Part shown: in pieces, positions 1 through 61,577 of the stretch
How the letters are laid out: each line of letters begins with the position of its first letter
Numbering within the stretch: position 1 is the first letter of the stretch
Source: an uncultured Bacilli bacterium
Lineage (GTDB): Bacteria > Bacillota_I > Bacilli_A > RF39 > UBA660
Reading direction: 5' to 3'
DNA: 61,577 nucleotides
Assembly: GCA_947581765.1 (NCBI GenBank)
Contig: CANPVU010000004.1
Location: 1-61,577, forward strand
Notes under the pieces: generated by a model
The model's input: the letters and a program-made list of their open reading frames with translations, nothing else
The model's database searches: none
What the model was told of the DNA's origin: nothing
Position numbers and translations under genes: made by a program

Positions 1-816
1 CGTTACTTGAGGTTCTACTGTTGGTATTTCTAATTCTGTTGGTTGTTCCATTACTGGTTCTGCTACTGGCATATCTGTTGGAGCATCGATTGTTGGTATA
101 TCCGTTACTTGAGGTTCTACTGTTGGTATTTCTAATTCTGTTGGTTGTTCCATTACTGGTTCTGCTACTGGCATATCTGATGTAACATCTACTGGTGGAA
201 TATCTGTTACTTGAGGTTCTACTGTTGGTACTTCTAATTCTGCTGGTTGCTCTATCACTGGTTCTGCTACTGGTATATCTGTTGGAACATCTACTGATGG
301 AATATCCATTACTTGAGGTTCTACTGTTGGTACTTCTAATTCTGCTGGTTGCTCTATCACTGGTTCTGCTACCGGCACATCTGTTGGAACATCTACTGAT
401 GGAATATCCATTACTTGAGGTTCTACTGTTGGTATTTCTAATTCTGTTGGTTGTTCCATTACTGGTTCAGCTACCGGCACATCTGTTGCAACATATACTG
501 GTGGAATATCCGTTACTGTTGATTCGACTGTTGGTACTTCTAATTCTGCTGGTTGTTCCATTACTGGTTCTGCTACTGGCACATCTGTTGGAACATCTAC
601 TGATGGAATATCCATTGCTTGAGATTCCACTGTTGGTATTTCTAATCCTGTTGGTTGCTCTATCACTGGTTCTGCTAATGGCATATCTGTCGGTACATCT
701 ATTGTTGGAATATCTGTTACTGCTGGTTCTACAGTTGGTATTTCTAATTCTGCTGGTTGTTCCATTACTGGTTCAGCTAATGGTATACCTAAGCTATTAT
801 CTGTATCAGATGAAAT
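1..816. repeat. Coding tandem repeat, 102-bp period (34 codons), about 8 copies
   Basis: The (c/t)(g/a)ttact/gcttgag-type phase recurs at 1, 103, 205, 307, 409, 511, 613 and 715, exactly 102 bp apart without indels. Confidence 0.9.
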
Positions 817-1491
817 TTCATTAATTAAATTAGAATCTGTATTAGAATTATTACTATATAGACTATTATAATCATACGTTAATCCTTGTACATCAGATAA
901 ATCTTCACTATTAGATTTCTGTAATGATTCATTATTTTCTTCTTGTTCAAACTCTTCCATATTTATTGCACTCACATTATCCAAAGAAGATATATCTATA
1001 TCTACCTTTGGTATTATTAAATTCTTTTTCTCTTCTTCATCTTCTTCAGTTACATTTTTCTTTTTACGTCCAAATAAATAATCTGGTTCTAATTCATGGT
1101 ATGTTAAATTTTTATCAAGAGCTAATAAAACAAATCCTATAAATGGTAAAAATGACAACACCAATCTCATAAAATTGCCCTTACCTAATGCTTTACCAAA
1201 TCTATCATTTATATATATACCACCTATTAATGTACCAAAAATATTTACATAAGGAACAACAAATAAAAGAATTAAGTAAAGTGGTAATTTTGATAATTTA
1301 AGCAATATAATTATATTATATATAGGTATAATTGCTTTTTTTACATCTAACCCGATCTTTTTATAAATAACACATAAGCATAATGAAATTAATAAATAAT
1401 TCACTAAAAAAATTGCTAATATAATTAAAATATTTTGGTCAATAATTCTTAAAAAATCAAATACAAAACCAGTCATATCATTAATAGTCAT
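1..1491 (-). CDS. Membrane protein with cytoplasmic-type linker and tandem 34-aa Pro/Glu/Val repeats; C-terminus runs off the left edge
   Basis: Continuous minus-strand frame from ATG at 1491 (MTINDMTGFVFDFLRIIDQNILIILAIFLVNYLL...) to position 1; hydrophobic N-terminus then repeats like TDMPVAEPVMEQPTELEIPTVEPQV. Missing from the ORF track because it has no stop inside the window. Confidence 0.85.
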   Translation of the reverse strand, partial: MTINDMTGFVFDFLRIIDQNILIILAIFLVNYLLISLCLCVIYKKIGLDVKKAIIPIYNIIILLKLSKLPLYLILLFVVPYVNIFGTLIGGIYINDRFGKALGKGNFMRLVLSFLPFIGFVLLALDKNLTYHELEPDYLFGRKKKNVTEEDEEEKKNLIIPKVDIDISSLDNVSAINMEEFEQEENNESLQKSNSEDLSDVQGLTYDYNSLYSNNSNTDSNLINEISSDTDNSLGIPLAEPVMEQPAELEIPTVEPAVTDIPTIDVPTDMPLAEPVIEQPTGLEIPTVESQAMDIPSVDVPTDVPVAEPVMEQPAELEVPTVESTVTDIPPVYVATDVPVAEPVMEQPTELEIPTVEPQVMDIPSVDVPTDVPVAEPVIEQPAELEVPTVEPQVMDIPSVDVPTDIPVAEPVIEQPAELEVPTVEPQVTDIPPVDVTSDMPVAEPVMEQPTELEIPTVEPQVTDIPTIDAPTDMPVAEPVMEQPTELEIPTVEPQVT

Positions 1492-1633
1492 CCTACCATC
1501 CCCAATATTCTACACTATAATTAGTTTATCATAAATATTCAAGTTATTCAAGGATAAAAGTAACATAATAAAAATATAACACATTTAAATATTATTACTG
1601 TACAGTAATAGTTTTAAGTTTTTGCTAAATAAA

Positions 1634-1668
1634 AAAAGCTATAGATATTTTTTTCTATAGTTTTTTTT
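1634..1668 (-). terminator. Intrinsic terminator downstream of aspS
   Basis: Inverted repeat CTATAGA...TCTATAG flanked by A and T runs. Confidence 0.7.
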
Positions 1669-1670
1669 AT

Positions 1671-3416
1671 TTATTTATTTATTGTACTAATATGTAATTC
1701 ATCTAATTGATTTTTAGAAACTATATTTGGTGCCTCAGACATCAAACATGATGCTGATGCAGTTTTTGGAAATGCTATAACATCTCTAATGTTTTCGGTA
1801 TTTGTTAATAGCATTGTCAATCTATCTAATCCAAATGCCATACCACCATGTGGTGGAGTTCCATATTTTAATGCTTCAACGAAGAATCCAAATTTATCTT
1901 CAATTTCTTTCTCTGTAAATCCTAAAGCTTCAAATACTTTTGATTGTATGTCTTGAGAGTGTATTCTTATACTTCCTCCACCAGCTTCATATCCATTTAT
2001 TACTATATCATAGGCCTTAGAATAACAGTTTGCTTTATCAGTTAATAATTTTTCTACATCAGAATCTTTTGGTGCAGTAAAAGGATGATGGCATGATACA
2101 TATCTATTTTCTTCTTCACTGTATTCAAATGTTGGAAAATCAGTAACCCATAAAAGTTTATAATCATTTTCATCTATTAAGTTTAAGTCCTTAGCTAATT
2201 TACATCTTAATGCACCTAAACTCATCTTAACGATATTATATTTACCACAAACAATTAATACTAAATCTCCCTTTTTTAAATCTAAATTACTAATTAATTG
2301 TTCCTTTTCTTCTTCACTTAATCCCTTAGCAATACTTCCTGTTATTTCATCTTCTATTTTTAAATATGCAAGTCCACTTGCTTTATATGTTTTTACATAG
2401 TCAGTTAATTTATCTAAATCTTTACGTGAATAATTTGATGAACAATTAGGTGCTACTACACAGTTAATTATTTCATCATTATCTATTGTATTTTTAAAGA
2501 ATGGTATTTCGGTATTTGAAAATATATTTGTAATATCTTTTATTTTAAGATCAAACCTTAAATCAGGTTTATCACTACCATAATTTTCTATAGCATCAAC
2601 ATATTTCATTCTTTGAAGAGGTAATTTTATTTCTATTCCTTTTACTTCCTTAAATACGTGTGCTATTAAACCTTCACCAATTTCCATTACATCATTTTCA
2701 TCTACATAACTTGCCTCGATATCTATTTGAGTAAATTCTGGTTGTCTATCAGCACGCAAGTCTTCATCTCTAAAACATTTAGCAATTTGAAAGTATTTTT
2801 CAATTCCACCAACCATTAACAATTGTTTAAATATTTGAGGAGATTGTGGTAAAGCGTAAAATTTTCCAATATTTACTCTAGATGGAACTAAATAGTCTCT
2901 AGCACCTTCTGGTGTTGATTTACAAAGTACTGGAGTTTCTACTTCTAAAAATCCTAATTTGTCTAAATAATTTCTAACTGCCATTGTAATTTTATGTCTT
3001 ACTTTTAAATTTTTCTGCATACAATTTCTTCTTAAGTCTAAATATCTATATTTTAATCTAGTATCTTCTAAGGCAGTTGTTTCATCAGTTAGTGCAAATG
3101 GTATTTCTAAAGATGTATTTAATATTTCTAATTCATCTATTAATATTTCTATTTCACCAGTTTCAAGTTTATCATTAATATTTTCTCTTTTAGATACTTT
3201 TCCTACTACTTTTATTACATTTTCATTTTTTAAATTAGATGCTAAATCATAATTTTTATTATCTGGATTAACAACAAGTTGAACAATTCCACTTCTATCT
3301 CTTAGGTCTATAAATACTAAAGAGCCTAGGTTTCTTTTTTTTGCTACAAATCCATATAGTTCTACTATTTCACCCTCATTTTCAAGTGATAATTCAATAT
3401 TTTCTATTTTTTTCAT
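1671..3416 (-). CDS. aspS: Aspartyl-tRNA synthetase, bacterial type
   Basis: Full-length class II AspRS with FRDEDLRADRQPEFTQIDIE and GGMAFGLDRLTMLL motifs. Confidence 0.97.
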   Translation of the reverse strand: MKKIENIELSLENEGEIVELYGFVAKKRNLGSLVFIDLRDRSGIVQLVVNPDNKNYDLASNLKNENVIKVVGKVSKRENINDKLETGEIEILIDELEILNTSLEIPFALTDETTALEDTRLKYRYLDLRRNCMQKNLKVRHKITMAVRNYLDKLGFLEVETPVLCKSTPEGARDYLVPSRVNIGKFYALPQSPQIFKQLLMVGGIEKYFQIAKCFRDEDLRADRQPEFTQIDIEASYVDENDVMEIGEGLIAHVFKEVKGIEIKLPLQRMKYVDAIENYGSDKPDLRFDLKIKDITNIFSNTEIPFFKNTIDNDEIINCVVAPNCSSNYSRKDLDKLTDYVKTYKASGLAYLKIEDEITGSIAKGLSEEEKEQLISNLDLKKGDLVLIVCGKYNIVKMSLGALRCKLAKDLNLIDENDYKLLWVTDFPTFEYSEEENRYVSCHHPFTAPKDSDVEKLLTDKANCYSKAYDIVINGYEAGGGSIRIHSQDIQSKVFEALGFTEKEIEDKFGFFVEALKYGTPPHGGMAFGLDRLTMLLTNTENIRDVIAFPKTASASCLMSEAPNIVSKNQLDELHISTINK

Positions 3417-3447
3417 TACTAATCTCTCCCGTACTAATCACAATGAT

Positions 3448-3476
3448 ATTTTACAATATAATAAATATATTGTCCA
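3448..3476 (-). promoter_or_regulatory. Candidate sigma-A promoter of aspS
   Basis: Minus strand TGGACA-N17-TAAAAT upstream of aspS (approximate coordinates). Confidence 0.45.
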
Positions 3477-3495
3477 TAATTTTTCACAAATAAAA

Positions 3496-3518
3496 ATTCT
3501 TTTCTTAATGAAAAGAAT
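3496..3518 (-). terminator. Intrinsic terminator after the 76-aa gene
   Basis: ATTCTTTTC-TTAAT-GAAAAGAAT hairpin followed by a U-tract on the minus strand. Confidence 0.75.
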
Positions 3519-3749
3519 CTATTCTTCTATTTTTAGTTGTTCATTAAATATATTAAGTAATTGTAAAAGTATTTCTTCATCTTCTACTTCATATAATCCA
3601 TCTGTTTGATCATATGAGCAAAACATAAAATTACTATAATCATTTGAATCCATTAGATATACATAATTAATATTATCCAATATAGTCGAACCAACAACAA
3701 CATATTCCTTATCGTCTTCTAAAGTTAATAATTCACCTTGTTCTATCAT
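3519..3749 (-). CDS. Small acidic protein, DUF1292/YrzB-like
   Basis: Short acidic ORF with pattern similar to DUF1292 proteins; recalled similarity only. Confidence 0.5.
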   Translation of the reverse strand: MIEQGELLTLEDDKEYVVVGSTILDNINYVYLMDSNDYSNFMFCSYDQTDGLYEVEDEEILLQLLNIFNEQLKIEE

Positions 3750-3768
3750 CTTCTTATTCTCCTATTCC

Positions 3769-4272
3769 TTACTTAGTCTTACTTTCTTTTCCTTTTTTAT
3801 TTTTTTTCTCTTGATGCTTTTTTACTAGTTTTACTCCTTTTTTAGCTAAGAAATTTTTAGTTCCTATTGCTGCAACTAATACTGGTGCTACTGGATAACC
3901 AATTGTAAGAAATCCAACGCCCAATAGTGCTGAGGATGCAGCTATTGCAGCTAATTCAATCTTTCCTTTTGATTCTTCACTTATATTACTTTTCTTTTCT
4001 CTACGTTTAATTACATGCTTAGCAATTTTTTTAGCATCTTTATGAAGCAAACGTGATCCTATAAAAGCACATGCTCCAACACCTACTGCTACTGGCAAAC
4101 TAAATGTTGAAACTGTACCTGCTAATGCTGTATATATAATACTTGTTCTAGCATAATTAAGTACCGCAAATCCAGCTAGAGATGCATCTTTTATTAGTTT
4201 ACCACTTGATTTTGCTACACGCTTTACTATTACGTGCTTTTTTCCATTTTGTTTATTAGCGGAATTTGGCAT
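3769..4272 (-). CDS. Uncharacterised basic, Ala/Gly-rich membrane protein
   Basis: 167-aa ORF with hydrophobic segments and Lys-rich ends. Confidence 0.6.
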   Translation of the reverse strand: MPNSANKQNGKKHVIVKRVAKSSGKLIKDASLAGFAVLNYARTSIIYTALAGTVSTFSLPVAVGVGACAFIGSRLLHKDAKKIAKHVIKRREKKSNISEESKGKIELAAIAASSALLGVGFLTIGYPVAPVLVAAIGTKNFLAKKGVKLVKKHQEKKNKKGKESKTK

Positions 4273-4309
4273 ATCTTACCCTCCATCTATCTAAATATAT
4301 AATACCGTA

Positions 4310-5635
4310 TTAACTAATTAGTGTCAATAATTTATCGACAAAATCAGATAATTTATACTCTTGCTGAGTTGAATTTGTCATATCTTTTAACATCACTGTT
4401 TCATTGTTTACTTCATCAGTTCCAATAATTGCAACATATTTTACATTAATCTTACTTGCATACTTCATCTTATGTTTTAAACTCTTATTTCCGTAGCAAA
4501 TATCTGTCTTTATGTCATTATCTCTAAGTTTTTTTGCTAAATTAAGTACATATGAATAATCTACATCATCCATAGGAATAATTAGTATATCTATTAAACT
4601 CTTCTTATTAATTGATATTATATTTTCTTGTAGTAATTGTGAAAATAACCTTGTTAACCCTATTGAAATACCTACACCTGGTAATTTTTCATCTGTATAA
4701 TATTCAGTTAAATTATCATATCTTCCACCTGAACATATACTTCCTAAATTAGGATATTCTTTTAAATTAGTTTCATAAACTGTACCTGTATAATAATCTA
4801 ATCCACGTGCTATTGTAAGATCTATTTTATAATATTCTTCTTCTACTTGATATAATTTTATATATTTTATTACTTCTTCTAATTCATTTAATCCACAATT
4901 ATATTCTTCATTATCTATATTTAGTTTTCTAAGTGAGTTAATTATATCATAATTACTTCCATCAATTGTTATAAAATTTATTATAGAATTTATGCAATTA
5001 TCATCATCTATAATTTTTTTCAATTCTTTTTTTACTTCTTCTTTTCCTATTTTATCAATTTTATCTATTATTCTTAGTATATCAGTTTTAATATCTGTTA
5101 AGTTTAATGAATCAAAAAATCCATTTAATATTTTTCTATTATTTATTCTAATTATAAATGGTCCAAATGAAAGTGTTTTAAATATCTCATATATTACTGC
5201 AGGCATTTCAGCATCATATATAAGAGGTAATGTTTGATTACCAATTATATCTATATCACATTGATAAAATTCTCTATATCTTCCCTTTTGTGGTCTTTCT
5301 CCTCTAAATACTTTACTCATTTGATATCTTTTAAATGGAAAAGTTATATCTTGAAAATGTTGTGAAACATATCTAGATAGTGGTACTGTAAGATCAAATC
5401 TAAGCGATAAGTCATTATCTCCTTTATTAAATCTATATATTTGTTTTTCTGTTTCTCCTCCTGCTTTAGCAAGCAATATATTTGAGTATTCTATAACAGG
5501 TGTATCAAGTGGCAAGAAGCCAAATTTTTCATATACTCTCTTAATAGTATCATATATATTATTAAATAATATTTGTTCACTTGGTAATAGTTCCATAAAA
5601 CCAGGTAATGTCTTTGGTTGAATTTTATTTTTCAT
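4310..5635 (-). CDS. hisS: Histidyl-tRNA synthetase
   Basis: LPGFMELLPSE N-terminus, FRGERPQKGRYREFYQCDIDIIG motif and GLDYYTGTVYE motif. Confidence 0.96.
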   Translation of the reverse strand: MKNKIQPKTLPGFMELLPSEQILFNNIYDTIKRVYEKFGFLPLDTPVIEYSNILLAKAGGETEKQIYRFNKGDNDLSLRFDLTVPLSRYVSQHFQDITFPFKRYQMSKVFRGERPQKGRYREFYQCDIDIIGNQTLPLIYDAEMPAVIYEIFKTLSFGPFIIRINNRKILNGFFDSLNLTDIKTDILRIIDKIDKIGKEEVKKELKKIIDDDNCINSIINFITIDGSNYDIINSLRKLNIDNEEYNCGLNELEEVIKYIKLYQVEEEYYKIDLTIARGLDYYTGTVYETNLKEYPNLGSICSGGRYDNLTEYYTDEKLPGVGISIGLTRLFSQLLQENIISINKKSLIDILIIPMDDVDYSYVLNLAKKLRDNDIKTDICYGNKSLKHKMKYASKINVKYVAIIGTDEVNNETVMLKDMTNSTQQEYKLSDFVDKLLTLIS

Positions 5636-5690
5636 AAGTTCATCTCCATGAATATAATATCATTTTTTAATTTGTTTATCAATAAAATTA

Positions 5691-5712
5691 AAAGATTCCA
5701 TATGGAATCTTT
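5691..5712 (-). terminator. Perfect 22-nt palindrome, probable terminator overlapping the stop codon of the AI-2E transporter gene
   Basis: AAAGATTCCATATGGAATCTTT followed on the minus strand by TAATTTTATT. Confidence 0.6.
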
Positions 5713-6775
5713 ACGATGCTTTTTTTATCTTTTCTATACTTTCACTTATATCATCTTTATAAAATTTAAATAAAGATATTATAAATATTGCAAGTGGGAA
5801 TGATATCAATACTCCAAACAATCCAAATATAATTCCTCCTGCAAAAAGTGAGAAAATTGTAGCAAGTGGTGGTATTGAATTTGTTTTACCATATACATGT
5901 GGATTTATTATATAACTATCTAGACTTGATAATAAGAATACTGCAATAATAGTTCTAATAAATAATCCTGGTCCAACTATAAATGCTGTTATAATAGCAA
6001 CTATATTTGTTGCTATACCCCCAAAATAAGGTATTAAAGTTGCTATACCAGCCATAAGTCCTAATACAATAGCATTAGGATGTCCTATTATCATATATGT
6101 TATTCCATATTCAAATACAGATATAACCATTACTTGTACTAATCCACCCAAATAATTTTTCATTTCATTATCTAATAATTTAACAAAATTGTATGTTTTC
6201 TTACTTTTCTTTTTAATATATTTTTTAATACTTGCTCTTATTTTATCCATATCTATTAAGAAATATATAAATGCTGCAACACCTATTAAAAAATCACCTA
6301 AAAAATCAATAGAAGAAGATACTAAATTAATAGCACCATCAGATACGTATTTAGTCAGTCCATCTAATATAGTTTTAAAATTTTCATTTAAAGTATCTTG
6401 AATTGCAGAAATATTAATATTTAAATCAAATGTTGAAAGTTCACTAATAAACTTACTAAAACTATTAAATAAATTAGATATTTGACTAACACATGTAGTA
6501 CTTATTATATAACCCATAAAAAAGAATAATACTACTATAGCCATAATTACTATAAATATTGATAACCCCTTAGGTATACTTTTTCTTCTTAGCTTTTGTA
6601 CTAAAGGATATACTGAATATGCTACTGCAAAACCTATCAAAAAAGGTTTACATATTGCAACTATTTTTCCAAATATTCCTATCCATAAATTACCTGTATG
6701 ATACATTAAATATACTATAAGTGCTAATATAGCAATATTAACTAATTTAAAGTTAACTTTTTTATCATTTATCAT
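5711..6775 (-). CDS. AI-2E family (PerM/YtvI-like) transporter
   Basis: Multi-TM protein with PYFGGI and NPHVYGKTNSIPPLATIFSLFAGGIIFGLFGVLISFPLA motifs. Confidence 0.9.
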   Translation of the reverse strand: MINDKKVNFKLVNIAILALIVYLMYHTGNLWIGIFGKIVAICKPFLIGFAVAYSVYPLVQKLRRKSIPKGLSIFIVIMAIVVLFFFMGYIISTTCVSQISNLFNSFSKFISELSTFDLNINISAIQDTLNENFKTILDGLTKYVSDGAINLVSSSIDFLGDFLIGVAAFIYFLIDMDKIRASIKKYIKKKSKKTYNFVKLLDNEMKNYLGGLVQVMVISVFEYGITYMIIGHPNAIVLGLMAGIATLIPYFGGIATNIVAIITAFIVGPGLFIRTIIAVFLLSSLDSYIINPHVYGKTNSIPPLATIFSLFAGGIIFGLFGVLISFPLAIFIISLFKFYKDDISESIEKIKKAS

Positions 6776-6777
6776 AG

Positions 6778-7218
6778 TTACCTACTTTCTAACCATATAG
6801 TTGTTGGTCCATCATTATTAATATGTACATCCATATACGATCCAAATTTTCCTGTTTCTACCTTTACACCATATTTTCTTAATTCATCATTAAATTCATT
6901 ATAAAGTTTAATTGCCTTCTCACCTTTCATAGCATCTATATAACTAGGTCTATTACCATTTTGACTATTACCATATAAAGTAAATTGAGATATAGATAAT
7001 ATACTTCCCCCTACTTGTAATAGTGATTTATTCATAACACCATTTTCATCATCAAATATTCTTAAATTAACTACTTTTTTAGCTAATTTTACTATATCAT
7101 TAGTATTATCTTCATGAGTAAACCCCACTAAAAGAACTAACCCACTATCAATACTGCCAACTAATTTTCCTTCTACACTTACACTTGATTTTTTACTTCT
7201 TTGTACCAATACTCTCAT
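6778..7218 (-). CDS. dtd: D-aminoacyl-tRNA deacylase
   Basis: MRVLVQRSKKSSVSVEGKLVGSI and SISQFTLYG motifs. Confidence 0.95.
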   Translation of the reverse strand: MRVLVQRSKKSSVSVEGKLVGSIDSGLVLLVGFTHEDNTNDIVKLAKKVVNLRIFDDENGVMNKSLLQVGGSILSISQFTLYGNSQNGNRPSYIDAMKGEKAIKLYNEFNDELRKYGVKVETGKFGSYMDVHINNDGPTTIWLESR

Positions 7219-9389
7219 TATTTTATAATCCTCTCAACATTCATAACTCCATTAATGTTATTTACCTCATTAATAAATTTATCTAATTTTTCTACATTAT
7301 CTACTAAAATATTAATGTTAAACATATATCTGCTTGATGTAGTTAAATTATTAATACTTTGTATAGTTATATCATTATTTGATGTCTTATTTATTATATT
7401 TATTAATAAATTATTATTCTCAGATGCAGTTATTAATATATCAGTAGAATATTTATGTTCTATTTTATTATTCCATTTAACTTCTATTATTCTTTCTACT
7501 GAATCAGATATATTAGGACATATTGTTCTATGTACATTTATACCATTACCTTTACTTACATATCCTACTATTTCATCACCTGGTATTGGTTTACAACAAG
7601 ATGCTACATTAATTTTTATATCATTTACATTTTCAACTACAATATCTCCTTTTGGAGTTATTTTCTTCTTATCTGTTTTATTTATTACTTTATCAAGTAC
7701 CATCTCTTGCTTTGTTTTAGTATCTGAATATATAGAATTTATAACTTGTTTAGCAGTTATTTTACCATTACCTATATTAACATGTAATTCATTCATATCA
7801 GAAAATTTTAATTCAGTTAATAATTTTTCTATAGTAGCACTACTATAAAATTCTGAATAAGGTATTTTTTTCTTTTTAACTTCTTTTTGTAATAATTCAG
7901 TACCCTTTTTTAAGTATTCTTCTTTATCTAACTTATTTAAATAACTTTTAATTTTATTTTTTGCATTAGATGTAAATGCTATATCAATCCATTCACGAGA
8001 TGGACCTGTAGAGTTTTTATTAGTGTTTATTTTTACTATATCTGAATCATTTAATTTATAATCAAGTGATACTATATTACCATTTACTAATGCTCCTACC
8101 ATTGTATTTCCTACATCACTATGTACATGATATGCAAAATCTATTGGAGTAGAACCACTTGGAAGTTCTATTACATCTCCATGTGGAGTAAACACATATA
8201 TAGTATTACTTAATACTTCTTCTTGTACATTATGTACGAATAATTCATCACTCTTCTCATCTTTAAGTTCCATTATTTCCCTAAAGAATTGTAACTTTTG
8301 TTCCATAGCATTTTGCATATCTGCTTTAACATTACTTCCATTTTCTTTATATGACCAATGAGATGCTATACCATGTTCAGCAATTTTATCCATTTCATAT
8401 GTACGTATTTGTATTTCAAATAAATATCCATCTAATCCAAATACTGTTGTATGAAGTGATTGATACATATTAGTCTTAGGCATTGCTATATAATCTTTAA
8501 ATCTTTTAGGTATTGGTCTATATTTAGAATGAATAATACCTAATGCTTGATAACAATCTTGTACATCATTTACAAACACTCTAAGTGCAAGTAAATCAAA
8601 TATTTCACTAAATTTCTTACCCTTATCTAATTTTTTATATATACTATATATACTCTTAGCACGACCTTTTATTTCATGTTCTATATTATGTTCATTAAGT
8701 AAATTAGATACATCATTTAACATAGCATTAACTATTGAATCTCTTTCTTTACGAGTTTGATTCAATTTTTCTACTATAGAAAAATATACATCTGGTTTTA
8801 AATATCTAAGTGATAAATCTTCTAATTCACTTTTTATCTTATTAATACCTAGTCTATGTGCTATAGGAGTTAAAATATCTAAAGTTTCTCTTGCATTAGC
8901 TTTTTGACTTTTTTCAGATAAAATCCATAACGTCCTCATATTATGTAATCTATCAGCTAATTTAAGTATTATTATTCTAACATCTTCACATAGTCCTACC
9001 AATATTTTTCTATGATTTGCTATTACTGCTTCATTATCACATGTAAATTTTAATCTATTAATTTTAGTAACACCATTTACTAGTGATGCTATCTCACTAC
9101 CAAATTTATCTGTTAATTCTTCTACTGTGACATCACAATCTTCTATAGTATCATGAAGTAAAGCAGCACATAATGTACTAATATCAGCATTTATATCTGA
9201 TAAAATAAACGCTACATTAAGCGGATGTGTTATATAATCTTCACCAGATAAACGCTTCTGACCAAAGTGTTTTTCATATGCAAACAAATAAGCTCTAGAC
9301 AATAATTTTAATTCTTTTTCATCTTTTATATAAGTATTTACTTTTTCGTATAATTCATCAAAAGTTATATTAGGATTATCCTTACGCAT
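7218..9389 (-). CDS. relA: RelA/SpoT bifunctional (p)ppGpp synthetase/hydrolase
   Basis: HD domain (ALLHDTIEDCDVT), synthetase domain, TGS (YVFTPHGDVIELPSGSTPIDFAYHVHS) and C-terminal ACT-like region. Confidence 0.95.
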   Translation of the reverse strand: MRKDNPNITFDELYEKVNTYIKDEKELKLLSRAYLFAYEKHFGQKRLSGEDYITHPLNVAFILSDINADISTLCAALLHDTIEDCDVTVEELTDKFGSEIASLVNGVTKINRLKFTCDNEAVIANHRKILVGLCEDVRIIILKLADRLHNMRTLWILSEKSQKANARETLDILTPIAHRLGINKIKSELEDLSLRYLKPDVYFSIVEKLNQTRKERDSIVNAMLNDVSNLLNEHNIEHEIKGRAKSIYSIYKKLDKGKKFSEIFDLLALRVFVNDVQDCYQALGIIHSKYRPIPKRFKDYIAMPKTNMYQSLHTTVFGLDGYLFEIQIRTYEMDKIAEHGIASHWSYKENGSNVKADMQNAMEQKLQFFREIMELKDEKSDELFVHNVQEEVLSNTIYVFTPHGDVIELPSGSTPIDFAYHVHSDVGNTMVGALVNGNIVSLDYKLNDSDIVKINTNKNSTGPSREWIDIAFTSNAKNKIKSYLNKLDKEEYLKKGTELLQKEVKKKKIPYSEFYSSATIEKLLTELKFSDMNELHVNIGNGKITAKQVINSIYSDTKTKQEMVLDKVINKTDKKKITPKGDIVVENVNDIKINVASCCKPIPGDEIVGYVSKGNGINVHRTICPNISDSVERIIEVKWNNKIEHKYSTDILITASENNNLLINIINKTSNNDITIQSINNLTTSSRYMFNINILVDNVEKLDKFINEVNNINGVMNVERIIK

Positions 9390-9444
9390 ATTATCACATC
9401 CTTTTTTATTAATCTGTAAAAAATTATATCACAAATATTACATA

Positions 9445-9473
9445 AAAAAAAGGAATTAACAATTAATTCCTTT
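9445..9473 (-). terminator. Intrinsic terminator overlapping the secDF 3' end
   Basis: AAGGAATTAATTGTTAATTCCTTTTTTTT on the minus strand. Confidence 0.75.
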
Positions 9474-11870
9474 AACTTTTAATTCCTCTAATTCATCTTT
9501 AGTATCAACTTCATACCATTTCTTCTTCTCTTCTTTTCCAACATGTTTTTTCTCAAGCAATAACCATATTCTAGTTGCTATAAATATAGATGAATATGTA
9601 CCACATACTAATCCAACTAATAATGCATAGTTAAAGTTTATTATTTCATGAGAACCTAAAATCATAAGACATACAACAGGTATAATTGTAGTAATAGATG
9701 TAACAAAACTTCTTGATACGGTCTCTTTTAAGCTTGTATTTACAAGTTCTTTTAATTCATCATATGTTTTAACTTTATCTTTATATAATTTACGTTTATT
9801 CTCACGAATTCTATCAAATGTAACAATAGTATCATTTATTGAATATCCAATTATAGAAAGAATAGCTGCAATAAATATAGTTGATACTTCTAATCTAAAT
9901 ACGCTAAATACTATCACTATCATTGCCACATCATGTAATAATGTAATTATAGCAGAAATACCATATCTAAATGTAAATCTTAATGTTACATAAATTATAA
10001 TACCTATAGCTGCTAATATTAATGATTTAATAGCATTCTTTATTAATTCTTTTTTTACTGTATTTGATACAGAACCAATACTTGTAGTTGAACCTTTATA
10101 TTTATCTGAGAAATAATTCTCTATCTTTTCTACATCTTCATTATCTAAAGTAGTTTTAATAGTAGCATATACTAATTTATCATTTAAATTATCAATATCT
10201 TCTACTTCATATCCTTTACTTTCTAACTCCTCTTTTATTGTAGAACTTTTAATATTTTCTTTAGTACTAAGTGAAACACTAGAACCTCCTTTAAAATCTA
10301 TACTTAAGTTTAATCCCTTAAATCCAGTCCAAATTCCACCAGCTACTATAATTAATACAGTTAATATTGCAAATTTATTAATATGTTTTATATAATTTAT
10401 TCTCTTTGTTAATGGTTGTTTATCTATATTTTTAAGTCCTATAAATGCATTATAATGTTCCTTAAATTTACCACTATTTACAAACTTATTTAATAAATAA
10501 CGAACTAATAATACCATTACAAGTAATGTAACAACAATACTTATAATTAACATAGTTGCAAATCCTTTAACACTACTTTCACCAAATGCAAATAAGACAA
10601 TAGCTGCTATCATTGTAGTAATATTTGAATCTATAATAGCACCTAGTGAATTTTTATTACCTAGTTTAAATGAATCAATTAAATTATTTTTTGCTCTTAG
10701 TTCATCTTTTATTCTTTCAAAACAAAGTACGGTTGAGTCTACTGCCATACCTATACCTATTACTAGTGCTGCAATAGAAGGTAATGTTAATCTTCCACCT
10801 ACTAAATTAAATACAGCAAACGTAATCATAGTATAAGCAATAATACCTATAGAAGCTATAAATCCACTAAATCTGTATACAATTATCATAAATAATATTA
10901 TAAGTCCAACTGCTATTACACCTGCTATTAAAGTATTATTAAGTGCATCTTTACCAAATGATGCATCTACAGTTTTACTAGATAATTCAACTAATTTAGT
11001 AGGTAAACTACCTGAATTAATTAAATCAGCAAGACTTTGTGCTTCCTCAGAAGTAAAATTACCGGTAAGAGATACATGATCTCCTGTTAACTCACCATTT
11101 ATTGATGCATACGAAATACATCTTGAATCATTAAGTGAACCACAATTTTGTTGTTCTTCACTAAATGAATCTTCTTTTTCATCAAAATCAAGCCATATAA
11201 CCATTACATCTCCTGATTTTCTTATTTTTTCAGTTTCTTTGTGAAAAGTATCTACATCTGCAATTTGTAAATCTAGATAATAATTTCCTACATTCTTATC
11301 ATCATATGCAACTCTTACTCCATTTGGTTTTAATACATCTGAAGTCATTACTAATTCATCTTTACTATTTCTAAAAGTTAAATTAGCCATTGAACTTAAT
11401 GTTTCTTTTGCCTGATTTTTATCCTTAACACCTGCAAGTTGAATTCTTATATTTTTATCTTCAATAGATATTTCTGGTTCACTAACACCTAATATATCAA
11501 TACGTTTTAGTATAGTCTTATATGTATTAGTAACAGACTCTTTACTTACCTCTTTACCATCTATATCCTGTACTTCATATAAAATCTCAAATCCACCCTG
11601 TAAATCTAATCCAAACTTAGTATTTTTAAATATAGGATATAATAAAACACTAGAAACAATTAATACAATTAAAGAAACTACTAATCCAAGTGCAAATGAC
11701 TTATTTTCAGCTTTTCTTTGTTTTTTCTGTCTAATATCTTTTTTAGAAATAACTTTACTTGTAGTTTTTATAGACTTTTTATCATCATCTTTTTTATTTA
11801 CTTCTTTTTTTGAAGTACTTTTAACTTTAACATTATCTTTTTCGTTGTCAATCTTTTTTTTACTACTCAT
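9456..11870 (-). CDS. secDF: Fused protein translocase SecDF
   Basis: KFGLDLQGGFEILYEV (SecD) and LSIDFKGGSSVSLS (SecF) motifs in a single 804-aa ORF. Confidence 0.95.
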   Translation of the reverse strand: MSSKKKIDNEKDNVKVKSTSKKEVNKKDDDKKSIKTTSKVISKKDIRQKKQRKAENKSFALGLVVSLIVLIVSSVLLYPIFKNTKFGLDLQGGFEILYEVQDIDGKEVSKESVTNTYKTILKRIDILGVSEPEISIEDKNIRIQLAGVKDKNQAKETLSSMANLTFRNSKDELVMTSDVLKPNGVRVAYDDKNVGNYYLDLQIADVDTFHKETEKIRKSGDVMVIWLDFDEKEDSFSEEQQNCGSLNDSRCISYASINGELTGDHVSLTGNFTSEEAQSLADLINSGSLPTKLVELSSKTVDASFGKDALNNTLIAGVIAVGLIILFMIIVYRFSGFIASIGIIAYTMITFAVFNLVGGRLTLPSIAALVIGIGMAVDSTVLCFERIKDELRAKNNLIDSFKLGNKNSLGAIIDSNITTMIAAIVLFAFGESSVKGFATMLIISIVVTLLVMVLLVRYLLNKFVNSGKFKEHYNAFIGLKNIDKQPLTKRINYIKHINKFAILTVLIIVAGGIWTGFKGLNLSIDFKGGSSVSLSTKENIKSSTIKEELESKGYEVEDIDNLNDKLVYATIKTTLDNEDVEKIENYFSDKYKGSTTSIGSVSNTVKKELIKNAIKSLILAAIGIIIYVTLRFTFRYGISAIITLLHDVAMIVIVFSVFRLEVSTIFIAAILSIIGYSINDTIVTFDRIRENKRKLYKDKVKTYDELKELVNTSLKETVSRSFVTSITTIIPVVCLMILGSHEIINFNYALLVGLVCGTYSSIFIATRIWLLLEKKHVGKEEKKKWYEVDTKDELEELKVKGINC

Positions 11871-11879
11871 AATACCACC

Positions 11880-12116
11880 CTAACTATTTTTCTTGTAATT
11901 ATTAATCTCTTCATTGTCTAAGCCTAGTACATCCGATACCATCTTATATATATGCATATCATTTTCATCTTTCCATGTAACATCTGTAAGATAATTCCAA
12001 ATATCTACTTTAGTTAAATCAGGATAATCATTTCTCAATAATTGAATTTCTTTTGTTTCTAAAACTGGCAATAATAATTCATATAGTTCACGTCCATTAT
12101 TAAACTTTAAATCCAT
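11880..12116 (-). CDS. ComN-like post-transcriptional regulator
   Basis: 78-aa ORF upstream of secDF and divergent from a spoVB-like gene, as I recall for B. subtilis comN; LRNDYPDLTKVDIWNYL. Confidence 0.65.
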   Translation of the reverse strand: MDLKFNNGRELYELLLPVLETKEIQLLRNDYPDLTKVDIWNYLTDVTWKDENDMHIYKMVSDVLGLDNEEINNYKKNS

Positions 12117-12183
12117 ATACTATTCCCTCAACTTCTCACATATAATATTATATATCAAATAACTTTATTTTTAAAGGAGAATA

Positions 12184-13494
12184 ATGAAAAAAAGCAAATT
12201 TATTAAATCTAGTATTATACTAATTATTGGTGGTATGTTTACAAAAGTACTTGGTATGTTAGTAAAAATTATATTAACAAGAAAAATAGGAACACAAGGA
12301 ATTGGACTATATTCTCTTATATCTCCTACATTTTTACTATTAATATCAATAAGTGGAATGGGACTTACAACAGCCCTAAATGTATTAATATCATCTAAAA
12401 AATACAACATTAAAAATATTATGATATATGCACTATTTATATCTTTATCACTTGATATATTAATAACAATATTTTTATTCTTTACATCAAAATATATAGC
12501 AGTTAAATTATTAAACAATGAATCATTATACTTACCAATACTATCTATGGGATTTGTACTACCATTTATATCAGTATCTAATATTTTTAGAAGTTATTAT
12601 TTTTCTAAAGAAAGAATGTATCCTCATGTAATAAGTAATATTATAGAAGACGTAGTTAAATTATTATTAATAATATTATTTATAGATCACATAATATCTA
12701 ATACAAGACTAACACTTACATTTATAATAATGACAAATATATTTAGTGAACTATCTTCTATATTTATATTTTTAGCATGCTTTCCAAAATTTAATATTAC
12801 TAAAGACGATTTAAAATTTAATAAAAGAAATATGAAAGCAGTATTTAAAATATCAATACCTACTACTATATCAAGATTAATAGGTTCAATTACATACTTC
12901 TTAGAACCAATAATACTTACATTTACACTTGTTAAAGTTGGATACTCTAATGAATACATAATATCAGAATATGGAATAATTAATGGATATGTACTACCTA
13001 TAATATTACTTCCATCATTTTTAACTAGTGCTATATCACAAGCATTAATACCAAGTATAAGTGAATCATATTATAATAAGAAATACAATGAACTAAACTA
13101 TAAAATTAATCAAGCATTACTTATTTCGTTATTTATAGGAATATTTTTTACTATAGTATTTGTAATTGGTGGTGATACATTTCTTAATATAATGTATAAA
13201 ACTAATGAAGGAAGCTCATATATTAAGCTTTTAGCACCTATATTTATATTTCACTATATAGAAAATCCACTACTTAGTACATTACAAGCAATGAATAAAG
13301 CAAAAATTAATATGAAAATCTCAATAATAAATATGTTTATTAGAACAGTTATATTAGCAATACTATGTAGTTTAAAAATAAGACTATATGGTCTTATAAT
13401 TGCACTATCACTTAATATTATATTTACATGTTTTTATGCATGGTATAAAATTAATAAAATTATACAAAAGGAACAAAAAAGAATTATGCCTTGA
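12184..13494 (+). CDS. SpoVB/MurJ-type polysaccharide biosynthesis (MOP) flippase
   Basis: 14-TM-type protein starting KKSKFIKSSIILIIGGMFTKVLGMLVKIILTRKIGTQGIGLYSLISPTF. Confidence 0.9.
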   Translation: MKKSKFIKSSIILIIGGMFTKVLGMLVKIILTRKIGTQGIGLYSLISPTFLLLISISGMGLTTALNVLISSKKYNIKNIMIYALFISLSLDILITIFLFFTSKYIAVKLLNNESLYLPILSMGFVLPFISVSNIFRSYYFSKERMYPHVISNIIEDVVKLLLIILFIDHIISNTRLTLTFIIMTNIFSELSSIFIFLACFPKFNITKDDLKFNKRNMKAVFKISIPTTISRLIGSITYFLEPIILTFTLVKVGYSNEYIISEYGIINGYVLPIILLPSFLTSAISQALIPSISESYYNKKYNELNYKINQALLISLFIGIFFTIVFVIGGDTFLNIMYKTNEGSSYIKLLAPIFIFHYIENPLLSTLQAMNKAKINMKISIINMFIRTVILAILCSLKIRLYGLIIALSLNIIFTCFYAWYKINKIIQKEQKRIMP

Positions 13495-13502
13495 TAATTC
13501 TT

Positions 13503-14342
13503 CTACTTATTCTTCTTTGTATTATAGCATAGTATAATATTTTGAAGTAACATAGCAAGTGCTACTGTATTAACACCATTTTCTACTGTTGTAATATATG
13601 AAGCTTTCTTAGATACTTTATCAAAATCTACATCACCTACTACTGAATCATTAAATCCACTAATTCCAACATCAATTACTACAGCACCATCTTTTACCAT
13701 ATCTTCTTTTATTATACATGGAATTCCAGTTGCAGATATTAATATATCTGCATTTTTAGTATACTCAGCTAAAGACTTAGTCTTACTATGACATATAGTA
13801 ACAGTAGCATCACGACTAAGTAACATATTAGCTATTGGTCTACCCGTTGCTTTTCCTCTACCTACAACTACTACATTTTTTCCTGCAACTTGTATATTAT
13901 TTTGTGATAATATATAATCAACAGCTAAAGCAGTACATGGTATTAAAGCCTTTTTACCATTTATAAATCTTCCAACATTTATATCTGTCATACCCTCTAC
14001 ATCTTTACCATTACTTATAGTATTTATAATTCTTTTTTCATTATACTGTACAGGTAAAGGTAGCTCTATTATAATTCCATTAACATACTCATCATTATTT
14101 AATTCTTTTATTTTATTAATAATAGTTAACTCAGGTGTTCCATCTTCAAATTTATATGATCTAAAATATATTCCTACCGAGCTACATACTTTTTCTTTTT
14201 TAGAACTAAAATATTGTCCTGATATACTATCTCCTACCTGTATAACAGCAACACTTGGTCTTATCATACAATTTTTTATATCAGCTTTAATTGTATCTTG
14301 AATTGTACTGCATAATTCCGTTCCATCTATAACTACGCTCAT
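13503..14342 (-). CDS. folD: Bifunctional methylenetetrahydrofolate dehydrogenase/cyclohydrolase
   Basis: VVVVGRGKATGRPIANMLL and GIIIELPLP motifs. The start at 14342 (MSVVIDGTEL, RBS GGGGTGAG) is preferred to the track start at 14390. Confidence 0.93.
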   Translation of the reverse strand: MSVVIDGTELCSTIQDTIKADIKNCMIRPSVAVIQVGDSISGQYFSSKKEKVCSSVGIYFRSYKFEDGTPELTIINKIKELNNDEYVNGIIIELPLPVQYNEKRIINTISNGKDVEGMTDINVGRFINGKKALIPCTALAVDYILSQNNIQVAGKNVVVVGRGKATGRPIANMLLSRDATVTICHSKTKSLAEYTKNADILISATGIPCIIKEDMVKDGAVVIDVGISGFNDSVVGDVDFDKVSKKASYITTVENGVNTVALAMLLQNIILCYNTKKNK

Positions 14343-14469
14343 TATCTCACCCCATAACTTTTTTAATAGAGAACTTATTATCCCTATCATTACCCTAATT
14401 ATAACAAATTTATGAGCATTTCAAACAAAAAATTAATTTTTTAGAAAATTTTACATATTTTTGTGTAAA

Positions 14470-14497
14470 CAAAAATTTATGCTACTGCATAAATTCT
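14470..14497 (-). terminator. Terminator after the ABC exporter ATPase gene
   Basis: TTTATGC-AGTA-GCATAAA plus a T-rich tail on the minus strand. Confidence 0.7.
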
Positions 14498-15228
14498 TCA
14501 TACTTTGGTAAGACTTCTTCTGGCGTTCCAATCATCTTTACTTCTCCATCATTTAACCATAAAACTTCATTACATAGCTCTGCAATTGTACCTAAACTAT
14601 GTGATACTATTATTACAGTTCTATGCTCATCCGATATTAATTCTTTCATTTTATTATAACTTTTTTCTTTGAAAGTTTTATCTCCTACTGATAATACTTC
14701 ATCTATTAACATTATATCTGTTTCAAGTATAGCAGTAATTGCAAATGCTAATTTAGAATACATACCTGATGAATAAGTCTTAACTGGCTTATTAATAAAA
14801 TCACCTATATCTGCAAAATCAATTATTTCTTTTTCTTTCTTATTTATTTCTGCTTCTGAAAATCCTAACAACATACCTGATAAATAAATATTTTCTTTAC
14901 CAGTTAACTTTTTATTAAATCCTACTCCTATAGAAAGTAATGATATTGAATTACCATGTAAATCAATACTACCCTTATCCGGTGAAAATATACCTGCAAT
15001 AGCACGTAACATAGTAGATTTACCAGAACCATTCTTTCCTATAATTCCTAATATTTTTCCTTCTTCTACCTCAAAACTAACACCTTTTAAAGCTTGGAAT
15101 AACTCTACCTTATTTTTTAATTTACCCCAAGATGCCCTAATAGAAGTCTTCTTAAGACCTCTATAAGTAATATGTAAATTTTTAACAGTTATAGCTATTT
15201 GCTTATTATTTTTTTGTTTATTTTTCAT
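14482..15228 (-). CDS. ABC transporter ATPase, teichoic acid/polysaccharide export (TagH/Wzt-like)
   Basis: Walker A GKNGSGKSTMLRAIAGIF, KTYSSGMYSKLAFAI signature, DEVLSVGD Walker B. Confidence 0.88.
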   Translation of the reverse strand: MKNKQKNNKQIAITVKNLHITYRGLKKTSIRASWGKLKNKVELFQALKGVSFEVEEGKILGIIGKNGSGKSTMLRAIAGIFSPDKGSIDLHGNSISLLSIGVGFNKKLTGKENIYLSGMLLGFSEAEINKKEKEIIDFADIGDFINKPVKTYSSGMYSKLAFAITAILETDIMLIDEVLSVGDKTFKEKSYNKMKELISDEHRTVIIVSHSLGTIAELCNEVLWLNDGEVKMIGTPEEVLPKYEEFMQ

Positions 15229-15230
15229 AC

Positions 15231-16013
15231 TTAAATCACCTTCGCATAACTATTTTCATTTTTATGTATAACATGTACTCCAATAGCACACAACAAAGCT
15301 CCAACAAAAAGCCATACAATTAACATCACAAAACTTGGAAATTTATTATATATTAGTACTTTTCTTAGTTCATTCATTATAAATGCTATAGGATTACAAA
15401 ATAGTAATATATGTGATAAAGTACCTTTTAATTTAGTTGTAATATTATAAAATACTCCTGATAAATAAAATACCATTCTAAGTCCTATATTAGTTAAATT
15501 AGATAAATCATTAAACGTTACACCAAAATGCATTAGTATTAAACCTAATCCAAAAGAAAAAACGTATAAAACAATTAATATAGGTATAAAAAATATTATA
15601 TGCCAAGTTATTGGTACATGCTGATATAACATTAATGCAAAAGTAATAATTAATGATATCGACATTTTAAATAAATATGTAAAAGATTTTGATAACAATA
15701 ATATATATTTTGGAATATATACCTTAGTAACTAAATCTCTATTATTAGTTATTAAATTTACACTACCTGTAATCATTCTATTAAAAAATTCCCAACAAGT
15801 TAATCCTACAAATACAAATGATGCAAAAAATGGTTCTTTATTTTTAAATACTACACCAAATACAAAAGTATATATTAACATAAAACAAATAGGTTCTATA
15901 ATCCACCATAACCAATTCAAATAAGAATCTGCAACTTCACTTTTAAGTTCAGCCTTAGCAGAGTATACAGCATATTTATAATACTTTCTTAAGTTTAAAA
16001 TAAATCTATTCAT
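15231..16013 (-). CDS. ABC-2 type polysaccharide/teichoic acid export permease (TagG/Wzm-like)
   Basis: PICFMLIYTFVFGVVFK...CWEFFNRMI family pattern. The start at 16013 (MNRFILN, RBS TGGAGGC) is preferred because the track start overlaps the upstream gene. Confidence 0.85.
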   Translation of the reverse strand: MNRFILNLRKYYKYAVYSAKAELKSEVADSYLNWLWWIIEPICFMLIYTFVFGVVFKNKEPFFASFVFVGLTCWEFFNRMITGSVNLITNNRDLVTKVYIPKYILLLSKSFTYLFKMSISLIITFALMLYQHVPITWHIIFFIPILIVLYVFSFGLGLILMHFGVTFNDLSNLTNIGLRMVFYLSGVFYNITTKLKGTLSHILLFCNPIAFIMNELRKVLIYNKFPSFVMLIVWLFVGALLCAIGVHVIHKNENSYAKVI

Positions 16014-16023
16014 AAAGCCTCCA

Positions 16024-16584
16024 TTAATCTTTACTAAAAATACTAAGTACTCTTGCAAAATTATATAGTATTTTATTTCCATTACTAATTGCTATAGGTT
16101 TTTCAAATGCTTTTCCACCTATAGTAAGAGCTGCTATAAATCCAGTTGTAAGTAAACTACTTATTAAAGCAGATATATTAAATGTCTGAGTTAATCTAGT
16201 TGCAACAGCAACACCTGCTGCTCCAGATATTATACCACATATATCACCTATTACATCACAACAAAATGATGATACTTTAGCAGAATTTTTCTTTAATTCA
16301 ACTGCCTTTTTAGCACCTTTAATCTTTTTAGAGCTCATGGAATGAAGTGGTGCTTCATCAGCACTAGTAACTGCAATACCTATAGTATCAAATAAAATAC
16401 CTATAAAAATAAATAATAAAATAACTATAGTTCCTACAAATATTCCAACATCTTTCATAGCTATCTCAGATATAAAAGATAATCCGATAGATATTAATGC
16501 AGCCATAAACATTAAATACAGGCTCCATCTTAAATTACTATCCTTCTTCTTTTCTTTTCTCTTTGACATACTTTGCTTAATCAC
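16024..16584 (-). CDS. oapA: OapA-like membrane protein (DUF21-type), OLE-associated
   Basis: 186-aa membrane protein with FDTIGIAVTSADEAPLHSMSSKKIKGAKKAVELKKNSAKVSSFCCDVIGDICGIISGAAGVAV, immediately downstream of a ~640-nt structured non-coding RNA. Confidence 0.82.
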   Translation of the reverse strand: MIKQSMSKRKEKKKDSNLRWSLYLMFMAALISIGLSFISEIAMKDVGIFVGTIVILLFIFIGILFDTIGIAVTSADEAPLHSMSSKKIKGAKKAVELKKNSAKVSSFCCDVIGDICGIISGAAGVAVATRLTQTFNISALISSLLTTGFIAALTIGGKAFEKPIAISNGNKILYNFARVLSIFSKD

Positions 16585-16598
16585 TCCATAACAACATA

Positions 16599-16627
16599 AT
16601 TTTATCTTATTTATATAACTTTGTCAA
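16599..16627 (-). promoter_or_regulatory. Promoter of oapA
   Basis: Minus strand TTGACA (16627..16622), 17-nt spacer, TAAAAT (16604..16599). Confidence 0.75.
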
Positions 16628-16709
16628 TCAACTAAGTTTTTATCATTCTAATATAATGATATTGTTTTTATTTAATATCCATTTTTACTTTTAATATATA
16701 ATTGGCAAT

Positions 16710-16741
16710 AAAAAAACTATTAACAAATTACTTGTCAACAG
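16710..16741 (-). terminator. Intrinsic terminator of the OLE RNA
   Basis: CTGTTGACAA-GTAAT-TTGTTAATAG (10-bp stem, two G-U) followed by TTTTTTT. Confidence 0.75.
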
Positions 16742-17351
16742 TCCGTTCTCTAAACATAGAGATTAATATTATGGCATATAATATAGTTAATTTTACGTCA
16801 TAGGTCAAGCAGATTTTCTCTAGTTTCCACAATTCGTTACCAAATTGCGGTTCCCCTTTAAGGAAACCAATACAACATCACTGTTTGTATGGCTTGATTA
16901 CCACTTAGTACGCACTTTAATCCCATATTAAATAACATTCTAGGAGATTTCCTCACCAGTTCATCTATTACTAGTACTCTTTTGCAATAATTGTTTCAAA
17001 TCAATAAACCATTAATAAACTTAGCTACTGTATTATTAATACTCAATTATCCCCAATAATCACTCAAGACAAGCTACACTACCCGCAACTTTCATCACAT
17101 GGTAGGTTTAATCCTAAATCGTATCTGGTCCATCAGTATGGAACGTATAGGCCAAACACAAAAATAGGTCTCCATGAATGCTGGGTCATTTGCACATGCC
17201 ATTGTGGATGCCCAACACTCTACCTTCCAGCATTCACCCTAAACTGGGCGTAAAAAGCAAACACCAGAAGTTTCACAGTTATGCTCTTATGCGGTATTTT
17301 AACCCCGCCCTCATAATAGATGGCTCTGACTAGAATAATGCGCCATCAATA
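16710..17351 (-). ncRNA. ole: OLE RNA (ornate, large, extremophilic RNA)
   Basis: ~640 nt without ORFs, markedly more G+C than its flanks, many long-range pairings (e.g. GAAUGCUGG/CCAGCAUUC, GAUGGC/GCCAUC, CCGCAAUU/AAUUGUGG), own promoter and terminator, and an oapA-like gene directly downstream. Confidence 0.82.
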
Positions 17352-17357
17352 TTCAGT

Positions 17358-17386
17358 ATTTTATCAAATTTAACAATTAATGTCAA
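17358..17386 (-). promoter_or_regulatory. Sigma-A promoter of the OLE RNA
   Basis: Minus strand TTGACA (17386..17381), 17-nt spacer, TAAAAT (17363..17358). Confidence 0.8.
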
Positions 17387-17420
17387 ATTTACACATACCT
17401 ATAAAAGTATATTATTTTTA

Positions 17421-18548
17421 TTAATTATTAGAACTATTTAGAGTCAAAACTTTTTTTTTACACAAAAGAGCTTCTTCCCTAGTTTTCATTGCCATTTCAT
17501 CAAAGTTTTCCAAGTAATCTAGTGTTCTTGCAAATCCATTAAATATATCATATCTTGGACTCCATAATAATTCATTTCTTACTTTTTCTGTAGATAATAT
17601 TCCAAGAGTAAATGCTGCTGTACCTTGATTTACATTACCTTGTGGTATATCAAATACTAATTTTAAATTTCTTTCTGGATAAATACTTACTAAAGTTTCT
17701 GCTAATTGTCTAACACTTGTTTTATCCTTTTCATTAGCAACATTATATACTATATCTTTTCCATTTAATATAATGTTAAACATAGCACTTATAGCATCAC
17801 TAATATAAGTATATGTTCTAATAGATGCCCCTTCACTATGAAGTACTATATCTTCATTACTTACTACATTTCTTAAAAAATCTGCCTGTACTCTTCCATC
17901 ATCAATAGTCATTCCAGGTCCATAAGTATGTGCTAAACGAATTATCTTACTATTTAATCCATACTCAGTATGTGCTGATGAACACATATTCTCAGCAGCC
18001 TTCTTCCCTTCTGCATATCCATTTCTAGGTACTAATGGATCTACTTGTCCTAATAGTCCATCTTCAGTAAAAAATTCTTGTCCTTCCATAGGTTGTCCAT
18101 ATATTTCTCTTGAAGAAATATACGCATATGCTTTTACATTTTTTAAAAGTGCAAGCTTTATCGTATTAGCAGTACCTAGCGTATTAGCAAAGTTAGTTTC
18201 TAATGGCTTTTCTTTCATAATCTTTGGTGATGCTGGTGATGCTGCATGAACTATATAATCTATATCAAAATCTAAATTTATAGGATTACTTACATCTTGT
18301 ATAACAGGACGAACATAACTTTTAGATAATACTTCTTTATTTAGTTTATTAATATTTCTAACAAGTGGTACTATTGTAATATTTCTTCCATAGTCTTCAT
18401 TTAATTTCATTAACGTATATACAAAATAACTTCCTACCATTCCACTTGCACCTGTTATCATAAAAGTACAATTATCTAATTGTTGTAATTTATTATTATC
18501 TTCAATTATTTGTGTTACATCTTCATCAATTATTCTATTTAATATCAT
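17421..18548 (-). CDS. NAD-dependent epimerase/dehydratase (extended SDR)
   Basis: FMITGASGMVGSYFVYTL Rossmann motif; NGYAEGKKAAENMC catalytic region. Confidence 0.85.
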   Translation of the reverse strand: MILNRIIDEDVTQIIEDNNKLQQLDNCTFMITGASGMVGSYFVYTLMKLNEDYGRNITIVPLVRNINKLNKEVLSKSYVRPVIQDVSNPINLDFDIDYIVHAASPASPKIMKEKPLETNFANTLGTANTIKLALLKNVKAYAYISSREIYGQPMEGQEFFTEDGLLGQVDPLVPRNGYAEGKKAAENMCSSAHTEYGLNSKIIRLAHTYGPGMTIDDGRVQADFLRNVVSNEDIVLHSEGASIRTYTYISDAISAMFNIILNGKDIVYNVANEKDKTSVRQLAETLVSIYPERNLKLVFDIPQGNVNQGTAAFTLGILSTEKVRNELLWSPRYDIFNGFARTLDYLENFDEMAMKTREEALLCKKKVLTLNSSNN

Positions 18549-18549
18549 A

Positions 18550-19404
18550 TTAATTTTCCTCTCCTACATCTTTATTTTTCAAGCGAATTTTTTTCTGATA
18601 CTGCATTGCAGGATTTGGTTTATAATTATCACCATTTTGCCCCATAAAATAATTTTCTATATCCCCACTTTGAAGTATTCCTAAAAGTGAGAAAAAATCT
18701 GAAGTATTAGTAACTTTCATATTATTAGGATTACCAACTACAATAGCACATCTTTCATTAAATGCAGCTTTTATTAAAGATGCAGAATCAACTATTGTTC
18801 CACCTTTATAAGTTCCTGAATAATCAGGATCAATTTCTCTAATTTTATTATGTGCTTCTATTATATGTCCTAATCTAAAACTTTGTGGTGCTACTCCTCT
18901 ATAAAGATTGCTTCTATTTAATGTTGCATCAATATATTCTCCACCTTTACTAAATACTGGAGTTTCTGTAAAAGGTATACATGTAATAGCACTTCCAAAT
19001 TCTTTTACCTTTTTAATATTTTCACTTATTTCAACAGGAGTAACAATTGGTCTTACCCCATCATGAATTAATACTATATCATCATCTGTATTAAATTCTC
19101 TAGCTCTACATAATATCTTATATATTGTATCTTGTCCTGATTTTCCACCTGATACTATTCCATCAGTTGGAATTTTAGAAAATTTATAAACTTGTATTAA
19201 CTCACATAAATATGGTATCCAATCTTCAATACATCCTATATATATTTCATCTATTTCTGGATGATTTTCAAATACTTCAAGAGTATGAACAATTATTTCC
19301 TTACCGTATACTTTAACAAATTGCTTAGGTATCTGTGAACCAAATCTTTGACCAGTTCCTCCAGCAAAAATAATAGCTATATTTTTTTGTTTTCTATCTT
19401 CCAT
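18550..19404 (-). CDS. IspD/TarI-family cytidylyltransferase
   Basis: AIIFAGGTGQRFGSQIPKQFVKVYGKEIIVHTLEVF and DIVLIHDGVRPIV motifs. Confidence 0.85.
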   Translation of the reverse strand: MEDRKQKNIAIIFAGGTGQRFGSQIPKQFVKVYGKEIIVHTLEVFENHPEIDEIYIGCIEDWIPYLCELIQVYKFSKIPTDGIVSGGKSGQDTIYKILCRAREFNTDDDIVLIHDGVRPIVTPVEISENIKKVKEFGSAITCIPFTETPVFSKGGEYIDATLNRSNLYRGVAPQSFRLGHIIEAHNKIREIDPDYSGTYKGGTIVDSASLIKAAFNERCAIVVGNPNNMKVTNTSDFFSLLGILQSGDIENYFMGQNGDNYKPNPAMQYQKKIRLKNKDVGEEN

Positions 19405-19423
19405 ACTATCCCTCTACCGCGTA

Positions 19424-20560
19424 TTATATCATTATCTTGTAGATAAAATCAACTATGTTCTTAGTTGCTCCATTACTTGGAGTAACGTATTTATCACTAA
19501 ATTTCTTTAATTTTGTATAATCATAATTATTCTTTTCTATATCATTTATTATATCTTTTGGATCTTTTGAAATTACACCAGGTAACTCTTTATAATAATC
19601 AATAGCAAGTCCCCTTTTATCTAAATATGTATCCATATCAAAATTATAAAAGTAAAGTGCTATATTTTTTACTGCTGCTTCATATATAACACATGAATAA
19701 TCACTAATTACATAATCAGCTATACTAAGCATATCAAAAGTTGAAAACTTATTATCTACTATTACACATTTATTTTCAATATCAATATTTGTTTTAGATA
19801 AAGGATGTAATTTTAATATTAAGTTATACTTATCTAAATCTACGCTTTTTATTAATTTATTAAGTGCTTCTTCAAATCCACATTCATACTTTCTAAATGT
19901 TGGACAATATAATATATTCTTTTTCTTTTTTAATATTGGATAAACACTTTCTATATTATCCTTACACTTTTTATCATAATTTTTATCTTTTAATAAATCA
20001 TATCTTGGTAATGGATATGTAAGTATAATATCAGGATTACAATTAAATCCACTTGCTAAATGAGATTTATATGCATCACTACTTGCAAATATATAATCAT
20101 AATTTTTATGCATTTTCATAGCATACGCTATCTTTTCATTACTTCCTTCATTAAGTCCTAAAACAGCATATCCAAATTTCTTCATTGTACCCATAGAATG
20201 CCATATCTGTACTATCTTAAGCCTTTTTTTATGTTTTAATATAGATATTACCATACAATAAGTATCTAATATAACTACTTTAGATGTAGCTATATTATAC
20301 ATTTGTCTAAACATATGAAATACATATTTTATTTTATTTAATAATGTAGAATTTATACCACCATCTAACTGATGTGCTAAAACTACTACTTTAATATCCT
20401 TATCACGTTTTTCTATTTCTTCTCTGATTAGTCTAAAATCCATTGGTTCATCATTACTTTGTCTACTAATCATGGTAATTTTATTTTTAGTAGGTATTAG
20501 TTTAATAAATAAATAAATTATATTTAAAAACAATGTACCTATTTTTATTATTAGTACCAT
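19424..20560 (-). CDS. CDP-glycerol/polyol phosphotransferase (TagB/TagF/TarL-like)
   Basis: VQIWHSMGTMKKFGY, KNILYCPTFR, LKLHPL and VISDYSCVIYEAAV motifs. Confidence 0.85.
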   Translation of the reverse strand: MVLIIKIGTLFLNIIYLFIKLIPTKNKITMISRQSNDEPMDFRLIREEIEKRDKDIKVVVLAHQLDGGINSTLLNKIKYVFHMFRQMYNIATSKVVILDTYCMVISILKHKKRLKIVQIWHSMGTMKKFGYAVLGLNEGSNEKIAYAMKMHKNYDYIFASSDAYKSHLASGFNCNPDIILTYPLPRYDLLKDKNYDKKCKDNIESVYPILKKKKNILYCPTFRKYECGFEEALNKLIKSVDLDKYNLILKLHPLSKTNIDIENKCVIVDNKFSTFDMLSIADYVISDYSCVIYEAAVKNIALYFYNFDMDTYLDKRGLAIDYYKELPGVISKDPKDIINDIEKNNYDYTKLKKFSDKYVTPSNGATKNIVDFIYKIMI

Positions 20561-20650
20561 ACATACCTCCTAAATTAATTATACATCTATTAAAAGACAC
20601 ATTCAATATAAAAGTTATTTTATTTTTTTTCTAACATTATAAATTTAATA

Positions 20651-20680
20651 GTAAAAAAAAAATTGGAAAAATCCAATTTT
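20651..20680 (-). terminator. Intrinsic terminator
   Basis: AAAATTGGATTTTTCCAATTTTTTTTTT on the minus strand. Confidence 0.75.
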
Positions 20681-21228
20681 TACATATTTTGATTAGTATT
20701 ATATTGATTATTTACATTTGAATTATTGTTGTCTGAATCAGCATTATTTGTATAACTAGTAAACTTATCTATAAATTCATTAATTTTATTTGATATAAAA
20801 TTAGGTTTTTGTAATTTTCCAGTTAATATACCAAAAATAAATCCAAATCTAACAAAAGTTATAAGATAATTTACTATATTATCAGCGATTGATGCTAATG
20901 AATTAACAGGATTTAATAAATAATTTTCAAATTTAGAAATATTAATTTTACTATCATATTCTAAATATCCATTAATTACACCTATTAAATCAGTTAAACT
21001 CTTAGTTATCAATTCTATACCATCTACAATTAATCCCCATGCTAGTGAAAATAATGCAACTCCAGCAGTAAATGTTATAACTTTAACCATTACATTTTTA
21101 ACACTATCTTCAATTTCGCAAAATAATAGCATTAAAGCACATACTATAAGTAATGTTTGCCATCCTGCGAACATTGATGCAACAATAATTAACGATGCTA
21201 ATCCAGATTTAATTTTAACCCTACTCAT
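20680..21228 (-). CDS. Uncharacterised membrane protein
   Basis: 182-aa ORF with several TM segments and an Asn-rich tail. Confidence 0.65.
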   Translation of the reverse strand: MSRVKIKSGLASLIIVASMFAGWQTLLIVCALMLLFCEIEDSVKNVMVKVITFTAGVALFSLAWGLIVDGIELITKSLTDLIGVINGYLEYDSKINISKFENYLLNPVNSLASIADNIVNYLITFVRFGFIFGILTGKLQKPNFISNKINEFIDKFTSYTNNADSDNNNSNVNNQYNTNQNM

Positions 21229-21284
21229 AAAAATCTCCTCTCTATTTTAATTATACATCTTTTATTTTTTTTGTAAAGAATAAA

Positions 21285-23174
21285 TTAACTTATATAAAAA
21301 GTTTCATATGCATTATTTTCATATGTATTATCTTCATAATGCCACCATTCTGATTTTAAAGTACTAAATCCTGATTGTGTCATATAACTACTTAATTCAC
21401 GATTGACGTCGAACCCTTTACCAGTAGAATATAAAGATCTTGTATCAAGAGTATGCATTGTTGATTGTGCTGCTAGTTCATTACCATTTCTATCTGTTAA
21501 TGCAAGATCAAGTGCTATAGCTTGGCAATGTCTTGATGTTCCAGTTTTTGTCATGAACCAAGTCCAACCCCAATAATTTCCTTTAGAATCATAATCTACC
21601 ATTTTTTTGACTGCACTATCAGAGTTATATAGTGCTTTATATTTTGCAGTAACTAATTCTTCTACTGGACGTGGACGATATGTATCATATACTTTAAAAC
21701 TTCGTCCATTTTTTGATGCTAAATTATAAGCATTTTGGAATTTTTTTGCAACTGGATATAATAATGGAGCATAAAAAGTAGATTTTCCTATTTTAGCATT
21801 ATATTCCTTATTAAATCTATATAATTTTTGGCCTGTAATACCTGGAATATTTTTACCTCCTGCTTTAAAAATAGATGAATATGCATTAGTTATATCATAT
21901 ATTACATCTGGTATTATATCTGGTAGATTAATAAATATATAATTTGAATATACATATCCAATTTGTCCACCATATTCTATCTTTATATAGCTTCCGCTTT
22001 CTCCACCTACTATTTTCATTTTAGCACCTTCTGGTACTGTTCCTAATATTGCAGATTTACCATTACCTTGTTGTCTTATATTTAATTTTTGATTAGCCCA
22101 TGCACGTGCACCATATAATGTAGCACTAAACGTACCTATTTTATCCTGAGCTACTCCATTTGCATCTAAGTATATATAATTTACATATGTATCCCTTTGG
22201 ATTTGTCCATTTACATAGTAATATTTCTTTCCACCTTCAGTATACCATCCATTTTTAGGTTGGGGATTTACTACTACTACACATCCTACACTTTTTCCAT
22301 TACTAGAATGCGCTCTTATAATAGTAGTGCCCGTTTTTAAACCAGTTATTTTACCACCAGATACAGATGCTATAGCAGGATTATCACTTGTCCAAGTAAT
22401 AGTTTTATTTGAAGCGTTACTTGGTAATACTGATGCTGTTATAGTAGCACTACTTCCTTGTTGTAATGTTAATTTTGTTTGACTAATAGATATTGAACTA
22501 ACCGCTACACTACTAGGTACTTTACTACTATTATTTGAAGTAGGTGAACTACTTACAGTTGGTGGAAGCGGTGTTGATGGGATAGTAGAATTTGAAATAG
22601 ATGATTTAGATAAAACTTGTAATCTTACTGTTGAAACACCAGCACCTTCTACTTTAATTGTAATATCACTTACACCAGGACTAATACCATATAAAGTACC
22701 ATCTTTTGATGCAATTACTACACTTGGATTACTAGAACTATATGATATATTTTGTATAGTAGCATTATTTGGATAAATAGTTACATTAGCATAAGTTTTT
22801 CCACCTACATATATCTTATTGTTTGTAACTTCAGTAATAAAATATGAAATTGGTACACCTTTAGTTTCATTACTATTGTTTGATGTACTAGTACTATTAG
22901 AATTACTTGTTTGTTCCTGAATATTACTTGTTTGCTCCTGAAAATTGCTTGTTACCATTATAACTTGTTCTGATTCATCTGATTTTAAATTTTCATCATA
23001 GCTAGAATCATCTACTGTTTCGTTTAAATTACTTTCTTGAACATTTGACCCATCTGAAATTTCATCAGTTTCTTTCTTTTTGTCACCGCCAAAATCAAGA
23101 GTAGCAACTAAAAATACGCTTACTATTATAAATATAAAAAATATTCCAACTATAATACCTTTTTTATTCTCCAT
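21285..23174 (-). CDS. Secreted VanY/DD-carboxypeptidase-like peptidase with BIG2 and SH3-like domains
   Basis: N-terminal TM; two BIG2-like segments (KLTLQQGSSATITASVLPSNASNKTITWTSDNPAIASVSGGKITGLKTGTTII); SH3-like LNIRQQGNGKSAILGTVPEGAKMKIV; peptidase motifs SRHCQAIALDLAL and SEWWHYE. Confidence 0.88.
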   Translation of the reverse strand: MENKKGIIVGIFFIFIIVSVFLVATLDFGGDKKKETDEISDGSNVQESNLNETVDDSSYDENLKSDESEQVIMVTSNFQEQTSNIQEQTSNSNSTSTSNNSNETKGVPISYFITEVTNNKIYVGGKTYANVTIYPNNATIQNISYSSSNPSVVIASKDGTLYGISPGVSDITIKVEGAGVSTVRLQVLSKSSISNSTIPSTPLPPTVSSSPTSNNSSKVPSSVAVSSISISQTKLTLQQGSSATITASVLPSNASNKTITWTSDNPAIASVSGGKITGLKTGTTIIRAHSSNGKSVGCVVVVNPQPKNGWYTEGGKKYYYVNGQIQRDTYVNYIYLDANGVAQDKIGTFSATLYGARAWANQKLNIRQQGNGKSAILGTVPEGAKMKIVGGESGSYIKIEYGGQIGYVYSNYIFINLPDIIPDVIYDITNAYSSIFKAGGKNIPGITGQKLYRFNKEYNAKIGKSTFYAPLLYPVAKKFQNAYNLASKNGRSFKVYDTYRPRPVEELVTAKYKALYNSDSAVKKMVDYDSKGNYWGWTWFMTKTGTSRHCQAIALDLALTDRNGNELAAQSTMHTLDTRSLYSTGKGFDVNRELSSYMTQSGFSTLKSEWWHYEDNTYENNAYETFYIS

Positions 23175-23281
23175 ACACTCACCTCTACTATTCTTAATTT
23201 AACACAAATATTCATTTTTTACAATACAAAAAATTATTAATGGATGAATAAAATTTTATAGAAATGTACATAAAAAATTAG

Positions 23282-24763
23282 GTGATAATTATGAAAAGCC
23301 TATGGCTAGAAAATATTAAAGTTAATGATATTAAAAAGCTAAATAAAAATATTAAAACTGATATATTAATTATTGGTGGTGGTATTACCGGTATAACAAC
23401 AGCATACGAGTTAATCAATAAAAACTTAAAAATAACATTAGTTGATCAAAATTTAACAGGTCATGGAATAAGCAGTAAAACTACAGGCAAATTAAATTAT
23501 CTTCAAGAAACAATATATACTGATTTATTAAATACATATAATCTAAATACTGCAAAATTATATTTAAAATCTCAAAGGGATGCTATTAAAGAAGTAGAAA
23601 AGATTATTAATTATAATAATATTGATTGTGATTTTAACTGGGTAGAGTCCTTTGTTTTTACAGATAAAAATGAAGACATTTCAAAACTAAAAAAAGAAAA
23701 AAGAATATTAGAAAAACTTGGAGTAAAAGTATATGAACATGATAATATAAATATTAATCTTGAATGTTTATACGCTATTAGCGTAAAAGATACTGCAATA
23801 TTTCATCCAATTAAATACATACTTAAACTAAGAGAAATATGTAAAAATAATAATATAGATATATATGAAAATACTAAAATAATAAACTTAGAAAAGAAAA
23901 CTAATTACTATGTAGCACATACAAATAAATTTAAAATAGAAGCAAAAAAGATAGTAATTGCTACCCACTATCCATTTTTTATATTACCATTTTTTATGCC
24001 TATTAAAACATATATAGAAAAATCATATATTATTGCAGATAATATAAATGATTATTATAAAACAACATATATTACAGCATCTAATCCTTGTAAATCTATA
24101 AGATATCATAAAGATAATAAAAACAATTATATGATATATCTTAGTAATTCACATAAAATATGTAATAATATAAATGAAAAGAAAAACTTTGATAAAACAA
24201 TTAAAGAAGCGAATAAACTAAATTTAAAAGATACTTATATATGGTCTAATGATGACTTAATAACTTATGATAAAATGCCTTTTATAGGAAAAATAAATAA
24301 CGATGATAATCTACTTATAGCAACCGGGTATAATACATGGGGAATGACTAATGGTACTATAGCAGGTATTATATTAAGTGATATATTACTTGGCAAAAAT
24401 AATATTTATGAAAAAATTTTTAATCCTAATAGACATACTATTACTAAACTTACTAAATACCCTATTAATCTTATGAATAATATGATTGGATTTTATAGGA
24501 CAAAATTTAATAAACAAAAGACCTGGTATCCTAATAATATTATATTTACTAAAATTAATGGTAAACAAGTAGGAATATATAAAGATAATAATGATATAAG
24601 TCATATAGTATATAATAAATGTCCTCATATGGGATGTAGTTTAATATTTAATGAAATAGAAAAGACATGGGATTGTCCATGTCATGCATCAAGATTTGAT
24701 ATAGATGGTAAATGTATTAAAGGTCCTAGTAAATATAATATTACTTTTAAAAATAATGATTAA
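23282..24763 (+). CDS. FAD-dependent oxidoreductase (DAO family) with C-terminal Rieske [2Fe-2S] domain
   Basis: DILIIGGGITGITTAYEL dinucleotide-binding motif and CPHMGCSL...CPCHASRFD Rieske motif. Confidence 0.9.
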   Translation: MIIMKSLWLENIKVNDIKKLNKNIKTDILIIGGGITGITTAYELINKNLKITLVDQNLTGHGISSKTTGKLNYLQETIYTDLLNTYNLNTAKLYLKSQRDAIKEVEKIINYNNIDCDFNWVESFVFTDKNEDISKLKKEKRILEKLGVKVYEHDNININLECLYAISVKDTAIFHPIKYILKLREICKNNNIDIYENTKIINLEKKTNYYVAHTNKFKIEAKKIVIATHYPFFILPFFMPIKTYIEKSYIIADNINDYYKTTYITASNPCKSIRYHKDNKNNYMIYLSNSHKICNNINEKKNFDKTIKEANKLNLKDTYIWSNDDLITYDKMPFIGKINNDDNLLIATGYNTWGMTNGTIAGIILSDILLGKNNIYEKIFNPNRHTITKLTKYPINLMNNMIGFYRTKFNKQKTWYPNNIIFTKINGKQVGIYKDNNDISHIVYNKCPHMGCSLIFNEIEKTWDCPCHASRFDIDGKCIKGPSKYNITFKNND

Positions 24764-24894
24764 TTATTAATTAAATTTTTAACTTGATTATCGTTTTATA
24801 CTATATTAAAATGTATTTATTAAGAGGAATCTCTAATATAATAAAAAGGAACATTCAGTTCATTCTGAATGTCTACCTCATTTGTGGTTGGACA

Positions 24895-24921
24895 TTTAAT
24901 CCTAAGATTAGATGTCTTTTT
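24895..24921 (+). terminator. Terminator downstream of the Rieske oxidoreductase (or of a small RNA)
   Basis: GACATTTAATC-CTAA-GATTAGATGTCTTTTTT on the plus strand; an adjacent ACATTCAG...CTGAATGT hairpin may terminate the opposite strand. Confidence 0.6.
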
Positions 24922-24925
24922 TCTA

Positions 24926-25024
24926 TTAACTAGTATATCTAGATATATTAAGTAATACTCCTATACTAATCATAGTAATAAGTAAACTAGAACCTCCATA
25001 ACTTAAAAAAGGTAATGTAACACC
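24926..25024 (-). pseudogene. ftsW: 3' fragment of ftsW ([31 protein letters not shown]-stop) separated by element insertion
   Basis: The C-terminal SEDS motif is read directly on the minus strand; it is the exact continuation of the ftsW ORF at 52140..53108. Confidence 0.93.
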
Positions 25025-25095
25025 CGTTATAAATTAAGAGTAAAAAAAATTCATATGATACAAGTAAAAAATAAGAAAAAAATTATTAAAAAAAA

Positions 25096-26706
25096 TCATC
25101 TAACAAAACTAGATATTTCATTAAAATTAAAGAATAATTTAACATTTTTATCATTGTCTATTTCCACTCTATTTACTAATTCTAAAATAATATTGCGAGA
25201 TGGATGTTTAAATGTTAAAAACTTTTTAAGACATCTAGCACATGAATCATAATCTAATTTTTCAACTTTTTCCAACATTGTATTTTTATCATCTTCTAAT
25301 TGAATCTTTTTATTTGTTGCATTCTTCAATTCATTATCATATTTTTTTAATAAATTATCAAAAATATTTTCAGGAATTTTATTTTCTACTTTATCCATAT
25401 ATAACTGTTCTATAGCAGTATCATATTTTGATATTTCCCTATTAAGCAAATCAATAGATGTTTGTATACTAGTAATTTCTTCTTGTAATATTAAATTAGC
25501 TTCTTCGGTCAAAGATTTAGCATCATATTCTTTTAAAAATTCACTTGCTACATTAGTAATAATATTTATTAAATCTTCTTCCAACAAATTATAATTAATT
25601 CGATGAATATTGCATACTCCATATCTACCCTTTTTTGTATATTGACTACATTGAGTATAATGGGAATTATTACCTTTATTTTTTTTCTCCAAAATTGTTA
25701 ATTTATGCCCACATTCTTTACAAATTAATAAACCACTAAATAAATATTTATCCTTATTTTTCCGGTTGTATTTTACTTTGGCATTTGTTCTTAAAATATC
25801 TTGTACTTCATTGAATGTATTTTTATCAATTATAGGTTCATGCATATCCTCCACTATGATATAATCTTCCGGTGAATTTGAATGTATTTTTTTTGAGTTA
25901 TATCGAGTTTTTTCAAACATATTCTGGACCATATTTCCTATATACATTTCACTTGTTAAAATATCTCTTATAGTTTGATGTCTCCATATACCATAACCAT
26001 CATTTTCCTTAACTGCTGCCCCTCTTGGCTCTTTTTTATATACTATTGGTATAGGAATTTTTTCTTCTGTTAAAATATTTGCAATAGAATAACAACTATA
26101 TCCTTCAAGTGCCATTTTAAAAATTCTTTTAACAACTAATGAAGCAATTGGATCAATTATTAAATGATTATGATTATTTGGATCTTTTAGAAATCCATAT
26201 TTTGGAATTGAACCTATATAATCACCATTAATTTTTTTTGCTTTTAATGCTGATTTTACTTTTTTTGATATATCTCTTAAATAATAATCATTAAAGGCTA
26301 ATTTCATAGAAATCATGTTATCATTATCGTTTAATGAATCATAACCATCATTTATTGCAATATACCTAACACCTTTGTCTTTAAAATAATCCTCTATATA
26401 AGTTCCTGTTTGATATAATTCCCTACCTAATCTTGAGAAGTCCTTTGTAATTACACAATTAATTTTTCCACTTTCAATATCTTCAATCATTCTTTTAAAT
26501 GCTGGCCTATCAAAATTACTACCAGAAAAACCATCATCGACATATTCTTCTACTAATTCAATATTTTGAAATTTACAAAAAGATTCAATAATCATTCTTT
26601 GACTTTCTATAGAAATGCTTTCATCACTTTTTAAATTTTTTGCATCCTCTTTAGACAATCTTAAATAATCACCACTTTTGTATTTTTTACTCATAACGTT
26701 GAACAA
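25096..26706 (-). CDS. Large serine recombinase (TnpX-like)
   Basis: Catalytic resolvase domain (YLRLSKEDA, VDDGFSGSNFDRPAFKRMIEDIESGKINCVITKDFSRLGRE), recombinase domain, zinc ribbon (CKECGHKL...C) and coiled coil. Confidence 0.96.
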   Translation of the reverse strand: MFNVMSKKYKSGDYLRLSKEDAKNLKSDESISIESQRMIIESFCKFQNIELVEEYVDDGFSGSNFDRPAFKRMIEDIESGKINCVITKDFSRLGRELYQTGTYIEDYFKDKGVRYIAINDGYDSLNDNDNMISMKLAFNDYYLRDISKKVKSALKAKKINGDYIGSIPKYGFLKDPNNHNHLIIDPIASLVVKRIFKMALEGYSCYSIANILTEEKIPIPIVYKKEPRGAAVKENDGYGIWRHQTIRDILTSEMYIGNMVQNMFEKTRYNSKKIHSNSPEDYIIVEDMHEPIIDKNTFNEVQDILRTNAKVKYNRKNKDKYLFSGLLICKECGHKLTILEKKNKGNNSHYTQCSQYTKKGRYGVCNIHRINYNLLEEDLINIITNVASEFLKEYDAKSLTEEANLILQEEITSIQTSIDLLNREISKYDTAIEQLYMDKVENKIPENIFDNLLKKYDNELKNATNKKIQLEDDKNTMLEKVEKLDYDSCARCLKKFLTFKHPSRNIILELVNRVEIDNDKNVKLFFNFNEISSFVR

Positions 26707-26760
26707 ACCTCCTCTTTTATCACATCATGAGTCCTTGATATCTCTATAATTATATCATAT

Positions 26761-26955
26761 CTAGGCAATAATTTTATCATTTGATTCATAATTTTTTCCT
26801 TTTTTTAAATCTTTTAGATATATATAAAAATTATCCTTAATAATTTGTTTAACGTCTTTTCCAGTATCAATAAATTGAAGATCTATCTTATAGTGTAAAT
26901 TTAAATTTTCTATGATTTTTTTCATGAGTCCACCTCCATTTAATTTTATTGTCAT
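26761..26955 (-). CDS. Small hypothetical protein
   Basis: 64-aa ORF; probable start at the internal MKKIIENL. Confidence 0.4.
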   Translation of the reverse strand: MTIKLNGGGLMKKIIENLNLHYKIDLQFIDTGKDVKQIIKDNFYIYLKDLKKGKNYESNDKIIA

Positions 26956-27018
26956 AACTATTTATTAATTCATAAAAAAAAGAACTGATTTTGTCAGCTC
27001 CTTTAGTTAAAAAGATAA

Positions 27019-27528
27019 TTATAATGTTTTTTTAAACTCTAATATTAATTTTGCTATATCAAAATCACTATTTTCTGATCCAAGTACAGCTATATTCATC
27101 CAATCTTTAAAATATGTTTCATTATTATATCTAGTTATTAATTCACTAAATACATCTAATTTTTCTTCAAAGTTTAACTTTTCAAATTGTGAAATTATTA
27201 ATTTTTCATCACTATCAAAAACAAGACCCATTACGCTACCATTTTCTTCATACAATTCATTAGTATTAGTCATACGATAATAAAGCATTATATTAAATTG
27301 TAAAAATATAGTACATACGTTGGATTCAAATCCAATAGATTCTAAATTAAAAATTATTAAATCATCATCTTCAACTAAATTAGGATTAATCTCATTTTTA
27401 TTGTTAATTTGGTTATTGTTTAATAAATCAAATAAGTATAATAAAATTTTCATTTTACTCTTATCTTCTTTGTTGTCTAATTTATCGAATAATTTTCTAA
27501 CATTTTCAGTTGTGTCAGTAATATACAT
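27019..27528 (-). CDS. Hypothetical acidic protein
   Basis: 169-aa ORF on the same strand as the other element genes. Confidence 0.55.
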   Translation of the reverse strand: MYITDTTENVRKLFDKLDNKEDKSKMKILLYLFDLLNNNQINNKNEINPNLVEDDDLIIFNLESIGFESNVCTIFLQFNIMLYYRMTNTNELYEENGSVMGLVFDSDEKLIISQFEKLNFEEKLDVFSELITRYNNETYFKDWMNIAVLGSENSDFDIAKLILEFKKTL

Positions 27529-27876
27529 AAATATTCCTCCTTAGTTATTTTTTACTTAAATAAATAATTTATTTAAGATTCTATCTTCTATATATCAACT
27601 AATATTTCTTTAATTATTATAATTTTTCTTATATAACTTATTATTAAGTGCAAATAATATAGAAAAATTTTTTTGAATAATTATTGTATTGTGGTTTTAA
27701 CCATATTTAAGCCGTTTTAAGAGGTTTTATAATTTTATGCTTATAGCTCATCAACCCCAAATATCAAGTTTAATACCGATTAAATTAGATATATTTAACG
27801 GCTTTTTTTCTTCGTTCCATTTATCACTTAAAAAAGTAGATTTTGCAAGAGTTTTTTTTAAAAATCTTAAAAAGTT

Positions 27877-30800
27877 TTATCTTTCTAAATCTTCATCATT
27901 GGTTTCTTCAACACTTCTAGTGTTTTCTTGTTTATCTAAATCAAGTTCACTATCAATTCGTGCTTTTTCTTTTTGTAGTTCTCTAATTCTATCATTTTGA
28001 GTAAATGGTTTATCAAGTTCTTCCTTAATATCAATGAGTTGCTTTTCATTATAAGCAATTTGTTCTTTTGTAGTATTTATTTTATTACCAAAACTTTTTA
28101 AAATATTTTCTAATTTATAAATATTACCTATCTCATCTAAATTACTTATTTCAACTTTATACTTTCCTACACCTTTTACATAGACAACTGGTTTATAACA
28201 TAATTCATCTTTTGTTCCTACAATATCAAAACCACTAATTTCTCCTAGTTTTATTTCTTCATTAGTTTTTAATAAAGATAAACTTTGATAAAACTTTGTA
28301 CTTGCATCTTTTCTTGAATCAAATAATTGATCTCTAATAGTAATTTGAAAATTATCAGCTGATAAATCTTTTACTTTTAAAATATCAGTTTCAAGATTAC
28401 TTAAATATTGAGTTTGATATTTTAATTGTCTAGGTAAATCACGATTATATTTTGTTTCTAATTCAATATGTGATTTATCATATCTACTTTTAGATAAATA
28501 TAATTGTTTTAGTTCATTTTCAACTTTAAACTTATCTAATATTAATGGATTACCACTTGCAAGTGCTTTTACTTCTGCATAAGTTAATGTATCTCTATCT
28601 AAATCTTCGGCAGTTCTTCCACCACCATTACTATTAACCATAATTTGATTTATGAAAGTTGATTTAGTTTGAATTAATTGATATGAATATGCATCAAAAC
28701 TACCCTCGGTTACATATCTATATATCTCAACTTCTTCATTTTGATTACCTTGCCTTAAAATTCTACCTTCTCTTTGTTCAATATCAGATGGTCGCCATGG
28801 ACAATCGAGATGATGTAATGCAATTAATTTATCTTGAACATTCATTCCTGCTCCCATCTTTGATGTTGATCCTATTAAAATTCTTTTTGTACCATTTCTC
28901 ATATCTTCAAATAATTTTAATTTTTGTGGATTAGTTTTAGCATTATGAATAAATTCTATTTCTGCTTCTGGAACACCTTTTTCCATTAGTTTAGTTTTAA
29001 TATCATCATATATATTAAATGTCCCATCAGTTTTAGGTGTAGATAAATCACAAAAGACAAGTTGTGTTAACTTGTCTTCTCTGTTTTCCAACCATATTCT
29101 ATAAATGTTTTCTACTGCCATATTTATTTTTGAATTAGGTAAGTCTGGCATAGTTGGATCTATCATTCTTAAATCTAATGCTGCTTTTCTACCATCATTA
29201 GTTACAAGTAACATATTATCCTCTCGTGGATTACAACCATTTCTAATATGCTCACTTCTTTCAGATAACTTTTCAATATATTCTCCAAGTTGTTCACTTT
29301 TAGGTGCAACTATTGTTTTATAATCTCCACCTTTTAATTTTGGCACTGGTAAGTCTAACATCTTCGATGTTTTTATATCAGCAACTTCTTTGAATAAAGT
29401 CATTAACTCTGGAATATTAAAGAATTGTGCAAATCGTGCTTTCGTTCTAAAACCACTACCATCAGGTGCAATTTCAAAACTATTTACTATTTCTCCAAAA
29501 GTTGATGCCCATTCATCAAAATGTTCTAATCCCATTTCTCTTAATCTATCAAGTTGTAGATATTTTTGCATAGCAAATAATTCTCCCATTGAATTAGAGA
29601 TAGGAGTTCCTGTTGCAAATACTGCACCTTTTCCACCATTATTTTCAAGAATATAACTTATCTTCATAAATAAGTCAGTTGCTTTTTTACTTTCACTATT
29701 ATTTATACCTGCAACATTTCTTATTTTTGAATACATTGGTAAATTCTTAAACATATGTGCTTCATCAACTATTAGTTCATCAACACCAAGTTCTTCAAAT
29801 GTTACTACATCATCTTTTGGCCTATCTAATAATGTTTTTAATTTGGTATCCATACTCGTTTTAATTTGTTCAAGTTTTTTAACGCTTAAACTATCACCAG
29901 ATTCTTCTTTAATTCTTTCAATAGCATTTACAACTTCTTCTATTTCTTTTTCTATATGTTTTTGTTCATATTCTTTACTCATAGGAATTAATCCAAAACT
30001 TGAATGTGCAATTAAAACTGCATCATATTCTCCTGTTGCTATTTTTCCCATAAGTTTTTTTCTTCTAGTTTTTTCAAAATCTTTTTGAGTTGCTACAAGT
30101 ATATTTGCCGTTGGATATAATTTTAAGATTTCATTTGCCCATTGCCCTAACAAATGATTAGGGACAACAAACATTGGTTTACTAACAATACCTAGTCTTT
30201 TTAATTCCATTGCACTAGCAATACACTCATAAGTTTTCCCTGCACCTACTGCATGAGCAAGTAAAGTATTACCACCATATAAAACACGAGCAACTGCATT
30301 TTTTTGATGTTCACGAAGTTCTATATTTGGATTCATTCCATCGAAAGTAAGATGACTACCATCAAACTCTCTTTCTTTCATACAATTAAATTGTTCATTA
30401 TAAAGTTTTTTTAGTCTATTTCTTCTTTCTTCATCTTTCCAAATCCATTCTTTAAACTCTTGTTTTATTAATTCTTGTTTTTCTCTAGCATTTGCAGTTT
30501 CTACAGGATTTACTACTCTTCGATCATCATCTAATTTATCATATATAGTTACACTTTGAAGATTTAAAGCATTTTTTATTAAAGATAAAGCATCTGCTCT
30601 ATCAGTTCCCCAAACACTTGTATTCTTAACTCCATAACCATATAAGCCACTTGCTTGAAATAACCATGTATTTACTTCTTTTGCATATTTTATCTTTAAT
30701 CTACTTTTATTCCAACTTTGAATATCTAATAATTCACAACAAAATTGATGATATACATCTTCTGGTACCCAAGTAGATCCTAACTTAACACTTATCTCAT

Positions 30801-33800
30801 CATATTCAAGTGGTGTAGGTTGTACTCTTTCAAGTGCCTCAATGTTTTTATCAAACTTATTATCTTCATTTATTGATTTAGCATAATTAAGTTTATGTTT
30901 AACATTACCACTTAAATATTCACTTGCGATTACCCAACCTTTATTAAAGTCATTTAATTTTTCAGGATCTTGATAGATTAAATTATCAAGCTCTTCTATA
31001 ATTTCATCATCAGTTTTTGGATATAATGTTTTCATATATTCAAAATCTACACAACCACGATTATTAAGTGAATACTTTAATGCATCTTCTGCAGTTTCAG
31101 CACTTGTTATTACTTTACTTTTTCTTATTGTTCTTTTAGTAAAGACATCTCCCTTTTCATATTTAGGTTTATCATCTTCTATGTCTTCATCTTCTTTACT
31201 AACTTTATTTTCAATAGATGTAAGTAAATAATAATCTGGATCGCTTTCAAATGCTCTTGCATTTACACTATCATTAATATAACCATATCTTTTATAAAAC
31301 TCATCATATTCTTTACTTAACTTTTCTTGTGCTAGTGATAATTCTTCATCACTACCATCACGAAGTTGTATATCAAATACATCTCTTAAAGCATTTTTCA
31401 CTTTACAAAGACCAATAATTCTTTTTGCTACCATACCCTCTTGAATAGAATATGGAACTAAACTAGAGAATTGTCTTTGATATATTATGTCTTTTCCATC
31501 TTTATTAATAATGGTAAAAGCATTATTCTTAATACTATCATCTGCGTCTAATACATCTAAATTAGTATCATTGTTTTCTATAAAACTACTTTGTTCATAT
31601 ATGTTACTTGGTAATTGTCTTAATGCTCGTTGCATTATTTCATTTATATCTTTATCTTCAAATGGAATACAAGTTGCCATATCAAAATGTGTTGTAGTTT
31701 CCATTTTACCAAGCATCATATTTGGATTATCAATATAATAATTATTGATAGTTATCCCATCTTCATTTTCACTTGTATAAATCCATTTTTCTTCACTTAT
31801 ATCTTGTTTTAATTCATCTCTCTTTTTTAAGAAAATAATATCAGATGTCACTCTTGCATTAGCATTATTTGTAAATGTATTATTTGGTAATCTAATTGCA
31901 CCTAAAAACTCTGCTCGTTTTGCAATATACTCTCTTACTCTTGTATCTTTCTTATCAAGTGTTCCATCAGTAGTTATAAAAGCAATTATTCCACCATCTC
32001 TAACTTTATCAAGTGTCTTTTGGAAGAAATAATCATGTATTAAAAACTTATCTTTATATCTTTTATCATAGACAGTATTACTTCCAAAAGGAACATTACC
32101 AACTGCAACATCAAATAACTCATCTGCTACTTTTGAATTTTCATAACCAGTTATTTCTATTTTTGCATTAGGATAAAGTTTTTTAGCAATTCTTCCACTT
32201 ATACCATCTAACTCAACACCATATAATTTAGATTTATTAAATTCTTCTGGTAATCTACCGAAGAAATTTCCAATAGCACAACTTGGCTCTAAAATATTCC
32301 CTTTTTCAAATCCAAATTGTTTAAGTGCATTATATATTCCATCTATTACCATATTTGGAGTATAAAAAGATGATAAGGTTGAATGTGCAACTGCTTTATA
32401 TTCTTCATCACTTAAAAGTAATTTTAATCTTTCTCTTTCACTTTTCCAATTATCTTTTCTTTCATCAAAAGCATCAGCAATTCCACCCCAACCTACATAA
32501 CGAGATAAAATGTCTTGTTCTTCTTTTGTTGCGTTTCTATCTTCATTTTCAAGTTGTTTCAAAATTTCAATAGCTTTTATATTATCTTCAAATCTTGATT
32601 TTGCTCCAAAACTTCTTTCAATTTTACTATCGTCAATATGATAATTAAATGTTGGATACTCATCCTTGACTTCAGTTTCAATATTTCTTATTTCATAAGT
32701 AATATCAGATACTTCATTAACTATTTGTTCTAATTCTTGACTATCAATTTCACCTTGATTTATAAGTTTCGTACTAGGTATATCCATATCAAATTGCTTT
32801 TCGTCAAAATTATTCCAATAAATATGAATCATATTTGGAGTAAATCTTATTGAAAAATCCTTATCTTTATATAAGGATTGAATAAAAGCGTTATTTAATA
32901 TTAATTCATTTAATTTTATTTCTTCAGTTTTGTCAGTATTAAAAAATGTAAAACTATTTTCACTATCAGCATAATCATCAATCAAAGAACTTTTTAAAAT
33001 TATAGATAAATTTCTTTTTTTACTAGATATATGTTCCCATCGTTGTAACTCAACATTGTATATTTCAAAAGTATTCATATATCTTGTATCAAAGGAATTA
33101 AATATACCGCATATTTTATTAGCTAATAAATTTTCTCTTGATTCAAACAAAGATAATTGTTCTACATCTTCATCTATTATATTTTTTAGCTCATTACTTT
33201 CTAATTTTTCCTTATGCTTTTTTTCTTTTTCAACAGCATAAATACGCTCTAAGATTTCATAATTTACTCCAGTGTTAATTTCAATAGATTCTAGACTTTT
33301 TTTTAAATCATTATCTATAATATCCTCTTCAATTATAGAAATAATTTCTTCTTTAATTTTATCTAAAACTATAACATATTTATTGATTTCCTTATATAAA
33401 CTACAGCTTTCTTTATTAATAACTTGCATACATTTCATGATATTATCCATTGACAATTTTTTTAATTGTGAATATGAACTTTCTGTATCTATTGGAATAT
33501 CTTTACCTATTTTAGTTAAAATAATAGAGGATATAGATTCACTCACAAATTTTTTTTCGTCTAAACTCAAATTTGAATAATTATTATTTAATAAATTATC
33601 TATATTCACTTTTAATGCAATAGTAAATTTTTCAGAAATTGATATATCATTTCTATTAAGTTCTAATTTATTCTTGAAAGAATAAATATTAGCTATATCT
33701 TCATCATACTTTGCATTATATTTCCAAATAATAAATGATTTTCCATAAGTTTGAGCTATATCAAAAACGTATACTTTATAATCATTTTTTAAAATTGGGA

Positions 33801-34041
33801 TTCCATGACTCCCTCTTTTTATTCTTCTATTCACAGATTCTTTATTCCAATCATCAAAGGTTGCAAATATTTTGCCTCTAGGATTATATGAATAAATATT
33901 AAGTAAGTTATCAATAGAATGATAACCTAAATTTTCAGACCAAAATCTAATAAAATCATGCCAACCTTTATCATAATTAAGTATATCTTTAATGGTTTCA
34001 TCACGATTATTGTAAAAAAAATTAACAAATTTTTTATTCAA
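27877..34041 (-). CDS. Giant ArdC-like / DNA methylase-like / SNF2-type helicase fusion of the kind carried by ICEs
   Basis: N-terminal ArdC-like ssDNA-binding pattern; methylase region ([26 protein letters not shown]); helicase motifs [38 protein letters not shown]-like [20 protein letters not shown]. Confidence 0.9.
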
Positions 34042-34091
34042 AATTTTCCCCCCCTCAAAAAAATTGGTATATTTCTATACCAAAAATTTAG

Positions 34092-36083
34092 TTATTTTAA
34101 ATAAATCTCTATTTTTGAATTTCTGTTTTTTCTATTTATCTTTTCTTTGTTTGAAATAATTGAAAAATTAAAATTCATGTGTTCAGATAAAGTTGTTAAT
34201 TGTAGAATATCTACATTTGACATGATTGAAGATAAGTATAAATCAACACGATTTACATTGTTATAATTTACATATTGCACTTCATAATCAACATTTATAA
34301 ATATTTTTAAAACTTCATCTATTATTTCATCAAGTTTTCTCTTAATATCATTATTTATTGAATCTAATTCAAATTTTTCAGATTGCACTTTTGATTGTAT
34401 ATCATTATTATTATTCAACTGTATATCTTCAACAGTATAATAAGTATCAACAAGTCTTTGTAAAGGTCTTTTAGTTCTTTCTATTTCTCCAGACCTATAA
34501 CAACTAAATTTTTTATAAATAATAGTATCTCTTAATATTGGATATCCTTTTGTTGGAAATATAATTATCTTATAATGTAATTGTTTTATTTCATCAGCTG
34601 TCATAAGACTTCTACTAATCAATGATGTATTTTTACTACCATTATTATTAATAAAACTCATTGAGTAATTTACTGAAGATGTTAAAACACCATGCGCTCC
34701 TAATCTTTTACTTATTTCATCAGCTGTACTTTGTGTATTTGTTTTTAAATATGCTAACCCACAGTTATCTTGAATAATTTGACTAACTTCTTTACCATAT
34801 AAATTATCCAATTGAGCAAAACTTTGTAAAAAGAAATTAAACCACATACCCCTGCTTCTTGCTACACTAACCATTGTAGTAATATCTGATAATGGTGGTG
34901 TATTAGCAAACTCATCTAACATAAATACTAAATCATAAGGAAGTCTTTTATTTTCTTGCTCATTACATAATAAAACCAAAGTTTTATAAATTAATGAAAC
35001 AATTATAGAAATTAATGAATAGTAGATTTTTGATTCATCTGGAATGCAACAATATAATACGGTAGGTTTCTTACCCAAAACATCAAAATCAAAATCCGAA
35101 TTAGATGTAATATTTTCTACATTGACATCATCATATAAAGTCATTCTTTCATTGAATGTTGATGTTATAGATCTATATGTTGTATCTGATATATTTAATA
35201 TTGGTAATAATTTGTCTTTGCTTTTCATCTCATAAGTTTTAGACTCCATATATTTTTTTAATTTTTTGTTATTTGTTTCTGTCATAGAACTATTTTGAAA
35301 CTTTTTTACAGATGTCAAAGTAATTTGATTTCTATTGATTTTACCATCAGCATATTCTTCCAAAAATAAAAAAATAATGCCATACAATAAATCGGCACTA
35401 CTATTATTCCAAAACTTCTCACGAGCAGTTGTATCATCCATTATCATTTTAGATATATCATTAACCAATTGATTTGCTTCTGCAAAATGAATTATTGATT
35501 TATTTTTATACTCCATTTTTTTATCTTCGTTTATTTCATTTTCACTTAATTTTTTAAAATTATTATATAACTCATATTCCTTTATTACTGGTTCAAGTAA
35601 ATTTATATGATGACTATATTCTGGGTGTCTAAAGTCAAGAGTTATTACATCATAACCATTTTCTTTAAACAATTTACTTGTTGTCGAAAAAATCTCTCCT
35701 TTAGGATCGGTAATAAAAACACTTTTTTTAGTTTTTGCAGTTGCAATAAAAGAGCAACTTGGAATAACAGCAGTAGCACTTTTTCCACTACCTGTAGAAC
35801 CTAAATAAATCCAATGAGGTGTTTCCATATCAAACCATACCTTTTTATTATTTTTACTATAATATATCGGAAAACCACTTTCATCTATATTATCTATATA
35901 TTCTAAATGGAAATTCTTTTTTATTTCAGTTAATGTGGCCCATCTTGCAGATCCATGTTCTTTATTGTCCTTTATTTTTTCTTTTGAAATCAAAGGTTCT
36001 ACAAATAGCAATATAATAATAATTACAAAAATTAATAAACTTACAACTACTAATTGCATTTTATCTTTCCACTTCTTTATCAA
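34092..36083 (-). CDS. VirD4/TraG-type IV coupling protein
   Basis: IYLGSTGSGKSATAVIPS Walker A; LDEFANTPPLSDITTMVSVARSRGMWFNFFLQSFAQLDNLYG. Confidence 0.93.
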   Translation of the reverse strand: MIKKWKDKMQLVVVSLLIFVIIIILLFVEPLISKEKIKDNKEHGSARWATLTEIKKNFHLEYIDNIDESGFPIYYSKNNKKVWFDMETPHWIYLGSTGSGKSATAVIPSCSFIATAKTKKSVFITDPKGEIFSTTSKLFKENGYDVITLDFRHPEYSHHINLLEPVIKEYELYNNFKKLSENEINEDKKMEYKNKSIIHFAEANQLVNDISKMIMDDTTAREKFWNNSSADLLYGIIFLFLEEYADGKINRNQITLTSVKKFQNSSMTETNNKKLKKYMESKTYEMKSKDKLLPILNISDTTYRSITSTFNERMTLYDDVNVENITSNSDFDFDVLGKKPTVLYCCIPDESKIYYSLISIIVSLIYKTLVLLCNEQENKRLPYDLVFMLDEFANTPPLSDITTMVSVARSRGMWFNFFLQSFAQLDNLYGKEVSQIIQDNCGLAYLKTNTQSTADEISKRLGAHGVLTSSVNYSMSFINNNGSKNTSLISRSLMTADEIKQLHYKIIIFPTKGYPILRDTIIYKKFSCYRSGEIERTKRPLQRLVDTYYTVEDIQLNNNNDIQSKVQSEKFELDSINNDIKRKLDEIIDEVLKIFINVDYEVQYVNYNNVNRVDLYLSSIMSNVDILQLTTLSEHMNFNFSIISNKEKINRKNRNSKIEIYLK

Positions 36084-36309
36084 TAAAAGTATTTTTTAAA
36101 AAATTTACTTGTTCTTTTTTAAACTCTATTATTAATTTGTACTGACACTTCTCTGTTTGCACTTTAGTTTGTTCTAATTTTGTTTCCAACTTTCCAATAT
36201 CTTTTTCCAACTTTTTAATTTCATTCAAAACAATTCCTAATTGCTTATCATACTTTTCCAATTTTAATTGTATATTAGAAAATTCTAAATTTAATTTTGT
36301 AAAATCCAT
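36061..36309 (-). CDS. Small coiled-coil protein
   Basis: 82-aa Lys/Glu-rich heptad-like sequence, overlapping the T4CP gene start. Confidence 0.5.
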   Translation of the reverse strand: MDFTKLNLEFSNIQLKLEKYDKQLGIVLNEIKKLEKDIGKLETKLEQTKVQTEKCQYKLIIEFKKEQVNFLKNTFIDKEVER

Positions 36310-36317
36310 TGTAATTC

Positions 36318-36653
36318 CTACCTTTCTATTTCTTCTTTATAAAAATCATGATTATCATCTTCAACAGCCTGTAAAATATCATCATAATCCATATCTTTTA
36401 TTTTTTCAATAAAAGAGTTATCTTTGGCATAACATTCAGTTAAAAAATAAGCGATTTGAGATGTTGACAAATTACTATATTCATCATCCAAATATAAATT
36501 GTATGACAATTCTTGAATATTAATTGCAGTTTCATCATCAACATTAATTTCTTCATTTTTTGAAACATCATAGATGCTATCATATATACAATATATATTT
36601 AAATTAGCCTTATCTTCATTTGATAATCTTTTATACATTTCTAAAATATTCAT
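36318..36653 (-). CDS. Hypothetical acidic protein of the element
   Basis: 111-aa ORF with strong GGGAGGAGG Shine-Dalgarno. Confidence 0.55.
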   Translation of the reverse strand: MNILEMYKRLSNEDKANLNIYCIYDSIYDVSKNEEINVDDETAINIQELSYNLYLDDEYSNLSTSQIAYFLTECYAKDNSFIEKIKDMDYDDILQAVEDDNHDFYKEEIER

Positions 36654-36753
36654 TTTTTTCCTCCTCCCTAGAACATCTACTTGATACTACCAAAGTAGAA
36701 TAAATAAAAAGCAATAAGACTAATCCTATTGCACTTAATATAATTAATAACAT
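36631..36753 (-). CDS. Small single-TM protein (40 aa) MLLIILSAIGLVLLLFIYSTLVVSSRCSREEEKNEYFRNV
   Basis: RBS AGGAGG before ATG; hydrophobic helix then RCSREEE; its end overlaps the next ORF. Paralogous to 50270..50386. Not in the ORF track. Confidence 0.75.
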   Translation of the reverse strand: MLLIILSAIGLVLLLFIYSTLVVSSRCSREEEKNEYFRNV

Positions 36754-36804
36754 AAGTTCCTCCTTTCATCATATAAAAAAAATTAAAATTAAAAAAATCT
36801 AATC

Positions 36805-37191
36805 TTATCTATCATTATTTAAATTATTATCTTGGTTTATTTCTCTATACTTTAATTCTTCATACTGTTTATAATCTTCTGGAGAACATTTCTTTAGTAA
36901 TTCATGATTTAATGAAACCATATAGTATTTACCATTATTATATTTATATGTTTCAATAGGTTCTCCAATAATCCCTTTATCATTTAGAAAACTTATTAAT
37001 TCATTATCTAAATTTCCATTCATAAAAACATAATTGTCTGATGGTAAATATAGATCTGTTAAATTAACTGTAATATCATCAAAAGGTTCATCAATTAAGT
37101 CTAATCCGACATATATTCTATCATTATTATAAATTCCTACACTTAAAAACAAGTCATTTCCTTTATAAATTCCTATACTTTTCCTATTCAT
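36805..37191 (-). CDS. Hypothetical ICE-associated protein, possibly DUF4313-like
   Basis: 128-aa ORF with a pattern recalled from ICE proteins; family assignment uncertain. Confidence 0.4.
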   Translation of the reverse strand: MNRKSIGIYKGNDLFLSVGIYNNDRIYVGLDLIDEPFDDITVNLTDLYLPSDNYVFMNGNLDNELISFLNDKGIIGEPIETYKYNNGKYYMVSLNHELLKKCSPEDYKQYEELKYREINQDNNLNNDR

Positions 37192-37209
37192 AACTTTCCT
37201 CTCTTTCTT

Positions 37210-37238
37210 ACAAAAAAAAAGAACATTACTGTTCCTTT
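37210..37238 (-). terminator. Terminator of the ABC/lipoprotein operon
   Basis: AAAGGAACAGTAATGTTCTTTTTTTTT on the minus strand. Confidence 0.75.
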
Positions 37239-37252
37239 AATATATTTACTTT

Positions 37253-37351
37253 TTACTTCTCTTGATTATATTTAAAAGCATATCCCTCACTAATACATAA
37301 TACTTTATCGTCAATTTCTAATTTTTCATTTTTTCTTATGATGAAATCCAT
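37253..37351 (-). CDS. Possible 32-aa peptide MDFIIRKNEKLEIDDKVLCISEGYAFKYNQEK
   Basis: Short open frame between the ABC operon and its terminator; weak RBS. Confidence 0.3.
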   Translation of the reverse strand: MDFIIRKNEKLEIDDKVLCISEGYAFKYNQEK

Positions 37352-37399
37352 TTTACTATCAACTTTTTCCTTAATTTTTCAATACATTTTAAATGTATT

Positions 37400-39181
37400 T
37401 TACCTTATTAAATCAATAATTCTCTTTTTCATTATTTTATTAACTGGTAATTTTATAAGAATATAAATATATACTAAATAAATAAAGATAAAGAGTAACA
37501 AAATTATCAATGGTGGAAATAGGTTTATATTAAATATAAATTTTATAAGCAAATTAATAAAAAATAATAAAACACAACTAAATAACAAACTTTTTATATA
37601 TCTAAAAAAATATTCTTTTTTAATATTTTTAGTTATTCTCTTTTTATCAATATTGAATAGTTGCATATAACCTATTTCTTTTTTTCTAAAATGAAGTTGC
37701 AACATTATTTCATTCGACAAAAACAACAAGACAATAATACTAGAAAATATAATAATCAAAATCAATATATTAAATAAAAAATTTATACTACTTTGAGAAG
37801 ATTCTATTTTATTATCCCAATACAGATAAACTCCTAATTTTTTTAATTTTGTTACATCTGACTTATTCCCATATAAATTTTTAGTTGAAGCAAAAAGCAC
37901 TTTACTATTTTTTATTTCTCCAAACGTTTTTAAATAATCATAAGGAACCAACATGATATAATCTTTATTACTCAAAGAATAATAAGGATTTGAATCATTA
38001 GCCAAATTAATTATTTTTTCATTTGAAGATATTATTCCTGATATAACAAATTTTTTATTATCAAAAGTTATACTCATCCCTATAGTTTTTTCTGCATCCA
38101 CGTTTGGAAAAAAATTGTTAACTAAATTTAAATTAACCAAAATTTCATTGTTTTTTACTGGGAACTTTCCATATATTAAATTTTCTTTATTTTTAAAATA
38201 ACTATCACAATAATCTGGAAGAATATAACTTTTTATACCATTAGAAAATTCATAATAATAATTATCATATAATTTTAAATCTATAATATCACTTACTTGT
38301 TCATACGTATTTTTTTCAACTTCAAAAGAATTTAATGGATATTTGTCTTTCAGTAAATTTATATACTCATTTTTAAAATTAAATCTAAAACCTAATATAA
38401 ACAAAAATAATGTTAATAATATAGTCGATACCAGAAAACTCTTTTTTGAAGAACTTTTTTTTAATTTGTTAATAACATATTTTTTATCAATCTCTTTAAA
38501 ATTAATTTCACATTTTTTTTCTTTGAAATTTGGCTCACAATTTTTTTGAAACTTTTTTGAATTATTTTTAGAAACTACTTTGTCAACATTTCCATAATCC
38601 AAATAAATTATTTGATCTGCTATTTCATCAAAATAATTATCATGTGTCGAAATAATAATTATTTTATTAAAGTTTTTAATTTTATTAAATTCTTTAACTA
38701 TAATTTTAGCATTATTTTCGTCTAATGAAGCTGTTGGCTCATCAGCTAAAATTAAATCATTATCAACCAATAACATTCTGCACAAAGCTACTCGTTGTCT
38801 TTCTCCACCTGATAGTTCATTTGGATACTTATCAAGAAAACTTAATACTCCAAATAATTCAGCATAATAATTTATTTTTTCTTTATCACAACAAACCATC
38901 ATTAAATTTTCAATAACTGTCATATTAGAAAATAAATTACTAGCTTGTGTCATATATCCAACAAAATGATTTTTGCGAAAATCTTGAATAACATTACTAT
39001 CAATTATATATTCGCCACTATAATCTAAAACTATACCAGATAATATATTAAGTAAAGTTGTTTTTCCACTACCAGAAACACCTTTTATAACATATATGTT
39101 TCCAGGCATAAACGAATAACTTATTTTATTTAAAATTGTTTTATCACCATATTTCTTTGTAATTTTTTCTAATTTTATCAT
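37400..39181 (-). CDS. MacB-like (type VII) ABC protein: N-terminal ATPase fused to FtsX-type permease
   Basis: GVSGSGKTTLLNILSG, LSGGERQRVALCRMLL, DEPTASLDENN; TM at ~245 and three C-terminal TMs around a large extracytoplasmic region. Confidence 0.88.
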   Translation of the reverse strand: MIKLEKITKKYGDKTILNKISYSFMPGNIYVIKGVSGSGKTTLLNILSGIVLDYSGEYIIDSNVIQDFRKNHFVGYMTQASNLFSNMTVIENLMMVCCDKEKINYYAELFGVLSFLDKYPNELSGGERQRVALCRMLLVDNDLILADEPTASLDENNAKIIVKEFNKIKNFNKIIIISTHDNYFDEIADQIIYLDYGNVDKVVSKNNSKKFQKNCEPNFKEKKCEINFKEIDKKYVINKLKKSSSKKSFLVSTILLTLFLFILGFRFNFKNEYINLLKDKYPLNSFEVEKNTYEQVSDIIDLKLYDNYYYEFSNGIKSYILPDYCDSYFKNKENLIYGKFPVKNNEILVNLNLVNNFFPNVDAEKTIGMSITFDNKKFVISGIISSNEKIINLANDSNPYYSLSNKDYIMLVPYDYLKTFGEIKNSKVLFASTKNLYGNKSDVTKLKKLGVYLYWDNKIESSQSSINFLFNILILIIIFSSIIVLLFLSNEIMLQLHFRKKEIGYMQLFNIDKKRITKNIKKEYFFRYIKSLLFSCVLLFFINLLIKFIFNINLFPPLIILLLFIFIYLVYIYILIKLPVNKIMKKRIIDLIR

Positions 39182-41076
39182 ATTAAATCCCTAGACTCCT
39201 GTAAAATTTCATACCACCCAATTTTTTTTATTCTTTTAGAAATAAATATCATGGATATAAAACAAATAAATACTATAAAAATAACAAAAAGTATTAGCAA
39301 TAAAATATTAAAATCAAATAATCTAAATTTAAAAATATTTAAAATATCATTAAGATAATTTAATAAAATTGCAATTATAAATGCAAATATTATTGATTTT
39401 ATTAATAGCTTACATATATTTATTAAGTTAGCAAGAATATAATTTTTTGCAACAAAGTCTGATTTATATCTATAATAATTATAAACACAATAATTATATT
39501 TATAATATTCTATTCTTGATATTAAAGATTGAAAATAAAATAAGAAAGATATTATAATGCATATCAATGCTACCGGATACATTATTATTGATAAAGCACT
39601 AAAACTATTAAATAAATTATAGAATGATTTACTATATCCACTGATAAATTCATTACTATTATTATAATATTTATTAAATACACTATTCATACTTTTAAAA
39701 TTTTTAAAATATAAAATATATTTTGTGGGTTCTGAAAAATAGTTTTCCGTGAATTTAGAATTTATAAAAAACTTTTCATTAATTGTATCTGTCTCTATAC
39801 CATATGGTTTAAAATACATTAATTCATCTTCTGAAAAATCATCAAATATTCCAGCAATTCTAAATTCCTCTTTGCCATTGTACAATTTCAAAGATATTTT
39901 CTTTCCAACTAAACTTTTTATATCTTTGTTATTTGCTAAAGATAATGCATATTTTTTACCAATTATTATATCATTTTTATCTTCAAAATATTGTCCGTAA
40001 ATAATTTTTTTTGAATATTTAAAATATTCAGGATTATATGGAATAGTAACTACATTAAACTCATAAAAAGTATCATCATTTTTCATACTAAAACCATCAT
40101 TAAAATTTGTTATCGGAATATTTAAAGCATAATCAATCACTATTTCTTTCACATTAGGATCACTTAGTAATTCTTGATATTCATTAAAATATTTATCACT
40201 ATATGTTATCTTAAATTGATTTATTTTATATCTTTTCTCAATATTAGATAACAATTTGTTCATTGGAGAATTGCATAAAAATAAAATTAAAATTGATAAA
40301 ACAAATACAATACTAAGTATAAAGTTTGATTTTTTTTCAAATTTAGAATATTTATATTGTTCAAGCATAAATTTTAAAATGGATTTCCTACTAGTTGTAT
40401 CATCAAAAGATATTTCAGCGCCATCAGTAGTGCTATTTTTAGAAACTACATATTCACTTGCATTTTCTAAATTAATAATTTCATCACAATTATTTTTTAA
40501 TTCAGAATCATGTGAACTCATTATTACAATAATATTCTCTTTAATTTTATTTAATAATTTAATCACTTTTAATTTATTTTCTCTATCTAATGAGGCTGTT
40601 GGTTCATCAAGTAATAAGACTTTTTTATTCATTAATACTGCTTGTATAATAGCTATTCTTTGTTTTTCTCCTCCAGATAATTCATTAGGGTATTTATTTC
40701 GTGTATCATATAAATTAAACTTTTTTAAATATTCAATAATTTTTTTATCATCGGTGCAACAAAGTTCTAAATTTTTTAATATTGTTAAATAATCTATAAA
40801 AAATGTATTTTGTGAAATATATCCTATTTTTTCCATCATTAATTCATTATCTACTTTTTTTTGAAATTTTATATTTGATGAAAAAGAGATTTCACCATTA
40901 TCAAAATTTTCAATACCACAGATAATATTTAACAAAGTAGTTTTACCACTTCCACTTCTCCCACATAAAAAATATATTTTTCCTGGATTAAAACAGTAAG
41001 AAAAATTTTCAAATATAACTTGTTTTCCGTAGTGCTTAGATATTTTATCACAATTAATTTTCATTATTTGCCACAC
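39178..41076 (-). CDS. MacB-like (type VII) ABC protein, probable partner of the previous one
   Basis: GRSGSGKTTLLNIICG, LSGGEKQRIAIIQAVL, DEPTASLDREN; same domain order. Likely start at the internal MKINCDKI. Confidence 0.87.
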   Translation of the reverse strand: MWQIMKINCDKISKHYGKQVIFENFSYCFNPGKIYFLCGRSGSGKTTLLNIICGIENFDNGEISFSSNIKFQKKVDNELMMEKIGYISQNTFFIDYLTILKNLELCCTDDKKIIEYLKKFNLYDTRNKYPNELSGGEKQRIAIIQAVLMNKKVLLLDEPTASLDRENKLKVIKLLNKIKENIIVIMSSHDSELKNNCDEIINLENASEYVVSKNSTTDGAEISFDDTTSRKSILKFMLEQYKYSKFEKKSNFILSIVFVLSILILFLCNSPMNKLLSNIEKRYKINQFKITYSDKYFNEYQELLSDPNVKEIVIDYALNIPITNFNDGFSMKNDDTFYEFNVVTIPYNPEYFKYSKKIIYGQYFEDKNDIIIGKKYALSLANNKDIKSLVGKKISLKLYNGKEEFRIAGIFDDFSEDELMYFKPYGIETDTINEKFFINSKFTENYFSEPTKYILYFKNFKSMNSVFNKYYNNSNEFISGYSKSFYNLFNSFSALSIIMYPVALICIIISFLFYFQSLISRIEYYKYNYCVYNYYRYKSDFVAKNYILANLINICKLLIKSIIFAFIIAILLNYLNDILNIFKFRLFDFNILLLILFVIFIVFICFISMIFISKRIKKIGWYEILQESRDLI

Positions 41077-41878
41077 TACCCAATAATTCTTTTAATTTAG
41101 TTGTATCAAATGTTTTTCCATCAAAAACATCAATATCAAAAATTTGCTTTTCAACAATTTCTTTTTCTAATAATAATAAATTATTGTAATCTTCTATTTG
41201 ATCTTCAGTTGCCTCATTATCATTAACCAAAGTTGATAAGAATTTTCCATCCTTATTTATATAATCAATTTTAGCAAATTTAATATTTCCATTATATATC
41301 ATATATCCAACTCTAAATACACCATTTCCGCTTTCAATATCTAAAGATGATGCAAAAGATAAATAATCGTATTTTCCATGAGATACTTCTTCTTCATTTA
41401 AACTTGATTTATATAATTCAATAACTAAATTTTCATCGATAGTTTTCAATTCTAATTCTTTCAATTTGGATTCAAAATTTTCTTCATTAAATGCCCCAGA
41501 ATCTAAAAAATCTGATAATTTAAGATATTCTTGTCTAGTTTTTTCTCCATTTAATAATGTATATACACCTGGTTCCATGGTATTAATTGTCTCACCAGTT
41601 TTGCCATCAATGATTGGAATATAAAATTTATCATTAGTGTCTTTTTTCAATAAATCTATCCTATTAAATTCGTATCCATAAATTTTAGTAAAATTCCCAC
41701 TATCATCTTTTTGATAAAAAGTACAAAAGTAATTAATCCAATTATCATCTTCTTTATACGAACATTTTTCTAAGGAATGTACCTCGTTATCTTCTTCAAT
41801 TTTTTTATCATTTTTACAACCTGTTAAAACAATTAAAACAAATCCACATAACAATAAACTTAATAATATTTTTTTCAT
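41054..41878 (-). CDS. Lipoprotein, accessory to the ABC pair
   Basis: MKKILLSLLLCGFVLIVLTGC lipobox with RBS AAGGAGTGAG; start moved from track 41926 to 41878; overlaps the ABC gene. Confidence 0.8.
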   Translation of the reverse strand: MKKILLSLLLCGFVLIVLTGCKNDKKIEEDNEVHSLEKCSYKEDDNWINYFCTFYQKDDSGNFTKIYGYEFNRIDLLKKDTNDKFYIPIIDGKTGETINTMEPGVYTLLNGEKTRQEYLKLSDFLDSGAFNEENFESKLKELELKTIDENLVIELYKSSLNEEEVSHGKYDYLSFASSLDIESGNGVFRVGYMIYNGNIKFAKIDYINKDGKFLSTLVNDNEATEDQIEDYNNLLLLEKEIVEKQIFDIDVFDGKTFDTTKLKELLGSVANNEN

Positions 41879-42201
41879 ATACTCACTCCTTATAATATAA
41901 TGGTAGTGTAAAAAATTCTGCAACATCTACCTAATTTTTCTATATTTAACTTGTATATTTTACAAATTAAATTTACAATACTTATGTATCTTTTATATAA
42001 TTATATCAATTTTGATTTTATTTTTAAATACTAATTTATTGTTAACATAAAAAAAATAAATTTATCAATAATAATAGTATTCATTTTAATAATAATCAAG
42101 ACCATTATTTTTATTAATAATAAAAAAAATAATACTTATACAATTTCATTAGTAATTAACTTTTTAATATTTTTTCATAATTATCCATTTAAACTTTTTT
42201 C

Positions 42202-42238
42202 ACTATTAAGGTATATGGGAGAATTAATCCCCCATATA
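42202..42238 (-). terminator. Strong hairpin after the 172-aa secreted protein gene
   Basis: GGTATATGGGGGATTAATTCTCCCATATACC; no strong U-tract, so terminator or processing/stability hairpin. Confidence 0.45.
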
Positions 42239-42239
42239 C

Positions 42240-42758
42240 CTATTTTATACCCATATAATAATCAAAGAAATGATAAACATACGTTGAATCAGCATCACCA
42301 GAACAACTACTAATCATGAATTTCATATATAATTCAGCTTCATTATCGCCTGATGATTCTATATCACCTGATATTTTTGTTGTTACAGCAATATCTTTTA
42401 CCTCTCTATTTTTTATTTCAGCTTCATAAACTTTGACTAAATCATCTCCGCCAAATAAATCGTCTTCCATCAAATGCCCTGTCATAGTTCGTGTACAAGT
42501 CTCATTAAAAGTTCCATTAGAAAGAAATTTAGACAGATTTAGAAAATATACAAAAGTATCACTTCCCTGAGCTGTTGATTTTGATGATGTTACTGAGCGT
42601 GGATACTCTACAGTAAATTTACCCAGTCTGATATTTGGACCGCTTATAACTTCAGTTCTTTCTTCTGCATAAACATTACCGACTAAAGTAAACATTAAAG
42701 CTAAAATACCAATCATAGAAAAAAACCTTCTTTTCATATATAAATCACCTCCTTTCAA
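42240..42758 (-). CDS. Secreted protein with Sec signal peptide (cargo)
   Basis: MKRRFFSMIGILALMFTLVGNVYAEERTE signal; two Cys in the mature part; RBS upstream of the internal Met. Confidence 0.7.
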   Translation of the reverse strand: MKGGDLYMKRRFFSMIGILALMFTLVGNVYAEERTEVISGPNIRLGKFTVEYPRSVTSSKSTAQGSDTFVYFLNLSKFLSNGTFNETCTRTMTGHLMEDDLFGGDDLVKVYEAEIKNREVKDIAVTTKISGDIESSGDNEAELYMKFMISSCSGDADSTYVYHFFDYYMGIK

Positions 42759-42781
42759 TGGATTTATAAAACTAAATTAAT

Positions 42782-43594
42782 TTAATTGATTTTAAGTATA
42801 TCCCCCACCTTAATGATGTATGGAAATTGAATATTATTCAATTTGGCAATATCTTTCCAATTAACATTAAACTTTTTCCCAATTTTTATTAAATAATCTC
42901 CTTTTTGAACTACGTATGTAATCTTATTTTTTAAAAGTTCATCCACTTTATCTTGAATAACTTTATAATCGTATCCTGCCATAGTCAATCGATTTTTCAA
43001 AGTAAGATCATTTCCCCATAATCCATCAATTACTTCATTAGCTACCTCTTCAATAGACTGCTTTTTATCATTAACTTTTATCCAGTTATAAACTTTCTTT
43101 TTAACTTTAACTTGATCACTTAAATAGAGTGCCCTTGTTATATCATATTGGTTATATATTAGCCACGCATAACTCTTAACTTTAGGTTGATATTTTCCCT
43201 TATACCAACCATTACCTTTAAATTTACCTTTACCTGCTGCAATGTGAATATGAGTTCCTGTTGAAATTCCTTTTGTTCCCGGATGATAATATATTTCTCC
43301 TTGTTTAATAATTTGTCCAACACTCAAATTAGAAATATCATTATCATGTAGTGTCATAATAGTCATAAAATCTTTAGTTCCATCTGCATACTCTACTTTA
43401 TCGCTACTTTCTAACCATACAGCATTACAATTTTTATATATTCGTTTTATTACACCAGTAAAAGGTGCTTTTAAATATGTTAATTTAGATATATCGATAG
43501 CTAAGTCACCATTGTGAGAATATGTATCATTCATTTTTTGACTAATATATAATGTATCAACATTAAGTATTGCTTTTTCCATTTTTATTATCAC
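42782..43594 (-). CDS. Endolysin-like protein: M23-like peptidase fold, CW_7 repeat and LysM
   Basis: GTHIHIAAGKG; SIEEVANEVIDGLWGNDLTLKNRLTMAGYDYKVIQDKVDELL (CW_7-like); YVVQKGDYLIKIGKKFNVNWKDIAKLNNI (LysM). Likely start 43582. Confidence 0.8.
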   Translation of the reverse strand: MIIKMEKAILNVDTLYISQKMNDTYSHNGDLAIDISKLTYLKAPFTGVIKRIYKNCNAVWLESSDKVEYADGTKDFMTIMTLHDNDISNLSVGQIIKQGEIYYHPGTKGISTGTHIHIAAGKGKFKGNGWYKGKYQPKVKSYAWLIYNQYDITRALYLSDQVKVKKKVYNWIKVNDKKQSIEEVANEVIDGLWGNDLTLKNRLTMAGYDYKVIQDKVDELLKNKITYVVQKGDYLIKIGKKFNVNWKDIAKLNNIQFPYIIKVGDILKIN

Positions 43595-43769
43595 CTATTC
43601 CTACTTTTTGTTCTATATCTGATAATCTCTCATTCATTAATGACAAAGTTGTTAACATTTCTTTCATAGTTGTATTTTGAAAATATATTAAATAAATAAC
43701 TACACCAACTGCTACTCCCTGATTTGCAACAAGGCTAATAATTCCTTCCATTTTTTCTCCTCCTCTCAT
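43563..43769 (-). CDS. BhlA/UviB-like holin-type protein
   Basis: MEGIISLVANQGVAVGVVIYLIYFQNTTMKEMLTTLSLMNERLSDIEQK: one TM then coiled region, adjacent to endolysin. Probable start at the second Met. Confidence 0.72.
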   Translation of the reverse strand: MRGGEKMEGIISLVANQGVAVGVVIYLIYFQNTTMKEMLTTLSLMNERLSDIEQKVGIGDNKNGKSNT

Positions 43770-43850
43770 AAAAATTTATATAATTAATCACACAAAATAT
43801 AAATATTTTATAATCACATCAATCTTTAAATTAATTTAAATTATCATCCT

Positions 43851-43887
43851 TTCACTATATTCCTCACTTATAACCTTTTTTTGAAGT
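43851..43887 (-). promoter_or_regulatory. Copy A of a 37-nt motif upstream of the holin/endolysin unit
   Basis: ACTTCAAAAAAAGGTTATAAGTGAGGAATATAGTGAA; 31/37 identical and ungapped with copy B (47445..47481). Confidence 0.65.
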
Positions 43888-43896
43888 ATAAAAATA

Positions 43897-43944
43897 AAAA
43901 AACTAGAAAAAATTTTTCCAGTTTAAAATTTTTCTAGTTTAATT
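43897..43944. terminator. Long hairpin downstream of the 233-aa gene
   Basis: AAACTAGAAAAATTTT...AAAATTTTTCTAGTTT-type inverted repeat with T/A runs on both sides (approximate coordinates). Confidence 0.6.
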
Positions 43945-44022
43945 TTTATAAAATAAGAATTTTTAATTGAAATAACAAATCTAAATTTTGAAATTAAAAT
44001 GAAATAATATAACTTAATTAAA

Positions 44023-44724
44023 CTATTTACGATTTTTATATTTCGATATTATATTACTACAAATAATCAGTAATATATTGAATACTATCAAACTTATAAA
44101 AATTTTTTTATATTTTAATTTTAAAGTATTTAATACATTTAATGAGTATTTATTACTTTTATTTATAAAATAATTTTGAAAATCATTATAAATTTCATCT
44201 TCAGATATTAATTTATAAGGAAATTTAGAACGAAAAGATATTTCAATTTTATTTGAAGATTTAAAAAATAAAAGACATGAATCGTTAGTATCATTATAGA
44301 TTATCAAAGGTTCTTTATCTTCTAAAGCTTTTTCTACATCTAAAACTCCTAATTCTTCTAAAAAATTTTGTAAATTAATTTCTGATTTATATTCGCCATA
44401 AATTGATATATCCCCTACGTTTCTTTTGTGACGATCATTTCGCGCTATTGAAAGAAACGCAATTTCATCGAACACTACATAATTATCTTTTGTTAAATCT
44501 ACACCATTAACCATTTTAAAAAATGGATTTTTAATGTCTTTGATATTTATCTTTTCGCTATAATATGAAGAAACAATTATTCTTTTACGAATATAACCAA
44601 TTTCTTTTTTAAATGGATATATCCATTTTAAATATAGTAAAACAAATAATAATAAATTGACTCCAAAAAATATAATAACATTCTTTAATATTTTCATCAC
44701 AAATTGGCCTCCAAAATTTATCAA
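44023..44724 (-). CDS. Uncharacterised two-TM membrane protein
   Basis: 233-aa ORF with N- and C-terminal TM helices and an extracytoplasmic middle; directly after the DUF1906 gene. Confidence 0.6.
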   Translation of the reverse strand: MINFGGQFVMKILKNVIIFFGVNLLLFVLLYLKWIYPFKKEIGYIRKRIIVSSYYSEKINIKDIKNPFFKMVNGVDLTKDNYVVFDEIAFLSIARNDRHKRNVGDISIYGEYKSEINLQNFLEELGVLDVEKALEDKEPLIIYNDTNDSCLLFFKSSNKIEISFRSKFPYKLISEDEIYNDFQNYFINKSNKYSLNVLNTLKLKYKKIFISLIVFNILLIICSNIISKYKNRK

Positions 44725-44821
44725 CTTGATTTATTTCAACTTATAAATAGTATATTTGATTAAAACATTATAATTGCATAATTCTTTAATATTATAGCAT
44801 AATATATTTTAAAGTAAATAA

Positions 44822-47347
44822 TTATCTTCCAGCATTTATTTCATCATATAAATGGTTTTTAAAACTATCAATAGCTGTATCTATATATTTTTGTTCTGCT
44901 TTTGTTATTGTTCCTCTTAATTCTTTTATTGGACTTTCATTTGAATTTATTAATTCACATAATTCATTAAAATGCTTCACTGTCATACATTGTATAAATA
45001 TATTAGCTTTAGCTTTATATGCACATATACCTGTACTAAGTGGTAAAATATAATAATTTAAAAATGCTTCGGGAAGAGTGAAATTTCGTGTATAAATCAT
45101 ATCAAATAAGTTATATGCATCAATATCATCAATATAATCTTTCGAATCGAAAAATTTGTCACCTGGGCGACATATATGTTCTTTTGCCCATTTTTCATAA
45201 TCATATTCTCCATCCTCTTCAAAAGCTATTTTTATTGCTGTTGCAAACGAGATAGTATCTCCTCCCCATCCAGCAAAAGAGTCTACAATTTGATCAAACT
45301 TATTTAATTCAACATTTCCAATCTTATATAACAGTGCATTAAGTACTGCAGCTAGATGTGGAAAATCATGATTAACAATATCTTCATAACTGTCATCCTC
45401 AAAGTCAAAAGTTAAATTATATAATTTTTCATCTACAAGCTCACAATACTTAGTATCAATCGTACCTGCAACAACATCCCATCTAATATTATCTATGAAT
45501 TCCCCTACGTCATCTGCTCTAAAAATTGATGTATCTCCATATCTTTCTTTTCTAATATATTGTAAAACCAACATATTACTTTTCTCTTTATCACCATCTG
45601 TATATTGCAATGCTAAATTATACATATCTAGCAAACTATAGTAAACTTTTCCAATATCGGTTAAATATAAATCTCCTCCTAAACCTAAATCTTTACCTGA
45701 CGTTGCATCTTTATCAATTTCTATTTTTCCATCGCCACTTCCAACTTTAATTGTAGTAAATTGATCAAAAGCCCAATTATCTGGTATGCAAAAGCCAAGA
45801 TTTCCACTAAATCCTGTTGACATGTCACTAACAAAACTATACTTGGCATAACCGGCATTACTAACTTTAGAACAAACATTTCTTGTACCATAAATACTTA
45901 CAGGATACTTATTATTTAATGAATCTTTCATAATAGAACTTAATATTTTAAAGTAAGGTATAATGTAATCGGTAATTTCAGATTCTTGTGGATCACAATC
46001 TACAGCAAAGTAAATACTCGTTCCACTTGGCAGTCCTAATTTAGATGCATGATCAAAGGCATTTAACAAATCATTAGTAGCTCTTTGCACTGTAAAATAT
46101 GAAACAGAATTTGCACTTTGTTGATATATTGGGAATATCCTTAAACCAGCCTCTACTGCTATTTTTAATTCATCAATTGTTAATGCTTTGCTTTCTCCAC
46201 TTGCAATATATCCAGATAAATATCTTCCAACTATGCGATAACCATTATCGTATAAAGTTTTTGCTTTTTCTTTGGTTAAAATAGTAGCACAATCACACGC
46301 AGAAGCTGGTCTTTCTGTGTCACCACAACTTATCAATAATGAAAGCCACGTTGTATAATCTATCTCACCAGTAACAGGTATAACATACTTTGTTTGAAAT
46401 TGACTAATAGTATTTTCTTTTAATGTTGAAGAAATAGTACCATCTCCAAAGCCATTGAAATATAATAACATGTTTGCTAATATTTTAAATTTTTCAATTT
46501 TTTCACTAGAATATGAACTTCCATTATAACTAGTTCCCTTTGAAGTTCCTTCAACTGAAAGAGTTGGCAAACAACTTTTTGTCGATGGTCCACAATTTCC
46601 ATTTGCAACAGACGTAGACATTCCTTCTTCTGCCTGTATTGCATAAATTAAAGCTTTATTTGTTCTTCTTCCATATACTCCATCACATGGACACAAACCT
46701 ATATAATCTTCATAATTTTTATTTAAATATCTTTGCATTTCAATAATATTTTTAGTTCTTGTTGAATTATCATAAGAGTAGAAGTAATCCATAGACATTA
46801 ATGCTTTCATAACATTTACCGTTACATAAGATGTTGTATCTTCCACACCAGCATCTTCTTTTAAATTTCTAATAGCATTACCTGTTCCCGAATAAAAGTT
46901 ACCTGTTGGTTTATTGGTACCGATACTATATCCTTTGCATAATAATGCTCCTTGAACAATTCCAACTATTCTTCTATATTTTATTAATTCTATGACTTTA
47001 TTTTTATTTTCTTCACTCATATCATCTGTATTAAGTGCTTGAAGTTCTTCTAATGATAAAAATTCTAAAGGATCAACTCTATTATCAGGATCTGTTTCTA
47101 CCAATGGTGTAACTGATATATATTCTTTAAATGAATTTTCTGTACTAGGTCCAAAATTATCAACTATTGCACCAACATTTAGTGTAATTTGTAAAGCATG
47201 TACTAATGCATATATTGTAGTCCAACCTGTTTTTCCAGTTACAGTAATTTCTTCATATCCTGGTTCTCCCTTAAAATTTTGATTTACCCATTCTTGAACA
47301 TTTACTATATATGGGTCCATATAATCATCTCCTTCTAATTGTTCCAA
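44822..47347 (-). CDS. Large multidomain protein: peptidoglycan-binding-like repeats, DUF1906 (Rv2525c-like glycoside-hydrolase-like) domain and C-terminal helical region; no signal peptide
   Basis: PG-binding-like KNIIEMQRYLNKNYEDYIGLCPCDGVYGRRTNKALIYAIQAEEG; DUF1906-like SACDCATILTKEKAKTLYDNGYRIVGRYLSG...IYFAVDCDPQESEI. Likely start at MDPYIVNV. Confidence 0.8.
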   Translation of the reverse strand: MEQLEGDDYMDPYIVNVQEWVNQNFKGEPGYEEITVTGKTGWTTIYALVHALQITLNVGAIVDNFGPSTENSFKEYISVTPLVETDPDNRVDPLEFLSLEELQALNTDDMSEENKNKVIELIKYRRIVGIVQGALLCKGYSIGTNKPTGNFYSGTGNAIRNLKEDAGVEDTTSYVTVNVMKALMSMDYFYSYDNSTRTKNIIEMQRYLNKNYEDYIGLCPCDGVYGRRTNKALIYAIQAEEGMSTSVANGNCGPSTKSCLPTLSVEGTSKGTSYNGSSYSSEKIEKFKILANMLLYFNGFGDGTISSTLKENTISQFQTKYVIPVTGEIDYTTWLSLLISCGDTERPASACDCATILTKEKAKTLYDNGYRIVGRYLSGYIASGESKALTIDELKIAVEAGLRIFPIYQQSANSVSYFTVQRATNDLLNAFDHASKLGLPSGTSIYFAVDCDPQESEITDYIIPYFKILSSIMKDSLNNKYPVSIYGTRNVCSKVSNAGYAKYSFVSDMSTGFSGNLGFCIPDNWAFDQFTTIKVGSGDGKIEIDKDATSGKDLGLGGDLYLTDIGKVYYSLLDMYNLALQYTDGDKEKSNMLVLQYIRKERYGDTSIFRADDVGEFIDNIRWDVVAGTIDTKYCELVDEKLYNLTFDFEDDSYEDIVNHDFPHLAAVLNALLYKIGNVELNKFDQIVDSFAGWGGDTISFATAIKIAFEEDGEYDYEKWAKEHICRPGDKFFDSKDYIDDIDAYNLFDMIYTRNFTLPEAFLNYYILPLSTGICAYKAKANIFIQCMTVKHFNELCELINSNESPIKELRGTITKAEQKYIDTAIDSFKNHLYDEINAGR

Positions 47348-47444
47348 TTTATTACTTTTTTTAGAATAAGAATAATATACTAATTACCTGCAGGATTTAA
47401 AAATAAAAGTATTAAATTGAAATATTGCGAAGAGTTTTAAACTC

Positions 47445-47481
47445 TTCACAATATTCCTCATTTATCAAACTTTTTTGAAGT
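47445..47481 (-). promoter_or_regulatory. Copy B of the 37-nt motif, upstream of the 841-aa gene
   Basis: ACTTCAAAAAAGTTTGATAAATGAGGAATATTGTGAA, starting at the sigma-like gene stop codon. Confidence 0.65.
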
Positions 47482-47939
47482 TAATATTTTATATTTTTTA
47501 AAATTTTTTTTAGTCCACCATCTATACTATACTTTATTGCTCTTGGACTGCATCCTTCTTCAATCGAAATTTCTTTTAAAGTTTTGTTTTGAAAAAAATA
47601 CTTTTTTAATCTTCTTTTTTCTATTTCTGGTAATTTATCTATTTCATTTAAAATATTTTCATAAAAAATTTTATTTATTACCATTTCTTCTAATGAATTA
47701 TTAATTATTTTAACTTTTTTATATAACATTTCATCCGTTTGTTCTATATGTTCAGTATGTCTATCATATTCATTCATTATTTTTTTATCTTGTAATTCAA
47801 ATTGATTAAATGCATTATATAGCTCATCACTAATTTTTAATAATTGATTATTTCCTTTACTATCTGTAAAAGATATATGGTTATTATCAACTAATGTATA
47901 TGGATTATATTTATCCTTCCTCCTCTTTACTTTTATCAT
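47481..47939 (-). CDS. Sigma-70 region-4-type regulator of the ICE family
   Basis: IDKLPEIEKRRLKKYFFQNKTLKEISIEEGCSPRAIKYSIDGGLKKIL HTH; N-terminus RRKDKYNPYTLVDNN as recalled for ICE sigma-like proteins. Confidence 0.78.
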   Translation of the reverse strand: MIKVKRRKDKYNPYTLVDNNHISFTDSKGNNQLLKISDELYNAFNQFELQDKKIMNEYDRHTEHIEQTDEMLYKKVKIINNSLEEMVINKIFYENILNEIDKLPEIEKRRLKKYFFQNKTLKEISIEEGCSPRAIKYSIDGGLKKILKNIKY

Positions 47940-47945
47940 TTTTTA

Positions 47946-47982
47946 CCTCCAATCAAATAAATTCTTTTATTCGATTAGGAGG
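47946..47982 (-). promoter_or_regulatory. Shine-Dalgarno-sequestering hairpin upstream of the sigma-like gene
   Basis: CCTCC(T)AATCGAATAAA-AGAA-TTTATTTGATTGGAGG; the 3' arm contains the GGAGG Shine-Dalgarno. Confidence 0.75.
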
Positions 47983-48000
47983 CGCTCTAATAAAAAACAT
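47953..48000 (-). CDS. 15-aa leader peptide MFFIRAPPNRIKEFI
   Basis: ATG at 48000 with GGAG 8 nt upstream; stop TGA lies in the 3' arm of the hairpin. Confidence 0.6.
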   Translation of the reverse strand: MFFIRAPPNRIKEFI

Positions 48001-48006
48001 AAAATC

Positions 48007-48031
48007 AACTCCAAACAAAGTGTTTAGAGTT
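48007..48031 (-). promoter_or_regulatory. Second hairpin, sequestering the leader ORF Shine-Dalgarno
   Basis: AACTCTAAAC-ACTTT-GTTTGGAGTT; GGAG lies in the 3' arm. Confidence 0.6.
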
Positions 48032-48048
48032 TAGGCTATAATTTGGGT

Positions 48049-48093
48049 AAAAAAAATTACACTACCTGGTAAGCAAGTGCACTAGCTTGTAAT
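48049..48093 (-). terminator. Terminator/attenuator-like hairpin with U8 tract upstream of the leader
   Basis: ATTACAAGCTAGTGCACTTGCTTACCAGGTAGTGTAATTTTTTTT; contains near-palindrome AAGCTAGTGCACTTGCTT. Confidence 0.5.
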
Positions 48094-48100
48094 TCAACTC

Positions 48101-48127
48101 AAAAAAAAAAGACTTCAAAATGAAGTC
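48101..48127 (-). terminator. Intrinsic terminator after the 247-aa secreted protein gene
   Basis: GACTTCATTTTGAAGTCTTTTTTTTTT on the minus strand. Confidence 0.8.
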
Positions 48128-48136
48128 TAAAATAAT

Positions 48137-48880
48137 CTACCAAGAGCCACTCCAAGTTGCTTGAGCTGGAGGTATTTCATCAAAGGAATCTTTAGAACTT
48201 GAAGCAAATATTATACCTGAATTACTAATTGTAAAATTTCTAGCTTTACCTATAGTTACATTTTCAACAGCATGAGCATAGTCACCTGTTGCTTTTTGAC
48301 TAACTATAGTTGCATCAACAGACTTTTGAACATCAAAATAAAGGGTCTGTGATAAAGATGTCATATCTCCAGTAGGAACCTTAAATGTCGCCGCAGAACC
48401 TGCATCTTGAGTTGTTGGATAATATGCTTGTATTGTTCTACAAGTTCCATCTGTAATACAATAAGTTTGTTCAAAATGCAAAATTCCTCTTAATTTAACA
48501 CTAGCATAGTGACCAATTGCTATTGTGTCGTAACTTCGAACCTTTGGAAAATTTTTCCAATTTAAAACTGCTTTATAACGATAATATGATCCATTATTTG
48601 AAATAGTTGTTGTTAATTTTTTATAACTTGTCTCAACATATGCTGAACCATTTACATTATTCACATTTTCATCGTAATTATCAAATTCTTCTTTAGAAAT
48701 TTCCTCAGTAAAAGTTGTAGGAACTAATGATATATATTGATTGTTAAATGTAATGGTCTTATAATACCTTTCAACTTTTGATACTTCTTTAAAAACAGAA
48801 TCTTCTTCTAATGCAAATGCATTAAATGGTAAAAAAAGCGAAAAGCCTAAAATACAATAAGTAAGTAATTTTTTTATAAT
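48137..48880 (-). CDS. Secreted protein with signal peptide, apparent ATT start codon
   Basis: The track ORF (start 48664) extends in frame to IIKKLLTYCILGFSLFLPFNAFALEEDSVFKEVSKVERYYKTITFNNQYISLVPTTF...; AGGAG lies 9 nt before ATT at 48880..48878; no in-frame ATG. Confidence 0.7.
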   Translation of the reverse strand: MIKKLLTYCILGFSLFLPFNAFALEEDSVFKEVSKVERYYKTITFNNQYISLVPTTFTEEISKEEFDNYDENVNNVNGSAYVETSYKKLTTTISNNGSYYRYKAVLNWKNFPKVRSYDTIAIGHYASVKLRGILHFEQTYCITDGTCRTIQAYYPTTQDAGSAATFKVPTGDMTSLSQTLYFDVQKSVDATIVSQKATGDYAHAVENVTIGKARNFTISNSGIIFASSSKDSFDEIPPAQATWSGSW

Positions 48881-48914
48881 ATATTTAATCTCCTCTCTTA
48901 AACATAAATATAGT

Positions 48915-49679
48915 TTAATAAAACAATTTACTACTAGATATCTCCTCTTTAAAATATAAAGGTATATTTATTTTATTTTCTATATTAAAATTGTCAGTAT
49001 AGTGTATTTCAAGATAAAAATTTCTCTCATCATCATATAAAATAAATTCATTATTTTCCACATAATCATCCAGAAAAATATATTTGTCGCTTAAATATTC
49101 TTGCAAAAAAATATTTTCATATTCTAAATTATTACCTAAAGTAAATAAAATTTTTTTATCATCTTTTAAAATAATATCGATTTGATTCAATATTGTTTGA
49201 TAATTTGTTCCACTATATTTACTATTATATTCTATGTTATCAATTATCAAAATATTCTTATTTTTATTCACTATCAAATAACCACTTACAATAAATTCGT
49301 CCTTAGTACTACCTATACTATAAACTCTAAATCTATTGTAATTATTTATTAAAAATGCTGATAAAAATCCAATAACAATTACAATCAATAAAATTACAAA
49401 ACATTTTGCGTATTTATATTTAGATGCTTTATTATAATATTTTATTGCTTTTATAGTTATATCATCAGTATTCTTCTCTCCACGCAACAAATCTGAAACA
49501 GTTATTTCTAAAATATCACTTAATTCTTCTAAAATAGAAATATCTGGTAAAGTTTTACCACGTTCCCATTTCGAAACAGCGGTATCACTAACGTTTAATT
49601 TTTCACCTAATTGAGCTTGAGTTAAATTTTTTTCTTTTCTAAGTTTTGCTATAAATTTTCCTATTTTTTCTTGATTCAT
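48915..49679 (-). CDS. XRE-family regulator with C-terminal TM and extracytoplasmic domain
   Basis: IGKFIAKLRKEKNLTQAQLGEKLNVSDTAVSKWERGKTLPDISIL HTH; TM at ~93-112. Confidence 0.85.
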   Translation of the reverse strand: MNQEKIGKFIAKLRKEKNLTQAQLGEKLNVSDTAVSKWERGKTLPDISILEELSDILEITVSDLLRGEKNTDDITIKAIKYYNKASKYKYAKCFVILLIVIVIGFLSAFLINNYNRFRVYSIGSTKDEFIVSGYLIVNKNKNILIIDNIEYNSKYSGTNYQTILNQIDIILKDDKKILFTLGNNLEYENIFLQEYLSDKYIFLDDYVENNEFILYDDERNFYLEIHYTDNFNIENKINIPLYFKEEISSSKLFY

Positions 49680-49816
49680 ACTAAAATTCTCCTACTTTAC
49701 TTTTCTAAATAATATCATAAAAAATATATAATTTACTTTCTTTAAATATCGTATATCCCCAATTATCATAAAAATTAATTCTGGTAAATGAAATAATATA
49801 CTATGGTGAGTTATGT

Positions 49817-50254
49817 ATGATAATTGAAAGACTAAAAGAAACTAGAGAAAGACTTGATTTAAAACAAAAAGATATTGGTAAATTATTAGGTGTTAATAAT
49901 TCAACTGTATCAGGGTGGGAAACTGGAAAAGACACTATTCCTCTTACTAAATTAATTATGTACGCTAATGAAATGAAATATAGTTTAGATTACTTATTTG
50001 GCATTTGTGAAAAAAATTATTATTATTCTTCAATTGAAATTAATAAAATCGTTATTGGAAAAAATTTAAAGCAAATGAGGATTATGAACAACTTAACACA
50101 AAAGGATATAGCTAATAAACTTAATACTACGCAATCTACTATATCAAATTATGAAAGTGGAAATAATTTGATAAATACAACATTTTTATGCAATTTAACA
50201 CATATATATAAACCTTTTTCTATCGATAAATTATTCGACAGAAACCTTAAATAA
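49817..50254 (+). CDS. Regulator with two tandem XRE HTH domains
   Basis: LKETRERLDLKQKDIGKLLGVNNSTVSGWETGKD and LKQMRIMNNLTQKDIANKLNTTQSTISNYESGNN; the only plus-strand gene I support in the element. Confidence 0.85.
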   Translation: MIIERLKETRERLDLKQKDIGKLLGVNNSTVSGWETGKDTIPLTKLIMYANEMKYSLDYLFGICEKNYYYSSIEINKIVIGKNLKQMRIMNNLTQKDIANKLNTTQSTISNYESGNNLINTTFLCNLTHIYKPFSIDKLFDRNLK

Positions 50255-50269
50255 TAATATTAAATTTAA

Positions 50270-50386
50270 TCATTTTTCATTACTTAAATCATTTTCCTCC
50301 TCCCTAGAACAAAGACCTGCTACTACGCATGCAGACCACAAAAAAAGAACTATCAATAATGATAGCCCAATAAATATACATATCAT
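50270..50386 (-). CDS. Small single-TM protein (38 aa) MICIFIGLSLLIVLFLWSACVVAGLCSREEENDLSNEK
   Basis: GGAGG-type RBS; paralogous to 36631..36753 with identical 20-nt TGTTCTAGGGAGGAGGAAAA segment. Confidence 0.75.
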   Translation of the reverse strand: MICIFIGLSLLIVLFLWSACVVAGLCSREEENDLSNEK

Positions 50387-50413
50387 ACTCTTTCTCTCCT
50401 CCTTTTTTTATAA

Positions 50414-51916
50414 TTACTTTAATTGTTTTGTATTTATATCATGAGAATTAAATAATTCACTAAATTTTTGAATTGCATAATTCATTTCATAATTAATATT
50501 TTTTAATGCTTTCTCCATTTTATATTTACTAGGAAATTTTGTTATACTATCAGTTCCTTTAAAATAATTATCTAATACATGTTTTCTTATTCGTTTATCA
50601 TTAAAATTATTTCTATTTCTTTTTTTCATGGCAAATATATATCCAATTTTTCTATTTTCACTATAATGACATATACTTGTATGTTCTCTTTCACATATAT
50701 ATACTATCTTCCAATCTTCTTTATCAAAATATGTTTTCATCTCATTGCTATTTAAATACAAATTGCTTTTTTCTAAACAATTATCTACTATTAAATCATA
50801 ATAAATATATATATATCCACCTTCTCGAACATTAGACATGAGTTTTCTAACCTTTTTTTTCATGCTAATATTTTTATTCTTGTCTAAATTTAAAGAATTC
50901 TCAACATATACTAAGTCAAATTTTTTTATCTCCTTAGTACAATAATAATTAATTTGTTTTATTTCAACTTTATCTTCTAGTGAAAAATCTGATATTCTCT
51001 TTTTTAATCCATTTGTAAACTTACCATTAAAGATTCCCCCATTTATAAGTACATCATTATCTTCATAGCATACAACATTATAATTTCTTCTTGCAAATGG
51101 TAAAACATTTTTACCATCATTTGCATCTACTATTAATAAATCTATATTTCTATTGTATTTTTTTTGAAAAAATAATATATAATCATATATTTGTTGATTA
51201 GGTTGTCCAAAAATACTAGAAGTTCTATAAACTCTATTTATAGTTCTTTTTTTGTAATTATTAGGAGTTTTTTGCAATAATATAGAACCTACTTTGTGAG
51301 TGTGTTCCTTTTTATTAAATGGGTGTTTATTATGGACCGAACCTCTTATATAATTTTCTTTATGGTAAATCACATTCCATTTTTTTAAATCTATATATCC
51401 CATTATTTGCTTGTATCTTAAAATTTGATTTTTTGATACTTCTATATCTTCATCTAAATAATAATTTAAATATAAAAATCCATTTTCATTTACACTATTC
51501 ATTAAACTTTTTAGTTTTTTTGATATAGACCATTTATTATTTTCTTTTAATTGTATTGTTCTTATTGCTAAAACTAAATCATACCTGTAACTTTGCTTTT
51601 CGTGAAAAAAATTATATTTCTTTACCTTTACATGTTCTGCTAACTTTGCACCTTTTAATCTTTTTATTAATCCCAATGTTAAAAATTGATCTATAACACC
51701 ACCATCAAGTAGTTTAGTTGATTCTTCATAACAAGTAATATTATTTGATTTTTTTGATAAAGGTAAAACATATATTCCATCTTGACAATTTGGAATTAAA
51801 ATACTTGTATCCTCTTTAATTTCAACATATTGGGACAACCTTTTTATAATAGATAGTTGTGGTTCACCAAAAACACTAATTGCCTTCGTAGCATATTTAT
51901 TCTTATACTTTAACAT
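50414..51916 (-). CDS. Internally duplicated methyltransferase-like protein
   Basis: Two repeats: FGEPQLSIIKRL...ILIPNCQDGIYVLPLSKKSNNITCYEESTKLLDGGVI and FGQPNQQIYDYI...LIVDANDGKNVLPFARRNYNVVCYEDNDVLINGGIF. Confidence 0.6.
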   Translation of the reverse strand: MLKYKNKYATKAISVFGEPQLSIIKRLSQYVEIKEDTSILIPNCQDGIYVLPLSKKSNNITCYEESTKLLDGGVIDQFLTLGLIKRLKGAKLAEHVKVKKYNFFHEKQSYRYDLVLAIRTIQLKENNKWSISKKLKSLMNSVNENGFLYLNYYLDEDIEVSKNQILRYKQIMGYIDLKKWNVIYHKENYIRGSVHNKHPFNKKEHTHKVGSILLQKTPNNYKKRTINRVYRTSSIFGQPNQQIYDYILFFQKKYNRNIDLLIVDANDGKNVLPFARRNYNVVCYEDNDVLINGGIFNGKFTNGLKKRISDFSLEDKVEIKQINYYCTKEIKKFDLVYVENSLNLDKNKNISMKKKVRKLMSNVREGGYIYIYYDLIVDNCLEKSNLYLNSNEMKTYFDKEDWKIVYICEREHTSICHYSENRKIGYIFAMKKRNRNNFNDKRIRKHVLDNYFKGTDSITKFPSKYKMEKALKNINYEMNYAIQKFSELFNSHDINTKQLK

Positions 51917-52121
51917 AACAAATTAATCCTTTCAAACTATGATATCAAGGACTACTTAACTTTTATGTTTCTCACTTCAATGTATCGTATATATTTTTAA
52001 GCAATTTTTTGTAAATTTTTTTATAATTTTATATTTTTTTATCTTTTTTGCTATTTTTAAAATTTTTTTCAAAATGATTTTACCTTGATTTTATAAGGAA
52101 AATAAGGCTTTACTAATTTTC

Positions 52122-53108
52122 TCACATTGTACTTGTATTACCAGTTACGGGTATTAAACCTACTACTACCATAAGATTTAATACAGCTTGAAAAGAAAGT
52201 CCAAATATAATACCGAATGCTAAATTTTTAGCAAACTTATCATGAGTAGATAAAGCTACTTTAATTCCACTATATATTAATATAATAAATAAAGTTGCTA
52301 CTATAAGTATTCCTACAAAACCAAATTCTTCACTAATTATAGAAAATATAAAATCTGTTTGTGGTTCAGGTAAATAAAAATGTTTTTGTACTGAATTACC
52401 AAATCCTAATCCAAATAATCCTCCTGGTCCAATAGCATACAATGATTGTAATATTTGAAAACCACTACCCAATGGATCACTCCAAGGATCTAAAAATGAT
52501 AATATACGACTAAGTCTATAGGGTGCTATTAAAATTAATACTACTATTCCTATTACTCCTAATGCCCCTATCTTAAATATTAATCCCATTTTCATACCAT
52601 TTATAAATAATATTCCAAATATAGTCATTACTATTATAGTACCAGTACCAAAGTCTGGTTGTAACATAATTATTCCAAATATTAATAATGTAACAAGCAT
52701 ACATGGTAACATATTCTTATGATTAACTAAATATTTAGATGTAAATATAATAAGCCCTAACTTAGTAAATTCACTAGGTTGTATACCAAATGATCCAATA
52801 CCAAACCAACTTCTACTACCATTTCTTACAGTACCTATTCCTGGTATTAATACAAGTATTAAAAGTACTATACAAGTAAGTAATATATATTTAGAGTATT
52901 TATAGTATAAATTATAATTAATTTTACTTACAATATACATTAATACACAACCTATAATAAAGAATGTTCCTTGATTACGTACAAATTTATATGGAGTATT
53001 AAACTTATAATCACTCCATATATAAGAAGCAGAATATATCATTATTAATCCAAATATAGAAAGTGTTATTGCACTTATAACAAGTAAATAATCTACACGT
53101 CTTTTCAT
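52122..53108 (-). pseudogene. ftsW: 5' part of ftsW/spoVE-type SEDS glycosyltransferase, truncated by the element (ends PVTG-NTSTM)
   Basis: SEDS protein with FGIQPSEFTKLGLI and GFVGILIVATLFI; codes to 52140 then 5 element-derived codons and stop. Start at 53108 (ATGA overlap with mraY). Confidence 0.93.
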
Positions 53109-54094
53109 AACCACACTCCAAACAAAAGTGCTACCAAACAGCCTATTAATCCTACTAACCAAAATAATTTTACTACTTCTACTTCTGGCATTAATTGTTC
53201 AAATGTATGATGTATAGGTGTCATTGGAAATATTCTTTTCTTTGTTAGTTTATAATAAGTTCTTTGTATTATACAACTTAATGTTTCTATAACAAATACA
53301 ATACCTATAACTATTAATAATACTTCATGTCTAGTTAGTATTGCTAAAATACCCATACATGCTCCAAGTGCTAAAGACCCAGTATCTCCCATAAATATTT
53401 TTGCAGGATGAGTATTAAACATAAGAAAACTAATAAGTGATCCTATAAGAGAAAATATAAATAATGTTATTTCTACATATCCTTCTAACCACCCGGTATT
53501 TAAAGTTATTATTCCTAATGTAAAAAAAGATATTAAAGATAATCCACCTGCTAATCCATCTAGACCATCTGTTAAATTAACAGCATTACTACTACTAGTT
53601 AAAACAAGTAATATAAATATGCCATATAACCACCCTATATTTATTTTAATATGTAATGTATGTAACCATAATAATGGTTCATTACCAGCTCTCAAAAAGA
53701 AATAAAATATTATAGTTGCTACTATTATTTGAAAAAATAATTTTAATGATTCACTTAATCCTTTATTATTATGTCTTTTAATTATAAGGTAATCATCTAT
53801 AAAACCAATTAATGAATAACTAAAGAAAGTAAACATAACTATTAATAAATTATAAGAAAAATTAATTACTTTAAATAGTAATAAAATAGTAATTAACACT
53901 ATTGGAGGAATAATAAATATTAACCCTCCCATAGTAGGTGTAGATGATTTATTGCTATGTCTTTGCATTAAATATATACTTAATACTTGATTACTTTTCA
54001 TCTTTTTTAATATAGGTATTAATATTAATCCAATTATAAAAGATATAAATATACTTATAATTGCTACAATAATTATTTTCATTATGGTTAACAT
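53105..54094 (-). CDS. mraY: Phospho-N-acetylmuramoyl-pentapeptide transferase
   Basis: TPTMGGLIFI, NAVNLTDGLDGLAGGLSLI, KIFMGDTGSLALGA and TPIHHTFE motifs. Confidence 0.95.
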   Translation of the reverse strand: MLTIMKIIIVAIISIFISFIIGLILIPILKKMKSNQVLSIYLMQRHSNKSSTPTMGGLIFIIPPIVLITILLLFKVINFSYNLLIVMFTFFSYSLIGFIDDYLIIKRHNNKGLSESLKLFFQIIVATIIFYFFLRAGNEPLLWLHTLHIKINIGWLYGIFILLVLTSSSNAVNLTDGLDGLAGGLSLISFFTLGIITLNTGWLEGYVEITLFIFSLIGSLISFLMFNTHPAKIFMGDTGSLALGACMGILAILTRHEVLLIVIGIVFVIETLSCIIQRTYYKLTKKRIFPMTPIHHTFEQLMPEVEVVKLFWLVGLIGCLVALLFGVWL

Positions 54095-54150
54095 AGTATC
54101 ACCTATTTAAATATATTCTATTTTATTATTTTTATTAAGGAAGATAAAAA

Positions 54151-54175
54151 GAAAAAGGACTAAAGTCCTTTAATC
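54151..54175 (-). terminator. Intrinsic terminator
   Basis: AAAGGACTTTAGTCCTTTTTCTTTTT on the minus strand. Confidence 0.7.
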
Positions 54176-54484
54176 TTCTTCATTACCTTCCTCAAATACA
54201 GATTGTTCACTAAATACAACATATGTTTTTTGATTTAATAATACAATTATTAAAAGCATTAATACTATAATAGAACAAAGAATAATATAATCAACAGAGT
54301 CATATGTATTCTTATATAAAAATCTATATTCTAATTCTTGTGATAAGCTTCTATCTTCTTCCTTTTCTTTTTGTATCAATTGTTGCTCTTTTTGAGTAAC
54401 ACCATATGTATGATATGAAACTGCATTAACATTAGGTATCAATAAAAACAAACCTATTATAAATAATATAACTTTCTTTTTCAT
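54170..54484 (-). CDS. Small secreted/membrane protein with signal peptide and C-terminal TM
   Basis: MKKKVILFIIGLFLLIPNVNAVSYHTYGVTQKEQQ...SVDYIILCSIIVLMLLIIVLL. Confidence 0.6.
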   Translation of the reverse strand: MKKKVILFIIGLFLLIPNVNAVSYHTYGVTQKEQQLIQKEKEEDRSLSQELEYRFLYKNTYDSVDYIILCSIIVLMLLIIVLLNQKTYVVFSEQSVFEEGNEED

Positions 54485-54502
54485 AATTTTCCCCCTAAAA
54501 TA

Positions 54503-55168
54503 CTACTCCTCAATATAAGGCTTTAAAAATTTAGTTAATTCTGTATATCCTGCATCATTTAAATGTAATCCGTCTTGTGTATATTCATCTTTTAAATTTA
54601 AATCTTTATCAGCTAATATAGTATATACATCTAAATATGTAATATCAGTATCAAGACAATACTCTTTTAATTTCTCATTTATATATCTTATATCTTCATT
54701 ATATCTTTTATCTGTTTTAGCCCTTTTAGACCTATTAACTGGATATATAGATTCTAAATAAATCTTTGTTTTAGGAGATTTATCCTTAGTTTCATCTATT
54801 ATAGATATAATATTACTAACTACTTTATCCTTATCTGTACCAATACCTAAATCATTTGTTCCTATCATAAGAAACATTTTATTAGCTTGATGCTGCTGTA
54901 CTAAATTACTAAATCTTCTTATAATATCGGTAGTTTTATAACCACTAATACCACTATTAATAAGCAATTTACTCTCATAATCATAATAATCATCTAAATG
55001 ATAAAAATCAGTTATAGAATCACCTACAAACAACACTTTTTCCTTTGGTGCTTCTACTTCAACAGTAACAACACTATCTTGAATACTTAATCTAGTATTA
55101 ATAAGACTTAAAGATAATATAATTATAATTACAAGTAAAAAAGCTACTAACCAATCATGACCTTTCAT
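54503..55168 (-). CDS. SGNH/GDSL-type hydrolase, membrane anchored
   Basis: VLFVGDSITDFYHLDDYY, FLMIGTNDLG, DGLHLNDAGY motifs. Confidence 0.88.
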   Translation of the reverse strand: MKGHDWLVAFLLVIIIILSLSLINTRLSIQDSVVTVEVEAPKEKVLFVGDSITDFYHLDDYYDYESKLLINSGISGYKTTDIIRRFSNLVQQHQANKMFLMIGTNDLGIGTDKDKVVSNIISIIDETKDKSPKTKIYLESIYPVNRSKRAKTDKRYNEDIRYINEKLKEYCLDTDITYLDVYTILADKDLNLKDEYTQDGLHLNDAGYTELTKFLKPYIEE

Positions 55169-55251
55169 AACCTCATCCCCTAATAAAATTATAACCTTTT
55201 ATATATGTTTTGACAAGAAAAAAAGACAATTTTTTTGTCTTAGTATCATTT

Positions 55252-55812
55252 TTATTCTTTTATACTATTTAATACTGGTATAACATTATCTACAATTGTA
55301 TAATCTATACTATCTAAATTACTTATAAATTCAATTACATAAGTATTACTATTATTCAATTTTGCATAAAACAACATTCTCCTAGTTTTAGCACCTACTA
55401 TCTCTACTACTAAAAAATTATTATTCTTATAATTTATTTCATACATATTATTTACCGCATATCCATATTCTTCTAATCTATATTTTATATTTTTTTTAAT
55501 TAGTAATATATCAGAATATTTTTTATCTATAATTTGTATATTAGCAGCCCAAGTACTAGAATCAGTAATCATTAAAACATTATCATTTACTTCATATGTA
55601 TAATTATCAGGTATAGAAAATGAGTAATCTAAAAATTCAACATCAGTAGATGTAAAAGAGTCCATATTTATAAAACCATTCTCTAAATATAAACTCTTTA
55701 AATTAACATTATTAAACTTTAATACATATATAACTGTAAATAATAAAACATAACTTAAAAAAGTGATACAAATGATATTATATAAATACTTATTACTCTT
55801 CAAATGTATCAC
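55252..55812 (-). CDS. Membrane-anchored hypothetical protein
   Basis: 186-aa ORF with an N-terminal TM. Confidence 0.6.
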   Translation of the reverse strand: MIHLKSNKYLYNIICITFLSYVLLFTVIYVLKFNNVNLKSLYLENGFINMDSFTSTDVEFLDYSFSIPDNYTYEVNDNVLMITDSSTWAANIQIIDKKYSDILLIKKNIKYRLEEYGYAVNNMYEINYKNNNFLVVEIVGAKTRRMLFYAKLNNSNTYVIEFISNLDSIDYTIVDNVIPVLNSIKE

Positions 55813-55825
55813 CTCCTACTTGTAA

Positions 55826-55848
55826 AAAAACAAGAATAAATCTTGTTT
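55826..55848 (-). terminator. Intrinsic terminator
   Basis: AAACAAGATTTATTCTTGTTTTTTT on the minus strand. Confidence 0.7.
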
Positions 55849-56620
55849 ACTTCCACTTACCAAATATATTTTTTTTAAATGGAATATATTTAGCCGGACG
55901 AATAGTTTCCTTAGCTAAAATTTTACATGCATTATTAACAAACAAATCTTCTATTTCATCTTCACTAATATATTTTCTCATTATCTTTTTAACTTCATCT
56001 ATTCTACTATAAAAATTATTACTTTCTCTATGTGTATCACTACCTATAAAAGTAATAGCATGATGCTTAAGTAGTAAAATTGCAGTCTCTTTTGCAAGTT
56101 TACCATATACACCTAAAAAACTACCTAAATTTGATTGAAATAAGACCCCTTTATCAATTAAATCTTCTATCAATGATGGATTTTCCTTTATACACGAATA
56201 TCTCTCAGGATGAGCAATTATAGGTATAATATCATTACACTCTAAATTAAAAATAACATCACCTAAACCATTATACTTATAATTAAGTGGTAATTCAAAC
56301 AATAAATACTTACTATTATTTAAAGTCATTATTTGTTTATCCTTTTTTAATTGTAACATATCATTTTCAACAAAAACTTCATTACCTAAATAAATACTTA
56401 CAGGTATATTTGCTTTTTTAACATATAACCTTAGTTTAGTAACTAATTTTCTCTTCTCCTGATTGTCGCATACATAATCACTTCCCAACATATAATGAGG
56501 AGTAACAATTATATCTGTTACTCCATTATAATATGCCTGCTTGATTATCTTCATACTATCTTTTATTGTCTTGGCACCATCATCTATACCAGGTAAAATG
56601 TGTGAATGAATATCAATCAT
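55847..56620 (-). CDS. PHP-family tyrosine-protein phosphatase (CpsB/YwqE-like)
   Basis: MIDIHSHILPGIDDGAKTIKDSMKII; IIAHPERY; FIGSDTHRE. Confidence 0.92.
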   Translation of the reverse strand: MIDIHSHILPGIDDGAKTIKDSMKIIKQAYYNGVTDIIVTPHYMLGSDYVCDNQEKRKLVTKLRLYVKKANIPVSIYLGNEVFVENDMLQLKKDKQIMTLNNSKYLLFELPLNYKYNGLGDVIFNLECNDIIPIIAHPERYSCIKENPSLIEDLIDKGVLFQSNLGSFLGVYGKLAKETAILLLKHHAITFIGSDTHRESNNFYSRIDEVKKIMRKYISEDEIEDLFVNNACKILAKETIRPAKYIPFKKNIFGKWK

Positions 56621-56631
56621 ACTTTATCCTC

Positions 56632-57300
56632 TTACATATAGCTTTTTGTATAATAATGATTTCCTTTAAAAGGAACACCATTTAATATAACTCCAGCTAT
56701 TTTGCTATTAAATTTTTCTAGTGATGCAGTTGATGTTTTAAGTAATTCTAAAGGTGTCTTTTTATATGCAGCAACTATAACTATCTTATCAACCAAATCT
56801 GCCATTATACGTGAATCAGTTAAACCAGTAACTGGAACTCCATCCCATATAATATAATCATAATTTAATTTTAAAATTTCTACTAAATGTTTATTTTTCT
56901 CAGACGCTAATAACTCACTAGGATTAGGTGGAACAATACCACGTGTCAAAACAGATACATTTTTAATATCAGTTTTTTGAATATATGCCGGATACTTCTT
57001 ATCAACATCATCTATAAGTAAATTAGATAAACCAACTGTATTAGATAATCTAAATATTTCATGTTGTCTGCCTAAACGCATATCACAATCAACTATTAAA
57101 ACTTTACTTCCTAATTTAGCAAATGCTATAGCTAAATTAGCACTTACTAAACTTTTACCCTCTCCTGAAGTAGAAGAAGTAACTAATATATTCTTAACTT
57201 TTCCATCTACAGATGAAAACTGTAAATTAGTACGAATATTTTTTATAGCCTCACTAAGCGGTGATTTAGGATCTCTATCAACTATCAACTCACTTCGCAT
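56632..57300 (-). CDS. Bacterial tyrosine kinase (CpsD/CapB/YwqD-like)
   Basis: ILVTSSTSGEGKSLVSANLAIAFAKLGSKVLIVDCDMR Walker A/A'; C-terminal YYTKSYM. Confidence 0.92.
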   Translation of the reverse strand: MRSELIVDRDPKSPLSEAIKNIRTNLQFSSVDGKVKNILVTSSTSGEGKSLVSANLAIAFAKLGSKVLIVDCDMRLGRQHEIFRLSNTVGLSNLLIDDVDKKYPAYIQKTDIKNVSVLTRGIVPPNPSELLASEKNKHLVEILKLNYDYIIWDGVPVTGLTDSRIMADLVDKIVIVAAYKKTPLELLKTSTASLEKFNSKIAGVILNGVPFKGNHYYTKSYM

Positions 57301-57305
57301 AATTA

Positions 57306-58010
57306 CTACCTCCTTTTACTTCTCTTTCTCTTTTTAATAGAATCAACTTTTGGTACTACACCTAAAAGTGGTAATCCAATCTTTTCTTGTATCTCATCTG
57401 GATTTTTAATTGTTGTATCAAAATAAAACATAACAAATACAACGCCGAATCCAAATACAACACCTATTAATGCAGCAATAATTACATCTTTTAAAGTATT
57501 CATATTATAAGGATCTTTAGATGCTATTGCAACATCTATTACGCTAACATTCTTAATATTATAAATATCCATTATTTCATTACCAAATACTCTAGCTATC
57601 TCATTAGCTATATTCGCTGCGTCATCTCGATTTGTATAATTAACAGATATTCTAATTAATTCAGTATCCTCTTCATTAGTTACAGATACATACTTACCCA
57701 ATTCATCAACTGTTGTATCCAAACTTAAATTTTCTATAACTTTTCCTAATACCCTACGACTTTTAATAATTTCACGATAAGTTGAAACTAATTTTTGGTT
57801 CAAAGCAATATCGTTTTGTGTAATAGTACTATCATTCTCGTTGTCATCACTTCTTGTAAGAACAATAGTAGTATAAGAACTATACATAGGTTTTTTTATA
57901 AATTCGCTATATATAACACTACCTAATACCAATAAAGCACAGGAAATGATTACTATAAATATTTTACTAATAAAGTAACCAAATAAATCTTTTAAATTAA
58001 TCTCTTCCAT
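57306..58010 (-). CDS. Wzz/CapA-type chain-length determinant and kinase activator
   Basis: Two TMs flanking an extracytoplasmic domain; DPYNMNTLKDVIIAALIGVVFGFGVVFV. Confidence 0.9.
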   Translation of the reverse strand: MEEINLKDLFGYFISKIFIVIISCALLVLGSVIYSEFIKKPMYSSYTTIVLTRSDDNENDSTITQNDIALNQKLVSTYREIIKSRRVLGKVIENLSLDTTVDELGKYVSVTNEEDTELIRISVNYTNRDDAANIANEIARVFGNEIMDIYNIKNVSVIDVAIASKDPYNMNTLKDVIIAALIGVVFGFGVVFVMFYFDTTIKNPDEIQEKIGLPLLGVVPKVDSIKKRKRSKRR

Positions 58011-58135
58011 TTATTGCACCCCAAACTCATTCGTATTATATCATATTTTTTATAAAAAGCAAACTAAGATTAGCTCTTTTTCGTACTTTTTTACACAAAA
58101 TAAATAATGAGGTATTATTACTTATTTTTAGCAAA

Positions 58136-58249
58136 TTATTTTTGATTTTTACTTTCAAAAGTATACTCATCTGAAATCTTGCAAATTCTTAACATACACC
58201 ACAATATAAATAATATTAAAAAAACAAATATAAAACTTATATAAGTCAT
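58136..58249 (-). CDS. Small single-TM protein (37 aa) MTYISFIFVFLILFILWCMLRICKISDEYTFESKNQK
   Basis: RBS AGGTGG before ATG; clear hydrophobic helix; not in the ORF track. Confidence 0.5.
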   Translation of the reverse strand: MTYISFIFVFLILFILWCMLRICKISDEYTFESKNQK

Positions 58250-58343
58250 AAAATCCACCTACTATTCTTTATAATAATTATTATCTCCTCTTAATATTAT
58301 TATATTCAAATAAAGGAAAAAATTTAATAAAGAAAAAAAGGAA

Positions 58344-58799
58344 TTACTTCCTATTTTTAACTTTATTTATTAAACAATATATACTTACTCCAATAATACT
58401 ACCAGATGTATCTATTAATACATCTAACACTCTACCTTCCCTTTGTGGTATAAAAAGTTGATGTACCTCATCACCAATAGCATATAATAAACAAAATAAT
58501 ATAGATAATATAAATATTTTAATACTTAGTACTTTATAATCCTTTAATACATTAATAATTAATACACCAAGAATAAAATATTCTAAAAAATGAGCACTCT
58601 TTCTAACTATAAACACACAATTTTCTATCTTTTCACTAAGAGTATCACTATAATCATTTCCTGTTATATTACTTATTACATTTACTATAAAAGTAGCAAT
58701 TGTATCACTCTTATCACTAGATGATGCACCTGGGTCTTGTGAAAACAAAAATATAACTATCATCCATAATATTAAAATTACTATATTAAACTTTCTCAT
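58344..58799 (-). CDS. VanZ-family protein
   Basis: KSAHFLEYFILGVLI...DEVHQLFIPQREGRVLDVLIDTSGSIIG. Confidence 0.88.
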   Translation of the reverse strand: MRKFNIVILILWMIVIFLFSQDPGASSSDKSDTIATFIVNVISNITGNDYSDTLSEKIENCVFIVRKSAHFLEYFILGVLIINVLKDYKVLSIKIFILSILFCLLYAIGDEVHQLFIPQREGRVLDVLIDTSGSIIGVSIYCLINKVKNRK

Positions 58800-59286
58800 T
58801 AGTAACTACATTCCTTTTGTTATATAATAAATTTAATAAATAACTACCTAATATTCCTATAATACATCCTAAAGTATCTATTAATACATCCTTATAAGAA
58901 GATGTTCTTCCACTTACAAAACTTTGATGAAACTCATCAGTACATGCATATAAAAAGCATATTATTAGACTATACAAATATATCCTATTTGAATTAAAAT
59001 ATTTAAAAGCATTAATTAATATAATACCCAATATAAAATATACAGTAGCATGTGCTACCTTTCTAAGTGGTGCATTAACTTTATTAGTTATCTTAATTGC
59101 ATTAATATTACTATCTATATTAGTAATATTAACCCTATTAGTAATATCTATAGAACACTTTACTACACTATATATAACACCTTTACTCTTACCATTTGAC
59201 TCTATAGTATTCATATTAGAAAATCCAAATATAACAATCATCCATATTAATGCCATAATACATAATATATATTTATTAATTCTCAT
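58786..59286 (-). CDS. VanZ-family protein (tandem paralogue)
   Basis: RKVAHATVYFILGIILI...TDEFHQSFVSGRTSSYKDVLIDTLGCIIG. Confidence 0.88.
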   Translation of the reverse strand: MRINKYILCIMALIWMIVIFGFSNMNTIESNGKSKGVIYSVVKCSIDITNRVNITNIDSNINAIKITNKVNAPLRKVAHATVYFILGIILINAFKYFNSNRIYLYSLIICFLYACTDEFHQSFVSGRTSSYKDVLIDTLGCIIGILGSYLLNLLYNKRNVVTNEKV

Positions 59287-59357
59287 ATTTCATCACCACA
59301 CTAAGTATTAAAATAATACCACTTTTATTCAAAATAGTAAACAAAAAAAGAAGAATT

Positions 59358-60539
59358 TTACTTCTTATTTAAAATCAATTTTTTATCATCTTTTTTTTCA
59401 TAATAAATTAATCTAACTATAAAAAGAGATACTAAATAACCTAATATTACATCTACTAATAAACTTGGAATTTGACTATTCTTTGTACCAAATAAATTAT
59501 ATTTTGAAACATTATTCTCTTTATCTAATACATAATTAGAATCATTTATATCTATTAATATATTATTAATTACATTATTATAATTCTCCTTATTTGGATT
59601 TACTAAATATCTTTTAATAATATCTGATAAACTATTACTTAAATCTATTTTAGTTACATCTACATAATAATCTTTACCATCTACATTAACCATATTCCAA
59701 CAATGTCCTTCATTACCATAAAAACCTTTTTTAGTTTTAACTGATATATTATCTTTAATAGCTAATATAGTAAATAAATCAGCATAATTAGTACATAATG
59801 CTTGATTATTATCAAATAGTATAGAAGATAATGAATATCTATTATAATCAAATACTTTCTTTTTACTACTAGTAGTATCCAGTTCAACATTATAATCATA
59901 ATCTAAATAGTTTGATACAGCATCTATAATTTCAATAAAATCATAAAAATTTTCATTAGAATTGTTTAGTTTTATATTCTTAATTACATCGTTTAATTTA
60001 TCATCTAAGTATTTATATTTTAATATATTAATATCATAAGAGATATAGTTAGTAATATAATTGCATAATATGATATTATCTATTTCATTATTACCCTGTT
60101 TATCATTAAATTGTAATATATAATCACAATTAATATTAAAATTACTAAAATCAAATTTATTAGATATTTTATCTATTACGTAATCCTTATCAAAAAATAG
60201 ATAACAAGTTTTTATATTACTATTATTAAGAATATTAATATCTTCAATAGTTAGATATTGTGAATTATTTATCTCAATACTTTGTAAATATTCATACTCA
60301 CTTATAAAACTAATATCTTCTGTATTATTCATATCTATTTTTAATGACTTAGTATATTTACTAAATGGTATACCTTCATTTAGTAAATGTATATCATTTT
60401 CTATAGTACAATTAATTGTTTTATAGCCATGCAAAGAACCACTTATTATATAAGAGCTTCCAATAAATGATAACGTAAATAATAATACTTTACCTCTATG
60501 TTTTTTACTATTATATTCTCTATTCATTATATACCTCAT
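59358..60539 (-). CDS. Membrane-anchored transglutaminase-like protein
   Basis: NNQALCTNYADLFTILA...GHCWNMVNVDGKDYYVDVT Cys/His/Asp pattern; N- and C-terminal TMs. Confidence 0.7.
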   Translation of the reverse strand: MRYIMNREYNSKKHRGKVLLFTLSFIGSSYIISGSLHGYKTINCTIENDIHLLNEGIPFSKYTKSLKIDMNNTEDISFISEYEYLQSIEINNSQYLTIEDINILNNSNIKTCYLFFDKDYVIDKISNKFDFSNFNINCDYILQFNDKQGNNEIDNIILCNYITNYISYDINILKYKYLDDKLNDVIKNIKLNNSNENFYDFIEIIDAVSNYLDYDYNVELDTTSSKKKVFDYNRYSLSSILFDNNQALCTNYADLFTILAIKDNISVKTKKGFYGNEGHCWNMVNVDGKDYYVDVTKIDLSNSLSDIIKRYLVNPNKENYNNVINNILIDINDSNYVLDKENNVSKYNLFGTKNSQIPSLLVDVILGYLVSLFIVRLIYYEKKDDKKLILNKK

Positions 60540-60600
60540 TTTAAAGGTATCCTAGCACATAGAAAATTTATTGTCAACAAAGTAATTGAAAAAATTAATT

Positions 60601-61443
60601 TTAATTATTAATTTTATCTTTTATTTTATTAATTTCATCTATAGATAACTCAGTAATTTTAGCTATACTATCAATGCTCATATTACTATCTAACATATTT
60701 TTTACTAACTTTTCCAGCTGTTTTTCTAAAGCTTCATCCCTTTCTTTGAAAGCTTCATCTCTTTCCTTACGAAAAGTATTATATATTTTTCTTTGATCTT
60801 CTTCTAAACTCATGTATTGTCTAAATTCTGGTTCTTCATTTACTCTATCTAACTCTTTCATATACCTTAACACCATCCCATCTTTTTTTGATAAATTTAA
60901 TAATTCTCGTTTTTCTAATCCTAACATTACTATTACTAAATTATTATTTAACTCTTCGATGTTTTTAGTATACCACAAGTTCATATAATAATCCATGTTT
61001 ACAACATATATAAGAAAATTGTCTACAAGATTTTCTCCATCTTCATTTTTTATTTCATATATATCTATTGGATTATTATTTTTACCTAATTTATATGAAA
61101 GATTTATTTGAATATATTTTGTATTAACATCATATTCTTCTCCTACTAAAGTACAGTGTGAATAAATATCACATAAATATGCCAAATTTCTAACTTTGAC
61201 ATACTCATAATTAGAAGAATTAACTTCTACATTTATTCTTCCTATATTTGTTTTTAAATTTAAATCCAGCCTTTGAGATTTTACGTGAACATTACCTAGT
61301 AACTTTTCTACATTTAATACTTCTAGTTCATCTATAGTTACATTAAGTATCTTTTCTAACAATGCTTTTAATATATCTTTATTCTTTTCTTCTAACATTA
61401 CTTCTTTAAAAGCCCTATCATATTTTCCTGAATACCATTTCAT
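60601..61443 (-). CDS. Rpn/PD-(D/E)XK nuclease family protein
   Basis: KYDRAFKEVMLEEKNKDILKALLEKILN...RLDLNLKTNIGRINVEVN. Confidence 0.85.
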   Translation of the reverse strand: MKWYSGKYDRAFKEVMLEEKNKDILKALLEKILNVTIDELEVLNVEKLLGNVHVKSQRLDLNLKTNIGRINVEVNSSNYEYVKVRNLAYLCDIYSHCTLVGEEYDVNTKYIQINLSYKLGKNNNPIDIYEIKNEDGENLVDNFLIYVVNMDYYMNLWYTKNIEELNNNLVIVMLGLEKRELLNLSKKDGMVLRYMKELDRVNEEPEFRQYMSLEEDQRKIYNTFRKERDEAFKERDEALEKQLEKLVKNMLDSNMSIDSIAKITELSIDEINKIKDKINN

Positions 61444-61513
61444 TTGTATACCTCCTACTATATTATTATTTAAAAATTTATTATTTCCTTTTTTTATAAC
61501 TAAGTTGTGTTAA

Positions 61514-61577
61514 ACATTGTGACTGATGAGCAAAAAAATGATATAATAGATATGCCAAATAAAAATTGTAGAAAGGA
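61514..61577 (+). promoter_or_regulatory. Promoter and RBS of a plus-strand gene starting beyond the right edge
   Basis: TATAAT at ~61544 with a weak -35; the window ends in GAAAGGA. Confidence 0.45.

Follow-up and report, generated by a model that had tools for sequence, protein, structure and literature searches.

A motif ahead of two cargo units of a conjugative element is a probable promoter for the sigma-like protein of the same element

Two separate cargo units of a conjugative element from an uncultured Bacilli bacterium are preceded by the same 37-nt motif. What reads this motif? The window, meaning the whole stretch of 61,577 nt that was analysed, is chromosomal up to approximately 24.8 kb and carries conjugative-element genes from 25 kb on, including those of a large serine recombinase (25096-26706) and a T4SS coupling protein (34092-36083). 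The sequence-only reading of the locus had proposed the motif as a promoter for a sigma-like factor encoded next to it, which would make the cargo a regulon. As an alternative it named a shared 5′-UTR element, in which GAGG-N6-GTG could start a tiny leader ORF. A scan of the whole window for known RNA families detected OLE RNA alone (RF01071, full length, 378 bits), at 16755-17362 on the minus strand, in the chromosomal part and away from the motif copies.

The motif was found as described, at 43851..43887 (copy A) and 47445..47481 (copy B), both on the minus strand. The copies had 0 mismatches to the described pattern, differed from each other at 6 of the 37 positions (31/37 identical) and had the same spacing. 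Judging by 100 shuffles, 0 matches to the pattern were expected by chance, and copies A and B were the only motif sites in the 1.22-Mb assembly. With 3 mismatches permitted, the extra matches in the organism's own genome equalled the control level. The conserved unit exceeds 37 nt, spanning approximately 42 nt from about -19 to +22 around AAGTGAGG. Scored with a profile of the gene family, copy A reached 31 bits and copy B 15 bits, the best score in 1.38 Mb of shuffled sequence being 12.6. Both copies have a -35-like left box, ACTTCAA, located at 43881..43887 in copy A (motif positions -18 to -12) and at 47475..47481 in copy B. The -10-like right core is GTGAGGAATAT in copy A (43857..43867, motif positions 2 to 12) and ATGAGGAATAT in copy B (47451..47461).

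All genes of the two units lie on the minus strand. Copy A is the predicted promoter of a unit whose first gene is a small membrane, holin-like ORF (43563..43769), named a holin from its context only, and which also holds an endolysin gene (42782..43594) with a weak M23 peptidase match, CW_7 and LysM. Copy B is the predicted promoter of a unit with an 841-aa gene (44822..47347, likely ATG at 47320), whose product has peptidoglycan-binding and Rv2525c glycoside-hydrolase-like domains and is a relative of phage endolysins, and a 233-aa gene with no function assigned (44023..44724). Directly upstream of copy A there is a U-rich, terminator-like hairpin (43889..43942, minus strand, -11.1 kcal/mol), recognised from sequence and fold. 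Its stem is A/U-rich and was not listed by a G+C-based terminator scan. The hairpin is predicted to act as an insulator between the 233-aa gene and the lysis unit. Since copy A lies a few bases past it, a new transcription unit must start in the gap; judged only by canonical geometry, this start would be near 43850-43852.

As the sequence-only reading had also noted, copy B starts at the stop codon of a sigma-like gene, which encodes 152 aa (47481..47939, minus strand); the overlap is one base, the third of that codon. The C-terminus of the encoded protein is an ECF-type region 4 with matches in both Pfam and the PDB, the Pfam score of 23.7 being just under the curated cut-off of 25.7. This domain has the same fold as ECF region 4 of E. 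coli SigE (2h27). Unlike SigE, the window protein has no SigE-like region 2; in its place there is a beta hairpin at the N-terminus and a single long helix. No sequence match and no fold match to region 2 was detected in the 152-aa protein; residues 56-65, a helical segment that includes NEYDRH (codons at 47745..47774, minus strand), nonetheless covary with the core. Assignment of the protein to the RinA/ArpU family was rejected, as no family profile matched beyond PHROG 36 (transcriptional regulator), and this one only at E 0.008 and via region 4.

Homologues of the 152-aa protein were collected from relatives and from 80 kept loci of public genomes, and a phylum-wide search added few members to the family. 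A search of 143 relatives for the exact motif with at most 3 mismatches gave no match outside the window. The exact pattern was therefore insufficient, and a profile was needed to detect the motifs of relatives. Exact matches to the core in viral contigs were mostly due to chance. The search in related elements that the sequence-only reading had suggested did reveal a family-wide element, of approximately 42 nt and located directly 3′ of the stop codon in 96 of 109 distinct sigma-like genes, with the consensus GRYTWNAMW..TTTTAAGTGAGGAAACAGGTGARRGG. Its core exists in two variants, GAAACA, mostly found with PemK and recombinase elements, and GAATAT, the window type, found with Gp10_C-Rhs cargo in 7/7 such loci of the set examined. 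About a dozen further loci among the relatives had the same motif ahead of Gp10_C/Rhs cassettes, and several Gp10_C/Rhs modules ran on into holin and endolysin genes. The endolysin of the window was 69% identical to an Rhs-module endolysin. A cassette of a sigma-like gene, a Gp10_C baseplate-like protein, an Rhs protein of approximately 2000 aa, a holin and an endolysin was seen in L019, L022, L031, L284 and other loci; this recurrent cassette has the appearance of an effector module that is released by lysis or derived from a phage tail. In L250 and L251, which are an E. faecalis plasmid and a phage-like element of S. suis, a diverged sigma-like gene follows tet(O) and has no motif after it.

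Covariation between protein and motif was scanned without preselection, each residue against each base, in 96 distinct pairs of gene and motif (76 effective). The largest value was 1.03, whereas 200 row shuffles did not exceed 0.29, and only residues 7, 56-65, 122 and 131-140 took part in pairs above this level. Given as residue/motif position, the strongest left-box pairs were 133/-14, 134/-16, 132/-12, 137/-17 and 136/-13, and the strongest core pairs were 60/+4, 56/+5, 65/+11, 57/+5 and 59/+7. Codons 131-140 (47520..47549, minus strand) encode the region-4 recognition helix, on whose predicted structure residues 132, 133, 136, 137 and 140 sit. Many of the mappings were near-deterministic, both in the core (R60 with G in 71/71, N56 with A in 77/77, H56 with G in 19/19 and S65 with C in 68/69) and in the left box (K132 with C in 33/33, M133 with T in 13/13, V133 with A in 10/10, A134 with T in 61/61 and K136 with A in 45/45). 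Further mappings of this kind were N, K or S60 with T, Y132 with G, Q133 with G and Q136 with T. The top pairs held when sequences were weighted at 60% or at 50% and when the larger data halves were used, and covariation was noisier in two data halves of just 12 sequences. In terms of distance, left boxes diverged in step with region 4 of the proteins encoded beside them (r 0.51-0.55), but not with their N-terminal and middle parts; cores diverged in step with the middle part (r 0.41), but not with region 4. The window protein has N56, R60, I65, P132, R133, A134 and K136. Applied to these residues, the code yields the contact bases present in both copies, among them the A at +11 to which the core owes its GAATAT form.

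In most training pairs the motif lay next to its gene, as is usual for this family, and the data therefore contain a degree of common ancestry, which might pass for covariation. The results of sequence weighting, of cluster hold-out and of three sites located away from the gene all speak against ancestry as the cause. When proteins of at least 60% identity were held out, a protein's own motif was beaten by 1.8% of the others on average and ranked in the top 10% for 93 of 96. Copy A of the window and the motifs of L273 and L051 do not adjoin a sigma-like gene, and each of them outscored all 96 family motifs for its own protein; in L273 the motif is followed by a Gp10/Rhs operon, with the sigma-like gene approximately 8.5 kb downstream. 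In addition, the core covaries with residues 56-65, encoded over 200 bp away, rather than with the nearer region-4 DNA. Motifs away from a sigma-like gene co-occurred with such a gene in 13 genomes, against 7.0 expected with recombinase counts matched (p=0.005). This co-occurrence is suggestive only, given that 21 of the 34 genomes with such motifs lacked the gene.

The best explanation is that copies A and B are promoters that the 152-aa protein of the same element reads directly, at fixed spacing, and on the sequence evidence we consider this very probable. Region 4 would read the left box ACTTCAA as the -35, and the helix around residues 56-65 would read the right core, GTGAGGAATAT in copy A, as the -10. 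The proposal of a promoter for the sigma-like factor, with the cargo as its regulon, thus gains support from the covariation over 96 pairs and from the three non-adjacent sites. One recognition sequence stands before two separate units and fits the predicted contact bases of the encoded factor. Both units, the 841-aa cell-wall enzyme unit behind copy B and the holin-like/endolysin unit behind copy A, would be turned on together by the factor. Counting against the promoter explanation are the lack of an enriched sigma-70-type -10 (TANNNT) downstream, the absence of a recognisable region 2 in the protein, the 21 of 34 genomes that have motifs away from a sigma-like gene but no such gene, and the NTG at motif position 14. 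In relatives, a single motif probably serves one long Gp10-Rhs-holin-endolysin unit. The cargo of the window is split into two units, each with its own copy, and would therefore form a two-site regulon.

The 152-aa protein may be a compact sigma factor or an activator working beside another sigma. As an activator it would bind next to the housekeeping RNA polymerase in the manner of RinA/ArpU. The late activators RinA/ArpU of phages are region-4-like regulators whose gene lies directly upstream of the promoter served, and the 152-aa protein resembles them in its small size, in having a region 4-like fold only and in a gene directly upstream of its own target. No homology to them was detected beyond region 4, however, and the window protein appears to read a second half-site. 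Two read modules at about -35/-10 spacing also speak against an activator, as does the lack of enrichment of a separate sigma-A -10: no sigma-70-type -10 (TANNNT) was enriched at any offset downstream. A sigma-A promoter was rejected on the same ground and because promoter-like sites were no commoner than in shuffles. We regard the activator as the less likely form of the protein, though a serious one. It would alter the mechanism only, and the protein would still read both halves.

The motif could instead act in RNA, as a leader (an attenuator or a protein- or ribosome-binding site) whose chief function lies in an alternatively pairing hairpin, the sequence similarity being a consequence of it. 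Several features of the relatives fit such a leader. Their core doubles as arm A, the left one, of a terminator-like hairpin (medians of 17 pairs and of -25 kcal/mol over 70 nt), after which U tracts were enriched (40/68 loci, compared with 8 in shuffles). Since its stem is stable and a U tract comes after it, the hairpin overlapping the core in relatives qualifies as an intrinsic terminator. Arm B, on the right, has a second possible partner in a segment (C) farther along; A:B and B:C pairing was far stronger within a locus than between mismatched loci (p ≤ 2e-4), and A:C pairing was not found. Further elements downstream of the motif in relatives are a boxA-like GTTCTTTGAAAA and a pemK RNA (RF02913), the latter matched in nine tested loci. 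In L004-L011 and L018, approximately 200 nt separate the sigma-like gene from the pemK RNA downstream. Three of these loci (L004, L007 and L009, equivalent to L019, L022 and L025) have Gp10_C/Rhs cargo and no pemK gene was seen in them, so the RNA seems to be part of the sigma-like leader rather than of pemK. The pemK covariance model had no match in the window, though many relatives match. Copy B has an 18-bp hairpin (47419..47457, minus strand, -22.7 kcal/mol) with its core as the left arm, homologous to the hairpins of relatives. Its U tract is poor, and no clear segment C was found for it in the window. Copy A has neither this hairpin nor a terminator-like right arm, yet it retains the sequence, as do the tandem copies of other elements described below; the sequence itself is therefore under constraint. 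Moreover, the covariation links bases of the motif to residues of the sigma-like protein that face DNA, whereas the linker and the right arm (13-22) gave no strong residue-base pairs in the 96-pair scan. An RNA leader is thus an improbable explanation of the motif. Attenuation may occur alongside the promoter, yet it leaves the box unexplained.

If the motif is a promoter, usual geometry would place the start at about motif position 17-19, which in copy B and most relatives would be inside the left arm of the hairpin. A start inside arm A would mean that readthrough from the sigma-like gene is stopped, and that transcripts from the promoter are unable to form the hairpin. In these transcripts arm B may then pair with C.

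The leader ORF fared poorly, and we give it very little credence. Motif positions 14-16 were ATG, GTG or TTG in 88 of 93 copies (58/60 and 30/33), as a start codon would require. However, the reading frame closed after anything from 3 to 80 codons and the peptide was unconserved, and GAGG is missing in a subclade (AGTGCCAAACAAGTGA) that retains the rest of the motif. A recombination (att) or transfer site can practically be dismissed: the family motif is often found beside large serine recombinases, but it is always oriented towards the downstream gene, it covaries with the sigma-like protein, and in the window it is inside the element, ahead of cargo and approximately 17 kb from the recombinase gene.

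When 386 family genomes were searched with the profile, arrays of 2-4 motif copies came to light, spaced 41-67 nt from one another and flanked by a 95-aa ORF on one side and a CcrB-like recombinase on the other. TnpV-like and sometimes NikA-like genes followed, and no sigma-like gene was found beside the array. The conserved 95-aa ORF, without a Pfam or NCBIfam match, was upstream of the tandem promoters in most recombinase elements (L141-L160). Within arrays the -35 boxes differed, with 0 of 51 pairs identical and a mean distance of 0.70 compared with 0.61 for random family members, and the cores were alike (0.14 compared with 0.20). Boxes fitting some sigma-like class well made up 44 of 57 in arrays, compared with 34 of 176 random positions. 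The match between co-resident factors and array boxes was not significant (n=11, p=0.11). We tentatively suggest that the arrays are tandem promoters ahead of the recombinase of mobilizable-type elements that lack the sigma-like gene, with one core and -35 boxes of different classes, so that the factor of any of several helpers could activate the element, the family being compact sigmas that would read the -10 with one helix; this is possible rather than probable. In SetCD/AcaCD-dependent mobilizable islands, the regulator of the helper element times excision (PMC5704250). The arrays differ from these in their tandem promoters with several different -35 boxes, and the helper link is inferred only. 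In L155 (at approximately 5221) and L153 (at approximately 5593), a different large serine recombinase element appears to be inserted in the YVRVS codons of the CcrB-like recombinase gene, which suggests that one transposon family targets the recombinase of another.

Among known systems, TcdR appears by analogy to be the nearest functional parallel. TcdR and the group V clostridial sigmas (a toxin gene sigma with the holin TcdE) are alike, when compared by description, in being sigmas of mobile or variable loci that drive effectors together with a holin. TcdR promoters have a strictly conserved -35 and a weakly conserved -10 (PMC10223161). Unlike TcdR, the window protein has no recognisable region 2 and different boxes; here the promoter is predicted to be fused to a terminator arm, and the cargo consists of cell-wall enzymes or Rhs proteins. 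Conjugative transposons of C. difficile encode small predicted sigma factors in which only the -35-binding HTH is recognisable and to which no targets were assigned (PMC3158075). The likeness to these is again one of description, and the difference is that a probable target promoter and a residue-base code have been identified here. Our literature search, which included few subscription papers, found no paper on promoters of conjugative-element sigma-like proteins, on the residue-base code, on the terminator-embedded arrangement or on the arrays.

Sigma-like proteins are common on the conjugative elements of gut bacteria and were previously predictions without targets (PMC3158075). Target sites and a near-deterministic code, obtained from sequence alone, would make promoters predictable for any member of the family. 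Lysis and effector genes of mobile elements (holin, endolysin and Rhs proteins) would be under the control of an element-encoded factor, in the way seen in clostridial toxin loci. The arrays, if the suggestion is true, offer the testable idea that smaller elements listen to several helper elements.

Follow-up and report, generated by a model that had tools for sequence, protein, structure and literature searches.

The locus examined here raises the question of how a gene for a sigma-like regulator, preceded by a very short reading frame and two hairpins, might be switched on. It lies in a 61,577-nucleotide stretch of DNA from an uncultured Bacilli bacterium, and this whole stretch is referred to as the window. 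Our favored reading, to which we assign a probability of roughly 0.78, is that the sigma-like regulator of a mobile element is under translational attenuation driven by ribosome arrest at an R-x-P-P (RxPP) motif in the leader peptide; both the arrest and any signal that induces it are inferred. The leader region contained the following features.

47953..48000, minus strand: leader ORF of 15 codons, MFFIRAPPNRIKEFI followed by TGA, with its ATG at 48000 and its stop at 47955..47953 (homologous short leaders were found elsewhere)
47977..47988, minus strand: Arg-Ala-Pro-Pro codons AGA GCG CCT CCT, the proposed arrest motif (sequence, homologues and the published permissive set, PMC12992588)
47945..47983, minus strand: hairpin sequestering the Shine-Dalgarno (SD) sequence, 17 pairs with one bulged U (-19.1 kcal/mol, z -6.1; covariation)
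47946..47950, minus strand: Shine-Dalgarno sequence GGAGG of the regulator (sequence and predicted pairing)
48007..48031, minus strand: second hairpin, containing the leader's own GGAG at 48012..48009 (-11.5 kcal/mol, z -5.3, 0/200 shuffles; counterparts in homologues)
48110..48128, minus strand: intrinsic terminator of the upstream gene, ahead of the leader (terminator scan and fold)
47421..47455, minus strand: strong inverted repeat 3' of the regulator, possibly a transcript end (-22.7 kcal/mol, z -9.0)

The CCTCC inside the Arg-Ala-Pro-Pro codons is the anti-SD for the regulator's GGAGG; the CCUCC:GGAGG pairing falls within the main hairpin, and the leader stop codon lies in its 3' arm, 13 nt ahead of the regulator ATG (47939). 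The fold of 47930..48060 reached -35.9 kcal/mol (z -6.3), and 0 of 200 shuffles were equally good. The initial annotation, which had proposed this folding as a check and whose prediction was thereby met, had described the 15-codon leader, both hairpins and the regulator, and all were found where it had placed them. Its stop codon in the 3' arm and its CCTCC:GGAGG pairing also held, with its 16-bp stem becoming 17 pairs and one bulged U; its claim that the second hairpin hides the leader's GGAG held in the window, and only short-leader homologues share that hairpin. The second hairpin was also terminator-like by score, and the hairpin ahead of the window leader was weak (z 0.2). An Rfam search of the leader region returned no family above the gathering score, and -10/-35 counts and a promoter scan upstream of the leader gave no clear signal. 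The inverted repeat at 47421..47455 has no proper T-run on the regulator's strand.

Stalling at the Pro-Pro of the leader had been suggested at the outset, and this was refined: the motif is not merely Pro-Pro but has the form of an RxPP arrest core, which the earlier reader had missed. The I-RAPP of the window leader corresponds to the core of established arrest peptides (RAPP in ApdP and ApdA; IRAGP in SecM). It sits 7 residues before the leader end, and only four residues precede the Arg.

The gene under this leader and three genes of the likely surrounding element were as follows.

47481..47939, minus strand: sigma-70 region-4-like regulator of 152 aa (Pfam, AlphaFold and fold matches)
25096..26706, same strand as the regulator: large serine recombinase
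27877..34041, same strand as the regulator: 2054-aa SNF2/helicase protein
34092..36083, same strand as the regulator: conjugative coupling protein

The earlier description of the regulator as sigma-like held. Its C-terminal domain scored 23.7 bits against Pfam Sigma70_r4_2, just under the cut-off of 25.7, which a Ruminococcus bromii homologue (L072) passed with 33.5 bits. In the AlphaFold model (pLDDT 80 overall), the C-terminal half was helical and confidently predicted, and the best PDB matches were sigma factors (AlgU and region 4 of SigE), none of which reached E < 0.001 (E >= 0.012). The window likely carries a conjugative or mobilizable element, as the serine recombinase, the SNF2/helicase protein and the coupling protein lie on the regulator's strand, 11-22 kb from it; for the same reason the label of ICE given to it initially is plausible. 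Among 80 GTDB homologues, a serine recombinase lay about 2 kb downstream in 36 loci, a MazF/PemK toxin was a neighbor in 32, an XRE-type repressor lay upstream in 25, and a tyrosine integrase-like protein was present in 16. In adjoining integrases, these Sigma70_r4/Sigma70_r4_2 homologues resemble sigma-70 region-4-like mobile-element regulators. A scan of viral contigs with the window regulator protein found nothing.

Several other observations concern the element and its relatives. Directly 3' of the regulator (42240..47347, minus strand), this conjugative-type element contains what resembles a phage lysis module: an 841-aa endolysin-like protein (Rv2525c-type GH domain and PG_binding), a 68-aa small membrane protein, holin-like in appearance, and a LysM/CW_7 lysin. 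Two tandem ABC transporter genes at 37400..41076 (minus strand), encoding a fused permease and bacteriocin-export-like, adjoin a lipoprotein gene at 41054..41926. A full-length OLE RNA (Rfam RF01071, 377.8 bits) was found at 16755..17362 (minus strand). In L092, where a pemK RNA (Rfam RF02913) lies 3' of the regulator at 3283-3363, it can be set beside the MazF/PemK genes that are common neighbors in the family. In L166 (1500-3062, reverse strand), an RGPP leader and the first ~40 regulator residues run in frame into a conjugative coupling protein, at what is apparently a deletion junction.

Regulator homologues were taken from related genomes and from GTDB, where the hosts were uncultured Bacilli and Clostridia, Ruminococcus bromii, Oscillospiraceae and Lachnospiraceae. 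Among 92 distinct upstream regions, 89 carried an in-frame [RK][SGADP]PP that began 41-67 nt ahead of the regulator; each locus gave a single match, and the remaining frames of that 110-nt segment gave none. The three exceptions carried RSPS (L034), WSPP (L102) or belonged to a remote homologue (L048, 52 bits). In L102, a close relative of the RSPP loci L084 and L089, the Arg codon CGG has become Trp TGG; judged from its sequence alone, this WSPP may be a natural loss of the arrest core.

Residue composition was counted in the 89 homologues with at least 300 nt upstream. Position 1 of the motif was Arg in 84 and Lys in 5; position 2 was Ser in 59, Gly in 18, Ala in 6, Asp in 5 and Pro in 1; and Pro occupied position 3 in 89/89 and position 4 in 88/89. 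The preceding residue was most often Cys (41), Ile (22) or Asn (13), and the one before it was mostly basic or Asn/His. In RxPP arrest, the third-codon Pro is in the P site and the fourth-codon Pro in the A site, and mutagenesis of ApdA and ApdP found the Arg irreplaceable, with Ala and Gly fully permissive at position 2 and Ser, Asp and Pro partly so (PMC12992588, PMC10951233). The natural position-2 residues all fell within this published arrest-permissive set; Val and Glu, which are partly permissive in ApdP, were absent. Three points count against reading the motif as an arrest site: Ser, the commonest residue at position 2, is merely partly permissive in ApdA/ApdP, at 5 loci Lys replaces the Arg that is irreplaceable there, and Val and Glu are missing.

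The leader is translated, as reading-frame statistics showed. In successive 5-codon bins upstream, the motif frame contained stops at 0/445, 1/445, 3/445, 1/445 and 4/445 codons, compared with ~0.06-0.19 stops per codon in the other two frames, and the median open run was 48 codons in the motif frame versus 5 and 1 in the others. On the regulator tree, the Arg codon class switched between AGR and CGN at least 21 times, the Ser codon class switched between AGY and TCN at least 11 times, and residue 2 changed at least 26 times, with all four Pro codons and all six Arg codons in use. Since the codon class of Arg and Ser switched while the residues were kept, it is the peptide that is conserved, not the RNA alone.

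These results bear on two rival explanations, both of which we consider all but excluded. The first is an RNA-only element, either a protein-binding hairpin or an operator palindrome, in which RxPP would be a by-product of the anti-SD CCNCC; CCNCC is indeed required for pairing with GGAGG. Against it, only the motif frame is stop-free over ~40 upstream codons, the AGR/CGN and AGY/TCN switches preserve residues, and in most loci the SD stem does not include the codons for Arg and position 2. The second is an attenuator responding to starvation for Pro or Arg, for which the conserved Arg and Pro codons would speak. However, there is a single Arg codon and only two Pro codons, drawn from every synonymous codon available, a strict small residue separates Arg from Pro, and the main family's conserved neighbors include no biosynthetic gene. 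Counting against the arrest reading, in the N-terminal part of long leaders we found no amino-acid constraint (pN/pS 0.65 versus 0.62-0.70 in the other frames), and no common motif was found among the N-terminal parts of the leaders; this nonetheless fits the two-module picture in the literature, of a fixed C-terminal core and a free N-terminus.

The stem was conserved too. A hairpin containing the regulator SD was predicted in 89/89 homologues (median z -4.5), with an SD pairing probability above 0.5 in 88/89. When 49 mixed leaders were aligned with MAFFT, RNAalifold did not predict a structure, because the stems occur in two registers, CCTCC-paired and second-Pro-paired, which were misaligned there. 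Once the leaders were split by register into alignments A3 and A4, covariation exceeded shuffled and slid controls in both: both sides changed at 13/18 pairs in one register (score 0.321 versus 0.141 shuffled) and at 8/17 pairs in the other. The initial annotation would have been refuted had leader or stem not been conserved in homologues; both were kept in about 90 of them, with compensatory changes in the stem and synonymous codon switches.

A rule-based scan, which asked for RxPP, an SD-sequestering hairpin and an ORF of at least 60 aa, matched exactly once on both strands of the whole window, at the leader locus. On 1.4 Mb of scanned strand from the 80 GTDB loci, it gave 60 matches, all at the expected regulator position. 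Of these, 52 fit a regulator pattern, 4 more were visibly of the same family, and the remaining 4 were known regulator loci for which the scan had picked the wrong start or frame.

The position of the motif relative to the stem was also fixed. Every base pairing with the SD lay within 21 nt of the first base of the Arg codon in 89/89 loci, and in 83% of loci at least one lay within the Pro codons. A ribosome footprint is large enough to span the anti-SD when the ribosome is stalled at RxPP. A ribosome stalled there must therefore cover the anti-SD.

Translational coupling without arrest is the rival that this geometry addresses most directly. It holds that a ribosome passing through the leader or terminating in it opens the stem and that the regulator is reinitiated. 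In its favor, the window leader stops 13 nt short of the regulator ATG, and many leaders end near or overlap the regulator start. The distance from motif to start varied little (sd 4.8 nt), whereas the position of the leader stop was scattered (sd 80 nt, -43 to +489), and simple termination-reinitiation coupling is therefore disfavored. Coupling also needs no Arg, small residue or Pro-Pro, yet all were kept through synonymous switches. We consider this explanation unlikely, with the reservation that where the leader overlaps the regulator start (about 37% of loci), plain ribosome passage also opens the stem.

In our preferred reading, RxPP arrest, the ribosome translating the leader would stall at the motif and sit on the 5' arm. 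This would free GGAGG, as the Pro codons and the next ~10 nt form the SD-pairing 5' arm, and a second ribosome could then start the sigma-like regulator. If the leader is untranslated, or if the ribosome passes and leaves, the hairpin would re-form and the regulator would be off. Arrest on these leaders, release of the SD, activation of the regulator, a role in the life cycle of the element and the nature of the modulator are all inferred; candidate modulators are the elongation state, EF-P-type factors, transcription-translation coupling or a drug. The host has EF-P, and arrest at RAPP and RGPP resists EF-P (PMC12992588). RSPP, common here, is weaker than RAPP/RGPP and may be tunable. RAPP alone is not always sufficient, and the N-terminal context matters (PMC12992588, PMC10951233). 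A point against arrest in the window is that four residues precede the Arg, while ApdA and ApdP use residues ~6-12 positions upstream.

Two leader architectures were found. Short leaders, 7-9 residues long at the stall site, included MFFIRAPP of the window, MLHIRSPPIIF (L002/L003), MIYIRSPPL (L059) and the R. bromii type MI(Y/F)(R/K)N(R/K)SPP. Only these variants had a hairpin over the leader's own SD (the window, L002/L003 and the R. bromii type; weak in L059), so that initiation of the leader would be a second gate. Most homologues, and not the window, have a leader of 30-60 codons with an intrinsic-terminator-like hairpin inside it, present at dG <= -8 in 92% versus 8% of shuffles, with the T-run at a median of 31.5 nt before the Arg codon. 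This internal terminator would be the second gate in long leaders, read through only if a ribosome closely trails RNA polymerase. In E. coli, ribosomes close behind RNA polymerase prevent intrinsic terminator hairpins (PMC5021804, PMC4824070), and by analogy it is possible that a trailing ribosome suppresses the terminator here. The long-leader homologues share with pyrBI-type coupled attenuation in E. coli a leader ORF that reads through an intrinsic terminator; unlike in pyrBI, the terminator occurs together with an SD hairpin and an arrest motif, and these leaders are not known to have a link to pyrimidine.

The initial annotation had likened the locus to the drug-inducible erm/cat leaders, in which, as a rival explanation here, a ribosome-targeting antibiotic would stall the leader and turn the mobile element on. 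In support, erm/cat leaders are likewise very short ORFs with an SD-sequestering stem that overlaps the stall site, a small residue precedes the P-site residue, and one homologous set adjoins tet(O)/tet(40). Against it, Gly or Asp at position 2 and the conserved Arg suit intrinsic RxPP arrest, the main family has no resistance gene among its conserved neighbors, and the N-terminal parts share no motif. In erm/cat, the stall needs a drug and the gene confers resistance, whereas here the motif is one of intrinsic arrest and the gene is a regulator. We consider this explanation very unlikely; the likeness held in part, the nearest relatives being of the SecM/ApdP type, with no drug inducer required.

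The leader is closest to the RAPP-class arrest peptides ApdA, ApdP, ApcA and SecM, which are likewise encoded by small upstream ORFs, with R-x-P-P as a core close to the C-terminus and a variable N-terminus (PMC7897499; PMC10951233; PMC10987492; PMC12992588); as in SecM-secA, the initiation site of the downstream gene lies within a helix. The RAPP-class peptides control sec/yidC (or metal, or other) genes, whereas the target here is a mobile-element sigma-like regulator. They typically have signal sequences or transmembrane segments, in contrast to the four pre-Arg residues of the window leader and the lack of a conserved N-terminus in long leaders. Also unlike RAPP-class systems, the Pro codons double as the anti-SD, and the leader can be as short as 7-9 residues at the stall. 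We class the leader as a putative variant of nascent-peptide attenuation and not as a member of the Sec-monitoring family, as a localization signal and a sec target were checked for and both were absent.

The leader was not confined to one regulator family. From 18 leaders we built a covariance model, and its search of 147 genomes turned up the same leader ahead of a second sigma-like family (L152, ...GVGC-RSPP); R[SG]PP leaders were likewise present in the L152 homologues L175, L176, L053, L180 and L172-L174. A third sigma-like family is the leading member of a tandem gene pair next to tet(O)/tet(40); it occurs in plasmids of E. faecalis, in viral contigs and in a phage record from Streptococcus suis, and has MRC-RSPP or VRC-RSPP leaders together with the stem. 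In L139/L140, the first gene of the tandem carries the RSPP leader, and that of L139 scored 39.9 bits against a cut-off of 24.1 (Pfam Sigma70_r4/r4_2). The 36%-identical sigma genes by tet(O) in L139/L140 had been taken as leaderless, wrongly, as they are the downstream genes of the tandem. HTH_16 regulators had an RxPP leader in 0/21 loci. Several covariance-model matches that lacked RxPP (e.g., L155) were discarded as unrelated hairpins or chance matches. Separately, L167 (1240-2130) carries a long leader that ends in KC-RDPT and has a terminator and a hairpin; the 190-aa protein encoded after it is unrelated to the sigma-like families and has no Pfam match.

A 2025 EMBO J survey (PMC12992588) reported that many Gram-positives, Bacillota among them, lack RAPP/RGPP uORFs. 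It drew on predicted proteomes and looked for RAPP/RGPP alone, and it could have missed these leaders because they are short and mostly RSPP. In the open-access literature, with subscription journals mostly outside the search, we found no report of this leader and none tying arrest peptides to mobile elements. A bolder reading, which could as readily prove wrong as right, is that mobile elements of Bacillota are generally switched on through RxPP arrest leaders, across at least three sigma-like families and even in tet(O) elements from Enterococcus and Streptococcus. Such an element would then sense the translation state of its host, or ribosome-polymerase coupling via the leader terminator, and use a programmed ribosome jam to time its activation.

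If the favored reading is true, a large group of putative arrest peptides is added, and ribosome arrest is tied to the control of mobile elements, some of them with tetracycline resistance. Very short leaders such as MFFIRAPP and MIYRNRSPP would make the minimal nascent chain for RxPP arrest testable, and Pro codons serving as both the putative arrest site and the anti-SD would represent a compact design. The leader and hairpin switch is conserved in dozens of gut bacteria; by inference, a ribosome jammed there is probably what turns these elements on.
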